Source of the DNA: Fragilaria crotonensis
Taxonomy: Eukaryota; Bacillariophyta; Fragilariophyceae; Fragilariales; Fragilariaceae
DNA length: 64,000 nucleotides
Direction: 5' to 3'
Assembly: GCA_022925895.1 (NCBI GenBank)
Contig: JAKSYS010000013.1
Location: forward strand, 213,354 to 277,353
In this document: positions 1 through 64,000 of the stretch, piece after piece
Layout of the letters: the number at the start of each line of letters is the position of its first letter
Numbering within the stretch: the stretch's first letter is position 1
Translations under genes and position numbers: made by a program
The notes under the pieces: generated by a model
Told to the model about the DNA's origin: nothing
Seen by the model: the letters and a program-made list of their open reading frames with translations, nothing else
Database searches by the model: none

Positions 1-85
1 TCTTGAGCCACTGGCTCTTGAGCCACTGGCTTAAGCCAATGGCTCAAGAGCCAGTGGCTCAAGAGCCAATGGCTCAAGAGCCAAC
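1..85. repeat. Near-perfect palindrome and GGCTCAAGAGCCA repeats at window edge
   Basis: Positions 1-32 and 33-64 are reverse complements with one mismatch, centred on GGCTTAAGCC. Within each arm the smaller palindromic unit GGCTCAAGAGCC recurs, and it continues to about position 82. The left side is cut by the window start, so the full arm length is unknown. It could be the end of a foldback element; no gene is involved. Confidence 0.85.
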
Positions 86-423
86 GTCTTTTTGAATATC
101 CCTACATAGTACTAGTTCATCCAAGACATTGAATCGATGTCGTACTTGTCATAACAAACGAAGTTAAACAACAGTTCCAAAATAAAGCACGGTTTTAATT
201 ATAGTGTATCAACAGAAGATATTCTATCATTTTGGAAACGTGGAATTATTTAGATGTTTGTCGAACAAATTTCTGGTAGATAATCTGCGTAAAAGGTACG
301 AGACACATAAAAGAGCCGAAATTCCGGAACCTCCTGGCCGCGGGCGTTCTGTGTGAAAGCCGGGTTCGCACGAAACGCAACAACCGAGTTTGTGTATGAA
401 GTGCTACGTAATTAGAACTCGGA

Positions 424-753
424 CTAAATGGGACCAGACATGGGACGGTGTGGTACTACAGTATGCTGTGCCAATGGAGTACAATGCGAGTTGCGGTGCG
501 CGGGCAGGCGGCTATTCTTGTCTTCGGAACTCATCTGATTGTCACCGATAACCGCATCCGATAGATAAGCTCGTCGTTTGATCCGAGACGGCGAATCGTA
601 GCATCCGAACGAAACGAGCGCCTGCCTTTCTTTCACGAGCCGCGCGGCATGTCTGTCGAGTGCTTCTTGCGGTTTTTTGGCCCATTTGCTCATGGCGGCA
701 AATTTGTTCGACGAACGAAGTGACAAGCGACAAACGAGACGACTGATACACAT
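424..753 (-). CDS. Small unrecognised ORF (109 aa), doubtful
   Basis: An open frame on the minus strand begins with an ATG at 753. An inner ATG at 693 gives a basic product starting MSKWAKKPQEALDRHAARLV. I do not recognise any domain, there is no signal peptide or membrane segment, and a second overlapping minus frame is also open, so this may be chance. It is listed only because the inner segment has a plausible helical, charged composition. Confidence 0.15.
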   Translation of the reverse strand: MCISRLVCRLSLRSSNKFAAMSKWAKKPQEALDRHAARLVKERQALVSFGCYDSPSRIKRRAYLSDAVIGDNQMSSEDKNSRLPAHRNSHCTPLAQHTVVPHRPMSGPI

Positions 754-1567
754 GATACCTTTAGTACATTTTTAACGCAACTACATTCAACGCCTGATTT
801 CTTTTACACTTATTCATGTCAGTATAGTATACATAAAATGCTCTCCGATTCTGCGGTTTTGTGGTTATTTCTAGGGAGTACGCCTGTAAGGACCATATTT
901 CACGTTTTCACAGAACAGAACGGGACGTCCGTTCTGCCGAAAACGTTTCGTTCACTGCAAGCACCGGCCTTATTACTGGCGAGAGTACCAGCACAGCCTC
1001 CATGCACAAGTGCACAGTACCGGTACTCACCATCGACTTTCAAGGGGAAACTTGGGAGTTTCAAACTTCGATACTTCGACGTGCATTTTTTTGTATGGAC
1101 ACCATGCTGAAGAACAAAAATCGAACCTAAAATTAATTGGTTATGCGCCCTTGGAAACTTGGAAACTTCGATCGAAATATTTTTGTATGGACACGGCCTG
1201 AGCATATGTAATTGCAGGACAGGTACTCGAGTACAGTACTGCAGCACTGCAGCTCGCCTCTCTACTGTATATATATTCATTTATGAATGCACATCAAAGT
1301 AATGTTCTGCCCTGGGAATATCCTTTTTACTGTGCTTTGTTGTACTTCAGTACCAGGTATTAAGAGTACGTATCGCCTGTCGAGCTACAGTGTCGAGAAT
1401 CCTGTGATTGATATCATCCACAGATCGCAGTTCGCATCTTCTCACGTTCGCACCTGATGTCGACGATCACAAATCACAACTTGTAACTTGCAACACGCAA
1501 CGCAGCTGTGAAGTTGGAATAAGGAAGTGCTCGATTGAAAGGTAACTGTGATCGAGAATACAGGAGT
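754..1567. other. Gene-poor stretch with short direct repeats
   Basis: No supported gene. Around 1040-1200 a short segment recurs: 'ggaaacttgg', 'aacttcgat' and 'ttttgtatggacac' each occur twice about 110 bp apart. From 1200 to 1400 the sequence is rich in GTAC-type tetranucleotides, as in several other intergenic stretches of this window. Confidence 0.5.
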
Positions 1568-2228
1568 ATGAATTATCATTCCATCCCCATGGCATCTCCT
1601 CAGGATAATGACGAGGACAAACATAACTTTATCGAGCCGTCAAATTCCAATCCTGCGGCTCGTTTCAGTAATATGGCCTACACTGCATGTGCTGACACTT
1701 TGCAGAGAAGAGGTACTAGTACCTTTGCTAAAGTTGCCATGACTCTCCTTCGCCATTATCGTAACTGTGGCGGTCTTCCTCCTCGTCGGCAGTGGTTCCA
1801 GCAACATCGACGCTGCGGAACATGAGATTCCTATGCTGGGCTTTAGTGGCGTCGCCTCATGTACCTTCGATGAGTGCTTCAGTACCAATTGCAATCCTGA
1901 AGTTGCACCCTTCACCTGTCTCTTCCACAACGGCGGTCCCCACGGTGGATGCAGCACTCTCCCCTGGATCATTGGGACATGCGACAAACAGTGTGATTTG
2001 AGTACCTGCAAGTCCATCGAAATTCCAACCGATACGGATTCGTGCGAATCCATCGCTTGCGACAAGGACTGGTGCCATCAGGGACAACTCTGTGGACCAC
2101 TCGTTCCCTACCAGTGCACAGAAGGTGCGTCCACTTTTGGATGCAGTGCCGATCCACTTCAGTGGACTCTCAGGACCTCCGATACGACGTGTGCGGCGTG
2201 CTGTGATGTATCCACATGTGGAGAATAA
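1568..2228 (+). CDS. Cys-rich membrane-anchored protein with an apparent frame break
   Basis: From the ATG at 1568 the frame gives a polar N-terminal tail of about 57 residues. A hydrophobic segment (about 1743-1790, AIIVTVAVFLLVGSG) and a Cys-rich region follow in a different frame, entered near 1740 just after a TGA. The Cys-rich part carries about twenty cysteines in spaced pairs (for example CTFDECFSTNC, CDKQCDLSTC, CAACCDVSTC) and ends at 2228. I see no GT-AG intron of sensible length that joins the frames and keeps the hydrophobic segment, so a one-base indel is likely. The layout (short cytosolic tail, one membrane helix, outer domain) matches the LRR protein next door. I do not recognise the Cys-rich family and give it no function. 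Confidence 0.5.
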
Positions 2229-2814
2229 GAAAAGGCACTTGCATGTGGGATCTACACGGAGAGCATGAAATGCAATATTGAATTGCCTAAAAAACATTGC
2301 ATGTCAGTGAACAGGAGTGATCTTCGTCCACTCCAGCATCTCTGTCTCCGCTCTACTTCTATCCGCGGCATTGACCTCCTGGGCAATGGACTTTACTTTC
2401 TGAGCCCGTCTCCATATAATTTCATGAAAAATACAGCAATACACAGTTTCATACACGTTTACTGATGCTGATATATAAACTCATTCACGATTGCATTGTT
2501 GTGCAAACCTCGCGCGTCATGTATTCTCCATATCGTTTCATGAGGAAAACAGCAAGACACAGTTTCGACGTTTGCTGCTGCGTATAACCTCGATTGTAGT
2601 GTTGTGCAAACCTTTGGTGTCAGGTATTCATGTATTGTTTCATTCATTATCACATGCATTATTTCCTCCTGCGTCGATTTTCCCGCGCTGATTCATCATT
2701 GCGTTGTCGTGCAAACCTTTCGCACGCATTGTTACATTCCGTGTTGCTTACGAGTGCGACCATGTGTTTATCATTGGATGCGGATCATCATCGGTGAAAG
2801 CCAAACTCTTCGCT
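2229..2814. repeat. Intergenic, three degenerate ~104-bp tandem units
   Basis: The motif GTGCAAACCT occurs at 2501, 2604 and 2709 in similar surroundings (upstream 'acagcaa-acacagtttc', downstream 'tcat-tattc-at-tcgtttcat'), which gives a period of 103-105 bp. Roughly 2425-2760 is therefore a worn tandem array. No gene is seen between the two flanking convergent genes. Confidence 0.6.
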
Positions 2815-4935
2815 TCACCGGAGGAACACTGGAGGCGTTTCTTCGTAGTCTTCATTGAAGTCATAGTAGTGCATTCCGGAAAACCCATCTTGCCATTTGG
2901 GATCGTACTGCGAGAGACGGTCATCGGTGTTGCAAGGCTCTGGATCATTGTCGTTACAACAAAATTTGCAGCAAGTGCAGTTCACTTCAGGCATGCTACG
3001 AGTACCATCCGCAGCAAGCAAGGCTTTGCAGTCTGCAGTCACTCCAAACGCGGGCTGGAGACTGCAAAAGGGATCCAAACTCCCAGTGATGTTGTTATGA
3101 TCCAACAACAAAAGCCCTGTTTTCCGGACAAGAGAATCATAGCATGTGGGTTAGTTCCAAGAAAAGTGTTCCAAGCATCTCTCGATAAAGAAGTACGGAA
3201 CGTACACAAATTGCTGGCGTGGTCGAATTCTGCAGGCAACATGCCCTCCAATTTGTTCCGATTCAACAAGAGGTAGAGCAAACTCGACATGTCCGTGAGG
3301 CCCGATGGAATCTCGCCCGTCAGCTCATTGTTGTCGAGGTCCAACAAAACAAGTTCATCCAAATCTTCCAACCAAACCGGAATCGCTCCGGTGCGGAACG
3401 AGTGCTTGAGACTCAAGTCATGCAACTTTTCAAGGTTTTGGTAGGTGTCAGGAATTTGGCCCTGGTCAAACGACGTGTCCGCCATGAACAGATACCGGAG
3501 CTTCGTCAAGTCGCCAAGGAAGTCGGGCATTGTTCCCGTGAAATCGGTTGACGTGATATCCAGATGAGCCAAGTCCGTAAGATGTGCGACACTTGAGGGA
3601 AAGGGAATGCCGGCGATGGGGTTCCTGTGTATAGTCAACATCTGGACTTTGTTGCCCTCTGGAATTTCGTCCGGAAACTCACTAAACTTGTTACTATTGA
3701 CATCCATGACCAACAAACTATCCAAATTCATAAGATGAACTGGGACAGTGCCCTCAAAGTCATTGTTACTGATGTCGAGATGTTCCAATTGTTCGAAACG
3801 GTCCAGAAATGCGCCGTTGATGTCTTGCGCGAAATTGTTCCGTTCCAAGTACAAGTGCTTCAATTTGACCAGCTCTTCCAGGACGACTACGTCGCCGGAT
3901 ATCTGGTTCCCATCCAGCGCCAACTCCTCCAAGTTGGTAAGTTCGGACAAAGAAGCAGGAAGGACCCCGGTCAGTATGTTTTCAGATAGTTTCAATGCTG
4001 TCAAGGCAGTCCACGCTCCAATCCAGTCAGGGATGGTGCCTGATATCGTGCTGCAACCCTGGACATTGAAGGTAACGAGATTCGACAGGGACCGATACTC
4101 TTCTGGTATGGTGCCGCTGAGAGCAGTTCCTTCAACGTTGAGTTCTCTCAATTTTGTTAGCGATCCGAGTTCTTCTGGAAGTGAACCCGAGAGAGCAACA
4201 AACGAAAGCCTAAGATACTCCATGTCTGTCAAAAGTCGGAATTCTGATGGAATTGTTCCGGACAACCCATCGAGGCTGTCTAAAGGTGAGAAACAAATCA
4301 TCGGTCAGCGCACAATCATCTGGTATGGGAGACAGGATTACGTGCGGCACACAGCGCATGGTAGCTACGCTACTGAGGATGGAGCACTTACAAATCTCAA
4401 GGCGGTTGATGCGCCCATCAGAACCGCAACTTGCACCTTGGTACTGGATAGGAGAATCCTCATCGGTGCTTTCCATATTCCAGTTGCAAACATCAGTTAC
4501 AGGATCGATGAAGCCAAGGTTTAAAGCCCAATCATCGCCATGTGTGCTGTAATAGAACACAGCCATGGTGTATGTTTCGGTCCATTTGACAGCAGATTCT
4601 CCTGGCGAAGGACGCGATGAGTAGCGCGCCATGAACGTAGCTGCTTTAGATTGTGGACTCCCTCGCACCGAAAGTGATTCCGTTGAACTAATTTGGTTGG
4701 AGATAAGATACGTACGGACTTCTTGCTCACTGTATTGAGAGGTTTGTTTTGTGGTCAAGGCGATTGTGAGGCCCACGATGAGTGCTAGCGATGCGACACC
4801 AACGATGACAAGGAGTGGGATCCAGTAGGCTCTCTGTCGGGGTTGATTTCGTTTCTCCAATGTCATCGTGAGGTTGGGTTCGCCTTCAACTGGAAGGTCC
4901 TCAAGTTGAGAGGGTATAGTGTGATCACCGCCCAT
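2815..4935 (-). CDS. LRR single-pass membrane protein, three exons
   Basis: Exons on the minus strand are 4935-4392, 4279-3206 and 3116-2815. Donors gtaagt and gtacgt and acceptors ctttag and aaacag bound introns of 112 and 89 bp. The joined frame is exactly 640 codons (639 aa). Residues 1-37 form a short polar tail; residues 38-62 are a strong membrane helix (IPLLVIVGVASLALIVGL). A plant-type LRR N-cap follows (YYSTHGDDW...CNW), then about a dozen LxxLxLxxNxLxGxIP repeats and a Cys-rich end (CTCCKFCC). Splicing restores repeat continuity at both junctions (LEIYSLDGLSGTIP; SNLWLLLLDHNNITGSL), which strongly supports the model. It is probably a surface recognition or adhesion protein with the LRRs outside; no kinase domain is present. 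The ligand is unknown. Confidence 0.9.
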
Positions 4936-4975
4936 GGTTGCAGGTTGCGGGTTGCAGGTTGAAGGTTGCAGGTGT
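4933..4975. repeat. GGTTGCA short tandem repeat at the LRR gene start
   Basis: Immediately upstream of the LRR gene start codon (on the minus strand) the plus strand reads as about five imperfect copies of GGTTGCA or GGTTGAA. It lies where the 5' leader of the transcript would be. No telomeric repeat is meant: the unit does not match known telomere repeats. Confidence 0.6.
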
Positions 4976-7912
4976 TCTGATTCAGTTTAATATGCTTCTG
5001 AAGGGCATTGTTCTGTCAGCTGGTGCGAGCTCCTTGAAGGCACGCGTCTCGAGCATATCTTCGAACTGTTCGCTTGGTATGACGAGCGACCTATCTTCGG
5101 CTGTCACGCCGTTTAAGTATCTTTGAACTGACATTTATCAGGTTTCTTTAATAGGATGAATTCAGGTTGTTGCGAAATACTGAGTATGTATCTCATGGAG
5201 GTCATCGACCATCGTAATTACACCATGGACTGTTGTCATTTGTTGTTTCATGTATAACGCAGTAAGACACCGGAACTCTGTTCGTCGACATTTATGTCAT
5301 ATACTAAATAAGGTACGAAGTCAACGAATCTCTGCATGATTTTAGTCTGATTTTTAGCGGGAAACATATAGAATCTTTGTATGTACTGTGTACTGTGTAC
5401 TGTACATTTCATCCGAGTTTTTTTCCTGAAGGCTCCAGTACGACAGTACCATAACCCTAGTAGTACAGGGTATTTTTTGAGCGACCCGAAATTCTTGTCC
5501 TTCAAAACAGCCAGACTGGTGCAACAAATGTTTTCAGCGATACTTGTCAATTGCAACAATTGAAGTTAAGTTGTTGTCCCTTGAAGGTATCCAGAGCTAT
5601 GGTGTGCATCCAGTCCTTTCTCTATAAGTCAAGGACTGGATACACCAGATGATTTGTATATGGTGGGTAGTATTGCTTGTTTCTTGTTAACCCCCATACA
5701 AGTTGCAGGTGAAATGTGAAGTACTTTACAACAACTAACACCCTCAAAGTGTTGCCAATCATGTTAGGCAGCAATGGCAGCAATTTTGGTGAGTGTGATT
5801 GTGGTGAAAGAGTGTTGACCATCATCACGTCCTTCTCAGGTAGCTAATTTGGATTGTGTTTAAGTGTTGGCCTTTGTGGCTGTACTCCTTTTTGGTGTGG
5901 AAAGCAAGGCAATACTTGCAAACAAGAACATGGGATACATTGGCTCTGGTGTCTGACCAGCAGACAGATGATGATCTTGTTGCTGGGTGATTGACCCGTA
6001 CATACCAAGAAGCAACCTAGCAAATCCTAAAGCTACCTGACGACGAGTAAAGGCTTCTTGGAAACAGGTTGCAATAACCAAGGTGACTCCCAAGTCTGCC
6101 AAGCCAGTGGAGGTGTCACGGAGCCTCACAGATACTGTCCTGGAAATGATGCTCTCCGTAAAATCCGTAATTACAAGAAGAGATCTGTAAGGTTTCTTTT
6201 TGCATCACGTCCGTGACCACATTGCTCCTCCTCAGGACTTCAACTGGTGACCTTCATTTCCAGAGATCTACTGTCCTTGCCCTTCAGCAAGTCTTCTTGT
6301 TTCTTGAGAAAAAGAAAGCATGATAATTGGTTCCAGAGCAATATCCAACATAGTAGTATTTAGCTCTCAGCACAGAAACATTGTTGATGGATGCAATGAG
6401 CGACCACCACATTCATTCAGCGTATGGGGATCAAAGCACTCAGCCAGTGCATGGCGTTTGAGCAATTCGGGCAATGCTCCAAGACCGTAAATCTTTAGAA
6501 GCCAATTTTGTTGCATGCTAGCTTATTCATGCAGGTTTGGGAACATCATGATGCTGGGGAAGGAATTGTCACAGATTTAGGAAGAGAAAGTTGATAGCAT
6601 TACAGATTGCATTTTTCACAATCAAGAAATGGACATTTTGTTCTGATGTTATGGCGTCTCAACACTTCTTGTCTTTGTTGTTGCACGGAATTTCCCACAT
6701 TGGAGATAAGGACAGTCTGTTGTCCATTTTCTGTACAGGTACCTAATTCCTCTGCTTCAATCCGGACAATGTTACTACCTCATACTGGCATACAATTATA
6801 GTGTTGCTAGAGTAGTGAGGCATGTGGCAGCACACAGGCAAGTCTGGTGTCAACAATGGCTTCAATTTACTTCCACATGGCATGATAACTTGGGTTTTGC
6901 AATTTGACTTCAGCAGCAGCAAGATCACATTATCACCACTTCTGATGAAATGGTTTCTCTTGAAAGCAGCATCACAAACCCTATTGGTGATTCCACTTCT
7001 TTTTGTGACCATTAAATGCACAAACATCTGAATTTGGGAAGTTTTCTCGCAAAGGCTGTCAAATCCTCTAGATTGTTCGGTGGTTCCCCAAATAGTTGGT
7101 GTTTGCAATAGCCGCTATGGCCACACGCTGCTTTTTTCCCATTTAATCGCTATGTTCAGTGGAGAATAACTAGGAAGAATAATGTTGTTTTCTTCTCACC
7201 GAACGTTACGTTTTGACGGCATATCTCCTAACGCTCAGGTCTTCATGGGGGTTCATGTACAGCTGGATCCACGGTTGTGAGCTGCAGCTATAGACTTGAG
7301 GAGGCGCGCTTTTTCATAAATGAAGTAGTGATCAAAGAACATTCGTAAGGAAGTGCCTGTTTTCGATCTAGTACATGGATAGATAGCTTACAGAAGTTTC
7401 GGTCAAATGCCAGAATTCTCTACTGATTTATCAAATTGGACACTTTTATTGGAACAAAGTGGTTCAAGAGGAGCTGCTGTGTGTACCATAGCACATGAAG
7501 TACAAGTGTAATTCTTAACTGTTTTTACGTTCATGTTGATCCTACAAGGCATCGGTTCCCATGGGTTGTCCGCCATGATTGTGAACGTGACTTTCGAACG
7601 GCAAGAATTCGATGAACCAGTATATTGGTAGCATCGGTACAGCAAAGTGTGTCGCATGCAGCAAGATACAGTTTGGAACTGTGGCCAGCTTGTCTGGATT
7701 ACGAGTTTCTCCTCGTGCACTTTCCTGTGGAGTACTCTAGAGTTCCTCAAGAAAGGAGTAGTTGGATGAGTCATCCTGGAAGAATCCCGGTATTCACGAG
7801 TTGATAAAGTGCGATGGATTGCATGTATGCATGCGAAACCAGAATCCAAGAGATGGAGACGTGTGCGAAACACGCGCGTCCAGTCTCTCCTCATTCCTCA
7901 GTGATTGTCGTG
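4976..7912. other. Gene-poor 2.9 kb; no supported gene
   Basis: No coding frame here shows a recognisable domain. The longer frames (5860-6129, 6743-7108 and 7403-7894, all minus) lack repeats, membrane segments or known motifs. The last, 163 codons with an ATG at 7894, lies just past the SGNH hydrolase stop and is the only one I would re-examine. A hairpin at about 5601-5647 pairs 'tgtgcatccagtccttt' with 'aaggactggatacac'. The base composition and poly-T/poly-A wording of 6200-7100 resemble the non-coding modules near 36.2 and 45.3 kb, but I could not align them. Confidence 0.4.
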
Positions 7913-8524
7913 TCACACAATCTTGGACAGCTCCTCTTCAATGATTCTCTTCCACATCTGATATCCCTTATCATTAAGATGAAGCTGATCTCGGTGAAAG
8001 AATTTCGGATCCGCCTGCTGGTGGTGTTGATTGTCACAAAACATGAATAGACAATCTAAAAACGTGACATTGGTGTGTTTCAAACATTGGCGTCGCATCC
8101 CCTCGCTCAATCGCGTGTATTGCTTTCGCGATTCTGCATCATCATTGAGCCATGGTTCGAATTTTGGACCCAAAACAATCAAATGACAAGTATGACGTTC
8201 GGATGGATGAGGATTGTGATGGGATACTGATGATGATGGTACTGTCATGTTCTCCAACAATGTGTCCATGGCGCGAAGAGTAACTTTCAGTGGAATGCCA
8301 TTCCCAACATCATTTTCACCAGCACAGAAAATGACAATGGTGGGCGAAGCCGTAGTATCATCCTTGAGGAATGAGAAATCGAATTGATCCACCACTTGTT
8401 CCAAGGTTGCACCGGAGTATCCTTGGACTTGCACTTCTGCCTTTGTCGACGATATCGTCCACTCTGGTAACAAATCCGATGGCCATCGAGCAATATCGGA
8501 ATCACCCAGGAGAAGAATCTTCAT
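7913..8524 (-). CDS. SGNH/GDSL-type hydrolase
   Basis: The ATG at 8524 opens a 203-aa frame whose start MKILLLGDSDIARW carries the block I GDS motif with the nucleophile serine. Other blocks are in order: GYSGATL (block II Gly), CAGENDVGNG (block III GxND as GEND) and DQLHLNDKGY (block V DxxH, the catalytic Asp/His pair). The frame is open upstream to 8644, but those residues are polar, low in information and partly lie in a 28-bp segment repeated at 10128-10155, so I prefer the inner start. No signal peptide is seen at the preferred start, so a cytosolic enzyme is likely. The family acts as esterases, lipases or acetylesterases on lipids or polysaccharides; the substrate is not predictable here. 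Confidence 0.85.
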   Translation of the reverse strand: MKILLLGDSDIARWPSDLLPEWTISSTKAEVQVQGYSGATLEQVVDQFDFSFLKDDTTASPTIVIFCAGENDVGNGIPLKVTLRAMDTLLENMTVPSSSVSHHNPHPSERHTCHLIVLGPKFEPWLNDDAESRKQYTRLSEGMRRQCLKHTNVTFLDCLFMFCDNQHHQQADPKFFHRDQLHLNDKGYQMWKRIIEEELSKIV

Positions 8525-8610
8525 TGTCTGCGTCCCATGGCATCGATCGATGGATGTGTGTGTGTGTGTGCTGAACTTTACTGGATTGTTCGTGAGGGGA
8601 TCACTACTAG

Positions 8611-8638
8611 CTCCAAACGGGTTGCAAGTGTACCTCCG
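8611..8638. repeat. 28-bp exact inverted copy of 10128-10155
   Basis: The plus strand at 8611-8638 (CTCCAAACGGGTTGCAAGTG then TACCTCCG) is the exact reverse complement of 10128-10155. It lies just upstream of the preferred SGNH hydrolase start, in the leader region. The partner copy sits next to a foldback element at 10161-10488. Confidence 0.9.
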
Positions 8639-8644
8639 ACGCAT

Positions 8645-10127
8645 GATGAAAAAATAATATGAATTGTCGTAGATGCGAGTACATTTTGTACGTGACAGAA
8701 AAAAGCGTCATCCTTGTTTCGCCGCCGACGTGCATTTTAGAATATAAGGTACTACTAGTACTGTACTACCAGGTGCACTTGCGTAGTGCGTACTAGACCT
8801 CAGTTCACGTGTTTCTTCTGGATGATATGACGACCTGCTACTAGTAACTGCTGTTGGTTATCATTAAACACATCATGCTAACTCGATCAAAATCGCAGTT
8901 GCTAATTCATAACGTATTAAACTACCGCAGTCACCACCCAACAGAGCTCGCTTAGCATCTTTAAATTGAAGACTTGAGTCCCTCGCCACTGTTAGCATAA
9001 TGGACGAGCCAGGACAACGAAACATCAGGTCCTTTCCTGCTGCAGGGCATAGCCGACTGCCGACACTCCATCAGGTATTACATCATTGTTGCAGGCTGGG
9101 ATTCCATAATGCCTTCTCATTGCCTCTGGGATCCTATTGAGTCGGGCATCAAAATACTCCATTTGACAAGCCAAGTAATGATACTATGGCAGGCCGTAAG
9201 ATCGTGATCAAAACAAACTCTCCAACCAAAAGTTGATCGAGATATTGAGATTCCGGACATCGCACCAGGCACAACTCCCTTTCCAAGTGTTCAATAGCTG
9301 GAAATGCAACTGAGTGTGCCTTCAATGATTCCATCACGGACCTGCCAGTCGCTCAGGAATTCAATCCGGCTATCAATTTCATATTGCTGTTGTATCCGTC
9401 GGCGCATGAGGAGCAATCAGTAATGACGTCAACCATTCCATTAAAACACCCGGTGATGCTTCCTACTAAGAATGGATTCCATCCACACTCCAACTTTTCC
9501 TGCTGCGATGCCTTCGTCGTCAACAGACAGTGATCCCACCTGAACTTCGATCGAGTATGCCATCCGACACTCCATCACTTGTTCCATCGGTCCAGAGGTA
9601 TTCCTCGATTATTGTCGTCAAAGTCAGGAATTCCCTCGCCTACCAGCCAGAATTCTATCCAACAATCTAAATGATGCTCCATAGAAAATCCAATGCTGGT
9701 CCAACGAAAGTCGATCGAGAAGGTTGATTTCCACAACCACCTTGCGATAACTCGGAATGTGTGTCACCATTGATTGTGCTGACTTCGGCGATTCATCCCA
9801 CCAGTTACTAGTTACACCATCACAAATCAGAATCGTACATGTGGGTTGATCTCGTCAATCTCTCTAGATTCGGTGATGACTTGTCCCCGAAGGATGCAAG
9901 TTGGGCCAAAAGAAGTTGTTGTCGATGTTGTTGTGTCGTCATTGCTACGCTGGAAGTACTATGGTAACATACCAGGACGTACATGATACACGTGCTTACA
10001 AGCGTATATTCGGACTGCCTCCTTGTGCAGGATCTTGTCTCATAGGAGTGGATTTAAAACTCCTGTAGACATATACTAAGCGTGTACGACCCGACCCACA
10101 GTATTTGCTTGCAGTTTTAATATTTTT
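8645..10127. other. Gene-poor 1.5 kb with weak internal duplication
   Basis: No gene is supported. Two stretches resemble each other: 'ccgacactccatca' occurs near 9060 and 9567, and 'tccaac.aaag-tgatcgaga-.ttgatttcc' near 9220 and 9694, at spacings of about 475-507 bp. This may be a decayed tandem duplication, perhaps of a former gene, but stop codons interrupt every frame. The first 200 bp (8740-8860) are rich in GTAC-like tetramers. Confidence 0.35.
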
Positions 10128-10160
10128 CGGAGGTACACTTGCAACCCGTTTGGAGGTCGT

Positions 10161-10488
10161 ACTAGAGACCATTCGGGCTCTGAAGGGCTGGCCCGAAATT
10201 CGACACATATCCCATTTTTTAACTGAAAAATTCGAACACACATGTTTAATTTGCTTCCCCGTGGAAGGAAGCAATCATCAACTTCACCAAAACCCAAAAG
10301 TTCGATGAGATCGTGCACTACGTGAGACCTCTACATACATGGAGTACAATGGTGCACGATCTCATCGAAGTTCAAGGAATTGGGAGAGAAAGGTACACTA
10401 CAAACGATCCGAAATATGTCATGTAACGGTCTGTTAACGCGTGTTCGCATTTTCGGGCCAGTCCTTCAGAGCCCGAATGGTCTCTAGT
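10161..10488. mobile_element. Small foldback/MITE-like element with ~38-bp inverted ends
   Basis: The left end 10161-10198 begins ACTAGAGACCATTCGGGCTC and the right end 10451-10488 is its reverse complement with about one mismatch in the first 37 bases (GGGCTGG versus GGACTGG). Inside, a second inverted pair brackets the centre: TTCGATGAGATCGTGCAC near 10299 and GTGCACGATCTCATCGAA near 10351. No transposase frame is present, so it would be a non-autonomous element of about 328 bp. I could not define a target-site duplication. Confidence 0.7.
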
Positions 10489-11426
10489 GCCCCCCTGCAA
10501 TATGTCATACGACTCTTGAACGGTTTTTATTATATTGATACATGTATATGATTCGATCTTCCGAATCTAGTGTGTATGGATATCAGATATATGTGCGCGT
10601 GTTACTCGGAGTACATACAGTATTCCACAAATACTATGCATATCCTACTATATTATCCTACTATAGTGTGCGTGCGTCCGTGTGTTACGGAGTATGACCA
10701 CTCTGGGGTACTGGATCAAATGTTGCACTGTTACGTGGATTACATGTACTACAGGTCTACAGTACATAAACGGACGGTAATTTATGTTGAAACGACAGTG
10801 TGTTACGTTACTGAACTACAATACTGTACGAATTCAAAGTTACTGGATGGAATACTCATTGAATTTGCTGTGAACAGGTTGCTTGACAAATGCTACTGTA
10901 AAATATACCGTGCGATGAACTGCAATACTGGGGCATGATGGCATGATAAGTACGTTGTACCTGGTACTGTACTTCATGAAGTTTCCTTCGTTGGTACCAT
11001 GGTACTGCATACTGTAGGGGGAAAAATTAGTGGTACGGAGTACGACCAGGTTGGGGGTACTGTACGTCCAGTTTCCTGTAGTAGACACTCCGATCAAATG
11101 TGAGGTACTTGTACCCACTAGTACAGTTTATATTGTAAACAGCACAATACCTGGTAACAGGTACGGTAGCGGGGCGTTCGGACGGACGGGGTTCCAATCA
11201 CACGTCCAGAGGCGTCATCAATCGCACCATATATCGGATCCACGTCAAACGCTCGGAACCAAATTCAGTCGTATGTCACAAGACACTTTCCAAAGCACGA
11301 CAGAGCCATGATCGTGAAAGGTTTTGTTTCGTGCCCTTGCCTTGTTGTGCAGCAGTCCACATTCGTATTGGTGCGTTAAATACAGTGCTCAGCAGAGATT
11401 CATAGCAGTCAGAAGTTGTGGTCAGT
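10489..11426. other. Intergenic, GTAC-rich
   Basis: No supported gene; open frames here lack recognisable features. The stretch 10590-11170 contains many tact/gtac words (gtactgta, tggtacc, ggtactgtac), the same composition seen at 8.75, 19.4, 20.8-21.3, 26.5 and 58.7 kb. The last 150 bp should hold the ankyrin gene promoter, but no clear motif was seen. Confidence 0.4.
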
Positions 11427-13252
11427 ATGAGTAATTCTACAACAATATCCAACGAAATGAAATTGATTGAGAACGCCAGGGATGGTCATCTTCTCGAGGT
11501 TACGAACCTCCTGCGTAGAGGGACAAACGTGAATGCTACAGATGAGAATGGCAACACAGCTCTTATCTTGGCAAGCACAAATGGTCTCTTGGATGTGGTT
11601 CGTGCCTTATTGGACCACGACGACATTGATGTGAATATCGAGGATAGTGATGACAACACTGCTCTTATCTATGCCAGCATATATGAGCATTTGGAAGTGG
11701 TTCGAGCTTTGTTGGATCATGACGGGGTGGATGTGAATGTCAAGAATAGTGACGGCGAGACATCTCTCATCATTGCAAGTACACACGGCTATTTGGATGT
11801 GGTTCGTGCTTTATTGGATCATGAAGAGGTGGATGTGAATATCACGAATGATGATGGCGAGACATCTCTAATCATTGCAAGTACACACGGCTATTTAGAA
11901 GTGGTTCGTGCTTTGTTGGATCATGCTGAGGTAGATGTGAATATCAAGGATGATTATGGCTGGACAGCCCTCATCTGGGCTAGTGACAACGGCCATGTGG
12001 ACGTGGCTCGTGATTTGTTGAATTACGATGGGGTGGATGTGAATATTCAGGATGAGTGGCTGGACAGCTCTCATTTGGGCCAGCGAAATGGCCATGCGGA
12101 AGTGGTTCGTGCTTTATTGGATTACGAAGGGGTGGATGTGAATGTCAAGAGAAATGATGGTGACGCAGCTCTTATCCGCGCCAGCGTGAATGACCATGTG
12201 GAAGCGGTGTGCGCTCTATTGGATCACGATGAGGTGGACGTGAATATCACGCATCATGATGGTTGCTCGGCTCTCATGTTGGCAAGTAGTTTCGGTCACT
12301 TCGAAGTGGTTCGTGCTTTACTGAATCACGAATTATAGATGTGAACATCACCAATGATCATTGCAACACAGCTGTGAACAATGCAAGCGAATACGGCCAT
12401 TTGGAAGTTGTTCGTGCTCTATTGAATCACAAAGGCACGAATGTGAATGTAAGGGATCGTGATGGCGACACAGCTCTCATCTTGGCAAGCAGAAGGGGGC
12501 ATTTGGAAGTGGCTCGTGTTTTGTTGAATCACGAGGGGCTGGATGTGAATGTCAAGGATAACGATGGCAACACAGCTCTCATCAACGCAAGCCATCATGG
12601 TCATTCGGAAGTTGTTCGTCTTTTATTGAATCATGATGGCGTGGATGAGACTATCGAGAATACAGGGGGCAACAGTGCTCTCATCTGCGAAAGTAAGAAG
12701 GGCAATGTGGACGTCGTTCCAGCCTTCTTGAAACACGAGCCTGTGGATTTGAATATCCAGAATAATGATGGTTGGACAGCCCTCATCTCTGCAAGCTATC
12801 ATGGCTATTCGGAAGTGGTCTGTGTTTTATTGAATCACGCTGACGTTGATGTGAACATCAAAAGTAATGATGGCAACTCAGGTCTCGCCTGCGCAAGCTA
12901 TAATGGCCGTTTGGAAGTGGTTCGAGCTCTTGTAAATCACGAGAAAGTGGATGCAAACATCAGGGATGATTACGGCTGGACAGCTCTCATCAAGGCAAGC
13001 AGCTTAGGCCGATTTGAAGTGGTTCGTGAGTTATTGAGTCACGAAGGAGTGGATGCGAATATCAAGGATAAAGAGGGTAGGACAGCTCTCATCGTGGCAA
13101 GCACTTATGGCAATTTGGAAGTGGTTCGTGCATTCTTGAACCAAGAAGGTGTGGATGCGAGTATCAAGGATAAAAAGGGCGAAACGGCTCTTGATAAGGC
13201 TCGCCAGAAGAAAAATGTTGCGGTTTCTCGTCTTTTGGAAGACTATGCATGA
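11427..13252 (+). CDS. Ankyrin-repeat protein, frameshifted
   Basis: The ATG at 11427 begins MSNSTTISNEMKLIENARDG. About seventeen ankyrin units of 34 residues (102 bp) follow, with consensus NxxGxTALIxASxxGHLEVVRALLDHxGVDVNI. The frame ends at a stop at 12336-12338 (after ALLNHEL), but the repeats continue without loss one base out of frame from 12339 (IDVNITND) to 13252, so one base is missing there. A second oddity is at about 12055-12090, where the expected GWTALIWASE is read one base off as LDSSHLGQ, then frame returns: two compensating indels. As a whole it would be a ~608-aa pure ankyrin scaffold with no other domain, probably cytosolic and protein-binding. The array ends in a Lys-rich degenerate unit, a normal C-terminal cap. 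It could be a recent pseudogene or carry sequence errors. Confidence 0.85.
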
Positions 13253-14603
13253 TTGCAGAGACAGGACGCTCCACAGGTTGCCAAATGGATTGGGCCGGTC
13301 CTGCATTGATGTAGGCGCTTCTGTTAGCCTACCCGTTTTAGAAGTGCCCGAATCTCGACTGCCAGACTCCCCGTTCGATATGAAAGACCTGAGAAATTCC
13401 ACGAAACGGTTTGCGAACGTGATGCAAAGATACAGAGTCGTCTTCACCTATGCACACTCGGGTTGACCAAGACGCAAGCCAATTGAGATCGAGTTCCCTC
13501 GAAGATTGATTGTGGTGATGGGATCCTGGCTGGACTTGTGTAGTCAGGTACTCGAAACGCTTGACACCGATTCGATGAAGACTTTTCTAGATTCTGAGTC
13601 CAACGAAGCATCGAAGCATCGAAGCATCGAAAATACCATAGAGAAAAACACCGTGTTCAGGATACACAAGCGGGAGAAATTTCACAGTTTATAATTGAAA
13701 GTGCGGAGTAAACGACTTACTACCTGGTAGCAGACGCTGTACAGGCCTTCGACGTCTTGGATGACGCTGCCGAATGCTCCTTCGATTTCATCATAATACG
13801 CAAAGGAGGAAACGATCCGGTTGCGCGAATCTGCAGACGAGGTGATGCGAAGAGACATGACGCAGTTGCGATGCGCGGCGAAGCTTGAGAGAGAACGGTG
13901 CTTCTATAATAATCGGCACTTGTCTTCGACCGGCTGTACTAGGTATCATAGCCACGATTGTACGACGAGGGCCTGGCACAGAGTTACCTACCGACAATGA
14001 GATGAGGAGTTTCTTGGCAGAGTTGGGGGCACATCTACGTTTAGATACGTTCTCGACCGTGGCGTAGGTGGCCTTATCGGTTGCTGGGTACAAGTACCAG
14101 GTACAATCTCCACGTTTGTTGTTGTGACAGTCAGATCCAATTCTCCCAAACCGCACGTAGGCACTCGTTGTCCACTCGGATGTTGACATTTCATTCATGA
14201 TGGAATCCAACCACGTATAACTTATACACTGCATTACATACACTAAGATACAACAATATTGTGATATCCGTGTCGCGTCTCCGTAGTATTGCCATCTCCA
14301 TTTCAACCATGTTCAATACGATCAGGAATTCGAAAGCTCCATGGCGTCCGTGTTGCCTGTTCAGGTTGAATGTATTGGTGCAGGTCTGTTGTTCCGGGAG
14401 TCGGGATTGGGGAACCAACGATAGCCGATCATGCCTGCTGATTCTGTTTCGTTCCTGGTGCTTGCAGTGTCCTAATAATAGAACGGCATTTGTTTCAGAC
14501 TGGATACTGGGTAACTTATTCCCTTCAATGATAAAACCAAGAATTTTTAGTCTAATACTATCTACGTAGTATGAACTAGAACCTGTTAGTGCAGTTGGAA
14601 CTC
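13253..14603. other. Intergenic; no supported gene
   Basis: Frames at 13149-13466 (plus) and 13791-14607 (minus) are open but show no domain, repeat or membrane pattern I can name. A short tandem repeat, GAAGCATC repeated three times, lies at 13608-13631. The stretch between the ankyrin gene and the hydroxylase relic is otherwise plain. Confidence 0.35.
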
Positions 14604-15526
14604 TCAAGTACGTGTTTCAGACACCCAGTTGGTGAGCGCGTATCGATCCACTGACGATGGCAACACCATGTGCTCCACCAGGTCGCTTTGAAAAATGACC
14701 AGAGTTCCTCCTTTCGGGACAATATCGAATGACTCCTCCCGATCCTTTGGATTCGCCCAACATCGCAGCATTCCTCCATCGGACTCTTGTCGATCTGGCT
14801 CGTTCAGATATAAAATGACTGTCGTGACTCGTTGTCGATAGTCCGAGAGGCGCCACCATTCCAAAAGACCCAACTCGGACAGTGTCGACGCAGGCATCCG
14901 TGTCGCGAGTACGACGCTTTGGAATCCCCTGGATACAGTGCCAATTGACAGGGTCGAGGAACCACCACGTGACGATGCTGAGCTGGATGAGACAATGTTG
15001 CAGTTGTTGTTGTCGGAGTTGTAGATGAAGCCGTATTGACGCCATTGCCATGGTATCCAGAGTCTTGTAATGCCTGTTCGACCCCGCGAATAAAGCGAAC
15101 GCAGTACATCAAGTGTTCACTGCAATGTCATCATTTGTATCATCGACGACACCATTTGTTCTTATTGCGCTACTACTACTACTTGTAGTACTACTACTCT
15201 TCATGTTTGTGTTGACCTCATCTTGAATCCAAAGGATACAATCCTGTCTGACATCGTCATCATTCCCACTTGTTTCCATGACAAGATGTTTCTGTTTTAT
15301 ATAATTCTCATTCCACGTCGTGCCGCATACTTGTTCCTTGATAGTGCCGCAGGCAGTACAACAATCCCTCGTTGTTGTAGTTCCTTGACATGATGAGGTT
15401 GAATGAGTGTACTCGTTTGTTGACAACGACAGTGATGAGGAATGTCGACATTGTCAGGATGTAGATCCGTCCGATGGTAGGCTCCACAAGTAGTCCAACA
15501 AGACCGGCACAAATGGCAAGTGCCAT
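14604..15526 (-). pseudogene. Prolyl 4-hydroxylase-like 2OG-Fe(II) oxygenase, multiply frameshifted
   Basis: Read on the minus strand, family features occur in order but in changing frames: a hydrophobic N-terminal segment from the ATG at 15526 (MALAICAGLVGLL), IQPHHVKELQQRGIVVLPAA at about 15400, a segment ending VRQDCILWIQDEV at about 15220, CQLALYPGDSKASYSRH at about 14930, and the C-terminal core VTTVILYLNE, DGGMLRCW, KGGTLVIFQSDLVEHMVLP, ending at 14604. In the family the YSRH stretch is followed by xD of the HxD iron site; here the frame breaks exactly there. The distal His (VEHMVL) and a following Arg (SSVDRYAL) remain. At least four frame changes are needed, too many for introns at these points. 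It is either a pseudogene or a poorly resolved stretch. Confidence 0.65.
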
Positions 15527-16119
15527 GATTGTATCAGGAGATGGTGGTGCTGTTGTACTTGTTGTTGTTTTTGTTGTTGTGGATGTTTGTCGTGGTAGTT
15601 GTAGTCGTTGCTTGTTGGTTTGTATGTGACCCGTGGCAGAGGACAAAAGTCGTTGCCACTTGAATATATTGACTTCCTTTGTTCTGGAACGAGAGGCAGG
15701 GTTGTGAGAGAGAGGGAGGCGGAGGGACAGATCAAGTTAGTCTTGCTTCAGGATCACTTCACACTTCAGTTACACCAGGAATTTAAGAACTTCAAAGTAC
15801 ACGTAGCTCAAGTTGAGGTGAGTTGCGCAAGAGTGTGCAAGACGAGAGTGGGGTGGACTTTTTTCCGTGTCTGGGGCAGCTGTGATTTTGTGTTTTGTGA
15901 GGCCAGTGCGCGTTTGCGTATGGCTGGATTCACGAACAGGATTCGCGAGGTAGAGCTCTACGTACTAGTACCACGATTTTTTTAATGCGTGCGCATCGAA
16001 AATAGATTTATGCGTCGAATCACTTGCTTCTCAACCCCATTGACCTTGACAGTCCATACCTTCACCAATTCTTGATATTCCGTGGAGCTTCTTGAAGATA
16101 TTTCATCTCCTTGTTCATC
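15527..16119. other. Intergenic; no gene seen
   Basis: The first part encodes low-complexity Thr/Gln-rich frames on the minus strand (trinucleotide-like 'gttgtt' runs at 15550-15600) that may be the leader of the broken hydroxylase. The rest shows nothing recognisable apart from a short hairpin at about 16083-16145 (GTGGAGCTTC pairing with GAAGCTCCAC). Confidence 0.35.
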
Positions 16120-16500
16120 ATGAGTGAAAACACGCTGAAGCTCCACAGAAATCGGATCAGGTATCAGTTCGTTAGAAGTAGTTTCAACGCTGTTTTGCAA
16201 GATTCACGACTTCATGAAGTTTGGTGGCAAGCGGACACATTGCTGGATGAAATCAATACAAGGTGCCAGCTTCAAGATGATTTGAAGGTGAAAAAGTCAG
16301 AGCTTCTACGTGTTGTGGGAAAGGAGTACCATGAGAAGTCCATTGAGGGTAACATCTTTGTCGGTGGTGGCGGCGAACAACTGAAGCTTTTTCGACACGA
16401 CTTCAAAGCAAGGGAAGACGGAAAGCAACAGAAGTACAATTTCTTTCAGGTTTCTGTAAAGGATGTCCCCAATCCTACCCGACCGCATCCAATTCAGTAG
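16120..16500 (+). CDS. Unrecognised ORF upstream of the transposase relic
   Basis: The ATG at 16120 opens a 126-aa frame (MSENTLKLHRNRIRYQF...) that is basic, has a Gly run (GGGG) and shows no known domain. It is in the same orientation as the DDE transposase relic and ends about 100 bp before it, so it may be part of the same element. It could equally be chance. Confidence 0.3.
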   Translation: MSENTLKLHRNRIRYQFVRSSFNAVLQDSRLHEVWWQADTLLDEINTRCQLQDDLKVKKSELLRVVGKEYHEKSIEGNIFVGGGGEQLKLFRHDFKAREDGKQQKYNFFQVSVKDVPNPTRPHPIQ

Positions 16501-16605
16501 CTTGAAAGAGCAAAATGCCTCACACCTGCTGCCTCCAAGGACTCGTCAACATGTTGACTTCACCACATCATCCTCCTCGCAATTTTTTCGGCTGTTCCTG
16601 GACCT

Positions 16606-19185
16606 GTGAATACTAAGAAGCGTAAGCTTGCTTCTGACCAAGCAAACGAAACTCAGATAGAGGAAACAACCCCTACTAGTTCCTTGTTGATCCTCACCGC
16701 TCAAGAACCGTCGCTGCAATTATCCTCGTATTGGGAATCTGGCGATTCCAGAAAGCTCTTCGCACCAAAGTTGTATTATGGCACTGATTGCGATGTTCGG
16801 AAAGCTGTCATGGATCGAATTGAAAAATTGGAGATGGTTAACAGTATTGCTGCAGATTGGAGGACACTTGTAGATGGTGGCGATCAAGAGGATTTGTGTT
16901 CAGAACACGACATCTTTATGATCAGGCATCGGAGCATGTACCTTGCATGTGCCTTGCGAAAATTTGTCGACGAGGCGAGCAAAACATCGAGGTGGACATG
17001 GCAGCAATGTATCGAGTACTCAATTGGATTGATGAATGATGTCGGAGTTGAAAGCTACTCCCATTGGCGACCACTGGCAAGGTGGCACAGACGACTGGCC
17101 TACAGCCCGAAAGGCACCTTTATCAAATCACCTGTACCCAAAAATTGCTTGCCACCGTTCTTTATCGAGAATCCAGACGCAATGGATGCTTTCAGGAAAC
17201 ATGGAGTAAGCATTCTGAAAGAACTGTCGGTGGAAAGAATGCACACGTACGTGCTTGAAACATTGATTCCAACGATGATGGCAAGAGTTGAGCGAGGCAT
17301 CGAGGAGACTTCTGACAATTCGCAAGAAAATGACCTTGTTACACCGCCAGTGCTGGAGCTATCGCAAGAGACGAAGAGCTTCCTTCAAAGTTACCGTTTA
17401 TCTAAGATATCCATTGCCACAGTTGTTCGATGGATGCATGCCACGGGTTTCAGATACAAAAACCGCAGCAAGCATTATTTTGTTGATGGACACGAGAAGG
17501 CGGAAACACTTGCTTATCGGCCTGTCTTCACAAAGCGATACATCGCTCATGAAGTTCAAGCTCATCGGTGGGTTCAGCTTAGTCTTGTAGCTTCTAAAAT
17601 TCTAGAGGCACAAGATTCGGTTGCAAAAACTGTGGCTATCATTACGTAGATCCTATCAGTAATGTTGAGATGGTGGAATATCACGTTGACGCCATTTCGA
17701 GTGAAGCAGTGGCGGATATAGTAGGGACGGCGTTCTTTGGAGCACACTTAAGCATACGACGGGACACAAGCAAGCCAATAGTCATCTTTGTCGGGCAGGA
17801 CGAGGCCATCTTTAAGCAGTTCTCGTTTCTTTCAAAGATGTGGACAGGTCCCAAAGGCGAGCGTCCTCTCCTCCCCAAGGATGAAGGAGCGGGGTGATGA
17901 TATCATCATTTATCTGCAGGGAATATGGTTTGATCCAAGAATTAGATCAAAACACACTAGACTCGGTGAACGAGATACGGCAAGGAACGAGATATGCCGA
18001 TGAAGAAGCAGCAATGGAAGTCTTAGGCTCTTCCCTTAAGCCCCTTCTATTAGCTGGCAAGTCGCCATTCCTAACATACTTCGACTACGGGGAAAACAAA
18101 GAGGGCTACTGGGATTATAATCACATGGTGCTACAGTTCGAAGATGTCGTTGATTGTCTAAAGGTTATGCATCCACAGGTCCATTTTGTATTTCTATTCG
18201 ATCATTCATCAGGACACGCAAAGCAGCGCCCCGATGGTCTCAATGCAGCTAAAATGAATAGATCATTTGGTGGAAAATGCCCAGTCATGCACCCGACTGT
18301 CATTGAAAGGGAATCCGGCTTCCTCGGTCCATATGCACGTATCCTGGAGCCCGGCCAAACTCAGCGATTGACATTTACCGAAGTTGATGTTGGACCTTTC
18401 TGGATGATACCAAACGAACGCATTCTCAGTCGCCTTGATCAAGTCGATGGCGATCCGTCAAATGTCTCAAGAAACAAATCCGAATTAATCCTCGAACTAC
18501 GTCGTCAAGGCATTAACACCAAAGGAAAGAACAAAAGAACTGATCGCTATTTGTATCGACAAAAATATCCCGATCAATCGCGAAGTTCCTAAAATAAAGG
18601 AAGGTTGTGGGAAAGGCAAAGGGTTTGCTTCAGGTGTTGTGGGAGCGAGGATATATTGATATGAACAAGCTGTCAAGCTATACACTTACCGGCAGGAAGG
18701 ATGAGCTCGGAAACGTGGACTTGAGCTTGAGTTTGCGCCATCTAATGGCGATGTGTTCTGATTTCTTGAACGAAGAAAGCATGATGGAGCATGTCGGAGC
18801 AAAAATTGGCGTGGAAGTCATGCTAACCCCCAAGTGTCATGCCGAAATAGCAGGTGAAGGCGTTGAGTACATGTGGGCATGCAGCAAAGGTGCATACCGC
18901 AATCTCACCTTAAAAGAAAAGAAAGGGAAGGAAAATTTCATGGCAGGCGTTAGATATTCTTTGTCGGAGAAAGTCCTTTCAATTGAACGCATTCGAAAAT
19001 TTGCGAAACGAGCTCGTCAATATCTTCTTGCTTACCACGCCATTGATAGCGGGCAAGTCAGTGCTGAAATACAGCAAGACTGTGCAAAGTATGGTCCTGT
19101 TGCATTGGAGAAACTGCTTCGGGAGTTCAAAACACATCGATGTGTAATGGACTTCGATTTCAAGTTTGTGATGAATCCAGATTAG
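16606..19185 (+). pseudogene. DDE-type transposase relic (unclassified family)
   Basis: Four plus-strand segments make up one protein: 16606-17620, 17620-17890, 17890-18540 and 18607-19185, joined by one-base frame changes. The first segment has a basic start (KKRK) and a helix-rich DNA-binding-like part ending SIATVVRWMHATGFRYKNR. Next comes VIFVGQDEAIFKQF (first acidic residue), then KDEGAG|VMISSFICREYG, then HFVFLFDHSSGHAKQRPDG (second Asp), and finally CHAEIAGEGVEYMW (the likely third acidic residue). These three blocks match the layout of a widespread eukaryotic DDE family seen in fungi, cnidarians and algae; I cannot name the superfamily. Frame changes lie in an A5 run (about 17622), a G4 run (about 17893), near A4 at 18527, and near 18605, so the copy is inactive as written. 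No terminal repeats were found. Confidence 0.65.
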
Positions 19186-19677
19186 AAACCTCGATCCATT
19201 TGCGTTTGCGTAGACTTAGTATACTTTCTACGTCTGAACAAAAACATTGAATACTACGACCTACGTGGTGGGGCTACCTCGTGTACCCAGAATATGCATC
19301 CAGCCATAGGCAGCCACAGCAATGGACTCAAAGTCCGAATACCGTGTAACCGCCAAAAACCAATTATGACCAGCGACTACTGCATAATACTACTATATTA
19401 CTTGAAGACTGAGTTCTGAGTTCTGAGTGCTGAGTACTAGTACCTTGTACAGTACCTTCTACTGTACCTTGTACTACTACGACACTACCGGTAGTTGTAC
19501 GACGCCCTTTTATGCATAGTGGGCCCAATACCCAATCGACGGAGCATGACAAGCATGTACTGTACTACATATACAGTAGTAGTAAAAAATTAATACAGAT
19601 ACTAACAACTGCTATATTTGTTAGAGTCTTAAACTGAGAGAGTCGAACTGCGCAGTGTTTATCTAGAACAGCATCAC
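19186..19677. other. Intergenic, GTAC-rich
   Basis: No gene is seen. The part 19420-19560 is a dense mix of 'agtactagtacc', 'gtaccttgtac' and 'gttctgagt' words. It separates the transposase relic from the convergent membrane-protein gene. Confidence 0.4.
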
Positions 19678-20574
19678 TCAGTATTGCAACTTCTCAGATG
19701 GCTCATACTCGTAAATATCCGGAGGAGCCGTGGGAACAACTGCAATCGTCGGTAGGACTGCTGCCGGCGTAACTCCTTTCGAAATGTCCTCTTCGTCATA
19801 CGTTGTTGTTGTAGTTGTAGTTGGAAGAGAAGTTGGCGTTGTTACAGTTGGTACTGCCGGAGCGACATTGCTACACCTACAGCAGCATAACATGAGCTGC
19901 CGTGGCGGGTTGCATGTTTTGCGATGAAGGTGTCGCGAGGCATGACATATACGTCGAATGTACTGATGCCAGTTGCATGCCGCGAGGTGACCACCAAAAA
20001 TGATGATGAATATAAATGCTGACCCCGCGAGAAATTCTGCAACAAGAACGGATGTCATCAAGAGAATGGAATCCACCATGGCGAAAATGTAATACAGGAT
20101 ACGAAGGCACCGTATGTATTTCGACATGTGGAAAAGGGCGGCCGAGATGAAATAGATGCAGGTGGCAATGATCTCAATGGCGTTGACCGCCAGAAAGGCA
20201 GCAAGAGCCAAGGAGGCACCAGTTATCATGACAACGGGACTGCAGACCTGGCAGAAGTGGGGTTTTCGGTATTCCTCGGTTCCGGCAGAGGGACCTTGGG
20301 CTTTGTCATCGACTGGAATGCCAACCGCGGAAGGCATACCAGGTTTAAAGTCTTCATAGGCAGTCCACCATGGATTACCTGGGATGAGAAAGCGCGTATC
20401 GATCGTCACAGATGCGTTCTCAGGATGTAATGTTGAAATCCATGTCACGTAGGAAGAATTTGGGTTCGCATCCATGTGGCTGGCGAGGTGCTCGCGAATC
20501 AAGGTCGTTCCCTGCTCCACGGCCTGGGCGGCTTGCGCACGAGCTTCTTCGTCTGAGTGTGTAGTGCTCATCAT
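19678..20574 (-). CDS. Multi-pass membrane protein of unknown function (298 aa)
   Basis: The frame opens with tandem ATGs at 20574/20571 and a soluble N-terminal part of about 105 residues (acidic, Ala/Gln-rich, with NPWWTAYEDF). Two long hydrophobic blocks follow, at about residues 110-148 and 158-200, each long enough for two helices, so about four membrane segments. After a basic Cys/His-rich loop (CNPPRQLMLCCCRC) comes a Thr/Pro-rich C-terminal tail ending YEYEPSEKLQY. I do not recognise the family. The intact 298-codon frame, sensible start and hydrophobic pattern support a real gene. Introns were not needed. Confidence 0.7.
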   Translation of the reverse strand: MMSTTHSDEEARAQAAQAVEQGTTLIREHLASHMDANPNSSYVTWISTLHPENASVTIDTRFLIPGNPWWTAYEDFKPGMPSAVGIPVDDKAQGPSAGTEEYRKPHFCQVCSPVVMITGASLALAAFLAVNAIEIIATCIYFISAALFHMSKYIRCLRILYYIFAMVDSILLMTSVLVAEFLAGSAFIFIIIFGGHLAACNWHQYIRRICHASRHLHRKTCNPPRQLMLCCCRCSNVAPAVPTVTTPTSLPTTTTTTTYDEEDISKGVTPAAVLPTIAVVPTAPPDIYEYEPSEKLQY

Positions 20575-21415
20575 GGAGGCACACGAAGGATCGTCACCAG
20601 GGAGTGGTCTTTATGGTCCTAATAAATGAGAGACGTATTCAAGGAACGTTTTTGTCAAAAGGGTGAGACGACGGATGTTCTCTGAACAGAGTCTTTATAT
20701 GCACTTCATTTTGTATTCATATATATATATACAACATGGAATTTCGGGGATTATACAATTAACTCGTGGCCTCCCTTTCTATCGGAAAGAGCGCGAACAA
20801 AGCATTCGTTGATGATTTGTGCTGTATGTCATACTACCAGGTACCTTGTACCTCGTACTACTAGTAGTAGCGGTATTGTACTTGAACCTGGTACATCGGA
20901 GTCCAACTGTGTGCTTCTATTCCGGAGCGTACTTGTACGGTAGAATGTACAATGCTGTAGTATTCAAATACTCGAGTATGTGACTTCACCTTTCATTTTC
21001 AGTCATGACACCACCGAAAGTGCAACATGTTATATAGATATATTCATATCTGTAATCTGTACAGTGTACAGTAGTCTCTCTACTACCGGTAGTGGAGCGG
21101 TGGAGTACTTGTATTGCACTACCATTCGTCCTAAGTATTGACACGCTGCAGTACTGTCGTACTGGCAGTTGCGTACCTTTCGTCCTAAGTACTGAAACGC
21201 TGCAGTACTGTCGTACTGGCAATACGGAATACGGTGCAATAGTACTCCGAGTACGGGGTACAGTAACGAACGTAACACAGTACTTGTACTACCGGTAGAG
21301 AACAGATTGTTGAGATGGCAGCATCGGACATTGGTGATTGTGAGGCCTCCTCATTAAACTGTAGTCTATAGCACTGTCAATAGAGTATTGTAAATCAGTG
21401 GAAACATCGCACGTA
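20575..21415. other. Intergenic with GTAC-rich sequence and a 54-bp tandem pair
   Basis: No gene is seen. A 54-bp unit (start TTCGTCCTAAGTA) occurs twice in tandem at 21125-21178 and 21179-21232 with few differences. Around it the words GTACTGTAC, TACCGGTAG and TACTAGTAG are very frequent (20820-21300). A short TA microsatellite lies at about 20719-20732. Confidence 0.55.
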
Positions 21416-24400
21416 TTAGTAGTGATCGCGTCGAAGATCGTGCTGATCTTGCTGAGAATATCCTCCTCGGTCACCAAGGGATCGACTCAACATGGCAATA
21501 GCCTCGGCGATGGACGCAGGAGAAGGAGCAGGAGCAAGACCTCCTGTTCCACGCAGTAAACTCATCGGGTCGGAAGCTCCTCCCAGCGCTGACAACCGAT
21601 CAACCCCGCTGTGCTGTTGCTGTTGCTGCTGCTGGGTCGCATTTTCCAGCTGCTGGAGAAACACTGAGGTCGCGCTGCCTTGAGCTGGGTTTTGGTATCT
21701 AAGGAGGAGATTCCGGAGCTGCGCCTGGGGGTCAATCGAAAAGCCATGCGATTGGCCAAGTCCCAAAGCGTTCTGAAGTGTTTGAGCCTCGCGAAAATCT
21801 CGCACAACGTTGTCCGGGTGTTGTTGTTGTTGTTGTTGCTGCTGGTGTTGGTGCTGATGGTGTTGTTGGTGGTGGTGATGATGATGAGCATGCTGCTGGT
21901 GCTGCTGCTGCTGCTGTTGCAATGCAACAAGCTGTGAAGCCCAGGGCGAAAGTGCGGACAGGCCTGATAGACCAAGCTGGGATTGCAAAAGACGTCTCGC
22001 CTCCTCCTGAGCTGCGTGTTGTTGGAGGAAGTGATGCTGTTGTTGCTGTTGTTGTTGCTGCTGCTGCAAAAGAAGCACTGCCTCGTGCTCGGGGGTTCGC
22101 TGTCCGTCTCCTTGGGCTTCCACAAGCCTTCGCGTTGACAGCTCTAAGATCGCCTGCTGGTGGAAATCAGATGCAACTGACGATTCGTTTTGCTGATGTT
22201 GTATCTGCTCACGATGCAATTGTGATTCCCGATCTCGCTCTCGGAGAGCCGCTTTAATTGCTTCACTGCTTTCAACCGTCGTATCGACGGACGGAATAGG
22301 CACTTTCTTACGAGGGATGTCAACGTCGATATCCGCGGCTTTCTCCTCAACGCCTAACGAACCTTGCTTTCCAAATTGTTTCTTGTGATCGTAGTAATAA
22401 TTTTTGATTTGTGCAGTTGTTTTGTTACCAATCGCTTCTTCCAGAACGGTCCAATTCTTGCCGTGCTCCCCAACGATTTCTTGAAAAAGCTTCTTTTCTG
22501 CTGTGGTCCATTTTTGCGGCGCCTTTCGCCCTGCTGGACTTCGGTCACCCGACAAAAGTTTCTCCTTCGTCACACCTGACAAAGCTTCTTGAGTAGATGA
22601 CTTCAGGTACTTCTGTGCCCTCTTTTCCAATTTGAATAATGGCTCCCTCTTTCGCTTACGATTTTTTGTTGCGAGAAATTCCTCGTAGACATCCTCGTCG
22701 TAATCCTCGGCGGAAACATCAACCGTGTCCAGGAGTTTTCTCTTGATAGGGTGAAGATCGTAAGTGTGGAAAGAGGCGTCATCATCTGGAAGTGTGAATA
22801 CAAGAGGCTTGTCCTCGCCCGTGCCGGCTGTTACAGTAGCACCACAAGACAGCGACGCCTCAATAGTAGCATCCCAGTTCTGGTAGTCCCCTCGTCGCTT
22901 TCTTCTCATCAGAAATTCCTTCAAGGCTTGTTTATAAGGAACGCTTTGTTTCGAGTTGTAGTAGAATGCGACACAATCCCGTGTACTCTTATTGCGCAGG
23001 AAGGAAGCAATCTTACGAAAGTCCTTGGGGTGTTGAAGGAAGCGATCGAGAAAGATACATTTTTCCATATCAGTCCAAATGTTCGTGAGCGACTGATCCT
23101 GCGCTTCCTTTAGGGGATCGAGAGTCCTCTGGGCTTCAAACGTATTCACATAGGTCGCAGTGAGTGATCGCTCGAAAGAACAGATCTGGTTGGTGGGTTT
23201 GACGCCACCTTGAGAAATTCGTTTTTCCATGGCCTCCTTGGCTGTAAGTTCTGCAATAATCTGCTCCTGTTCGTACTCTGATCGAACGACATCACCAGTA
23301 CTCGGAGCCGCGGCGAGCGCGGCGATATGGATTGTTTGATGTGCGCCCTCCAGGAGTGCACACTTCAGGAGGAGGAACTGTCGCGGCACTTTGATTATTC
23401 ATGTTCAACATTGAGGATCGGCCATGTATTTTAGCGCTTCCCAATACGTTTTCTCGCATGTAGCCTTTCCGGCGCATCTGCTTTTCGTAGATCTTGGTGC
23501 GTCCGACGTATTCTTCGGCCAGCTCAGTCCAACGTTGGGTTAGTTTTTGTTTGTTGGTCCGAACGCATTCCTTGATGAGAGGACCTAGCTGCTTGTGCGT
23601 TTCTTGATGCTGTTCAAAATATGGACTGTTCCAAGGATCGGAATACAAAGCATCGGCTCGGCCGGTAACCTTGTGCGCCAAAGTGGACCACTCCTCGAAA
23701 TTACGACCAAACTTGAGGTCGACAATGTCGTCACACAAGGTGTGCCCGACATTCAAGGTAATCAGCGATTCTTGCTGAGCTTCTTGTGCCTTTTTTCTGT
23801 TCTCTGCCATAATAAGGTCTACGGTATTGCGGTGGTCAGTTTCTTGCGCCGCCCCGGTGGATTCTGGCGTCTCTTCCATGGCAGACTTGAAAGCGGAGTT
23901 CATCGCGGCTTCCTCGGCCTCTGCTTCAGCAGCCTCTTTGCGAGCCTTTTGAAGTTGACGCTCTGCCTTGGCGATATCAGCGTCAAGTGATTCTAGAGTG
24001 CGAGCTGTCTGCTCGGCATGGAGGATCTTGCGTCGTTTTTTCTCTTCGGACCTGGCCTTTTTGATACGTTCTTCCAAGGTTGCTCGCATTTCTTCCTGCG
24101 CCTTTCTGAACAATTCTTCCTGGTCACGCAATTTAGCCTGCAACTCTTCTCGTCGCGCCTCCACCTTCCTCTGAATCTCCTCATCTCTCGCCTTGCGTTT
24201 GAGCTCCTTTTGCACCTCCTTCTGACGCAGGGCTTCGGCTGCTCGGCGCTGCTGGTCCAAAAGAGCAGCCTGCTTCTGGCGGACCACTTCCGCTGCCTCC
24301 TCTTTTTGAATTTCCTCCAACTCCTCCTTTGCATGGTCTGCGTCATCTAGAGCTTGGTTGATGCTTTGTTCCATCTTCTTAATCGCTCGGATGATAAGCA

Positions 24401-26486
24401 ACTTGCCCGGCAATTTGGTCTCGCCGCGAACACCAGAGACGAGCGATGGATCATTCATCAATTCGCTAACTTTCTTGACAGACGACTCCGCCTTGTCAAT
24501 GTTCTCCTCACCTAAAATGGAGACGGTCAGCACCTTGTTGGATTCTTGGATTGCATCAGGGGCTGACTCTCGAGCAGCTGCTGGAGCAGCTGTCATTTGC
24601 AGTGGCGGTTGTGACACTTGTTCCTCTTCGGCAACGACTACAGGTCTTGGGAAGCGTGGATCCCAGCGTTTGGGTGGTGGCCTAGCAAGCAGGACGGGCA
24701 AAGGTGGAGGGGGCAACCGATGATGGGACAGTGCTTCGTTGGAGTAACCGCGACCTTCTATTTTTGAAACTGCGGGGCGAGGCGGGGTTTGGCTGTTGTT
24801 TGCAAGATCTGCAGTGCCGTCAGGAGGCATCGTGCGATCTGGTTCCGGTGGCAGCACTTCACCCGGTTCGGGACGCACGGATGAGGCAAACTCTTCAACA
24901 AGCGGAGCATGCGGAAGGTTATCAAGAATGGAAGAGGCTTGACGATCTGTCTGCACGTTGGGTGAGGAATACTGTTGAAATGACTTGCGTCGCTGTGTGG
25001 GTGAATGTCGAAACACACTTCGCCCAGGTGTACCATTAGTAACAGGGAACTCTCTTGGTGGATCGGCCAGGCTGCTGTAGGAAGAATGGCGTCGGTTACC
25101 TCCTTGTGGAAGTTGCTGCAATGATGGCGGTTGTAATTGCTGTTGTGGCAAGGGCGGATGTTGTTGCTGAGAGAAGGAATTGCGACGAGAAGTACCAAAG
25201 TCCTGCGGATTCGACGATTGTGACTGTGCTTGAGTAATCGGAGGGGGGCCACGACCAAATTCATCGGCTCGCCCGGAACGATGGTTGTCTGGCATATCCT
25301 GGTTGGACGTGGAGGAATAGGACCGATCCAGACCACTGCCCCAATTGGGACCCGAGTGAGAGTCGCTCGCGGTTCTAAAAATGCCCGAATCTGTATCTCG
25401 TCCCGTGGTGGAGGAAAAGGACGATCGTGGAGGTGGTTGGTCCTGCAGAGGAGGTGGGCCGCCTCGACCTCCATAATTGTTATTTCGAGGAAAGGCGGGT
25501 CCGCGACCTCCGCGAAATGAATTGCTTCGAAACGGCTGAGACCGCACATCGTTAGGTCTCGCTGCAACACCAGAAACCCCCTCTGAGCTTGATGGTCTGA
25601 AATCGCCACTCGTCACGAGTCTTGGTTCTGGCGGCGGTACAATTGAAGGGGCATTAATGTTGAGGTGATGAGTGTTGGTGTTGGAAGCGTTGCGAGGGTC
25701 GACAGGACGAGACTGTTGTGCCCCGGCAAACGAATCTGGTCCGGATGACCCTGAAGGGTTTCGATGAAATGATGGGCCACCTTCGGACACGCTTCTCTGT
25801 GCAAAGCCAGGTCCTCCTTGATCCAGCAATCTAGTGAAGGATCGATCTCGTGGTTGATCCCAGAGCCCAGAGCGTCCACCGCGTCCTCGCCATCCCCTTC
25901 CACCTCTTCCTTCTCCTCGGCCGCCTATTCCGCTTCGTCCACCACCTCCCCCTCTGCCAAGTCCTCCTCCTCCACTAATTATTCCAATACTCCCGACTCC
26001 AGGATTATTGTTGTTGCTGCTGTTTGCGTTGCCAGGAAGTGATGATATTCCACTTGGACCCATTCCTTGGGAAAACGATCGTCGGAATCCTCGATCCGCA
26101 TTCATCATCATCGTATTGTTGTTTGAATTAGGAGCAGCAGTATTAGCACTGCTGCTGCTGAGACCTCCAATACTACTATTTGACGGAAAATTGCTGCGAC
26201 GAAATGGAGGTTGTTGTTGCTGTTGCTGCTGTTGCTGTTGTTGTTGCTGAGCCGGAGGTAACGCCAACGTTCTTGGTGCTGATGAAAACGAAGCATTTGA
26301 TGCAATTTCTTCACGTTCTTCGCCAATTTCACCTTCTTCACCAATTTCTCCTTCTTCTTGAGAACGAGATGTATGGATTGACGACATGGGAGTTGTCAAT
26401 GGCGTTGCTTTTGTTGTTGTTGTAGCACTGGGAGAGTTGCTGTCGCTGATATTCGCATTCCCGCTGCTATGATTATAGCATCTCAT
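21416..26486 (-). CDS. NCoR/SMRT-like double-SANT corepressor protein, one frame break
   Basis: Two minus-strand frames (26486-23311 and about 23310-21416) together encode a protein of about 1,690 aa. Order: poly-Q (26210-26250), Gly/Arg-rich RGG part (about 25860-25990), Pro/Ser-rich linker, a long charged coiled coil (about 23950-24350), an NPYRRARRG motif, then SANT1 (about 23080-22925, IWTDMEKCIFLDRFLQHPKD), an acidic/basic linker with KNRKRKREP, SANT2 (about 22516-22376, QKWTTAEKKLFQEIVGEHG) and a C-terminal part with several poly-Q and His runs. The coiled coil followed by two SANT domains is the layout of NCoR/SMRT and fungal Snt1, which bind histone deacetylases and histone tails; nuclear action is inferred. 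The frames change at about 23305-23315 inside the conserved stretch between NPYRRARRG and VVRSEYEQEQIIAEL. No intron explains this, so a one-base indel or sequence error is likely. Confidence 0.82.
21815..22072. repeat. (CAG/CAA) trinucleotide tracts encoding poly-Q
   Basis: Runs of GTT/GCT on the plus strand at about 21820-21845, 21880-21925 and 22020-22070 encode glutamine and histidine tracts of the corepressor-like protein. The mix of CAA and CAG codons suggests selection for the residue rather than only strand slippage. Another such tract is at 26205-26250. Confidence 0.8.
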
Positions 26487-26913
26487 GGCACAGGATGGTC
26501 GCCGTTGAAGGCAAGGCGGCCGTGAGGTACTGTAGTTTCATCATACACTCCAGCAGTACTCGTACTCCACTGCAAGTACGACATCATACTGCCGGTAGTA
26601 CTCTACCGGTAGCCGGTAGGCACTATGCACTAGCACCGTATGCATGGTACTTGTACGCATACTCGTAGAACTACTTTACTTTACCTGGTACTGGAGGACC
26701 GTACTTGTACTCCAGTCTGCATGTTAGAATTGATGTGCCGTATGGCCATTGGCCATTGGCCATATCTACTACGGTACTATGAGTGTACCGGTAACACGTA
26801 CCAGCATAGTACTTTGTTCGGAGACGAGGCCTCCTTACATCATTCATTATTATATCGAGACGTCGTCTTTCGCTTTTCATCGGAAGGATGAGCATCCGCC
26901 TTTCTCTGCTGAT
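26487..26913. promoter_or_regulatory. Shared upstream region of divergent corepressor and SET genes
   Basis: These 427 bp separate two genes that point away from each other, so they should hold both promoters. The stretch is dominated by GTAC, TACCGGTA and CCGGTAG words (26520-26790) and by a small palindrome, ATGGCCATTGGCCATTGGCCATAT, described here by its position 26740-26763. I see no firm TATA box. Confidence 0.35.
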
Positions 26914-28420
26914 ATGATACGCGTATGCATAATAATCGTTCTTTGTGGAAATCTCATTCCTTGGATTGTTCTGATAATACTATCAAATGTCAATGCCGTG
27001 ACAGTATCGATATCAGAATCAATCGCATCCGAGCAGCGCACAGAGGAATCAACAAAATTGGCAACAATATCATCACGACACGAACAATGTTCCATCTACA
27101 TCGCCCCATCAACAATCCCCGGGGCAGGTCAGGGCGTATTCACGTCCAAACCAATCGCCAATGGAACAGTGATTGGCATTCCTGATTTTATTATACCAAT
27201 TATTGATTTAGAGTTCAATCATCCATCTCTCATTTTGATCAACAGCAATGACAGTTGTTGGATGCTGCATGACTATGTTTGGAATGGTGACACAATGATG
27301 GGAATGCATCGTGAAGGTGGGAATACGGGTGCCTTGGCTCCCGGTTTTGATGCTGCCGTCAATTCGTACATTGAAACAGCCGGAAACGCAACAACAACGA
27401 CGACGACAACAACGAGCAGCAGCAGTAGATTCAATGTCGAGCGCCGGGAATATCCCCTGTTTGATACGACACTACCCCATAGATACAAGTATCCCTCAGC
27501 AGGATCCATGACAGCCTATTGGGATCACAATTCCAATTTCGCAAAAAAACGATACACCGGCTGGTGCTGAACTTTTCAAGGATTATGGTCAAGAATGGTT
27601 CGCATCGAGGGAGGCACTTGCTAAACATCAAGGTGATGGTGATGATGTTGTCAAGAATGATGATAGTCCGTCCTTGGACGAAGTGGTACGCAACAATAAT
27701 GTCGACCAGAAAATCAATTTGGAAGTCCAGCACCGGGATAACATTCGTGACAAATTACCAGACATGCCAGACTCTAGATGTTTGGAAAGTATTGTACCTC
27801 GTCCGTCCACAATCGAGGGCGCGGGGCGAGGAGGATTTGCAACTTGGAGTTTTCAAAAGGGACAAGTCATTACTGGGTCTCCTCTGATTCATATTCCAGA
27901 CAGGAAAAAACTCGAGTTGTATAATCTGGATGACGACGACACTAACGAGACCTCAATGTTGGATCACGTTGCACCCAAGCTTTATGGACATCAACTGCTA
28001 ATGAAGTATTGCTGGGGCCATCCCAAAACGAACTTGTTGCTGTGTCCGTATGGAGCTGGCATTAACCTTTTGAATCATTCTCGCGAACGTGCAAATGTCA
28101 TGATTCAATGGGCACCCCATGGACACTTGGCTCAAAATGACGCGTGGTTCTACATCTGCGTTACTGACATGAATTCCTGCAAGGCAAACTTGGCATGGGA
28201 TTATGTTGCTGTGAGAGACATTGCACAAGGCGAGGAGCTATTCATCGATTACGGCGATGCATGGCGGGTAAATGCGTGGGAGGCTCATGTAGCTGCATGC
28301 CTAACCACAAAATGGAGACCACCCACCACCCAATCCCTAGTTAGAAGAAAGAAAACCAACTACATAGATTATGATTCAAGGAGGAACATACTCACGTCCG
28401 ACGTTGCCAATCTTCTGTAG
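26914..28420 (+). CDS. Protein with two SET-like modules; frame break in an A7 run
   Basis: The ATG at 26914 starts a hydrophobic leader (IRVCIIIVLCGNLIPWIVLI), a signal peptide or anchor. Module 1 has IPGAGQGVFTSKPIANGTVI and, further on, YWDHNSNFAK. The frame then stops (TGA at 27568), but after removing one A from the run of seven at 27543-27549 it continues NDTPAGAELFKDYGQEWF, the expected SET C-terminal core. Module 2 has IEGAGRGGFATWSFQKGQVI, INLLNHSRERANVMIQW and DIAQGEELFIDYGDAW (27810-28260). The pairs NHS and ELFIDYG match SET pseudoknot motifs. SET proteins methylate lysines; targets here are unknown, and the leader suggests entry into a membrane system. The final ~38 codons (from about 28303) lie in an interspersed repeat also found at 31878 and 37484, so the original C-terminus was probably replaced. 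Confidence 0.72.
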
Positions 28421-28828
28421 TCTTAGAGAAATCCTTCGCTCTGTGGGTCCTAAAATTCTTGGATTGGCCCATGAATTGGCAGTGTACTCAATAGCATTGA
28501 CCGGGGTCAATGCAGAGTGCACTGTCCGCTTATCCTCTTCGCTCAGACAATCGTTCAAACGTTTGGCCATACGGCGGCTCGGCCCATTCGAGGTTGTATC
28601 GTAACGTTGAGAAACGGAAACACGGTGCCGCCGTCTTGTTCGACGTCATTGAAGAACGAACTCGAACGCAAACACGGCGCCAGGTCAACAAGGTCGATCT
28701 TGGTGAATGTCATTGAAATCGCTGTGATGGCAGCAGAACTGGTCCGGTTCGTGTCGTGTCAATCAAAGTTACTCAAAGTTCTCGTTTGGGCAGATTCATC
28801 AAATTCGCCATGCGATGGGTCCCCTAAT
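28303..28828. repeat. Interspersed repeat R, copy 1
   Basis: This segment matches 31878-32405 and 37484-38003 closely, starting 'accacccaccacccaatccc' and ending near 'cgatgggtc-cct'. Unlike the other two it is not next to a DUF6824 gene: it sits between the SET gene, whose stop codon it supplies, and the truncated hAT-like gene. All three copies keep partly open plus-strand frames (for example NVIEIAV-AAELVRFVSCQSK) but with start and end differences, so I do not call a gene. Confidence 0.85.
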
Positions 28829-28858
28829 GGTTGTTTTCATTTCTGCAATCAAATTCAA

Positions 28859-30188
28859 TCATTGGCGGGTGAGATGAGTGATGAAACCAGTCATAATGTT
28901 GAAGAACCTCTCCTTGACGACATTGCTCATGATAAACTCCATCACAAGATGTAGCTGGTGTGCTCCACACCAAATTCGGGTCAACGGGCAAGAATTCGCA
29001 TGCATGGCAGAGGCAAGTCTGGTCACGACGCCCGCAACGCCGCCACCAGTCATATCATGAGCTCCATCAGAAGCGACACCGATCAGACGAATCTTCCAGT
29101 CAGGACAGAGCACGTTTAAAAACTTAGTCACCATGTCAAACATTACTTCTCCTGTGTGCCGATCAAACATTGGAAGGGCGCAACCATGAAGACAGACAAT
29201 TGTACCTTGCTCCTTAACAAATACACGGAAGCGTATGTCAAGATACGATGTACTCTGGTGTGTTGCAGAGTCAAGGGCAAGTGAGAAACCCCAGGAGCGA
29301 CAAAGTATGTCCGAGATATGATGTAAATTGACAGCGCAGGCAACCCTGATATACTTGCTCACATCTTTCCGACAACAATGTCGCAAACATGGGTCACCCA
29401 TCACATCATATGTGCAAGCAATAATTTCTGACATCATTCTAAAGGAAGTGCCACACGATGTGTACCTAAGGGCCAAATTGAAAAGTGTTGCTTTTGATGC
29501 AGGAGGAATCATCACCAAATAGGAATATTGTTGCTCTTCCTCCAGGTTGCGAATGCGCTTAAACAGTTGGAGAGCTTTTGCTTTTGCTGACGCTGCTGCA
29601 TCTCCTTGTTTTTGCCTCAAGGCATTGAGCTCTCGCTCGCCCCCAAATGATAAATCATTGGCATCATCAGCACTCTCCTCGCCATCAGCATCAATAGTAT
29701 CATCAGCTTCATCGGCAGGATTAAAAAACATGTCACCAATGATAACATCAACAATATCCTTCTTTCCAATTTTAAATATAGTAAAGCTGGAAAGACTTGA
29801 TTGTAATGCCTGCCTGCTGCTTTGACGGAGTACTGCAGGAACGAGCCCCCCCCCTGCGGTCATTATTATTACCACCTTGATCGCGAAAAAAGCGTTCACA
29901 TGCATCCTTATCCTTTCGGTCAATGCGCTCGTCATATTGTTCAAATTGGACTGCATGCTGCTTCCGCAAGTGAAGCTCAATATTGTCGTACCGAAATGGT
30001 GCTGACCATCCCTTCACGATGCTAAGTGCCTTCCGTTTGGTGCCAGATCTTTCCTCGCGACCGAAGACGATACAAAAACGGCACTGAAGTCCAATCACTG
30101 CTGTGGTTTTGAGATGTCGTGACGCTATTGTAAGCCCAAACTGAGCATCATTTGACTTCACGTGTGCAGAAGCACGGGACGACGACAT
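28859..30188 (-). pseudogene. hAT-like transposase, truncated, frame break in a C9 run
   Basis: The ATG at 30188 starts MSSSRASAHVKSNDAQFG. A BED-type zinc finger follows (LQCRFC...HLRKQH, about 30090-29950), then a polar stretch with NNNDRRGG. At the run of nine C at 29846-29854 (plus strand) the reading frame changes and continues SSLSSFTIFKIGKKD to the transposase core: LALDSATHQSTSYLDIRFRV, FDRHTGEVMFDMV, GVASDGAHDMTGGGVAGVVTR and IWCGAHQLHLV. These match hAT-like core blocks with first Asp (DSATHQ), second Asp (SDGAHDM) and the CxxH region (CGAHQLH). The C-terminal dimerisation domain is missing: the frame ends at 28859, about 30 bp from repeat R. No terminal repeats were found. Confidence 0.75.
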
Positions 30189-30481
30189 GGTGGCACGTGA
30201 CAATGTTACAACAGCATACAGGTGCAAATGTGCTTCTTTTAGGCAAATTTCAACCACCGATTGATCTTAGGCGCCACGTCAGGGTCTAATTGGGAAGCGG
30301 AGGCGGGAACCCGGGAGATCGCCTCATCGAACCATGCCTGTATGTCATATGACATATGACATATATGCATATATGGTATGTCGTATGTCATATATTTGAT
30401 CCATATATCATATATTTGATCCAAATCGCGAGCAGTGAATCCAAATCGCGAACGCCAGTGAATCCAAATTCGTGCCCTCGT
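30189..30481. promoter_or_regulatory. AT-rich upstream region of DUF6824 gene A1
   Basis: The stretch 30343-30425 is made of overlapping CATATG/ATATG words (catatgacatatgacatata, tcatatatttgatccatata), giving many short palindromes. It precedes the DUF6824 gene A1. A similar but shorter AT-rich stretch precedes copy B1 (33940-34010). Its role as a promoter is inference only. Confidence 0.35.
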
Positions 30482-31477
30482 ATGGACCCTTTTGTAACAA
30501 CAATTTATGTGAGGTATAGGAACAGAGTCGAGGCTCCAACCATGACGTTGATCAAGCCGACAGACATTATGCTTGGACGAGGCTGCACGTGTTACAACAA
30601 CCCAGGCAACAAAGTATTTCGTAAAGTGTTGAAGGAGCACGTAATCCATTACAGGAATCAAGCACTTCGGAGAGAAAAGGCAGCCTTAGTCAAAATGTTG
30701 GTTTCAAAGCTTGAAGCGATGGGTTATCGTTTTCTTCAGCAATCCACAACTGGAACCTATGTTGAAGCGCCTCCTCATCTTGCCGAGAACAAGGTGGCTC
30801 ACTGTCTTCGAGACCTCCGCCTGTCAAATGCTAAGCTTAGGGACGACGTGAATGTACTTTCGAAGAACTTCCGTCCCTTCAATACAGAGCAAACGAACGC
30901 AGACCAGGTCATGCCAGTTATCACTGGGGAGGCACATACCACGAAGGAAATGTGCAACATGGAGTCGAACAACACGGCCGCGATCACCATGGACGTGGAC
31001 CCATATTTACACGGTCTGCCAACAAAGCTACAACTCGATGCCAATTCATTGGTATCCTCCCCGACGAACATGGCTTTTGGATTCAGTTCGGCGCTGCGGG
31101 AATACCCTCTCGCTGACGGAGGAAGGGAGGAAGCGGATCCGTCATCCTTTGCCTATGTGTTTGAAGACGCTTCTGAGCGAGGCGCACATGGATCTCTTTG
31201 CTCCCCTGGCTCTGAGCCCGAACAACAGTTGGAGCATTTAGAACGAAGTTGGAACAACATAACGGATACGTTGTTCCCGGCGACTGTTTCAAAAATGACT
31301 TGTGCAAGTCATCACGCTCACGGTCTGGATTCTGTGGGCGTGGCCTTCAACATGTATGCAGCCGTCTACGGACGGTCTATTGGCAATATCTTTGTTGGCG
31401 ATCCATATCAACCGTTGGAATGCGATGTGGACGATGCGCAGAGCCTTTGCCGCTGGTTCAGTAGGCACCTTTCGTGA
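30482..31477 (+). CDS. DUF6824-domain protein, copy A1 (331 aa)
   Basis: The ATG at 30482 (MDPFVTT) is preferred because the stretch from this ATG to the inner MTLIKPTD differs between copies A1, B1 and B2 by whole codons (60, 51 and 39 bp). Residues about 21-115 form the DUF6824 domain: DIMLGRGCTCYNNPGN, FRKVLKEHVIHYRNQ, REKAALVKMLVSKLEAMGYRFL, then APPHLAENKVAHCLRDLR. The rest is polar and acidic with no known domain, ending RWFSRHLS. The family is widespread in diatoms and is thought to be regulatory or DNA-associated; no function is proven. The domain's basic helices fit nucleic-acid binding, but that is inference. Right after the stop comes the tail of a different paralog (see 31481). 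Confidence 0.85.
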   Translation: MDPFVTTIYVRYRNRVEAPTMTLIKPTDIMLGRGCTCYNNPGNKVFRKVLKEHVIHYRNQALRREKAALVKMLVSKLEAMGYRFLQQSTTGTYVEAPPHLAENKVAHCLRDLRLSNAKLRDDVNVLSKNFRPFNTEQTNADQVMPVITGEAHTTKEMCNMESNNTAAITMDVDPYLHGLPTKLQLDANSLVSSPTNMAFGFSSALREYPLADGGREEADPSSFAYVFEDASERGAHGSLCSPGSEPEQQLEHLERSWNNITDTLFPATVSKMTCASHHAHGLDSVGVAFNMYAAVYGRSIGNIFVGDPYQPLECDVDDAQSLCRWFSRHLS

Positions 31478-31480
31478 TCA

Positions 31481-32645
31481 GTCAGACAACACGGCCGTGA
31501 TCATCCATGGGTGGGCGACTTGAGAGCAGGGATATCAACTCATCGATACAAATGCACTTCCAGGAAGTGCTCTTCACAGATGTTCACAGAAGTCTTCCGA
31601 AATGTAAGTTTAGGTAAGTGGAAGGACACGATAGCCTTTCTCCAGATGAAGTAGAATACTTTATTTGTGTAGGGTCGGTTTTGTAGTATCAAGTGTTTGC
31701 ACAGCGTAGATAGAAAAGGCTTCGATTCTGGGAGCTAGAAAAACATCACGAAAAATGTATCACCACTTCATCACACCATGACAGACAATGATGTAATTCA
31801 TGACAGCATTGTCGTGGCTTCTGAACGAATCGGCCGTTACACTGCTCCGAGGCGGATCCTTCTCATTTGAAACTTGCTATCCACGAAATTGAGACCACAC
31901 ACCACCCAATCCCTAGTTAGAAGATAGAAAACCAAATACATAGATTATGATTCAAGGAGGAACATACTCACGTCCGACGTTGCCAATCTTTTATAGTCTT
32001 AGAGACATCCTTCGCTCTAGCTACGGGTCCTAAAATTGTATGGATGGGCCCATGAATGGGCAGTGTACTCAAAACGATTGACCGGGGTCAATGCAGAGTG
32101 CACTGTCCGCATATCGCCTTCGCTCAGACAATCGTCCAAATGTTTGGCCATACGGCGGCTCGGCCCATTCGAGGTTGTATCGTAACGTTGAGAAACGGAA
32201 ACACGGTGCTGCCGCCTTGTTCGACGTCATTGAAGAACGAACTCGAACGCAAACACGGCGCGAGGTCAACAAGATTGATCTTGGCGAATGTCATTGAAAT
32301 CGCTGTGACGGCGGCAGAACTGGTCCGGTTCGTGTCGTGTCAATCGAAGTTACTCAACCTTCTCGTTTGGGCAGATTCATCGAATTCGCCATTGGATGGG
32401 TCACCTCATGAATCACGTGATCCTCGGCGCAATCAGTTTCGCAGCGGAACATTCTTGCATTGCATGCATTATTGATTTTTGACACAACATTGCCCTGATA
32501 GTCCCGGAGCACGTCAACAGGTATTTTGAGAAGGTTTCTGCTTGTTAGCAAGGACTTGCATATGCCGGCACCTTGTCAGGTGTCAAAAAAATGTCCAACA
32601 GGATCAGCCAGGGTCCATCGGGAATAATGGATCCATCCGGAGCGG
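31481..32645. repeat. Duplicated tail block, unit 1 (contains repeat R copy 2)
   Basis: This block matches 37067-38242 nearly base for base. Its first 140 bp equal the 3' coding end of DUF6824 gene A2 (SDNTAVIIHGW to LPECK), here lying beyond the A1 stop and interrupted. Repeat R copy 2 occupies about 31878-32405. The block runs up to the TA at 32646-32647, which is the undisturbed counterpart of the insertion site at 38241. Confidence 0.85.
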
Positions 32646-33118
32646 TATTCGTGTCTGGATTTGTGGCCAACGCGAAGTCCATCCACTCCCACTTTGCATG
32701 CCTTCGATTCAGCGTCCGCCGATGACGCCAATATCATCACAAGCAAAGCGAAGAAGAAGTGGTCCTTGCGCTCCTTGTCAAGTACTCCGAGCACTACAGC
32801 ATGCTGTTATGCTCCGTCCAATGCCAGAATGAACGGGCTACACGGCAGGTTGTAGTACGAGTGCCTGGTAATCCGGAGTAACAGAGTAACAACACCTGTC
32901 ATAACTCCTCTGCTGGCACTGCTGAGGGAATCCTTGGCTTATGCAAGGGTGTTTGCATTGCCCATGGTTCTGAACTATTCCACTGAAAGTGCAACAACGG
33001 TCTCGATGGGGATGCAAGCACTACTCGTGACTCGTGACTCGTAAGGTGCCAAAATGTACCAAAGGACGGTTCCACCAACAGGAAACGTCCAACTCAAGTA
33101 GGAGAAGGTGGGGCGCCT
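32646..33118. repeat. Duplicated block, unit 1 (partner of 40621-41122)
   Basis: The sequence from TATTCGTGTCTGGATTTGTG to 'ggagaaggtgg' matches 40621-41122 with small indels. No gene is supported; a minus-strand frame at 32576-32794 is mirrored at 40560-41117 but with disruptions, so I treat it as a shadow or relic. Confidence 0.8.
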
Positions 33119-33265
33119 GAAGGTCCGGCCCAAGCACGTTTCAGCCGTTAAGTTTATGACCGTCGTCAGACATACGTTAGGGATCTTCCCATTTGTATGT
33201 ATTGCGAGATTTGTAGCTCCATTGGTCGAAGCAAACGAGCCGGCAAGGTTTTCTCTTCGTAAGTA
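33119..33265. repeat. GAAGGTCCGGCC header repeat, copy 1
   Basis: A segment of about 147 bp beginning GAAGGTCCGGCCCAAGCACG and ending 'gagccggcaaggttttctcttcgtaag'-like sequence is also found at 41686-41826 and 42008-42150. Each copy is followed by an array of short GTCAGCAAA/GTAAGCAAA units, so header and array seem to travel together. Confidence 0.7.
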
Positions 33266-33545
33266 AAAAATTGCTGACCGTCAGTAAAAAATTGCTGACC
33301 GACAGTAAATATTTACTGACCGTCAGCAAAAAAAATCACTGACCGTCGGTAAATAATTGCTGACCGTCAGAAAATCTGATTTGTCTTTAAGAAGTTTTCG
33401 TGGACACATAGTATGTTCTTACGTCAGTAATTTCTCTTGACCGTCAGCAAATTTTACTGACCATAAGCAAATTTTTACTGACCATAAGCAAATTTTTACT
33501 GACCGTCAGCAATTTTTCACTGACCATCAGCAATTTTTCACTTTG
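33266..33545. repeat. Short tandem array, unit TTTTTACTGACCGTCAGCAA
   Basis: About eleven imperfect units of about 22 bp, each with the palindromic core CTGACCGTCAG or the variant CTGACCATAAG. Spacers are A/T runs of 4-8 bases. It directly follows the header repeat. No coding potential. Confidence 0.8.
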
Positions 33546-33616
33546 CGTCATGCACATGATAAGAGCGCCAGCCTATGCTTCACGTTGCGTCACCACGACT
33601 CAGAATGGAAACGTCA

Positions 33617-33863
33617 GACACCTTCAAAAGGTTGTTTAACATTCAACTCAGTACAAAACAATTATTACAATGAGCGTGAAGTCGACCAAAGCTTCAGCGC
33701 TCCTTTAGACGTCAGATCGGTCGGAACTCTAACAAATCATCATGAGCATCTTTAATGACATGAACACCTACGCCGACACTTCGAGAACTGAGACATAATT
33801 TCGCTCCTTTAGGTCATTTTCTCGAGCGGACGCTATACCCCAGCAATCGCACGAAGGAATCTA
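33617..33863. repeat. Duplicated spacer block, unit 1 (partner of 41415-41684)
   Basis: Starts 'tcagacaccttcaaaaggtt' and ends 'cgcacgaaggaatctacag'. The partner at 41415-41684 has a GTACACTGTACACTGTACACTGTACAGTAC-type expansion (41629-41655) absent here. It precedes the B-type DUF6824 gene in both units. Confidence 0.8.
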
Positions 33864-34061
33864 CAGTACATACTACTTGTAAAAGGATTCTCTGCCTTAA
33901 ATGTATTAAAAAGTCCAGAATATCCTGAGATCACCATGACATATATAAACAGCAACCACGTTGGTAAAAAGGGTCGTGCTATATCATCTACATATCATAT
34001 AGGCGTATATGTGAACCAAATCGCGCCTATCCAACAGATGAATCCAAATTCGTGCCCTCGC

Positions 34062-35045
34062 ATGGACCCTTACAACAATTTATGTGGTAGGAACAGAGTC
34101 GAGGCTCCAACCATGACGTTGATCCAGCCGACAGACATTATGCTTGGACGAGGCTGCACGTGTTACAACAACCCAGGCAACAAAGTGTTTCGTAAAGTGT
34201 TGAAGGAGCACGTAATCCATTACAGGAATCAAGCACTTCGGAGAGAAAAGGCAGCCTTAGTCAAAATGTTGGTTTCAAAGCTTGAAGCGATGGGTTATCG
34301 TTTTCTTCAGCAATCCTCAACTGGAACCTGGATTGAAGCGCCTCCTCATCTTGCCGAGAACAAGGTGGCTCACTGTCTTCGAGACCTCCGCCTGTCAAAT
34401 GCTGTTTAGGGACGACGTGAATGTACTTCCGAAGAACTTCCGTCCCTTCAATACAGAGCAAACGAACGCAGACCAGGTCATGCCAGTTATCACTGGGGAG
34501 GCACATACCACGAAGGAAATGTGCAGCATGGAGTCGAACAACACGGCCGCGATCACTATGGACGTGGACCCATATTTACACGGTCTGCCAACAAAGCTAC
34601 AGCTCGATGCCAATTCAATGGTATCCTCCCCGACGAACATGGCTTTTGATTCAGTTCGGCGCTGCGGGAATACCCTCTCGCTGACGGAGGAAGGGAGGAA
34701 GCGGATCCGTCATCCTTTGCCTATGTGTTTGAAGACGCTTCCGAGCGAGGCGCACATGGATCTCTATGCTCCCCTGGCTCTGAGCCCGAACAACAGTTGG
34801 AGCATTTAGAACGAAGTTGGAACAACATAACGGATACGTTGTTCCCGGCGACTGTTTCAGAAATGACTTGTGCAAGTCATCACGCTCACGGTCTGGATTC
34901 TGTGGGCGTGGCCTTCAACATGTATGCAGACGTCTACGGACGGTCTATTGGCAATATCTTTGTTGGCGATCCATATCAACCGTTGGAATGCGATGTGGAC
35001 GATGCGCAGAGCCTTTGCCGCTGGTTCAGTAGTCACCTTTCGTGA
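34062..35045 (+). pseudogene. DUF6824-domain gene, copy B1, broken by two indels
   Basis: From the ATG at 34062 the DUF6824 domain is intact (DIMLGRGCTCYNNPGN at about 34136 onward), but after RLSNA the sequence reads GTTTAG where copy A1 has TAAGCTTAG, a net loss of two bases that gives a stop at 34409. A further G is missing in 'gcttttgattcag' at about 34645 (A1 has ttttggattc), which restores the original frame for the last part (34725-35045, ending RWFSSHLS). So 78 codons are read out of frame between the two lesions. The domain itself could still be made as a 115-residue short product. Otherwise it is nearly identical to A1 and B2, so the duplication is recent. Confidence 0.8.
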
Positions 35046-36530
35046 TTGGAACAATGCGGTTTCTATAATAAGTCGAGCGAGCCTTCTGCGAAATTTTTAA
35101 ACAATATAGCAGCAGCTCTTTGTCTGCGACAGCATCGTGTTTCAATGGTCGTCGGTCACCATTGTAGTTGTCTACGGAGTTTTCCCCCGTCGATATCGAC
35201 GGCAAATGAGGAGTCCACAATCCTTTCGCATCCAAAGGATCAGCACGGCATGCATGAAGAGATGAGCATAGTGAATCTGTCGTAATTCCCTTTGTGCAAG
35301 CTCGTCTCCTGTTCGGTCGATTGTGACGGTGGTGGGTTAGAATATTATATGGCATGGTGGATCGTGAGAACCGTGTCGCGAGGGATCGGTTTGGCGGTAG
35401 CAGATGTCAAGAACCAGTCCACACAAGGTTCGTCAGTGTACATAAATCCGGGGGTGGACAATTTGCCTATGCATTGGTGGCATCAAACCACAGTGCAAAC
35501 ATATCCTTCAATGGCACACAGAGCAAAAAAGAGGATTTTGATGAGCTTTTCAATGCTAGGGTAGAAGTACATGTTGGCCAGGTTCATTTCAGACACTGCG
35601 GTTAAAAATGATAACGAAACTTTCATGCCTTTGGAATCCAATCTGGCTTAACCGAATAATGGAGGGAAAATGACTAAAGCGATGTGGCAGGTGCATGTGA
35701 GTACCACTCATGTGTTGCTTTAGTTCCTTTGATTTCTCTGCACCCAACAAGTTGGCCCATTTGGCCAGGTTCATTTCAGCCAGACACTGCTGTTGAGGCT
35801 CATGTGCACCCAGAGCAAAGACGAGGATTGTGTTGAGCTTTTTCAATGCTAGAGAAGTAGTACATGTTCGCCAGGTTCATGTCAGACACTGCTGTTGAGA
35901 ATATAAACCAAACTTTCACGCCTTTGGAGTCCAATCTGGCTTAGCGGAATAATGGAGGATAAACGACTTAAGCGAGGAGGCAGGTGCATGTGAGTACCAC
36001 TCGCTCATGTGTCGCTTTAGTTGCTTTGATTTCCCTGGACCCAACTAGTTGGCCCATCTGTCCAACAAACCTCTCCACTTGCATCAACACCTAAAACTTC
36101 CCAGAATCTGCTTGTCCGCGCAAGTCCCAACAATAATGATGCAGAGCGACCTCATCAATACAAGGCAATTGTGAGAAATGCGGACTCTTTTGGGTAGAAG
36201 TGTGGTCTAGTAGGGCTCCCCTAATGCTGAGATTGTGATGGGAGCAGGGGATGTTTGCAGAGAGTTAATCAAATGAAGCTGGTCCACCGAGTGATGAAGG
36301 TTGCTACTGTCATGCGGTGGTATCTGAACAGAGATGTACCAATGTGGTGCAAAAAATACAGTGAAAAAAGCATTGGAGGCTGTAGCATCAGTCAATGCCA
36401 CAATCATCAATTTGGAGGTAAATAAACTGAACTGATGCACAGAGATAACATTGTCATTGGAAACTGACACAGAAAACAAATGAAAATACAATTGGTGTCT
36501 TCACTACTGGACATCCTTTAACATGCCATT
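35046..36530. repeat. 1.45-kb non-coding module C, copy 1
   Basis: Matches 44116-45585 closely apart from short deletions (for example about 30 bp near 35090). It contains an inner tandem duplication of about 295 bp: 'caatgctag-gtagaagtacatgtt-gccaggttcat' occurs at about 35548 and 35845, and 'ccaatctggctta-c-gaataatggagg' at about 35638 and 35930. Small frames (for example 35292-35564, identical to 44330-44602) are copied in both modules, but they lack domains. Confidence 0.8.
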
Positions 36531-36652
36531 GGTATTGTGATCTCTTCTTTCCCGCTCAAGACAAGTAGGCGCAACCAAAATCTTGCCTCCAAGGAACCGT
36601 CTACACAATTTCGAGGAGCGCTTGGCAAGCAGAAAGATTTGAGGCTTCCACC

Positions 36653-37207
36653 ATGACTTCGATCCAGCCGAAGGAAATAATGCTTGGTCAAGGCTCAACG
36701 TGCTACAACAACCCAGGCAACAAGGCATTTCGCAAGGTGATCAAGAAGCACGTGATCTATTACAAGAATCAAGCCAGTCGGAAGGAAAAGGCCGCATTAG
36801 TTAAGTGGCTTGTTTCCAAGCTTACAGCGAAGGGCTATCGTTTTCTTCAGCAATCCACAACTGGAACCTATGTTGAAGCGCCTCCTCGACTTGCCGAGAA
36901 TAAGGTGGCTCACAGTCTTCGAGACGCTAGAATTGAGGCTGCTAAAATCCGCTGCGACAGCAATGTTGTTCCGCAGGACTTTCTCCCCGATAGCACAGAG
37001 CTAAAGCGCAGACGACAAAACAAGCCAGACATCACTTGGGAGGAAGAAACCAAAGAGGAAATGATCTGCAGTCAGTCAGACAACACGGCCGTGATCATCC
37101 ATGGGTGGGTTGAGAGCAGGGATATCAACTCATCGATACAAATGCACTTCCAGGAAGTGCTCTTCACAGATGTTCACAGAAGTCTTCCGGAATGTAAGTT
37201 ATGGTAA
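36653..37207 (+). CDS. DUF6824-domain protein, copy A2 (short, 184 aa)
   Basis: ATG at 36653 starts directly at the domain: MTSIQPKEIMLGQGSTCYNN, FRKVIKKHVIYYKNQASR, KEKAALVKWLVSKLTAKGYR, then APPRLAENKVAHSLRDAR. It differs from the A1/B copies at many residues, so it is the older, divergent paralog. After the domain comes a short basic/acidic tail (ELKRRRQNKPDITWEEETKEE) and SDNTAVIIHGWVESRD to LPECKLW. The last part is in-frame here, while in unit 1 the same sequence lies after the A1 stop. The gene may therefore represent the ancestral layout. No lesion is seen, and the length is about half that of A1. Confidence 0.8.
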   Translation: MTSIQPKEIMLGQGSTCYNNPGNKAFRKVIKKHVIYYKNQASRKEKAALVKWLVSKLTAKGYRFLQQSTTGTYVEAPPRLAENKVAHSLRDARIEAAKIRCDSNVVPQDFLPDSTELKRRRQNKPDITWEEETKEEMICSQSDNTAVIIHGWVESRDINSSIQMHFQEVLFTDVHRSLPECKLW

Positions 37208-38242
37208 GTGGAAGGACACGATAGCCTTTCTCCAGATAAAGAAGAATACTCTATTTGTGTAGGGTCGGTTTTGTAGTATCAAGTGTTTGCACAGCGTAGA
37301 TAGAAAAGGCTTCAATTCTGGGAGCTAGAAAAAACATCACGAATAATGCATCACCACTTCATCACACCATGACAGACAATGACGTAGTAATTCATGACAG
37401 CATTCTTGTCGTGGCTTCTGAACGAATTGTCCCTTACACTGCTCCGAAGGCAGATCCTTCATATTTGAAACTTGCCAACCACAAAATCAAGACCACCCAC
37501 CACCCAATCCCTAGTTAGCTAGAAGAAAGAAAACCAACTACATAGATTATGATTAAAGGAGGAACATGCTCACGTCCAACGTTGCCAATCTTCTATAGTC
37601 TTAGGGACATCCTTCGCTGTACGGGTCCTAAAATTGTTTGGATGGGCCCATGAATTGGCATTGAACTCAAAACCATTGACCGGGTTCAATGCAGAGTGCA
37701 CTGTCCGCTCATCCTCTTTGCTCAAACGATCGTCCCAAACGTTGACCATACGGCGGCTCGGCCCATTCGAGGTTGTATCGTAACGTTGAGAAACGGAAAC
37801 ACGGTGCTGCCGCCTTGTTCGACGTCGTTGAAGAACACAAACACGAACACGGCGCGAGGTCAACAAGATTGATCTTGGCGAATGTCATTGAAATCGCTGT
37901 GACGGCGGCAGAACTGGTCCGGTTCGTGTCGTGTCAATCGAAGTTACTCAACGTTCTCGTTTGGGCAGATTCATCGAATTCGCCATGCGATGGGTCACCT
38001 CATGAATCACGTGATCCTCGGCGCAATCAGTTTCGCAGCGGATCATTCTTGCGTTGCAGGCATTTGTTGATTTTTGACACAACATTGCCCCGATAGTCCC
38101 GGAACACGTAAACAGGTATTTTGAGAAGGTTTCTGCTTGTTAGCAAGGACTTGCATATGCCGGCACCTCGCCAGGTGTCAAAAAATTGTCCATCAGGATC
38201 AGCCAGGGTCCATCGGGAATAATGGATCCATCCGGAGCGGTA
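37067..38242. repeat. Duplicated tail block, unit 2 (contains repeat R copy 3)
   Basis: Partner of 31481-32645. It includes the 3' end of gene A2, a non-coding stretch and repeat R copy 3 (about 37484-38003). It stops at the TA at 38241-38242, where the 2.38-kb insertion begins. Confidence 0.85.
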
Positions 38243-40620
38243 CCTCGGAACGTTGCGGGTTTTACACCCATGCATAGACACTACACTTTGGTACAATATT
38301 GTGACATTTTGATACACTGATGTGGAGCAATTTTTTACAATGTGGATAAACTTGTAGTATATTTCCATTCATCAATATACCATTGTTCCAATTTTTTGAA
38401 ATGAGGCACATGTATAGTCTGGTTAATAAAACACATTTCACATCGGTACCCCAAGATGATGCTGCCGCCTGCACACACTTTCACATCAGTACCCCACAAC
38501 GATGTTCCAATTTCTCACATTTCACACCATGTCTATTCAAAGACAATACACCTGCCTGCACGTTTTGAAGATGTTGTCGCCATTTTTTGACATGAATGCT
38601 ACCGTGGTACATTTGCTTGATCACTGGATTGCTTATTGTGTTTTAATGCAAAATGTTCTGCCTATCAAGCATGCACACTCATAGCTTTATTACGATGCTA
38701 AATTTCCTGATTGACTATCAATCGCCTCTGAATGGAGAGCGCCTTCATGTACATTTCAAAGCTTCACGTCCAATCACCAACTCCTCTAAATGGAGAGTGG
38801 CTTCACGTCCAATCACCACCTCTAATGGAGAGTGGCTTCACGTACATTTCAAAGCTTTATGTCCAATCACCACCTCTAATGGAGAGTGGCTTCACGTCCG
38901 TTCACCACCTCTATATGGAGAGTGGCTTCACGTCCGATCGCCACCTCTAATGGAGAGTGGCTTCACGTACGTATCAAAACTTCGTGCCAGATGATTGTTG
39001 TTTCTGGATTCGAACCCTTAGACTCCTTATGTGCTACCGGTAGTCACTCTTCCTATGCTCATGATGTGAACACAGGTGTAAATTAAGGTATGAAAACCCT
39101 TGAAGTGCACAACCATTGTGATCAAGCGCATCCAATGGAAGATGCTGAATGAATAAAATGGCAGCAAGAACAATTCGTCCCATCTGCGTCAGTAAGGCTA
39201 CAAATATGCTGCACACAGTTAGTCAATATTATTAGTAGCTACATGTAAGAAGGAAAGATAATCAATATTGGATATTGTATATATTTCTTGAAGTACATTA
39301 AGTTTATAAATTTTTAGAGTGAGTAAGCCAACGTATTCCTGCTGAAATATTGAGAGCCATTTGCTACTAGTACTATCAAAGTAGTCACAAATGAGATTTT
39401 GAATACTTAACCAACAGTCCGTTTAAAACTGCAAAAAACAATGGAAATCATCATTGACGAATAAGAAAGACATTCAAAAAATTGTCAACGGTTGACAATC
39501 ATGGTGCAATCCCGTAAGAACCCAACACAAGAACACAAAACAAGCAAGCGAGAGGAGATTACAAATTACAAAACGAGAATCATAGTTGCGAGTTGGGAGA
39601 CAGCAAATAAATGCAAACTTAAAGCATAAGAGTGTGGTGGTCGCAACAAACAAGGTAAGCAAATAAAAGGGCAAAAAGAACGTAAGCAACCATGAGAAAC
39701 AACAGCGACTGGACAAAACTCAGTTCAACTGAATGGTCTAATCGTAAATTTCCTTGACAGGGCAGGAAACCAAAAGTCCAGCAGGGAGAAATGACGAGAA
39801 GCAAGTCTCCATTTGAGGTGGTCAAGCAGGAAATTGTGCACCACCCTGCACGGTGAGCAACAAGCAACCCAAAATCCACGGCATTGCCACTCTCCATTAG
39901 TAGAGTTGGTGATCGGGCATGAAGCCTTCTCCATTAGAGGTGCCGCATCAAACTGTCTGTTGGAGGTGGCAATCAGGAGTGCTGGAGCCATTCTTTTTTA
40001 AGAGGTGCTGTCTGAACAGGATATTGAGCATCAATGTACTTGTTCTTGCCAAGAAGTCAACTGAAATCCTTTGGATCATTGCTCTCCATTTAGAGGTGAT
40101 TATCCGGTGCAATGTGACTCTTCATTACAAGTCGTCAACTGGCAGGATGCCACAGATACCACGATTGCCAAGGAGCAAGTAGTTGCCGCTCTGCATTCAG
40201 TTGTAGCAGATGAGGTGCTGGTTGGTGAGCAAGACACTGCAATGATCAACGAGAAGGATATGCCAAAGAAATGAAATTTTCTTCTAGAACACAGTTATAG
40301 TAGTATCATATGGCACAGCAAACCAACTAGTACTACGAGAGTAGATTGGCACCATCTGAAGGTATCACAGTGTATTATTTGTGTGCGCGTGTTACATTAA
40401 TGTCACAGCAAAACATATATATGAAACAGGAACAAAGATATGACACGGTGTACAATTGTTGTGACAACGATGTACATTTGGTAGTATGCAAATGCTATTA
40501 TGTCAAGGTGTACAAAAAATTGGTACAGTAAAAAAGCACGGTACAAAAGTGTTCCGGACTCAAAAAAATATTTTACAGGTATCAACAAACGGTAGGTGTA
40601 CAACCCGGAACCCTCTGAGG
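38243..40620. mobile_element. 2,378-bp non-autonomous DNA transposon with TIRs and TA duplication
   Basis: The element interrupts the duplicated block between 'gagcggTA' and 'TAttcgtg'; unit 1 has one TA at 32646-32647 in the same place, giving a clear empty site. The left end 38243-38270 begins CCTCGGAACGTTGCGGGTTT, and the right end 40593-40620 read in reverse begins CCTCAGAGGGTTCCGGGTTG; 22 of 28 positions agree. Subterminal sequence is rich in 'ggtaca-ttgtga' words on both sides. Inner repeats of GGAGAGTGGCTTCACGT at the left and their reverse at the right (GCCACTCTCCATTAG) form a second inverted layer. Frames inside (for example 39474-39991 minus) show no transposase motif. A TA duplication fits Tc1/mariner-like or similar families; the class is unproven. 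Confidence 0.9.
38731..38975. repeat. GGAGAGTGGCTTCACGTCC tandem repeats (left subterminal)
   Basis: Six or seven copies of a 35-bp unit (AATGGAGAGTGGCTTCACGT plus CCAATCACCACCTCT), some extended to about 62 bp by 'acatttcaaagctt'. The reverse-complement version, less regular, lies at about 39885-40105 ('ctctccattagaggtg', 'ctctccatttagaggtg'). Together they look like long subterminal inverted repeats of the TA-flanked element. Confidence 0.8.
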
Positions 40621-41122
40621 TATTCGTGTCTGGATTTGTGGCCAACGAGAAGTCCATCCACTCCCACTTTGCATGCCTTCGATTCAGCATCCGCCGATGA
40701 CGCCAATATCATCACAAGCAAAGCGAAGACGAAGTGGTCCTTGCGCTCCTTGTCAAGTACTGGAGTACTCCGAGTACTACAGCATGCTGTTATGCTCAGT
40801 TCTAATGCCAGAATGAACGGGCTACACGGCAGGTTGTTGTCCGAGTCCGAGTGTGCCTGCTGGTAATCCAGAGTAACAGAGTAACAACACCTGTCATAAC
40901 TCCTCTGCTGGCACTGCTGAGGGAATCCTTGGCTTATGCAAGGGTGTTTCCTGCCATCAAGATGCAACTTGCATTGCCCTTGGTTCTGAACTATTCCACT
41001 GTTAAAGTGCAACAACGGTCTCGATGGGGATGCAATCACTACTCGTGACTCGTGAGGTGCCAAATGTACCATAGGTAGGTTCCACCAACCAGTACGGGAA
41101 GGCAACGTCCAACTCAAGAAGG
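40621..41122. repeat. Duplicated block, unit 2 (partner of 32646-33113)
   Basis: Resumes the block interrupted by the insertion. It differs from unit 1 by small insertions, such as 'actggagtactcc' near 40760 and 'cctgccatcaagatgcaa' near 40950. No gene is supported. Confidence 0.8.
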
Positions 41123-41414
41123 AGAAGGTGGAGACCAGCGCCCCATTGGGTTAAGTTCTTGGCATGGCTCGGCACTACTGTGCCCGAATATTCCATGGAT
41201 GTCACTTTAACGTATGCATACATCGTACTGTACTTCGGATATGATTTTAACTCCAGTAATGATCCTACTGCGCCGCAACCTTACGACGTACAAGTAGCAT
41301 AGAGCTCGACTATGTACAGTAGTCGACAAACTGAGATAAACGCTGTTCGATTTGTCGGAATATAAGTATAGGTACCGCAGTTGTATGCATAGTAAGGTAT
41401 GCACATAGATCATC

Positions 41415-41684
41415 TCAGACACCTTCAAAAGGTTGGTTAATATTAAACTCAGTACAATACAATAATGACATTGAGCGTGAAGTCGAACAAAGTTTCAACG
41501 CTCGTTTAGACTTCAGATCGGTCGGAACTCTAACTAATCGTCTCGAGCATCTTTGCACACCTACGCCGACACTTCGAGACCTGAGACATAGTTTGGCTCC
41601 TTTCGGTCATTTTCTCGAGCGGACGCTGTACACTGTACACTGTACACTGTACAGTACCCCTGCAATCGCACGAAGGAATCTACA
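41415..41684. repeat. Duplicated spacer block, unit 2, with GTACACT microsatellite
   Basis: Partner of 33617-33863. It carries the expansion 'tgtacactgtacactgtaca' and following copies at 41627-41655. Upstream, 41123-41414 is unique to unit 2 and GTAC-rich, with no gene. Confidence 0.8.
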
Positions 41685-41685
41685 G

Positions 41686-42583
41686 GAAGGTCCGGCCTAA
41701 GCACGTTTCGCGATTAATAAAAATGTACCTTAAGGATGTGCGCGCCAGCCAATGACCGGCCGGCGTGATGAGAGCTTGTTAGGATCTGTGTCGTTTCATT
41801 TGAGCTGGCAAGGTTCAGCAAATGTCAGCAGATTTTCTTTGTCTCAGCAATTGTCGCCAGCTTTGCTTTTCGTCAGTGCGTGTCAGCAAACTTGATTCTC
41901 GTCAGCAACCGTCAGAAGATGTCAGCATCACCGTAGCTTTTGTACTAGAAAAAGCTCATTTTCGTCATCATAGGTCAGAAAATGTCAGCAGATTAGTTTT
42001 TCCTCAGGAAGGTCCGGCCCATGCACGTTCCAGCCGTACCGTTAGGGGCAGTTGAGTTTGCGCGTCAGCCTTGCTCCGATTTGCATGATGCGAGAATTTT
42101 AGCAATGGTAATGATCCATCCGAGCCGGCAAGGTTGCTGCATCGTAAGCAAATTTTTCTTGACAGTAAGCAAAATCAGTAAGCAAATTATGCCGGTAATC
42201 AAATTTTGTAAGCAAATTTTTTCTGTAAGCAAATTCTTCTTTGCTGTAAGTAAATTTTATTTAGGTGTTTGAAAATTAGTATATTTTTACGTAGAAAAGA
42301 CAGTCCCCGTACGCAAATTAAATCTCCCAGTAAGCAAATTTTGTAAGCAAATTTCTGCTTACAAAAGATTTGCTTATATGGTAAGCAAATTCCGTAAGCA
42401 ATTTCATTCCGTAAGCAATTTTTTTTCGCTGTAAGCAAATTTTCTTACAGACGTCAGCCGTGTCACCACCACGCCGGCACATCCAATTTTGCGCCAGCCA
42501 GACATCGATCGGAACTTGTTTCCCACCCGGCGGGCGCGCATACTTCCTTTATTCAGGACTACGCCCGTATTGCCGGACCTTCC
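41686..42583. repeat. Header repeat copies 2 and 3 with GTCAGCA and GTAAGCAAATTTT arrays
   Basis: Header copies begin at 41686 (GAAGGTCCGGCCTAAGCACG) and 42008 (GAAGGTCCGGCCCATGCACG). The first is followed by 'gtcagca' units (41815-42005), the second by about fourteen GTAAGCAAATTTT units (42146-42440), then more 'gtcagc' units. Reverse-complement ends CCGGACCTTCC occur at 42573-42583 and 42749-42759, so one or more foldback elements may be bounded by direct and inverted GGAAGGTCCGG ends. Confidence 0.65.
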
Positions 42584-42758
42584 AGCAGATGTCAGCAGAT
42601 TCGTTTTCGTCAGCACGTGTCAGCAAAACGAAGATGACGCTGGCATATCCAGTTTAGCACCAGCCAGACACTGAACGGAAATGAATTTTTCGACTCCGGC
42701 CAGCGCGTATTCGACCTTGATTCACGACTAATATAAGTGTCTATTGTGCCGGACCTTC

Positions 42759-42987
42759 CGGGAGGGCCGTGTATGTCCCCTAATCGAGCCGATCGAGCTT
42801 TTAAAAACATCGACTCCTTAAATTATATTGTAAATTAAATTACACATCGCAATTACCTAGGACTCTCAGGCTCCACCTCTGAGTATAGAAATACAGTACA
42901 CAGAATCAGTAGTAAGTAGAAGTCAGTACTCCCGTACACTACTGCAGGTGATGGCCGGCTCAATTAGGGGACATACACGGGCTCCCG
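42759..42987. mobile_element. 229-bp MITE-like foldback element
   Basis: The left end CGGGAGGGCCGTGTATGTCC continues CCTAATCGAGCC (to 42790). The right end 42957-42987 reads as its reverse complement with one C/T difference in CGAGCC/TGAGCC and a one-base change in the GGGCC run. There is no coding frame inside. The left edge touches the inverted CCGGACCTTCC of the preceding repeat, so the two may be nested. No target duplication could be fixed. Confidence 0.65.
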
Positions 42988-43140
42988 ACTTGTACCAGGT
43001 ACCAGTAGTTGTATAAGGCATTCGCTGCCTTAAATGGATTAAAAAGTCCATACGTGCTTTGTCATGTGTGTGATCGTGTTTCCCAATTCGCGAACAGTGA
43101 ATCCAAATCGCGAACAGTGAATCCAAATTCGTGCCCTCGT

Positions 43141-44115
43141 ATGGACCCTTACAACAATTTCAGAGTCGAGGCTCCAACGATGACGTTGATCAAGCCGACA
43201 GACATTATGCTTGGACGAGGCTCCACGTGTTACAACAACCCAGGCAACAAAGTGTTTCGTAAAGTGTTGAAGGAGCACGTAATCCATTACAGGAATCAAG
43301 CACTTCGGAGAGAAAAGGCAGCCTTAGTCAAAATGTTGGTTTCAAAGCTTGGAGCAATGGGTTATCGTTTTCTCCAGCAATCCTCAACTGGAACCTGGAT
43401 TGAAGCGCCTCCTCATATCGCCGAGAACAAGGTGGGTCACGGACTTCGAGACCTCCGCCTGTCAAATGCTAAGCTTAGGGACGACGTGAATGTACTTCCG
43501 AAGAACTTCCGTCCCTTCAATACAGAGCAAACGAACGCAGACCAGGTCATGCCAGTTATCACTGGGGAGGCACATACCACGGAGGAAATGTGCAGCATGG
43601 AGTCAGACAACACGGCCGCGATCACTATGGACGTGGACCCATATTTACACGGTCCGCCAACAAAGCTACAGCTCGATGCCAATTCATTGGTATCCTCCCC
43701 GACGAACATGGCTTTTGGATTCAGTTCGGCGCTGCGGGAATACCCTCTCGCTGACGGAGGAAGGGAGGAAGCGGATCCGTCATCCTTTGCCTATGTGTTT
43801 GAAGACGCTTCCGAGCGAGGCGCACATGGATCTCTTTGCTCCCCCGGCTCTGAGCCCGAACAACAGTTGGAGCATTTAGAACGAGGTTGGAACAACATAA
43901 CGGATACGTTGTTCCCGGCGACTGTTTCAGAAATGACTTGTGCAAGTCATCACGCTCACGGTCTGGATTCTGTGGGCGTGGCTTTCAACATGTATGCAGA
44001 CGTCTACGGTCGGTCTATTGGCAATATCTTTGTTGGCGATCCATATCAACCATCGGGGTGCGATGTGGACGATGCGCAGAGCCTTTGCCGCTGGTTCAGT
44101 AGTCACCTTTCGTGA
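43141..44115 (+). CDS. DUF6824-domain protein, copy B2 (324 aa)
   Basis: The ATG at 43141 (MDPYNNF) gives a continuous 325-codon frame, the intact partner of broken copy B1. The DUF6824 domain starts DIMLGRGSTCYNNPGN and ends APPHIAENKVGHGLRDLR. Small changes from A1 are scattered (E to G in LGAMGYR, CHCL to GHGL, W for Y in GTWIEAP), all as single substitutions, so the copy looks functional. The C-terminal part is nearly the same as in A1 and ends RWFSSHLS. Its upstream region (42990-43140) is short and follows the small foldback element. Function is unknown; nucleic-acid binding is only a guess from the basic helices. Confidence 0.85.
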   Translation: MDPYNNFRVEAPTMTLIKPTDIMLGRGSTCYNNPGNKVFRKVLKEHVIHYRNQALRREKAALVKMLVSKLGAMGYRFLQQSSTGTWIEAPPHIAENKVGHGLRDLRLSNAKLRDDVNVLPKNFRPFNTEQTNADQVMPVITGEAHTTEEMCSMESDNTAAITMDVDPYLHGPPTKLQLDANSLVSSPTNMAFGFSSALREYPLADGGREEADPSSFAYVFEDASERGAHGSLCSPGSEPEQQLEHLERGWNNITDTLFPATVSEMTCASHHAHGLDSVGVAFNMYADVYGRSIGNIFVGDPYQPSGCDVDDAQSLCRWFSSHLS

Positions 44116-45585
44116 TTGGAACAGTGCGGTTTCTATAGTAAGTCGAGCAAGCCTTTTGTGAAATTTGCGACATCGTGTTTCAATGGTCGTCGGTCACCAT
44201 TGTAGTTGTCTACGGAGTTTTCCCCCGTCGATATCGACGGCAAATGAGGAGTCCACAATCCTTTCGCATCCACAAGATCAGCACGGCATGCATGAAGAGA
44301 TGAGCATAGTGAATCTGTCGTAATTCCCTTTGTGCAAACTCGTCTCCTGTTCGGTCGATTGTGACGGTGGTGGGTTAGAATATTATATGGCATGGTGGAT
44401 CGTGAGAACCGTGTCGCGAGGGATCGGTTTGGCGGTAGCAGATGTCAAGAACCAGTCCACACAAGGTTCGTCAGTGTACATAAATCCGGGGGTGGACAAT
44501 TTGCCTATGCATTGGTGGCATCAAACCACAGTGCAAACATATCCTTCAATGGCACACAGAGCAAAAAAGAGGATTTTGATGAGCTTTTCAATGCTAGGGT
44601 AGAAGTACATGTTGGCCAGGTTCATTTCAGACACTGCGGTTAATAATGATAACGAAACTTTCATGCCTTTGGAATCCAATCTGGCTTAACCGAATAATGG
44701 AGGGAAAATGACTAAAGCGATGTGGCAGGTGCATGTGAGTACCACTCATGTGTGGCTTTAGTTCCTTTGATTTCTCTGCACCCAACAAGTTGGCCCATTT
44801 GGCCAGGTTCATTTCAGCCAGACACTGCTGTTGAGGGCTCATGTGCACCCAGAGCAAAGAAGAGGATTGTGTTGAGCTTTTTCAATGCTAGAGAAGTAGT
44901 ACATGTTGGCCAGGTTCATGTCAGACACTGCTGTTGAGAATATAAACCAAACTTTCATGCCTTTGGAGTCCAATCTGGCTTAGCGGAATAATGGAGGATA
45001 AACGACTTAAGCGAGGAGGCAGGTGCATGTGAGTACCACTCGCTCATGTGTCGCTTTAGTTGCTTTGATTTCCCTGGACCCAACTAGTTGGCCCATCTGT
45101 CCAACAAACCTCTCCACTTGCATCAACACAAAACTTCCCAGAATCTGCTTGTCCGCGCAAGTCCCAACAATAATGGTGCAGAGCGACCTCATCAATACAA
45201 GGCAATTGTGAGAAATGCGGGCTCTTTTGGGTAGAAGTGTGGTCTAGTAGGGCTCCCCCCCTAATGCTGAGATTGTGATGGGAGCAGGGGATGTTTGCAG
45301 AGAGTTAATCAAATGAAGCTGGTCCACCGAGTGATGAAGGTTGCTACTGTCATGCGGTGGTATCTGAACAGAGATGTACCAATGTGGTGCAAAAAATACA
45401 GTGAAAAAAGCATTGGAGGCTGTAGCATCAGCCAATGCTGGTGCCACAATCATCAATTTACAGGTGAATGAACTGCAATGATGGACAGAGATAACATTGT
45501 CATTGGATGCTGACACAGAAAACAAATGAAAATACAATTGTCTTCACTACTAGACATTGGACATCCTCTAACATGCCATTGCCAG
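44116..45585. repeat. 1.45-kb non-coding module C, copy 2
   Basis: Partner of 35046-36530, with the same inner 295-bp tandem duplication (for example 'ccaatctggctta' at about 44678 and 44971). The end of similarity lies near 'ctaacatgccattg' (45568-45582), after which unit 1 continues into gene A2 and this copy into unique sequence. Confidence 0.8.
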
Positions 45586-47968
45586 GTGCTTTGCAATTAG
45601 CATTATTTCTGCTGATCATGACACCCAGATTGTTGGATGTGTGGTAGGTCTGAACAACGACCAGACATGTAGTCTGATGGGGTGGCTGGTGCAATGGCTT
45701 GTTCTATGGTGAGACCATTGACAATTACCTTCGTCGATTTTGTGGATTGACTATGCGATTAAATTAGTTATAATGAATTTCCTGTACTGGTAGGATATGG
45801 GATTGATCGGAAGTCAAAAAGTTATCTAAGCCATTTTGTCTGTTCACAATGGTAAATTTAGTGCAGCCGCAAGAAACAAAATGCATACCAACTTGACCGC
45901 ATCTTCAACAGTGCATTTTGTCAATGCCCTACTACCAAAAGATACTGACGCGGCTGCTGGACCTGTACGGCCTTTCTTACCTTTGCTTGACATGTTCCTA
46001 AAAGTGGACTTTACCTACGGACTTTAATGTAAGGCGAGAAAAAAATCAACATTTTTGAGCCGAGCACAGCGCCATCTTTTGAAAAAGACCTCCATACACG
46101 AACAATCTACGGTAACCCCATATCGGTTGCTGTGTCCAACAACTTTTGACTCGGAGAAATGATTGATCTTCGTGAATGGATAGGCTGAAATCACTCGATT
46201 CTCAATCTGTCCAGGTATACCCGTACTTTTGGCTGTCCAGGTACTATGTTTATGCTAGTATTATATCATAAATGTTACTGAAGTAACACTACGCTAGTAG
46301 ATTTTCCCTGACTAATGCTGAGTGCCACGACATGCTCTACGTAGTTTACTATCCAAAAGACCACTCCAATTGTAACAGTACATTCACGTGTTCTCCGTAC
46401 TATTTTTTATGGTGTATATTAGATGATCTGGAACACTATGGGTACTCAAAATTGGTGTTAAAATGTTACTACTTCCCTAAGTAGAACGTTACTCGAGTGA
46501 CATTCTCAGTGGTACTGTACTTCGAAAACCTCCGGGTTCGGAGGTCAAACCAGCAACATAAACATTCGACAACCAAACCAACGATCATGTTTGTTGTGTG
46601 TTGCTGTATGTATGAATACAAGTTCCTCATTTGTTTGAAGCTTGGCAGCACTGTTCTTTGATCCCAGTGTTGTCACAACATCTGGGACACTACCTTCAGG
46701 TGCCATTTCCTTACCTTGTTCACTGCTGTGGGCGCCATTTTGAGTTCTTTGGACTTCAGTCACCGTCAAGCTCACAATGGGTATTTTAAGCGAGAACCGA
46801 CTTGAAAAGAATCAGAGTTGACAGGAAGTTTCAAGATGATTTCATGGCCTTGGATTAACTCAACATTCTCAAAATGGACAAGAATTGATTTAGTTGTGGT
46901 CCAATATTGGTGGGCGGAGAAATCGAGTCCGGATGCCGCGTTATGATGGTGCATGAGAATTAATAAAAAGAACCTAGTTATTTGGTTTTTCTCCGTCTTT
47001 GATCTTTCACCAAGACCAAAGTGAGTGCCCCCTTGTGGCCTACCCATATGATGGTGCGAGAGAAAATTGAATGTGAAGAAGCCAGCTTGCAAACAATCTG
47101 AGATGACAGGAAGTTGAAAGATGGTTTTCTTGCCTTGGATCACTTGAAATTCTCAAAACAGACAAGAATTGATTGCATGGTGATCCGATATGTGGCAAAA
47201 CAAAAAAGAGTCCGGATGATGCAGCATTGTGATGGTTTGAGAAGAGGAAAATGGAGTTTGAAGCAGCCAACTTGAAAACAATCTGAGTTGACAGAAAGTT
47301 TTGTGGTACTTCAGCAACCTTGGATCTGCTTCAAATTCTTCAAATGGACGCGAATTGATTGACTTGTGGTCCGATATGTGGCAAAGAAATAGAGTCCGGA
47401 TGATGCAGCATTATGACAGTGCCAGGCAAACATTTAGCTAACTTTGAAGCAGAAGACAAGCAAACAATCTGAGTAAAGAGAAAGTTGTGACGCATTTTTC
47501 TGAACCTGGATCAACTTGAAATTGTTAAAACTGACGCGAATTGATTGAGTTGTGGTCCACTATGTGTTGATAGTTGATATACTAGTAGAAGCTGGAAGAG
47601 ACATGCGCCTTGAGCACACTCGGACAACTGGAGACGGGTGCGAAGACGCAGTGACGCACAGACGGCAGTATCCAATGAGTGTGCTATCGGCCTCCCGACT
47701 CCCGACACATTCAGATTTTTCAACCAATTACTAGATTTGCGCATGAACCAGTGCACGGTGGCGCGGTGATACGTTACTACCGAATCGACGTCTTGAATTG
47801 CAGCAACAGCAAACCCAGTCATTATTAAGGTTGATTCGCATCAACCAACGTCTACGAAGTGTAACGGAGCTCTAGCCAGAGCAACGAGCACGAGCGAGAC
47901 GACTACGATTCCTCGCTTAACCAGCACTGCCGGCACATACGCGAACGACGGTACCCGCCAACCGCATT
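45586..47968. repeat. Gene-poor 2.4 kb with four worn tandem units
   Basis: No gene is supported. Units around 46817, 47102, 47287 and 47473 share 'g-tgacaggaagtt', 'cttggatcaact-gaaattct', 'gacaagaattgatt-a-ttgtggtcc' and 'agtccggatgatgcagcatt'. The spacing is about 285, 185 and 186 bp. The last 140 bp before 47969 are GC-richer and probably belong to the DIRS-like element's 5' leader. Confidence 0.6.
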
Positions 47969-50140
47969 ATGGCACAGCAGCATCCACTCTTCAATCCCCG
48001 TGAGTCGGCACCCGGCAGTTATCGGGAGCTCTACATGACAGCGGGGTACCAGAAAGGGGGACCGGTCCCGGCGCGCCTGATGGCCAGTTATCGGTTCACC
48101 GAGGCACTAGGCGGGGGCGAACGTCCGACACCCGCCAATCTCAAGGAACAAACCCTCGCACTCAGCGAGAGGCGTCCAGTCGCGTTTCTGTGCTTGTACC
48201 GCAAGACAGGTGCAACCAACGTAGAAGTGCGTATCCTCCATAGGATGTTGCGCTACTACGAACTACCTGGGGACAAAGCTGGTGGGGAGGCGGCGGACCT
48301 CAGCATGGGCCTACTCGGGGAAGTCCGAGCGGCACAGATTCCGGTGGTAGAGGTTGACAACTCGCTGTTCTCACTTATTGGAGGAGCGATTAGAGTTCCT
48401 ACAGTAGCCGTCATGCCGGAACTTCTGGCGCAGCGCCACCGGGCAGCTACCTAGGACCTTACGGAGCCGATGTCCCGGGCACCGAGCTCGTGCGCACCCG
48501 GGTAACCAGTAATCCCGACAAGTACGCCGCTGCATTGGTGCACCGGGATGGGGTTGCACCAGCAACGGCGTACCAGGAGCTTGCGGGCATGTTGGAAGCT
48601 GACGGCACAACGGAGGCGTGCGCTGACGTGCTCACCTGGCTTCGTGTCGCATGTACCGCAAGAGGAGGCGCGGGGGAGTTGGCAGCGATGCCAGCGGTGG
48701 CACAAGTCTTCACCTTGTTGCTGCTGCCAGACACTGTTAGCGACTACGTAACCAGTAAAGTGGCTGCTGGGGACCTTCCTGGTGGCCGCCAGCCACGAGG
48801 GCAGTCGGGGCCTGCCTGGGACCAGATGGTCCAAGCGGTGCAGCAGTTAGCCACAACCACAGCAGGAGGAGGGCGCGAGCAGCGCGAGCCAAAAGGCATC
48901 GCAGAGGCCTACCGCGAGACCTTTCCTGTGCTGCTCCGTTACTGTCAGGTGCAGACGGTGGATGAAGTGGCACCAATTTGGAAGCGCCTTTCCACCGGAA
49001 CGAAAGGCGAGCAGCAATCCATAATTCAGTAAGAGATGACTTGAGTGTGTGGAGGGCGGGGACTCACACAAGACTTGTACTGCCCTGTCGTGACAACGAA
49101 TTTGAAGCAGATGATCGCCAGCCTCAACTTCGCCAGTAACGGACCTGACGATCTAACCGCAGGGTGCCAGCCATTTCTGGTGGCCTATACAGGACGAGCA
49201 AACGACCACTATTGAGCACTGGATCACGCCATGGTGGCAAATCAGTTGGAGCAAGAAGGAACTGCGAATGCCACCCTCGCTGACATACGGGACATTCGTG
49301 ACAAGGAGAAGGTCAAGATGCCCCAGGATCTTCACCAGGTAAGCCTGGCGCTCCAACGTTACGCAGTCCTGGTGCACACCCTCTTCCAAGGGCCTGGGGA
49401 GCCCAATCCTTTTGTCCGGCGGTGCATGTGGCACTTAGCTAGCACGTACCATGAGCGGCTCCCCCACTTCCTTTCGCAGCATCAGACCCTCGCCGGCACG
49501 CCATGGGGTGAGATCTATCCGGCCCATGTCATCCGCAACGTGCAGATTCACGTTTATGAATACCTCCAAGCATTGCAGATCGGCGGAGTCCGCGACGGTG
49601 ATGGCACCATAGCGTTACCCTCCTTCCACGAGCTCCTCCGTGATTATCAGCGGGGCTCCTTTCACATGTCGCCGTCCTGGCTCCCCCGCCTCCCGGCCGG
49701 CGAGTGTCACAATGGACCCAGCGGTAACACTACTACCATTGTCGGGGGGAGGCAACACGGTGGGGACTCGCTCGACGCGAGCATCGATCGCGTCCACGAA
49801 GTCCGGACTCACGACAGCAGCCAGCGGCGGGCGCGCAGGCACGACCGCCACGGCGCAGAGTCGTACGTACGTAGCCAATACAGCACGCGACGCCGAGTTC
49901 GATGCCTTGCAGCTTTGCCCCCAAATGCGCGAGCTCCTGCGGGCGCATCCGCCTCCCGCAAAAGATTCAGGTAACGAGTTCTGTGTCTCGTGGTGGGGCC
50001 GTGGCGGCTGTTACACCAATTGTGGTCGAGCTGCCACGCATCGCTCCTTCGCAAATAGTGCAGCGCGGGGTCGACTGCTTGCACATGTCCGCGCGCATTT
50101 AGTGGCAGCACCGACGCAGTCACCCGCCGCTAACACTTGA
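47969..50140 (+). pseudogene. DIRS-like element: gag-like region, frameshifted
   Basis: The ATG at 47969 starts MAQQHPLFNPRESAPGSYRE. The frame changes near 48440 to continue as GSYLGPYGADVPGTELVRTR up to 49032, then again to 49231-49640 (MVANQLEQEGTANATLADIR) and 49640-50140. The last piece holds a Cys/His motif (FCVSWWGRGGCYTNCGRAAT followed by H) of the kind found near the end of gag-like ORFs in DIRS-type elements of algae and fungi. The whole region is much richer in G+C than its surroundings, a sign of a foreign or recently arrived element. Three or more frame changes make this copy inactive as written. Confidence 0.65.
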
Positions 50141-50346
50141 CGGGTAGGCCAGGAGGGATCAGTTGCAGCTTCTGCGGATGCTCCCTGGCTACGACGCGCT
50201 CCGCCTTGGGCCAGCGACACTGATGGCAGCGAGGAGCGCACACCCAAACGGGCACGAGTAGGAACACGCCTCGGCCTCACACAGGCCGAGGCCACATTAC
50301 GTAAGTATGCATTGCACGCAGCATCTAAATTAGAACAACTTGGCGA

Positions 50347-52314
50347 TTGGCAGACCTTTGTACGACACGAGCGGCGACGAGCAGGCCAGACATTGGGCCC
50401 GGTGTGGCAAACCTGCCGCACAAGGCAGCCCGACTCATGGATCATCTTCGCCGCCGCGGAGCAGGAGTGCCTTTTTGCACCGGCCCGTGGACGGCCGACC
50501 AACTACGGTCGGCGGCGCGCAGGGGGTCGCACCGGCTCTCTACCCTATTTGCATTAAACGCAAAATTTGACAGTATCTCATACAGCACGGTACTGTAGAC
50601 ATTTGTGTACAGTACCATGGTTTAATGCATATTGGCATACTTTCATGCGTATTGGGTATTTATTCGGTCGCACCGGTCGGCCAAGAACGAAGTCGAGTTC
50701 GTCTGTCGGGAGATGCTGGAGTTCTGCGAACAAGGGTTCTGGACGGTCCTCCCCCTAGAGACGGCACTCACGCTCCGCACACTTGCGACTCTCACCACTT
50801 GGCGTGGTCCCACAACGCAACCGCCGCCCCCGGCTCATTGTGGATTACACCTTCTCAGGTGTCAACCCAGAGACATCACGGCTGGCACCCCACGAAGCCA
50901 TGCAATTCGGGAGGGCGTTGTCCCGCATGCTCGCCAGAATTGTCCACGCCGACCCCCGCTACGGGCCGGTGTACCTTGCAAAGTTTGACATCGCGGACGG
51001 CTTCTATCGTATCAGTCTCCGCCCGTACGACATACCCCGCTTGGGTGTGGTCCTCCCATCCACAACAGATAACCCAGTGGTTGCGCTCCCGTTGGCCTTG
51101 CCTATGGGTTGGGTGGAAAGCCCGCCTTATTACACCGCTGTGACCGAGACAGCCTGTGATCTACTCAACACCGTCCTGCGGCGCCACGTGGAATTTCCCC
51201 CACATCGACTTGAGGATCTGGCGGCCACGTTACCCTCGGACGCTACGCCCTTGACTGGTGCGCGGTGGCAAGGCTTGGCCTGCACAGGAGGCTCAGCGTG
51301 TCAGCCCCTGCCACCGGTCGCTTACGGCGACGTCTATGTTGACGCCTTCATATTAACGGCGCAGACGAAGCGCCATCAACAGCGTGTCTTGCGTGCTGTG
51401 CTGCACTCGATCGATACCCTGCTCCGCCCGCTGGACACCCAAGATCGAGCTAGTCGCAAGGAGCCCGTGTCCGTTAAGAAGCTGCGGCAAGGCGATGCGT
51501 GCTGGCTGACAAGCAAGACAGTGGCTGTTGGGTTGGGATCTTGTTGACACCGTCGCGGGCACCCTCCCGCAGCACCGACGAGACCGCCTCTACGAGCTTC
51601 TTGATTCCTTCCTTCCACACGACGTCGTATGCCACGCCCGACTGGCGCAGACTCTAGGCGAGCTGCGCCGATGGCGATCGCGCTGCCCGGCGCACGTGGT
51701 ATGTTCTCCTAACTACAGGACGCCTTTCGAGGAGACGACAGCACGCGTGTCCGCCTGACCCGCCGCGTCTTTGATAGCCTCGCGGATTTCGGGCACTTGC
51801 GGACTCCATCCGCGATCGGCCCACGCGCTTCCGCGAAGTGGTTCCAGTTGGGGCGCCTGTGGCCCACGGAGCATGTGACGCTTGTCGCCACGGTATGGGC
51901 GGAGTTTGGTTCCTTGCTTCCGGTGCGCCTGTTGTTTGGCGCGCACCCTTCCCACTCTCGATTCAGAACCGACTCGTCACTAGCGATAATCGGCAGGGCA
52001 CCGTCTCCATTTCCGATTTGGAGTTGGCTGGCACGCTGGCGCATAAAGACATCTTGGCACGCCTCACTTGCGTTGCCGAATGCCCAATTTGGTTGGCCGG
52101 CGATAATCGCGCTTCCCTTTCATGGGCCACCAAAGGTTCCTCGACCGCCACTACTGCCCGTGCCTATTTGCTTCGGCTCAGCGCCCTGCATCAACGTCAT
52201 TTTCGCTACGTTTCGTCCCACGACTTTATCGCCGGGAAGGCTAGCGTAATGGCAGACGACGCCAGTCGACGCTGGGACTTAACGGATGCTGATCTTGTCT
52301 CTCGCTCCCTTTAA
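50347..52314 (+). pseudogene. DIRS-like element: reverse transcriptase and RNase H
   Basis: The N-terminal part has VPFCTGPWTADQLRSAARRG, is interrupted by a 130-bp insertion (50536-50665), and resumes SAKNEVEFVCREMLEFCEQG. After a frame change near 50780 the RT core follows: LRLSPLGVVPQRN, RPRLIVDYTFSGVN, YLAKFDIADGFYRI, LPMGWVESPPYY and GDVYVDAFIL (about 51330-51355). The catalytic box should read YVDD; here the second Asp is Ala. RNase H lies at 51838-52314: ACDACRHGMGGVWF, ISDLELAGTLAHKDIL, LAGDNRASLSW and MADDASRRWDL, which keep all four acidic positions. This RT type (with GVNxET) and the neighbouring recombinase identify a DIRS-like element. Confidence 0.75.
50536..50665. mobile_element. 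130-bp palindromic insertion with 11-bp target duplication
   Basis: The 11-mer GGTCGCACCGG occurs at 50525-50535 and again at 50666-50676, bracketing an AT-rich 130-bp segment inside a GC-rich coding region. Without the insert the protein reads AARRGSHR-SAKNEVEF, as the family expects. The insert ends are imperfect inverted repeats (TACCCTATTTGCATTAAA versus TACCCAATACGCATGAAA), and its middle is a hairpin (GGTACTGTA...TACAGTACC). The 11-bp duplication fits a Mutator-like miniature element; that class is inference. Confidence 0.8.
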
Positions 52315-52329
52315 TTCTACCTATCCCCA

Positions 52330-53612
52330 GATCACCTCTTGGCAACTACTGCACCTCCATTCAGAGACGCTCTCAGCGGTGACTGGCGCGCTGTTATGTC
52401 GGCGTTGCATTCCCACCAGTCTACGCATTGACGGGATTCCGCCTCCGCCACCTGGCGTATCTGGGAGCGCTTCTGCGCCAACCTTGGCATCCAAGCGGAC
52501 CTTTGCGACGTTCCCCACGACCCCGCCCCTATCCTTCTCCTCTTTGCACAGCAGTACCGAACCGGCCGCATTGCCCCCGGCGACCGGCCTTTAGGTCTCG
52601 CACAGTGGAAGCAAGACGCCCTCCGTCATGTGGCGCAGACGTTCACCCGGCTGGGGGCCGTGGACCCTCGCATGAACGCCTTCGGGGCCTTGGATTTTTG
52701 CCTCCAAGCCCTTTTCAAAGCGTGGAAGCGTACCGATCCCCCGGCCCTCCGGTCAAACCGTTGCCAATGTCAGTGGTGCGCCAGGCCTGCCAATTGGCCA
52801 CCGCGCAGCCACCGGCGTCTCGTCTTGCCGCCGCGGGCGATTGCCTCCTCCTGGCCTATTATTTCCTTCTCCGCCCTGGCGAGGAGTACAGCGGCCTGTC
52901 CCGTACAACGGCTGACGACCTCTTCCGCCTGCAGGATACAGGCATCTGGATTGGCCACCGGCGCCTTGATCCCCTCACATGTCCCGTCGCCGATCTCCTT
53001 GCCGCGTCGTTCGTCACCATTACTTTCACATCCCAAAAGAATGGGGTTCGCGGTGAAACACTTGGTGGTCACGGCCGCAGCGGCCACCCCACTCTCTGCC
53101 CGGTCCACACGCTTATCTGTCGCGTGTGCCATCTTCGCCACAGCGGCGCCACCGGCACGACAGCACCTCTCAATGCCTTCCGTCCGACGCCACACGCCTG
53201 GCAATTCGTCCTTGCCGCCGACATTACGTCCCTCCTGTGTCGGGCGGTTGCACTTCTACCACCGCACCTGACCGACTTTGCTGCGCACGACATCTCCGCT
53301 CGCTCCACTCGCGCGGGTGGTGCCATGGCCATGCTGTGCGGCGGCATCGACTCCGACCGCATACGCCTCATTGGCCGCTGGCGGTCTGATGAAATGTTCC
53401 GCTACTTACATGTGGAGGCTCAGCCTGTGATGGCGGGCGTCGCCGCCACGATGCTTCGCGGCGGCGCCTTTCCGCCTCAACGCCCCACCCTCACCGACCA
53501 TGCCCCATGGTCGCCCACCCTTTCCAGCACCCCTGGCCCCAAGGGCCGAGGAAGCGCCACCACCGGTACACAAGTAACGGTGCCTGCTTCCGACGGTAGA
53601 CGTGTGCGGTAG
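52330..53612 (+). CDS. DIRS-like element: tyrosine recombinase
   Basis: The useful part of the frame begins near 52600. It shows LLLAYYFLLRPGEEYSGL (box with the first Arg), a core with ITFTSQKNGVRGE and HPTLCPVHTLICR, then FAAHDISARSTRAGGAMAML (His and second Arg), LIGRWRSDEMFRYLHVEA (Trp and the likely nucleophile Tyr). These are the conserved residues of tyrosine recombinases as found in DIRS-type retroelements, where this enzyme replaces the integrase. The 394-codon frame is open from 52428, but the first 60 or so residues (Arg/Pro-rich) look like an off-frame reading, with the real N-terminus in a neighbouring frame. End at 53612. Terminal split repeats of the element were not found. Confidence 0.75.
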
Positions 53613-54981
53613 CATAGTAAGGGCGCCGCACCGCCAACCTTTAGTATATACCAGACTGGATATGTGCGGCCCAAGGCCGCGTTGATTTTGTCGGGATGTT
53701 TACAGTCTTCAGTTTAATCTGGGCTACTGGCGGAGTTTATTGTTGTACTGATAGTGTGGTTGTTTCAGTAGTAGTATCGGGTCTACCTGTGAAATGTCGC
53801 TGCATTGTAAGATAAACATTGCTGAGCATTGGAATCTGGAATTCAAAATACATTTTCCAGTATTTCTAGACAGATCAAACAAACTGGATATGGCATTAAC
53901 GGAGTACTTGTACATAAAATTGTTGTCCTTTCTACACAACGATTTGTACCACGTTATACAATATTCATTGCTGCACACAGTGAAACATTTCTTCCGTGTA
54001 GGTTTCTACTGAAAAATTTGTACCATGTACTTTTCTACCGCAAATGCTACGTCAGTAAGTGGATTAAAAAATAAAAATATACGATTACTTTTGAAAATAC
54101 AGTACGACATATCTGAGTTATTTTATTTTATAATATAATAAATCACACAAACCTACTCCGACGGGCAGTCACGTAGGTGGAGAACCTGTCGGAAGCGGGA
54201 GGATCCCGCTGATACTGTACTCCAATGTCATACTTGTACTCCATGTATGGGGTGAAGATATTTCACGTGACTGCCGTATCTTGCTGCGTGCGTACGTTCC
54301 GTAGCAAACCCTACGGTAATTTATGCATACAGTATCAACTGTGATCGGACCTCTTTCCTGGTTTCTGATTTCTGAGGACATCCTGAAACGATACTCCTTG
54401 GAATATGTGACGTAGACACTACCAAAGGCAATACGGACTTTCCAGATGTCCAATACTCCAAGACTTCTTGCTGGTTTGTCCGTGACTCAAATGTTGTGTG
54501 GTCAATGAGTCGTTGTTCGTCCAACAGTACGCATGAAATTGTGCAACTGTAGCGTCCGTTGAGTTGTTTTGGAAGCTGGATGCCGACATGCGTATGAGGA
54601 AAAAATATGTACAGCACACATAATATGCATAGAACAATTCTATCCAATAATAATGGAAATAATAGTGGAACGACTGCAATCGTGCGTGTAGGACAGACGC
54701 ACAGGCGCCAATATAATCAAAACCATTCAATTTTTTGCCAATGTGTCAAAATGTCAGTGACCATGTGACACGACGACACGATTCATCCACTTACACCGAT
54801 CACAAGGCTCGCGACTCGCGAATCTCTGCGCTTGGATCAGGAATCTTCTCGTGTCAAACGTCAAGCACATAGACACAAGCGACGCTCTCACTCACGAGAT
54901 ATATAGTCGTTTGTTCTTGGAGCAAGTGTGCCTGTACTAGTACCAAGTCTTTTACTCCAACAGTGCAACAGAGAACAGAGA
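53613..54981. other. Intergenic; no supported gene
   Basis: The first 120 bp may be the 3' end of the DIRS-like element (GC-rich up to about 53690). From 53700 to 54150 the sequence is AT-rich. Frames at 54169-54730 (minus) and 53724-54074 show no domain. Nothing else is recognised before the first exon of the phosphodiesterase gene. Confidence 0.4.
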
Positions 54982-56255
54982 ATGTCTCCACCAGCATTTC
55001 ACACCTTTCCACTTTCCTTGCTCCGCGTGTCTCACATGAGCGCATGCAGGACAACAACATCGTCAACTAGGATTATGGGATCGTTGGGAGATTCCACCGA
55101 TGTACATCAAACGAATGTCTCTCCACCGTTCAGTCGCTCCACATTGTGGAAAACTCTGGTACGTTCAAGTTGCGAATGCAAGCACTTCATCGTGACGTGT
55201 GTTTTGTTCACCTTCCGATGCACTGTACTGACATTTTGACAAACACCACTTAACTCATACCTGGTACTCCTACCTCAGAATCTCAACCAGGAACATGAAC
55301 TTGACCATGGAATCTTGAAGATAATGGAGGTTCAACTACAGGCGCGTGGACACAGCCATGGGTGGTGGGCCATCGTGGTGCGCTCTATCAGGAGCTGGAA
55401 AACACTCTTCCTGGGTTTCAGTACTGTGCCGATATCGGTGTCGATGCCGTCGAGCTCGACGTCTTCAGAGTCAATTATGGAAACGACGACCTTGACATTG
55501 ACGAACAACTCTTCGTCTTTCACGGTGGAGAAGCCTTTCCCGGGGACGTTACGGACTATTGCTTGAATCATGCAGGTCGCAGCATCATGGATCTTACGCG
55601 ACAAGAAATCGAACAACTACAATTCAATCCAAATCACGGTGAATTCGCATGTCCGCCCGAAAAGATTGTTTCTGCGAAAATACCAACCCTCAGACAAGTG
55701 CTCGAACTCTACCAACCAACAAACATTGTCGTCAAGATTGAACTCAAGGGACCCGGCGTCGTCGAACCAGTCCTGGCGCTCGTCCAAGAGCTCAACATGC
55801 AACATCAGTGTCACTATGCCTCCTTCTATCACGATCGCATCCAGTTGATTCGAACCTTGCATCCCGAAACTCACCCCGACGGAAGTCACGTTTACAAAAC
55901 CGGTGCTCTCTTTGCCGACCATGTCCCTGACGATTTCATTGACCGTGCCCTGGATGTGGGAGCATCGGAAGTTCATCTGAAATACGACACTTGCACTGTC
56001 GAACGCATCCGGCGGATCCACGACGCTGGCATGAAGAGCATGGCATGGTTCCGAGGTCCCGTGGGCATGTCGGAGGATTGCAGCATCAAGTATTCCAAGA
56101 GCCATAGCAATAATGATGGCGATGATCATGTCGGTAATGAAGATGAAGTGATGTATCACGTCGTTGCCCGAACTGGAGTACAGCAACTATGTTGCAATCG
56201 ACCAGATGTATTGATCAATATGTTGAAGAATAGGAACGGAATGCGACGAGAGTAA
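54982..56255 (+). CDS. Glycerophosphodiester phosphodiesterase family protein, two exons
   Basis: Exon 1 is 54982-55158 (ATG at 54982, MSPPAFHTFPLSLLRVSHMS) and exon 2 is 55356-56255. The donor gtacgt at 55159 and acceptor gacacag ending 55355 are both in phase 0 and give STLWKTL-PWVVGHRGALYQELENTLPGF, 358 aa in all. The GDPD signatures are VGHRG (catalytic His), ENT, VELDVFR (metal-binding Glu/Asp) and FHGG (second His, where HD is more usual). KIELKG (about 55730-55750) is the later Glu motif. The family is a TIM barrel that cleaves glycerophosphodiesters to glycerol-3-phosphate and an alcohol, aiding phosphate and lipid recycling. The N-terminal part may be a transit or signal sequence, but no clear cleavage site is seen. 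Asn/Asp-rich inserts occur near the C-terminus. Confidence 0.87.
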
Positions 56256-57217
56256 GTGGAGAAGTAGAGCTGTACTGGAGAACTATGCTAAGGTACTTGG
56301 TACATTTTATAGACAATGAAATAGAAAACACACCTATGAGTAGCAAAGGGTCGCAGCTCACATCAGATAGTTATTGGCATGAGATACTACTGTTGCCAGC
56401 GTGAATTGCTGCATCGTTGGATGCATATCGCAACGCTTGTGTTCATTTCTTGAGTGCCTGTGAGACCGCCATCTTTTAGAAAAGGCCATTGCTTCCATTC
56501 CTTGCGCGGATTCGCATCTTGTGCATGCTTTTTTTCCCAGTCTCTACTTCAAACTAAAACGATACGACTACTAATCATCAGTCGGTTGACCAACCGTGCA
56601 CCATGACAGCGACTTGCCTTGCGAGAATTTTCGGATTCACACATTTACTGTCCTGTTCGCTGTATCTCAGGTTGACGGAGCGAAAAAAGGAAGCGTGATC
56701 TTTGTTTTTGTCTTGTACCTTCCCCCTTTTGCTCGACTTTTCCGAAGGACGTGACCACCATCATCTTGGTCATGATGATCATGATGATCATGTTGATCAT
56801 GTTGATCACGTTGGGCCATGCACCATGCAGATTGCATATAGGCATATGTATTCTTGTTTTGGGCTTTGGGTACATACAGTAATCAGTACTTTGTACTCAG
56901 TATGACAAACCTTGTACACGATGGTACTTGTACTTGTACCAGGTTTTACATGCTACATGTTGTACCCCGAGTATTGTATGCTATCTTGTATTTTGACATC
57001 AATTTATGGCGCGAGGCGCGACCGCCAAGGATGGTTTCAAAATGGAAACCAGATCAAAAAGAACTAAATTTATCGTTTGGTATGTGCCAAACTTTTCATA
57101 TTTGGCTATCATAGACTGGCGCGGATACTTGTGTATGAGCATAACACATAACACCCTGTTGGATGCAACTCGTTTGTACCATAGAATAACGAGTGCAAAA
57201 CAAGAGCTTACCTCGCC
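56256..57217. other. Intergenic with a GATCAT microsatellite
   Basis: No gene is seen. At 56770-56808 the words 'atgatgatcatg' and 'ttgatcatg' repeat. The stretch 56880-57000 is GTAC-rich. About 57140-57215 precedes the first RNI-like gene and may be its promoter, but no motif stands out. Confidence 0.4.
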
Positions 57218-58570
57218 ATGTCAGTTTGCATTAGTGGCGATAGAACCATGGATTATGATCCGGACGAAGAAACTGAGTGGGAGGATGATGATGACATGGA
57301 TGATGTTGAAATGGACGATGAGGATGATGAATTTGAAAGTGATGACTATGACGATGGACAAGATAGTGATGACTATGACGAAGAATCGGGTCGCTGTGTT
57401 CAGTGCGAGAAAGTTATTCCTCGGTTGTTGGAACAACTTTACACGGTGCGTTTCGCTGATGGTGAACGTGACGAACTTGCATTCCGACGACTTTCACTGA
57501 GATTGAGCGAACGAACGGTAGATGATGCGCGACACTTCAGCTATAAAGCGTATCTGGCGAATGACCGAGTGCGAGTTGAAGTGCGACATAACAGTGAATG
57601 GGTTGAAGGTGAGGGCCTCGCATCGCTGTTGTATCACGTATGCAATTTAGGATGTGATTATGAGACAATCGAGACTATCCACAAATTTCTATGCGAACAC
57701 GCTGAAGAGTATGAGGTTGAAGCCGCTGTTGAAGGGGATTGTGACTCTGCGACTATGGATCTACTCCTCCTCCGATCTGAGGATTGCTTTCCGAAGGGAT
57801 ATTTCATCCGTGACAGTGTGCCTGATGATAATTGCGTGGGATTCAATTTTGAAATGCAAGACTTGATCAGACGAATTAGGTCGACGACAATCCAGGAGTT
57901 GTGTCTTAAGCATGATGAAATCAAATTCGGCGATCTCAATGACTTACTCGTTGCACTTTCTGCTCAGCACCAGCTGACCCGACTCACTATTCATGGACGT
58001 TTTAATGAAGGATGCGTGGCAGCACCCATACCATCACTTGGTAAGCTTATTCATCTTGTCCGCTTGGACCTTTCTGTCAATGACTGGGGTCCAAGCATCG
58101 CTGGAACCCTGTCAGAGTTGGTGAAGACGACGACGGCTCTGACGCACGTGGATCTTCGTTACAATAACATTGGGACGAAGGGTATGCGTCTCATTTATGA
58201 TGCATTACGATTCAACAAATCCATCCTGGACCTAACCCTGGATCATCAAGAGTCATTGGTTGGAATGGCCAAGGTGTTTGATCACAACTCCACTATTCTG
58301 AGTGTTTCTAGATTCGGTATCCAAATCGAACATTTCCGGAGCTGGCTTCTTGCGAACTTTGTTGGGCGTCGAGCTCTGTTCGACGCGCATTGCACTAAGG
58401 AAACGTTTGTGGATTTATTGTGTTTGCTGAAGAAGGAGGCGCTGGATAGATGGCAGGACCGCTTTGGCAGCTACTACCCAAACCGGTGGCGTTCTCGCTG
58501 CGAGGACGCTGATCTTCAAAGTGTGCTGTACGTCCTACTCCGAACAAAACCGGATGTATGGTCAAAATAG
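57218..58570 (+). CDS. Acidic RNI/LRR-like protein, tandem copy 1 (450 aa)
   Basis: ATG at 57218 (MSVCISGDRTMDYDPDEETE); an inner ATG at 57248 (MDYDPD) matches the start of copy 2. Residues 10-65 are nearly all Asp/Glu with interspersed Met/Tyr. A conserved globular part follows (LLEQLYTVRFADGE, EWVEGEGLASLLYHVCNLGC, EEYEVEAAVEGDCDSATMDL), then RNI-like leucine repeats (QLTRLTIHGRF, LIHLVRLDLSVNDWG, ALTHVDLRYNNIGTKGMRLI) and a C-terminal helical part ending VLYVLLRTKPDVWSK. Repeat spacing is closer to ribonuclease-inhibitor LRRs than to the plant-type LRRs of the first gene. The function is unknown; a protein-binding role is inferred from the repeats. Confidence 0.82.
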   Translation: MSVCISGDRTMDYDPDEETEWEDDDDMDDVEMDDEDDEFESDDYDDGQDSDDYDEESGRCVQCEKVIPRLLEQLYTVRFADGERDELAFRRLSLRLSERTVDDARHFSYKAYLANDRVRVEVRHNSEWVEGEGLASLLYHVCNLGCDYETIETIHKFLCEHAEEYEVEAAVEGDCDSATMDLLLLRSEDCFPKGYFIRDSVPDDNCVGFNFEMQDLIRRIRSTTIQELCLKHDEIKFGDLNDLLVALSAQHQLTRLTIHGRFNEGCVAAPIPSLGKLIHLVRLDLSVNDWGPSIAGTLSELVKTTTALTHVDLRYNNIGTKGMRLIYDALRFNKSILDLTLDHQESLVGMAKVFDHNSTILSVSRFGIQIEHFRSWLLANFVGRRALFDAHCTKETFVDLLCLLKKEALDRWQDRFGSYYPNRWRSRCEDADLQSVLYVLLRTKPDVWSK

Positions 58571-59290
58571 GTCGATCGTTAGTTCTTTGGCACAACTCCA
58601 ATAATGATCCCAACCCAACTGCAGTGCAAGAGGATGCTTCAAACGAAGATGAAGTTTTTCAGAACAAGTTGACCTACTTGTACCGGTATACCTCTTGCGA
58701 CGTCATACATCATTCCGAGGTACTTGTACCGTATTAGGAGTACTTGAGTACGAGCTACTGTACATGTTAAACTGGAGTTCTCCGAGTATGGTGTTTACGG
58801 TTTCCCAGTCTGTATGTAGAACGTATGCATATGACATATGATGTGGAAATGCATGGTTGATATTTGTTGAAGTGGAGATAAAATTTGTTGCATTGAGCTT
58901 GGAGGACGAGTACGAGTGTACTGTACATGTTCAGCCCATACTACGGTATATGACATACGGTCGTCGTCGTTGATCACACGGCTGCGTACGATTCTGTTTT
59001 CCCTGGGTAGACACTAGTACTAGTAGACACGTAGCACTCGAGTTTCGATGCCAGGTGTAGCAAGTACTCAAACGAATCTTGGGGTTGTCAGATGTCAGAT
59101 CCAAACTTCTAAAACGCGTATTCCGACTACTACAAGCTACATGTACCTCGCACCTCTCGCACGACATGAATACTTACAAGTACCACCTGGTAGCATTACG
59201 AGCGCGTGCATCTGCGATTGGGAAAACGAACTTTCCTCCTAACGTCGTTCGAACCATACTTATCAAACGTTGCACAGTGGCGATAGAACC
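58571..59290. other. Intergenic between the tandem paralogs
   Basis: No gene is seen. 58680-58770 and 58900-59040 are GTAC-rich. A stretch just before copy 2, 'gtggcgatagaaccatgga' (59278-59296), is shared with copy 1 at 57235-57253, so the duplication includes the start region. Confidence 0.5.
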
Positions 59291-60690
59291 ATGGATAATG
59301 ATCGGACGAAGAAGAGTGGGAGGATGATGATGATGTGGACGATGATGATGATGATGATGTGGACGATGATGATGATGATGATGTGGACGATGATGATGAT
59401 GATGATGATGATGATATGGACGATGAGGAGGAAGAATATGATCGTGGTCAATTTTATGGTCCACTATCGGCAGCTCCTAATGATTTTGGCTTGAGCATGA
59501 TTCTAGAATCGCGCCGTCATGAGGCCGAGAGTGTGGAAATTATTCCTCAATTGTTGCAACAACTCTACACGTTGCGTTTCGCTGATGGTGAATTTAACGA
59601 AGATGAATTCAAACGAGTCTCAACGATACTGCGCTCTCACGTGGTATTTGATACGCTGCGTTTTTACTATAAAGCGTTCATGGAGAATGGTCAAGTGCGA
59701 GTTGAAAAGCGACATGACAGTCAATGGGTTGAAGGTGAGGGCCTCGCATCGCTGTTGTATCACGTATGCAATTTAGGATGTGATTATGACACAATCGAGA
59801 CTGTCCACGAGTTAAATGCACAAGCTGAAGAGTATGAGGTTGAAGCCGCTGTTGAAGGGGATTGTGACTCTGCGACTATGGATCTGCTCATTCTCCGATC
59901 TGAGGACTGCTTTTCGAAGGCATTTTTCATCCGAGACAGTGTGCCTGAGGATAGTTGCGTGGGATTCGATTTTGAAATGCAAGACTTTGTCAGACAAATT
60001 AGGGCCACGACGACGATCCAGGAGTTGTGTCTTAAATATGATGAAATCAAGGACGACGACCTGAATGACTTAATCATCGCACTGTCTGGTCTAAGCCAGC
60101 TGACACGCCTCACTATTCATGGACATTTTCATGAAACACGCATGGCGGTTCCCATACAATCACTTGGGCAGCTTATTCATCTTGTCCGCTTGGACCTCAC
60201 TCTTCTTAGGGTGGGTCCGAGCATCGCAGGACCCCTGTCAGAGTTGGTGAAGACTACAACGGCTCTCAGGCACTTAAAACTTTATTACAATTATATTGGG
60301 CTTGAGGGCATGCGCCTTATATGTGATGCATTACGATTCAACAAATCCATCCTGACTCTTGCACTTGATTATCAGGAGCCCTTGGATGGAATGCAAGATG
60401 CGCTGGATCACAACTCCACTCTTCTAAATGTTCGTGAAGGCGATCAAGCCGGAGAGATGCGGAGCTGGTTTCAAGCAAACTTTGTTGGGCGTCGAGCTCT
60501 GTTCGACGAACATTGCTCTAAGGAAGCTTTTGTGGATCTGTTGTGTTCGCTAAGGAAAGAGTCATTAAATGGATGGTATGAACGCTTTGTCGGCCGTTCC
60601 CATACCCGGTGGGGTTTTCCCTACGGCAATGACTTTGAAAGTGTGCTGTATGTCCTCCTCCGAACAAAACCAGACGTGTGGTCAGCATAG
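59291..60690 (+). CDS. Acidic RNI/LRR-like protein, tandem copy 2, frame break near the start
   Basis: The ATG matching copy 1 is at 59291 (MDNDRT), but one C is missing in 'gatcggacg' (copy 1 has gatccggacg) at about 59302, so this ATG leads into a Met-rich frame (RMMMMWTMMM). The true frame runs from about 59303 through a (GAT)n-rich acid tract with GTGGAC spacers (59325-59415) to 60690. The rest is intact and aligns along the whole length with copy 1: LLQQLYTLRFADGE, WVEGEGLASLLYHVCNLGCD, AAVEGDCDSATMDLLILRS, QLTRLTIHGHF and VLYVLLRTKPDVWSA. The acid tract is longer and more repetitive here than in copy 1. Another start may be used, or the copy may be dead, or a base was lost in assembly. 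Confidence 0.75.
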
Positions 60691-61440
60691 GTTTTGCTGC
60701 AAAGTTCCAATTCATGATCTTAGCTCAATTACAGTGCAACGCCTCTCTTCAAGGAAACCGAGGGCAACGATAGGGCCCAGGGTTGTGTCAAACGACGGTC
60801 CAATGCCAACTGAATGTCATCATCACCTAACATACCGTAAAGTGTGTACTTCTAGTACTCTATTAATGCTTACTGATATATGTCAACGGTGTATGAGTGT
60901 AGCGTACCAGGCGCAAGAACCATACAGCCATTGGCAGAGCTCAATTGCAGCTTGCTTGTATGATCTTTATGCGCCACTACGGTTGTGAATTGAAGTCTGC
61001 TTTTTCCGCCGCGACTGGCAAATGGATGGAGGATAATGTATTGTTGGGGGTGTGTGTTTTCCATGGCTCTGAGGTCAAACAATGAAAAGACTCCATAAAT
61101 CCCCTTGAACCCAAATACACTGCCCACCAGTAGTGGGGTGCAACATAGAACAGGGGTGTCTGGACTGAAGAAAATCCTGGAACAGCCACTAGCTGATACT
61201 TCTTGATGCCAAATGATGTGCATGGTGTGAACATGGAACAGAGGTAACCTGAAATGGGAGAGTTGTGAGGCATTGTCCTGCGGTGCCATGCATGGGTGAA
61301 AGGAATCACGTATTATGGCACATTCATTCCAGACAAGGAGAGAATGGTGAGTGTGGGCATTGCGTTGTTGGCATTAAGATGTTGCATCACTTGCAACATT
61401 ACTTTATCAACAAGGACTTGGTTTAATGTCCCACTGGGAG
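60691..61440. other. Intergenic; no supported gene
   Basis: A minus-strand frame of 139 codons (60870-61289) has no known domain. The wording of 61020-61320 resembles the non-coding stretches at 36.2 and 45.3 kb, but I could not align them. The region ends where acidic Copia linker sequence starts. Confidence 0.35.
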
Positions 61441-61444
61441 TTTT

Positions 61445-62520
61445 AACGAAAACCCAGTAGCCGAAGGAGAACCATATGCAGAAAATGAGGCTGAACACCC
61501 CACAAACGCACACGAACCCGGCGAAGATGACCATAACGAACCCGATGAAGACGGTCACAACGAAGGAGCGGATCACGAAGCAGGAGCGGACCACGTGGAT
61601 GAACACGCCGGTAGATGCAATACAGCCACCGACTACTTACGACCAAGGACCGCAACTCTTGGCACCTTCAAAGACGCGATTGATGCCCCAGCCACACGGT
61701 GGACAATCCTACTACCCCCCTACGCAGCTGTTACAGAAAGCGCTAACGAAGGCATCACAGATCAACATGGACGACAGACAACGTTTTGTCTTCAACTTCG
61801 TACTCATGCTCATGGCCACTACGTGCACACAAATGTCGGAACGCGCTGGTCTACGCAAACGGAAAGGCCGCCGAGGCTGCACTCATGAGCGAGCTCTCGC
61901 AACTGGAGAATCTTGATGCCTACAAAGTGCTTGACTCTTCGAAACTCACAAGGGAACAGATGAAAGCGGCAATTCGGGCACTAAACACATTCAAAGAGAA
62001 GCGAACGGAGTGCTCAAAAGTCGCACATGCGCTGATGTACGATCGCAACGCAACCATTACGACAAGTCCGAAACCGCCTCCTCTACTGTTTCAACCGACG
62101 CGTTGATGCTGACGATTATCATCGATGCGTTCGAGGCCCGAGACGTGGCCACCGCAGACGTGGTCGGCGCATACTTGAAGGCCTTCATGCTGGACGACTT
62201 TGTGATGATGAAGTTTGTAGGGGCATCAGTCAGAATCCTCTGCCAATTGAACCCCAAACACGAGAAATTTGTGACGATGGAAAATGGGGTTGACGTACTC
62301 TACATCCGACTTATCAAGGCACTTAACGGGTGCGTGAAGTTGGCTCTATTATGGTATAAGCTATTTGTCGAAAACCTGAAAGACATGGGTTTTGAGCTAA
62401 ACCCATATGACCCGGCCATGTGTTGCGAACTGTATGATTGGCGGAAAACAATGTACCGTAGCCTGGTACGTCGACGACATGAAAATCTCGCACATTGATC
62501 CCGATGTTGTCTGTCAAGAT
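61445..62520 (+). pseudogene. Copia retrotransposon RT fragment, frameshifted and truncated
   Basis: The segment starts with an acidic Glu/Asp/His-rich linker (PVAEGEPYAENEAEHPTNAH, 61453 onward). Next, in shifting frames, come FVFNFVLMLMATTCTQMS, AALMSELSQLENLDAYKVLD, LTREQMKAAIRALNTFKEKR, then ADVRSQRNHYDKSETASSTV, DAFEARDVATADVVGAYLKA (RT box with Asp), LIKALNGCVKLALLWYKLF, GFELNPYDPAMC and finally GKQCTVAWYVDDMKISHIDP, which carries the YVDD active site. These blocks are typical Ty1/copia RT motifs in the style of diatom CoDi elements. Sequence beyond the YVDD block (after about 62520) is no longer Copia-like, so the element is cut there. At least three frame changes are present. Confidence 0.75.
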
Positions 62521-63041
62521 CTACTGTGCTACTGACGCGGTGTCGAGTACTACTGTATTTAATGGACAGTACACCACGCGCGACAGTACCAGTATCTCTG
62601 CTGGTTGTTCTGTTGATCATGAATTGCAGCATGGCAATGGTGTGGATTGGACTGCAGCTGCAACCAAGCTTACAGGACATTGAAGAATGAGGTCAACAAT
62701 GAAAAAGAAGATTAAAGATTCTTTTGTTGAAGTGTCAACCAGTGGGATTGAATGGTTGTTCCTGGAAATGGTGGGATTAAGTATGTGGTGGATGGGATTG
62801 AATTAGTACCAGACTCACAAGGATTACATGATTGAAGGCTACAAATGAGAACTTACCTTTGAATTGATGTTTATGGAGCAACAAATCAGTCAGCTCACAA
62901 TTATAACAACTAAGATTTAGTACTGACCGAAATAGTACTGAACATTAATACTACGTATTTGAATCCGATAATCAGATCGGAAATTGGAACCCGGAATTCT
63001 TAACACGTTTATAAACGAAGATTTTAACTTCCGGAGAAACG
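62521..63041. other. Possible Copia LTR/leader region
   Basis: No gene is seen. The sequence lies directly before a Copia gag and so may contain the 5' LTR and primer-binding region of that element, but a pair of LTRs cannot be seen because the other end is outside the window. 'gtgggattgaatgg' and 'gatgggattgaatt' recur at about 62741 and 62794. Confidence 0.35.
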
Positions 63042-64000
63042 ATGGTTGCTGACCAACCTGAGTCTATGTTCGGTACGTCTGTACGAGCATTTATGTTTGA
63101 TGGCGACGAAGAAGCCAAGTACCGCTCATGGGAGGGGAAGACGCTCGCGCTCGCCGGCTCGAAAGGATTTTTACTCGCACTAACCAAGGAGAGTGCTGGT
63201 ACTACTCTCACGGCGGAGGAGTATGAATATGGAGAGGTAGAGGTACCAGGGTTGGTCATGACAGGCGGCGCAGTTGGCGCTCCTACGACACGTTCCCCGA
63301 CGTCGGCAGAATGCCGTAAGTACCTTGCGAAGACAGCAGCTTGGACATATCTCGTTGCAAGCTGTACCGATAAAGCGTATGCACTTATTGAGAGGTGTGA
63401 CGGCGATCCGTTTAAGGGTTGGGCCATACTTAAGGAGAAGTACTGTGCCACCGATGCGGAAGAAAATTATCCCGAACTTGATCGAGCATTTAACGATTGC
63501 AAACTTGTTGGGGCACAAAAAGATCCGGAACTCTGGTTCAATGATATGGATCACTTGAACATGCGACTTGGAAGGATCAACTTGAAGTATCAGAAGGATG
63601 AGTTACAGTTGAAGAGTCATATGATGGCGGCTATGTCGGATGACTATGAGAGCGTCATTGTCAAGTTCAGAGGAGATTTGAACGAGACCCCGCTTATGAA
63701 GTTACGTAAGGAGGTTGTACTTCAATACAAGACTATTATTAAGACCGGTGGTAAAGCTGGTTCGGAATCTGCCTTAAGTGCCAATGTGTCTGAGTATAAG
63801 GGATATTGTGCTAAGTGTGGAAAGTTCGGTCATGAAGCAAACGAATGCAGATCGAACAAGTCAGAGTCAACGGAAGAATCCAGTAAAGGCTCTGGTACCA
63901 ATCAAAGAGACAAGTCTCATGTGACGTGCTATAACCGCCAACAGAAGGGTCATTTTGCTAACAAATGCACGAATCCAAGAAAAGTGACGTCGGACCCTAC
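63042..64000 (+). CDS. Copia-type gag protein, 5' part (runs off the window)
   Basis: The ATG at 63042 opens a frame of 319 codons that is still open at 64000. The protein starts MVADQPESMFGTSVRAFMFD and has the gag-like helical part (RAFNDCKLVGAQKDPELWFN, ELQLKSHMMAAMSDDYESVI) and two zinc knuckles. The first, CAKCGKFGHEANEC, is a proper CX2CX4HX4C. The second, CYNRQQKGHFANKC, has Arg in place of the second Cys (codon CGC; TGC would give Cys). Gag packages the element RNA. Diatom CoDi elements encode a comparable gag upstream of pol. The missing Cys may mean loss of one knuckle or a base error. Confidence 0.8.
   Translation, partial: MVADQPESMFGTSVRAFMFDGDEEAKYRSWEGKTLALAGSKGFLLALTKESAGTTLTAEEYEYGEVEVPGLVMTGGAVGAPTTRSPTSAECRKYLAKTAAWTYLVASCTDKAYALIERCDGDPFKGWAILKEKYCATDAEENYPELDRAFNDCKLVGAQKDPELWFNDMDHLNMRLGRINLKYQKDELQLKSHMMAAMSDDYESVIVKFRGDLNETPLMKLRKEVVLQYKTIIKTGGKAGSESALSANVSEYKGYCAKCGKFGHEANECRSNKSESTEESSKGSGTNQRDKSHVTCYNRQQKGHFANKCTNPRKVTSDP

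Follow-up and report, generated by a model that had tools for sequence, protein, structure and literature searches.

The window (64,000 nucleotides of Fragilaria crotonensis DNA) contains a duplicated sequence unit, the second copy of which, unit 2, is interrupted by a 2378-bp element at 38243–40620 (plus strand) with a TA dinucleotide directly on either side, at 38241–38242 and 40621–40622. The corresponding site in unit 1 is empty, consisting of a single TA at 32646–32647 with no footprint. To the left of the site, 31478–32647 of unit 1 aligns with 37072–38242 of unit 2 at 92.6%, and to the right 32644–33111 aligns with 40619–41131 at 85.8%. Alignment of the joined flanks of unit 2 (400 bp per side) with unit 1 yielded 731 identical and 25 mismatched positions; gaps took up a further 47 internal positions, none of them at the junction. 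Direct reading of the TAs and the gap-free junction confirm both the TA-flanked element and its empty counterpart, as proposed in an earlier sequence-only reading of the window, and the clean pair of filled and empty sites fixes the ends and the duplication to the base. Four further copies of the unit, on contigs C869 (111775–112188 and 115743–116130) and C53 (91313–91726 and 81003–81390), lack the element; in these the match continues across the site and breaks 19–20 bases past it. Because C869 and C53 possibly represent a single region in two versions, the four were counted as at least two independent empty copies. As they are continuous through the site, the element represents an insertion and not a loss, and these copies, together with the empty unit 1, bear out the proposal that it arrived after the duplication.

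The element is bounded by a left terminal inverted repeat, CCTCGGAACGTTGCGGGTTTTACACCCA, at 38243–38270 (plus strand) and a right one, CCTCAGAGGGTTCCGGGTTGTACACCTA, at 40593–40620 (minus strand), which align at 22 of 28 positions, as had been claimed (binomial P about 4e-9). Only 2 of 200000 random 28-mer pairs drawn from the window at the same spacing reached 22 matches and none was higher, the sampled range including the true end position, which may account for both pairs. In a comparison across six contigs, the first 30 bases of the left end are 26–28/30 identical in C218, C321, C168, C372, and C24 and 23/30 in C124, and those of the right end are 30/30 identical in C218 and C321 (both transposase-bearing) and in C168, with ungapped values of 23/30, 22/30, and 20/30 in C372, C124, and C24, respectively. 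The last 123–139 bp are the best conserved part of the element, at 84–89% to transposase-bearing and other relatives. The motifs GTACA and TGTAC occur 11 times in the two terminal 250-bp stretches (38243–38492 and 40371–40620, plus strand), mostly in the right one, compared with six times in the intervening 1878 bp, TGTACA being scored twice; single-base shuffles gave a mean of 1.0, and none of 5000 reached 11. The interior includes two arrays of 35-bp tandem repeats (2.2 and 3 copies; 38761–38972, plus strand), further copies being scattered in inverted orientation over the right side. Folded as single-stranded DNA, the stretch with the tandem repeats is somewhat more stable than shuffled sequence (z −2.45). 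A stretch of 63 bp (40074–40136, plus strand) is similar to the coding region of ORF3, a gene of ∼12-kb relatives of the element (81% DNA match, E 2.6e-7), and is possibly a coding remnant of it; at the protein level the match covers 19 residues of a repetitive, HSPFRG-rich stretch and is weak (E 0.001). No remnant of a transposase or of ORF2, another gene of these relatives, was found within 38243–40620.

Searching the genome with the element gave at least 61 matches, five of which, on the window's own contig, correspond to the element and its inner repeats; this and the other genome-search counts are lower bounds. Relatives with the same ends elsewhere in the genome bear out the view that this is a mobile DNA element. 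Nothing among the element's genomic matches that were examined pointed to a virus. Of 25 pairs of ends that face each other 0.75 to 14.4 kb apart, 22 have equal flanking dinucleotides (the exceptions are C122, C24, and C770), as compared with a mean of 5.8 and a maximum of 14 in 20000 shuffles; with three pairs that have common flanks collapsed, 19 of 22 show a matched 2-bp duplication. TA is the most frequent flank (31 of 85 ends) and forms 9 of the 22 matched duplications, the remaining 13 being TT, TG, AA, AG, CA, or CC. The description of the element as TA-inserting thus holds for 38243–40620 but not as a rule for the family. Copies without the TA duplication, which the sequence-only reading would have taken as a sign of a chance structure, do occur; since most have another matching 2-bp duplication, they count against TA specificity and not against the element. 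The window subfamily has the end sequence CCTCRGA, starting with CC, whereas most of the group starts with CA, the sister subfamilies having the ends CATCAGAA, CATCACAA, and CATCGGAA.

A transposase family is encoded by ∼12-kb relatives that share the element's ends; at least 98 matches to it were found in the genome, merging into 78 loci. Ends of the types CCTCRGA and CATCRGA/CATCACA flank elements with this transposase family, which coincides with matches to PF18759 (Plavaka). The best 71 of the 92 PF18759 places were compared, and all 71 score over the curated cut-off, 31 of them lying on loci of the transposase family and 40 on other loci; the matches are partial, mostly covering about 39–170 of the 325 model positions. 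The Plavaka assignment rests on members about 40–60% identical to the transposase piece from C218; that piece itself (hmmscan limit 1) and the transposase of C134 (locus L059; limit E 10) had no match to PF18759. The L059 copy has an open stretch of 1151 residues in which the catalytic residues, placed by eye with the published motif as a guide, would be Asp418, Asp540, and Glu826, with CxxC at 562–565 and HxxxH at 802–806; Glu826 lies exactly 20 residues past the second His. The CMC motifs (DDE, with C(2)C and H(3–4)H between the second D and the E) are therefore complete in L059, whereas in C218 (L010) and C129 (L022/L023) they are found in pieces, never all in one frame, and C321 and C770 are out of frame across the second D and CxxC. 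Where the ends are closest to those of the window element (C218, C321, C770, C129, and C482), the transposase copies are frame-split or contain stops, and introns are possible. Searched as a single protein, the transposase had no relatives among viral contigs.

The element has no transposase of its own and so would have been moved by a partner elsewhere, as the sequence-only reading had proposed; the search it had suggested, for same-end relatives with a transposase, finds them in the ∼12-kb elements. The end sequence CCTCRGA--GTT-CGGGTT, which that reading could not assign to any family, can now be given to a named kind of transposon. The common ends, the PF18759-coinciding transposase, and the CMC motifs together make the element a gene-less Plavaka-type (CMC/EnSpm-like) relative. 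We regard it as very probably a non-autonomous Plavaka-type CMC (CACTA/EnSpm-Mirage-Chapaev) transposon, mobilized with a 2-bp duplication by the transposase of the ∼12-kb relatives, probably internally deleted, and inserted into unit 2 after the duplication. In the proposed sequence of events, transposase from the ∼12-kb relatives elsewhere in the genome would bind the ends and subterminal GTACA motifs and excise the element, which would then be joined to a 2-bp staggered cut, with fill-in giving the 2-bp duplication (TA in unit 2). The element would probably have derived from a full element by internal deletion, and its entry into unit 2 would postdate the duplication.

Subterminal repeats are typical of CACTA transposons, and the family resembles EnSpm/CACTA in these and in the CMC motifs, although the window subfamily lacks CAC..GTG ends. 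The CA..TG termini that are usual but not obligatory in CMC/CMCT elements are found in the sister subfamilies, whereas the window subfamily has CC..GG. A genome search with PF02992 gave no match, but the control was likewise silent, so this says little. Plavaka elements have termini of TGT..ACA (type A) or CATCA..TGATG (type B), the latter being the published form for PlavakaB, with duplications of 2 or 3 bp (PMC12730594). Compared by description with PlavakaB of fungi, the family here is alike in its PF18759-coinciding transposase, its 2-bp duplications, and the CATC termini of its sister subfamilies, and unlike it in that the window subfamily begins CCTC and ORF3 recurs as a third gene (PMC12730594). 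Duplications of 2 bp are reported in some CACTA elements (PMC6004678), whereas those of EnSpm in rust fungi are given as 3 bp, against 2 bp here (PMC12730594). Published accounts of EnSpm-Plavaka elements in the green alga Auxenochlorella (PMC12633428) and of Plavaka giant repeats in Amoebidium (PMC11244446) have in common with the present family the occurrence of Plavaka outside fungi.

It is very improbable that the element was older than the duplication and was precisely lost from unit 1. Cut-and-paste elements can leave, but only rarely precisely, and unit 1 holds one TA with no footprint; loss was rejected on the four element-free copies that run on through the site, at least two of them counted as independent. 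An element restricted to TA, like Tc1/mariner, PHISTA, or ESTA, has in its favor the TA on both sides of 38243–40620 and the prominence of TA among the flanks, and ESTA of rust fungi are described as EnSpm-like elements that duplicate TA and carry a dioxygenase gene (PMC12730594). Yet the duplication of Tc1/mariner-type elements is always TA, and in 13 of the 22 matched pairs here it is not, which, by description only, also sets the family apart from ESTA (PMC12730594); strict TA target choice was rejected on these pairs. With the partner transposase family coinciding with PF18759 matches as well, we give this explanation very little weight.

The mobilizer might instead be a second transposase lineage, found beside the copy on C594, rather than the transposase of the ∼12-kb elements. 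C594 holds the closest left half (79% over 1–402, with colinear pieces to 2014), part of the other lineage lies at C594:29330–29881 with ORF2 convergent to it, and this lineage also matches within PF18759-holding frames, such as a 969-residue frame on C5. Against this, six contigs carrying the second lineage (C30, C487, C518, C356, C471, and C43) show no end at up to two mismatches, a threshold that diverged ends may escape, and C594 shows no right end in the examined part of the contig (nine mismatches in the best 25-base comparison), so it may be a truncated window-like copy adjoining an unrelated element. We consider a second-lineage mobilizer unlikely. The draft seems to contain duplicated contigs, and C168 has a pair of left ends that share one flank, but the ends, duplications, and gene order recur across many contigs, and a chance structure or assembly artifact is thus extremely improbable.

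Where the other genes were found, the relatives of the element have a recurrent three-gene layout, which is of wider interest: the transposase gene is followed by ORF2 on the opposite strand (28 of 29) and by ORF3 in the direction of the transposase (58 of 58) just inside the right end. The right ends compared, 29 in number, were picked on contigs with an ORF3 match and inform on distance and direction, not on frequency. ORF2 gave at least 94 matches, at about 70 loci, and the layout count passes over four that are fragments of loci counted already; for ORF3 at least 158 matches were listed, of which second fragments and several weak ones were set aside; among the matches listed, 20 transposase loci are without ORF3, which may include misses. 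ORF2 and ORF3 matched no family searched, and all three proteins gave either no matches or weak, unrelated ones in Pfam, NCBIfam, PHROGs, and the PDB. By eye, the ORF2 forms on C594 and C321 (44–46% identical, both open over this part) contain HYD, then after ∼62 residues RHGTS and an Arg 7–8 residues later, which would correspond to the HxD...H...R layout of 2OG oxygenases; in a third copy, on C129, the frame is lost after QGF. A profile search of ORF2 against the PDB returned no oxygenase, and its Pfam search did not return PF12851 (TET/JBP). The genome search with PF12851 (limit E 10) gave zero places and is weak, with 1 of 14 control genomes positive and none over the cut-off. No relatives of ORF2 were found in viral contigs (as a single protein), in prokaryote genomes (with an ORF2 alignment), or in phages.

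Tentatively, these elements may form a three-gene Plavaka branch, probably algal, in which ORF2 would be a divergent 2OG-Fe(II) oxygenase acting on methylated DNA and shielding the elements from silencing, while gene-less elements ride along; we hold this as possible but doubtful. Some fungal PlavakaB elements are described as bearing a dioxygenase gene, for which HxE is reported (PMC12730594), whereas ORF2 has, by eye, HxD and is not recognized by the TET/JBP model. If ORF2 were a DNA-oxidizing enzyme, it would be a counterpart of the TET/JBP genes carried by fungal Plavaka transposons and mark a second eukaryotic branch with a transposon-borne anti-silencing enzyme. Separately, the genome contains matches to cytosine methylases, which may lie in host genes or in elements.

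The element at 38243-40620 (2378 bp) is bounded by TA at 38241-38242 and at 40621-40622, read directly, and lies in unit 2 of a duplicated region whose unit 1 carries a single TA at 32646-32647 with the same sequence on both sides as the unit 2 flanks. The duplicated block pairs 31478-32647 with 37072-38242 on the left (92.6% identity) and 32644-33111 with 40619-41131 on the right (85.8%). Alignment of the joined unit 2 flanks with unit 1 gave 731 identical and 25 mismatched positions plus 47 internal positions with gaps, the junction itself being free of them, bearing out the TA-flanked element and empty counterpart proposed in the sequence-only reading. Of the 28 positions of the inverted ends, 22 agree, as that reading had counted; among 200,000 random pairs of window 28-mers spaced like the ends, drawn from a range that includes their real position, two reached 22 matches and none exceeded it.

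An 800-base empty-site query (TA at query positions 400-401), searched against the element's own genome, revealed, besides both window units, another four copies, which lie on contigs C869 and C53. The match in these copies spans query positions 8-420 or 40-421, crossing the site by 19-20 bases, then breaks and picks up at position 422 after ~200 or 790-870 bases. C869 and C53 seem to represent the same region in two versions, so at least two independent element-free copies were counted. Together with the empty unit 1 they show that the filled state is derived, by insertion and not by loss, and they uphold the earlier claim that insertion followed the duplication. The element is a real insertion of an ordinary kind, newly assigned here.

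No recognisable gene was found within 38243-40620, in agreement with the earlier statement that a transposase is lacking. The last 123-139 bp are 84-89% identical to transposase-bearing and other relatives, and its right terminal 30 bases are all identical to those of ~12-kb elements on C218 and C321, whose left terminal 30 bases it matches at 26 positions. The left 2014 bases follow the C594 copy in colinear segments, and 63 bases at 40074-40136 match the coding region of ORF3, a gene of the larger relatives, the protein match there being 19 residues (E 0.001) in a repetitive stretch. GTACA/TGTAC is concentrated subterminally, with 11 occurrences in the terminal 500 bases versus six in the other 1878. 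This anatomy points to a deletion derivative moved in trans. The element is very probably a non-autonomous Plavaka-type transposon (CMC group) mobilised by its relatives' transposase. The identity of the protein that moved it we infer; in the elements with the nearest ends the transposase copies are split or hold stops, and the stop-free frames sit on other contigs.

At least 61 matches to the element were scored in the 62.1-Mb genome (these counts are lower bounds), five on its own contig being itself and its inner repeats, and none of the matches was a close long relative. The C168 and C550 elements are 72% identical over element positions 557-2378, and C594 is 79% identical over the first 402 bases. 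Paired left and right ends lie ~11.87 kb apart in C218 and in C321, 14.4 or 5.8 kb apart in C168, and 5.8 kb apart in C550. The end pattern search returned 84 matches with at most two mismatches, against two for the reversed control, the commonest types being CCTCRGA, that of the window element, and CATCRGA/CATCACA. On C168, two left ends in direct orientation (53226 and 61892), 8.7 kb apart with an identical 20-base flank, accompany one right end, reflecting a duplication or an assembly join. Inside the C168 element, long open minus-strand frames of 1214 and 967 residues (1164-4808 and 5076-7979 of the stretch L015) resemble, on inspection by eye, a non-LTR retrotransposon, comprising endonuclease plus reverse transcriptase and a first frame.

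Target-site duplications were compared for facing ends separated by less than 16 kb, of which there were 25 pairs: the end pattern search supplied 24, and the other is on C24, whose right end came from a separate end search. The flanking two bases agree in 22 of the 25 (shuffled mean 5.8, maximum 14 in 20,000 shuffles), with C122, C24, and C770 as exceptions. Flanks are common to the C111 and C209 pairs and to those of C168 and C550; collapsing just these leaves 19 of 22 matched. The 22 matched duplications are TA (nine), TT (five), TG (three), AA (two), AG, CA, and CC (one each), sites with G first or C second being under-counted because the end pattern slightly disfavours them, and TA flanks 31 of 85 ends overall. 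The family therefore does not follow the TA rule of the sequence-only reading.

The transposase query, a 510-residue open stretch of the C218 element, gave 98 genome matches, merging into 78 loci, and several copies, those on C134, C829, C529, and C1:86971-88461, are stop-free over frames of ~1160-1190 residues. Neither this stretch nor L059, read from C134, gave a convincing Pfam family match on its own. The Plavaka profile (PF18759) matched 92 places in the genome; the best 71 of the 92 all exceed the curated cut-off, 31 on transposase loci and 40 elsewhere. Matches on transposase loci are partial, mostly covering positions ~39-170 of 325, and for this reason confidence in the reading given above, a Plavaka-type element moved by its relatives' transposase, is set slightly lower. 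In L059 we placed the first D at residue 418 (in AIDKTTCD), the second D at 540 (in FIIGDTEGHD), CxxC at 562-565 (in LCRVC), HxxxH at 802-806 (in MHLVLH), and the E at 826 (in AYAES), 20 residues past the second H, a spacing shared with RAG1. The first D block is present in every row read, bar one frame of another stretch (L034); the second D and CxxC were seen in C134, C218, and C129, the frame being shifted there in C321 and C770; HxxxH and E occur in all rows spanning them. These are the motifs described for the CMC group (PMC12730594). C30, C487, C518, C471, C43, and others carry a second lineage of transposase, with distant similarity to frames in which Plavaka places lie; at several loci ORF2 stands next to it in convergent orientation.

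The three-gene relatives are more interesting than the window element itself. ORF2, queried with the C594 copy, has 94 genome matches (71 loci after merging) and lies within 10 kb at 29 of the 78 transposase loci, with none that near at 49; it is downstream and on the opposite strand in 28 of the 29, C317 being the exception. Forty-two ORF2 loci have no partner transposase locus within 10 kb, some adjoining the second lineage. For ORF3, queried from C321, 58 of the 78 transposase loci have a copy on the transposase strand, downstream and no more than 16 kb away; no locus has it in any other arrangement, and at 20 it was not found. In all 29 right ends picked for having ORF3 on the contig, it lies 396-861 bases from the end and is aimed at it. 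The composite layout predicted from these separate locus counts is left end, transposase, ORF2 in reverse orientation, ORF3, and right end.

Family profile and structure-database searches gave no match for ORF2, and TET/JBP (PF12851) was found at no place in the genome, with a weak control. By eye, the two ORF2 forms open over the relevant part (C594 and C321) both keep THYDVNDASQGF, followed ~62 residues later by DGR.IRHGTS and, 7 or 8 residues further, by an arginine. A downstream arginine at such a spacing is a feature of 2OG-Fe(II) oxygenases. Their HxD...H triad is described in PMC12730594, and in these two sequences the motif layout of ORF2 resembles that of these enzymes, as a lead only. 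What makes the lead worth noting is that TET/JBP-like genes occur in some transposons of fungi, Plavaka included, and that HHpred linked those genes to CMD1 at just E 1.4 (PMC12730594). Cytosine methylase gave 13 genome matches over the cut-off; C5 DNA methylase matches (PF00145, 65-67 bits) at C541:2533-3699 and C826:11753-12919 lie ~4.5 kb inside the end-like strings TACCTCAAATGCTTNCGGGTT (two mismatches), and these loci may belong to a methylase-carrying transposon whose ends are of a related type.

Plavaka has been published in fungi (PMC12730594), Amoebidium (PMC11244446), and a green alga (PMC12633428). Among the publications listed, a set lying outside subscription papers and Repbase, there was no paper on a diatom Plavaka, and the family may be described already.

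Elsewhere in the window, GC rises to 0.58-0.61 at 48001-54000 (~0.46 around), and five open frames in or at the edge of this region, plus 49231-49974, had no Pfam match. Two DUF6824 genes (30356-31477 and 43009-44115, by Pfam match), whose domain would point to a diatom host, flank the duplicated units, one per side, and share 94-97% DNA identity with each other and with a third stretch at 34035-35046.
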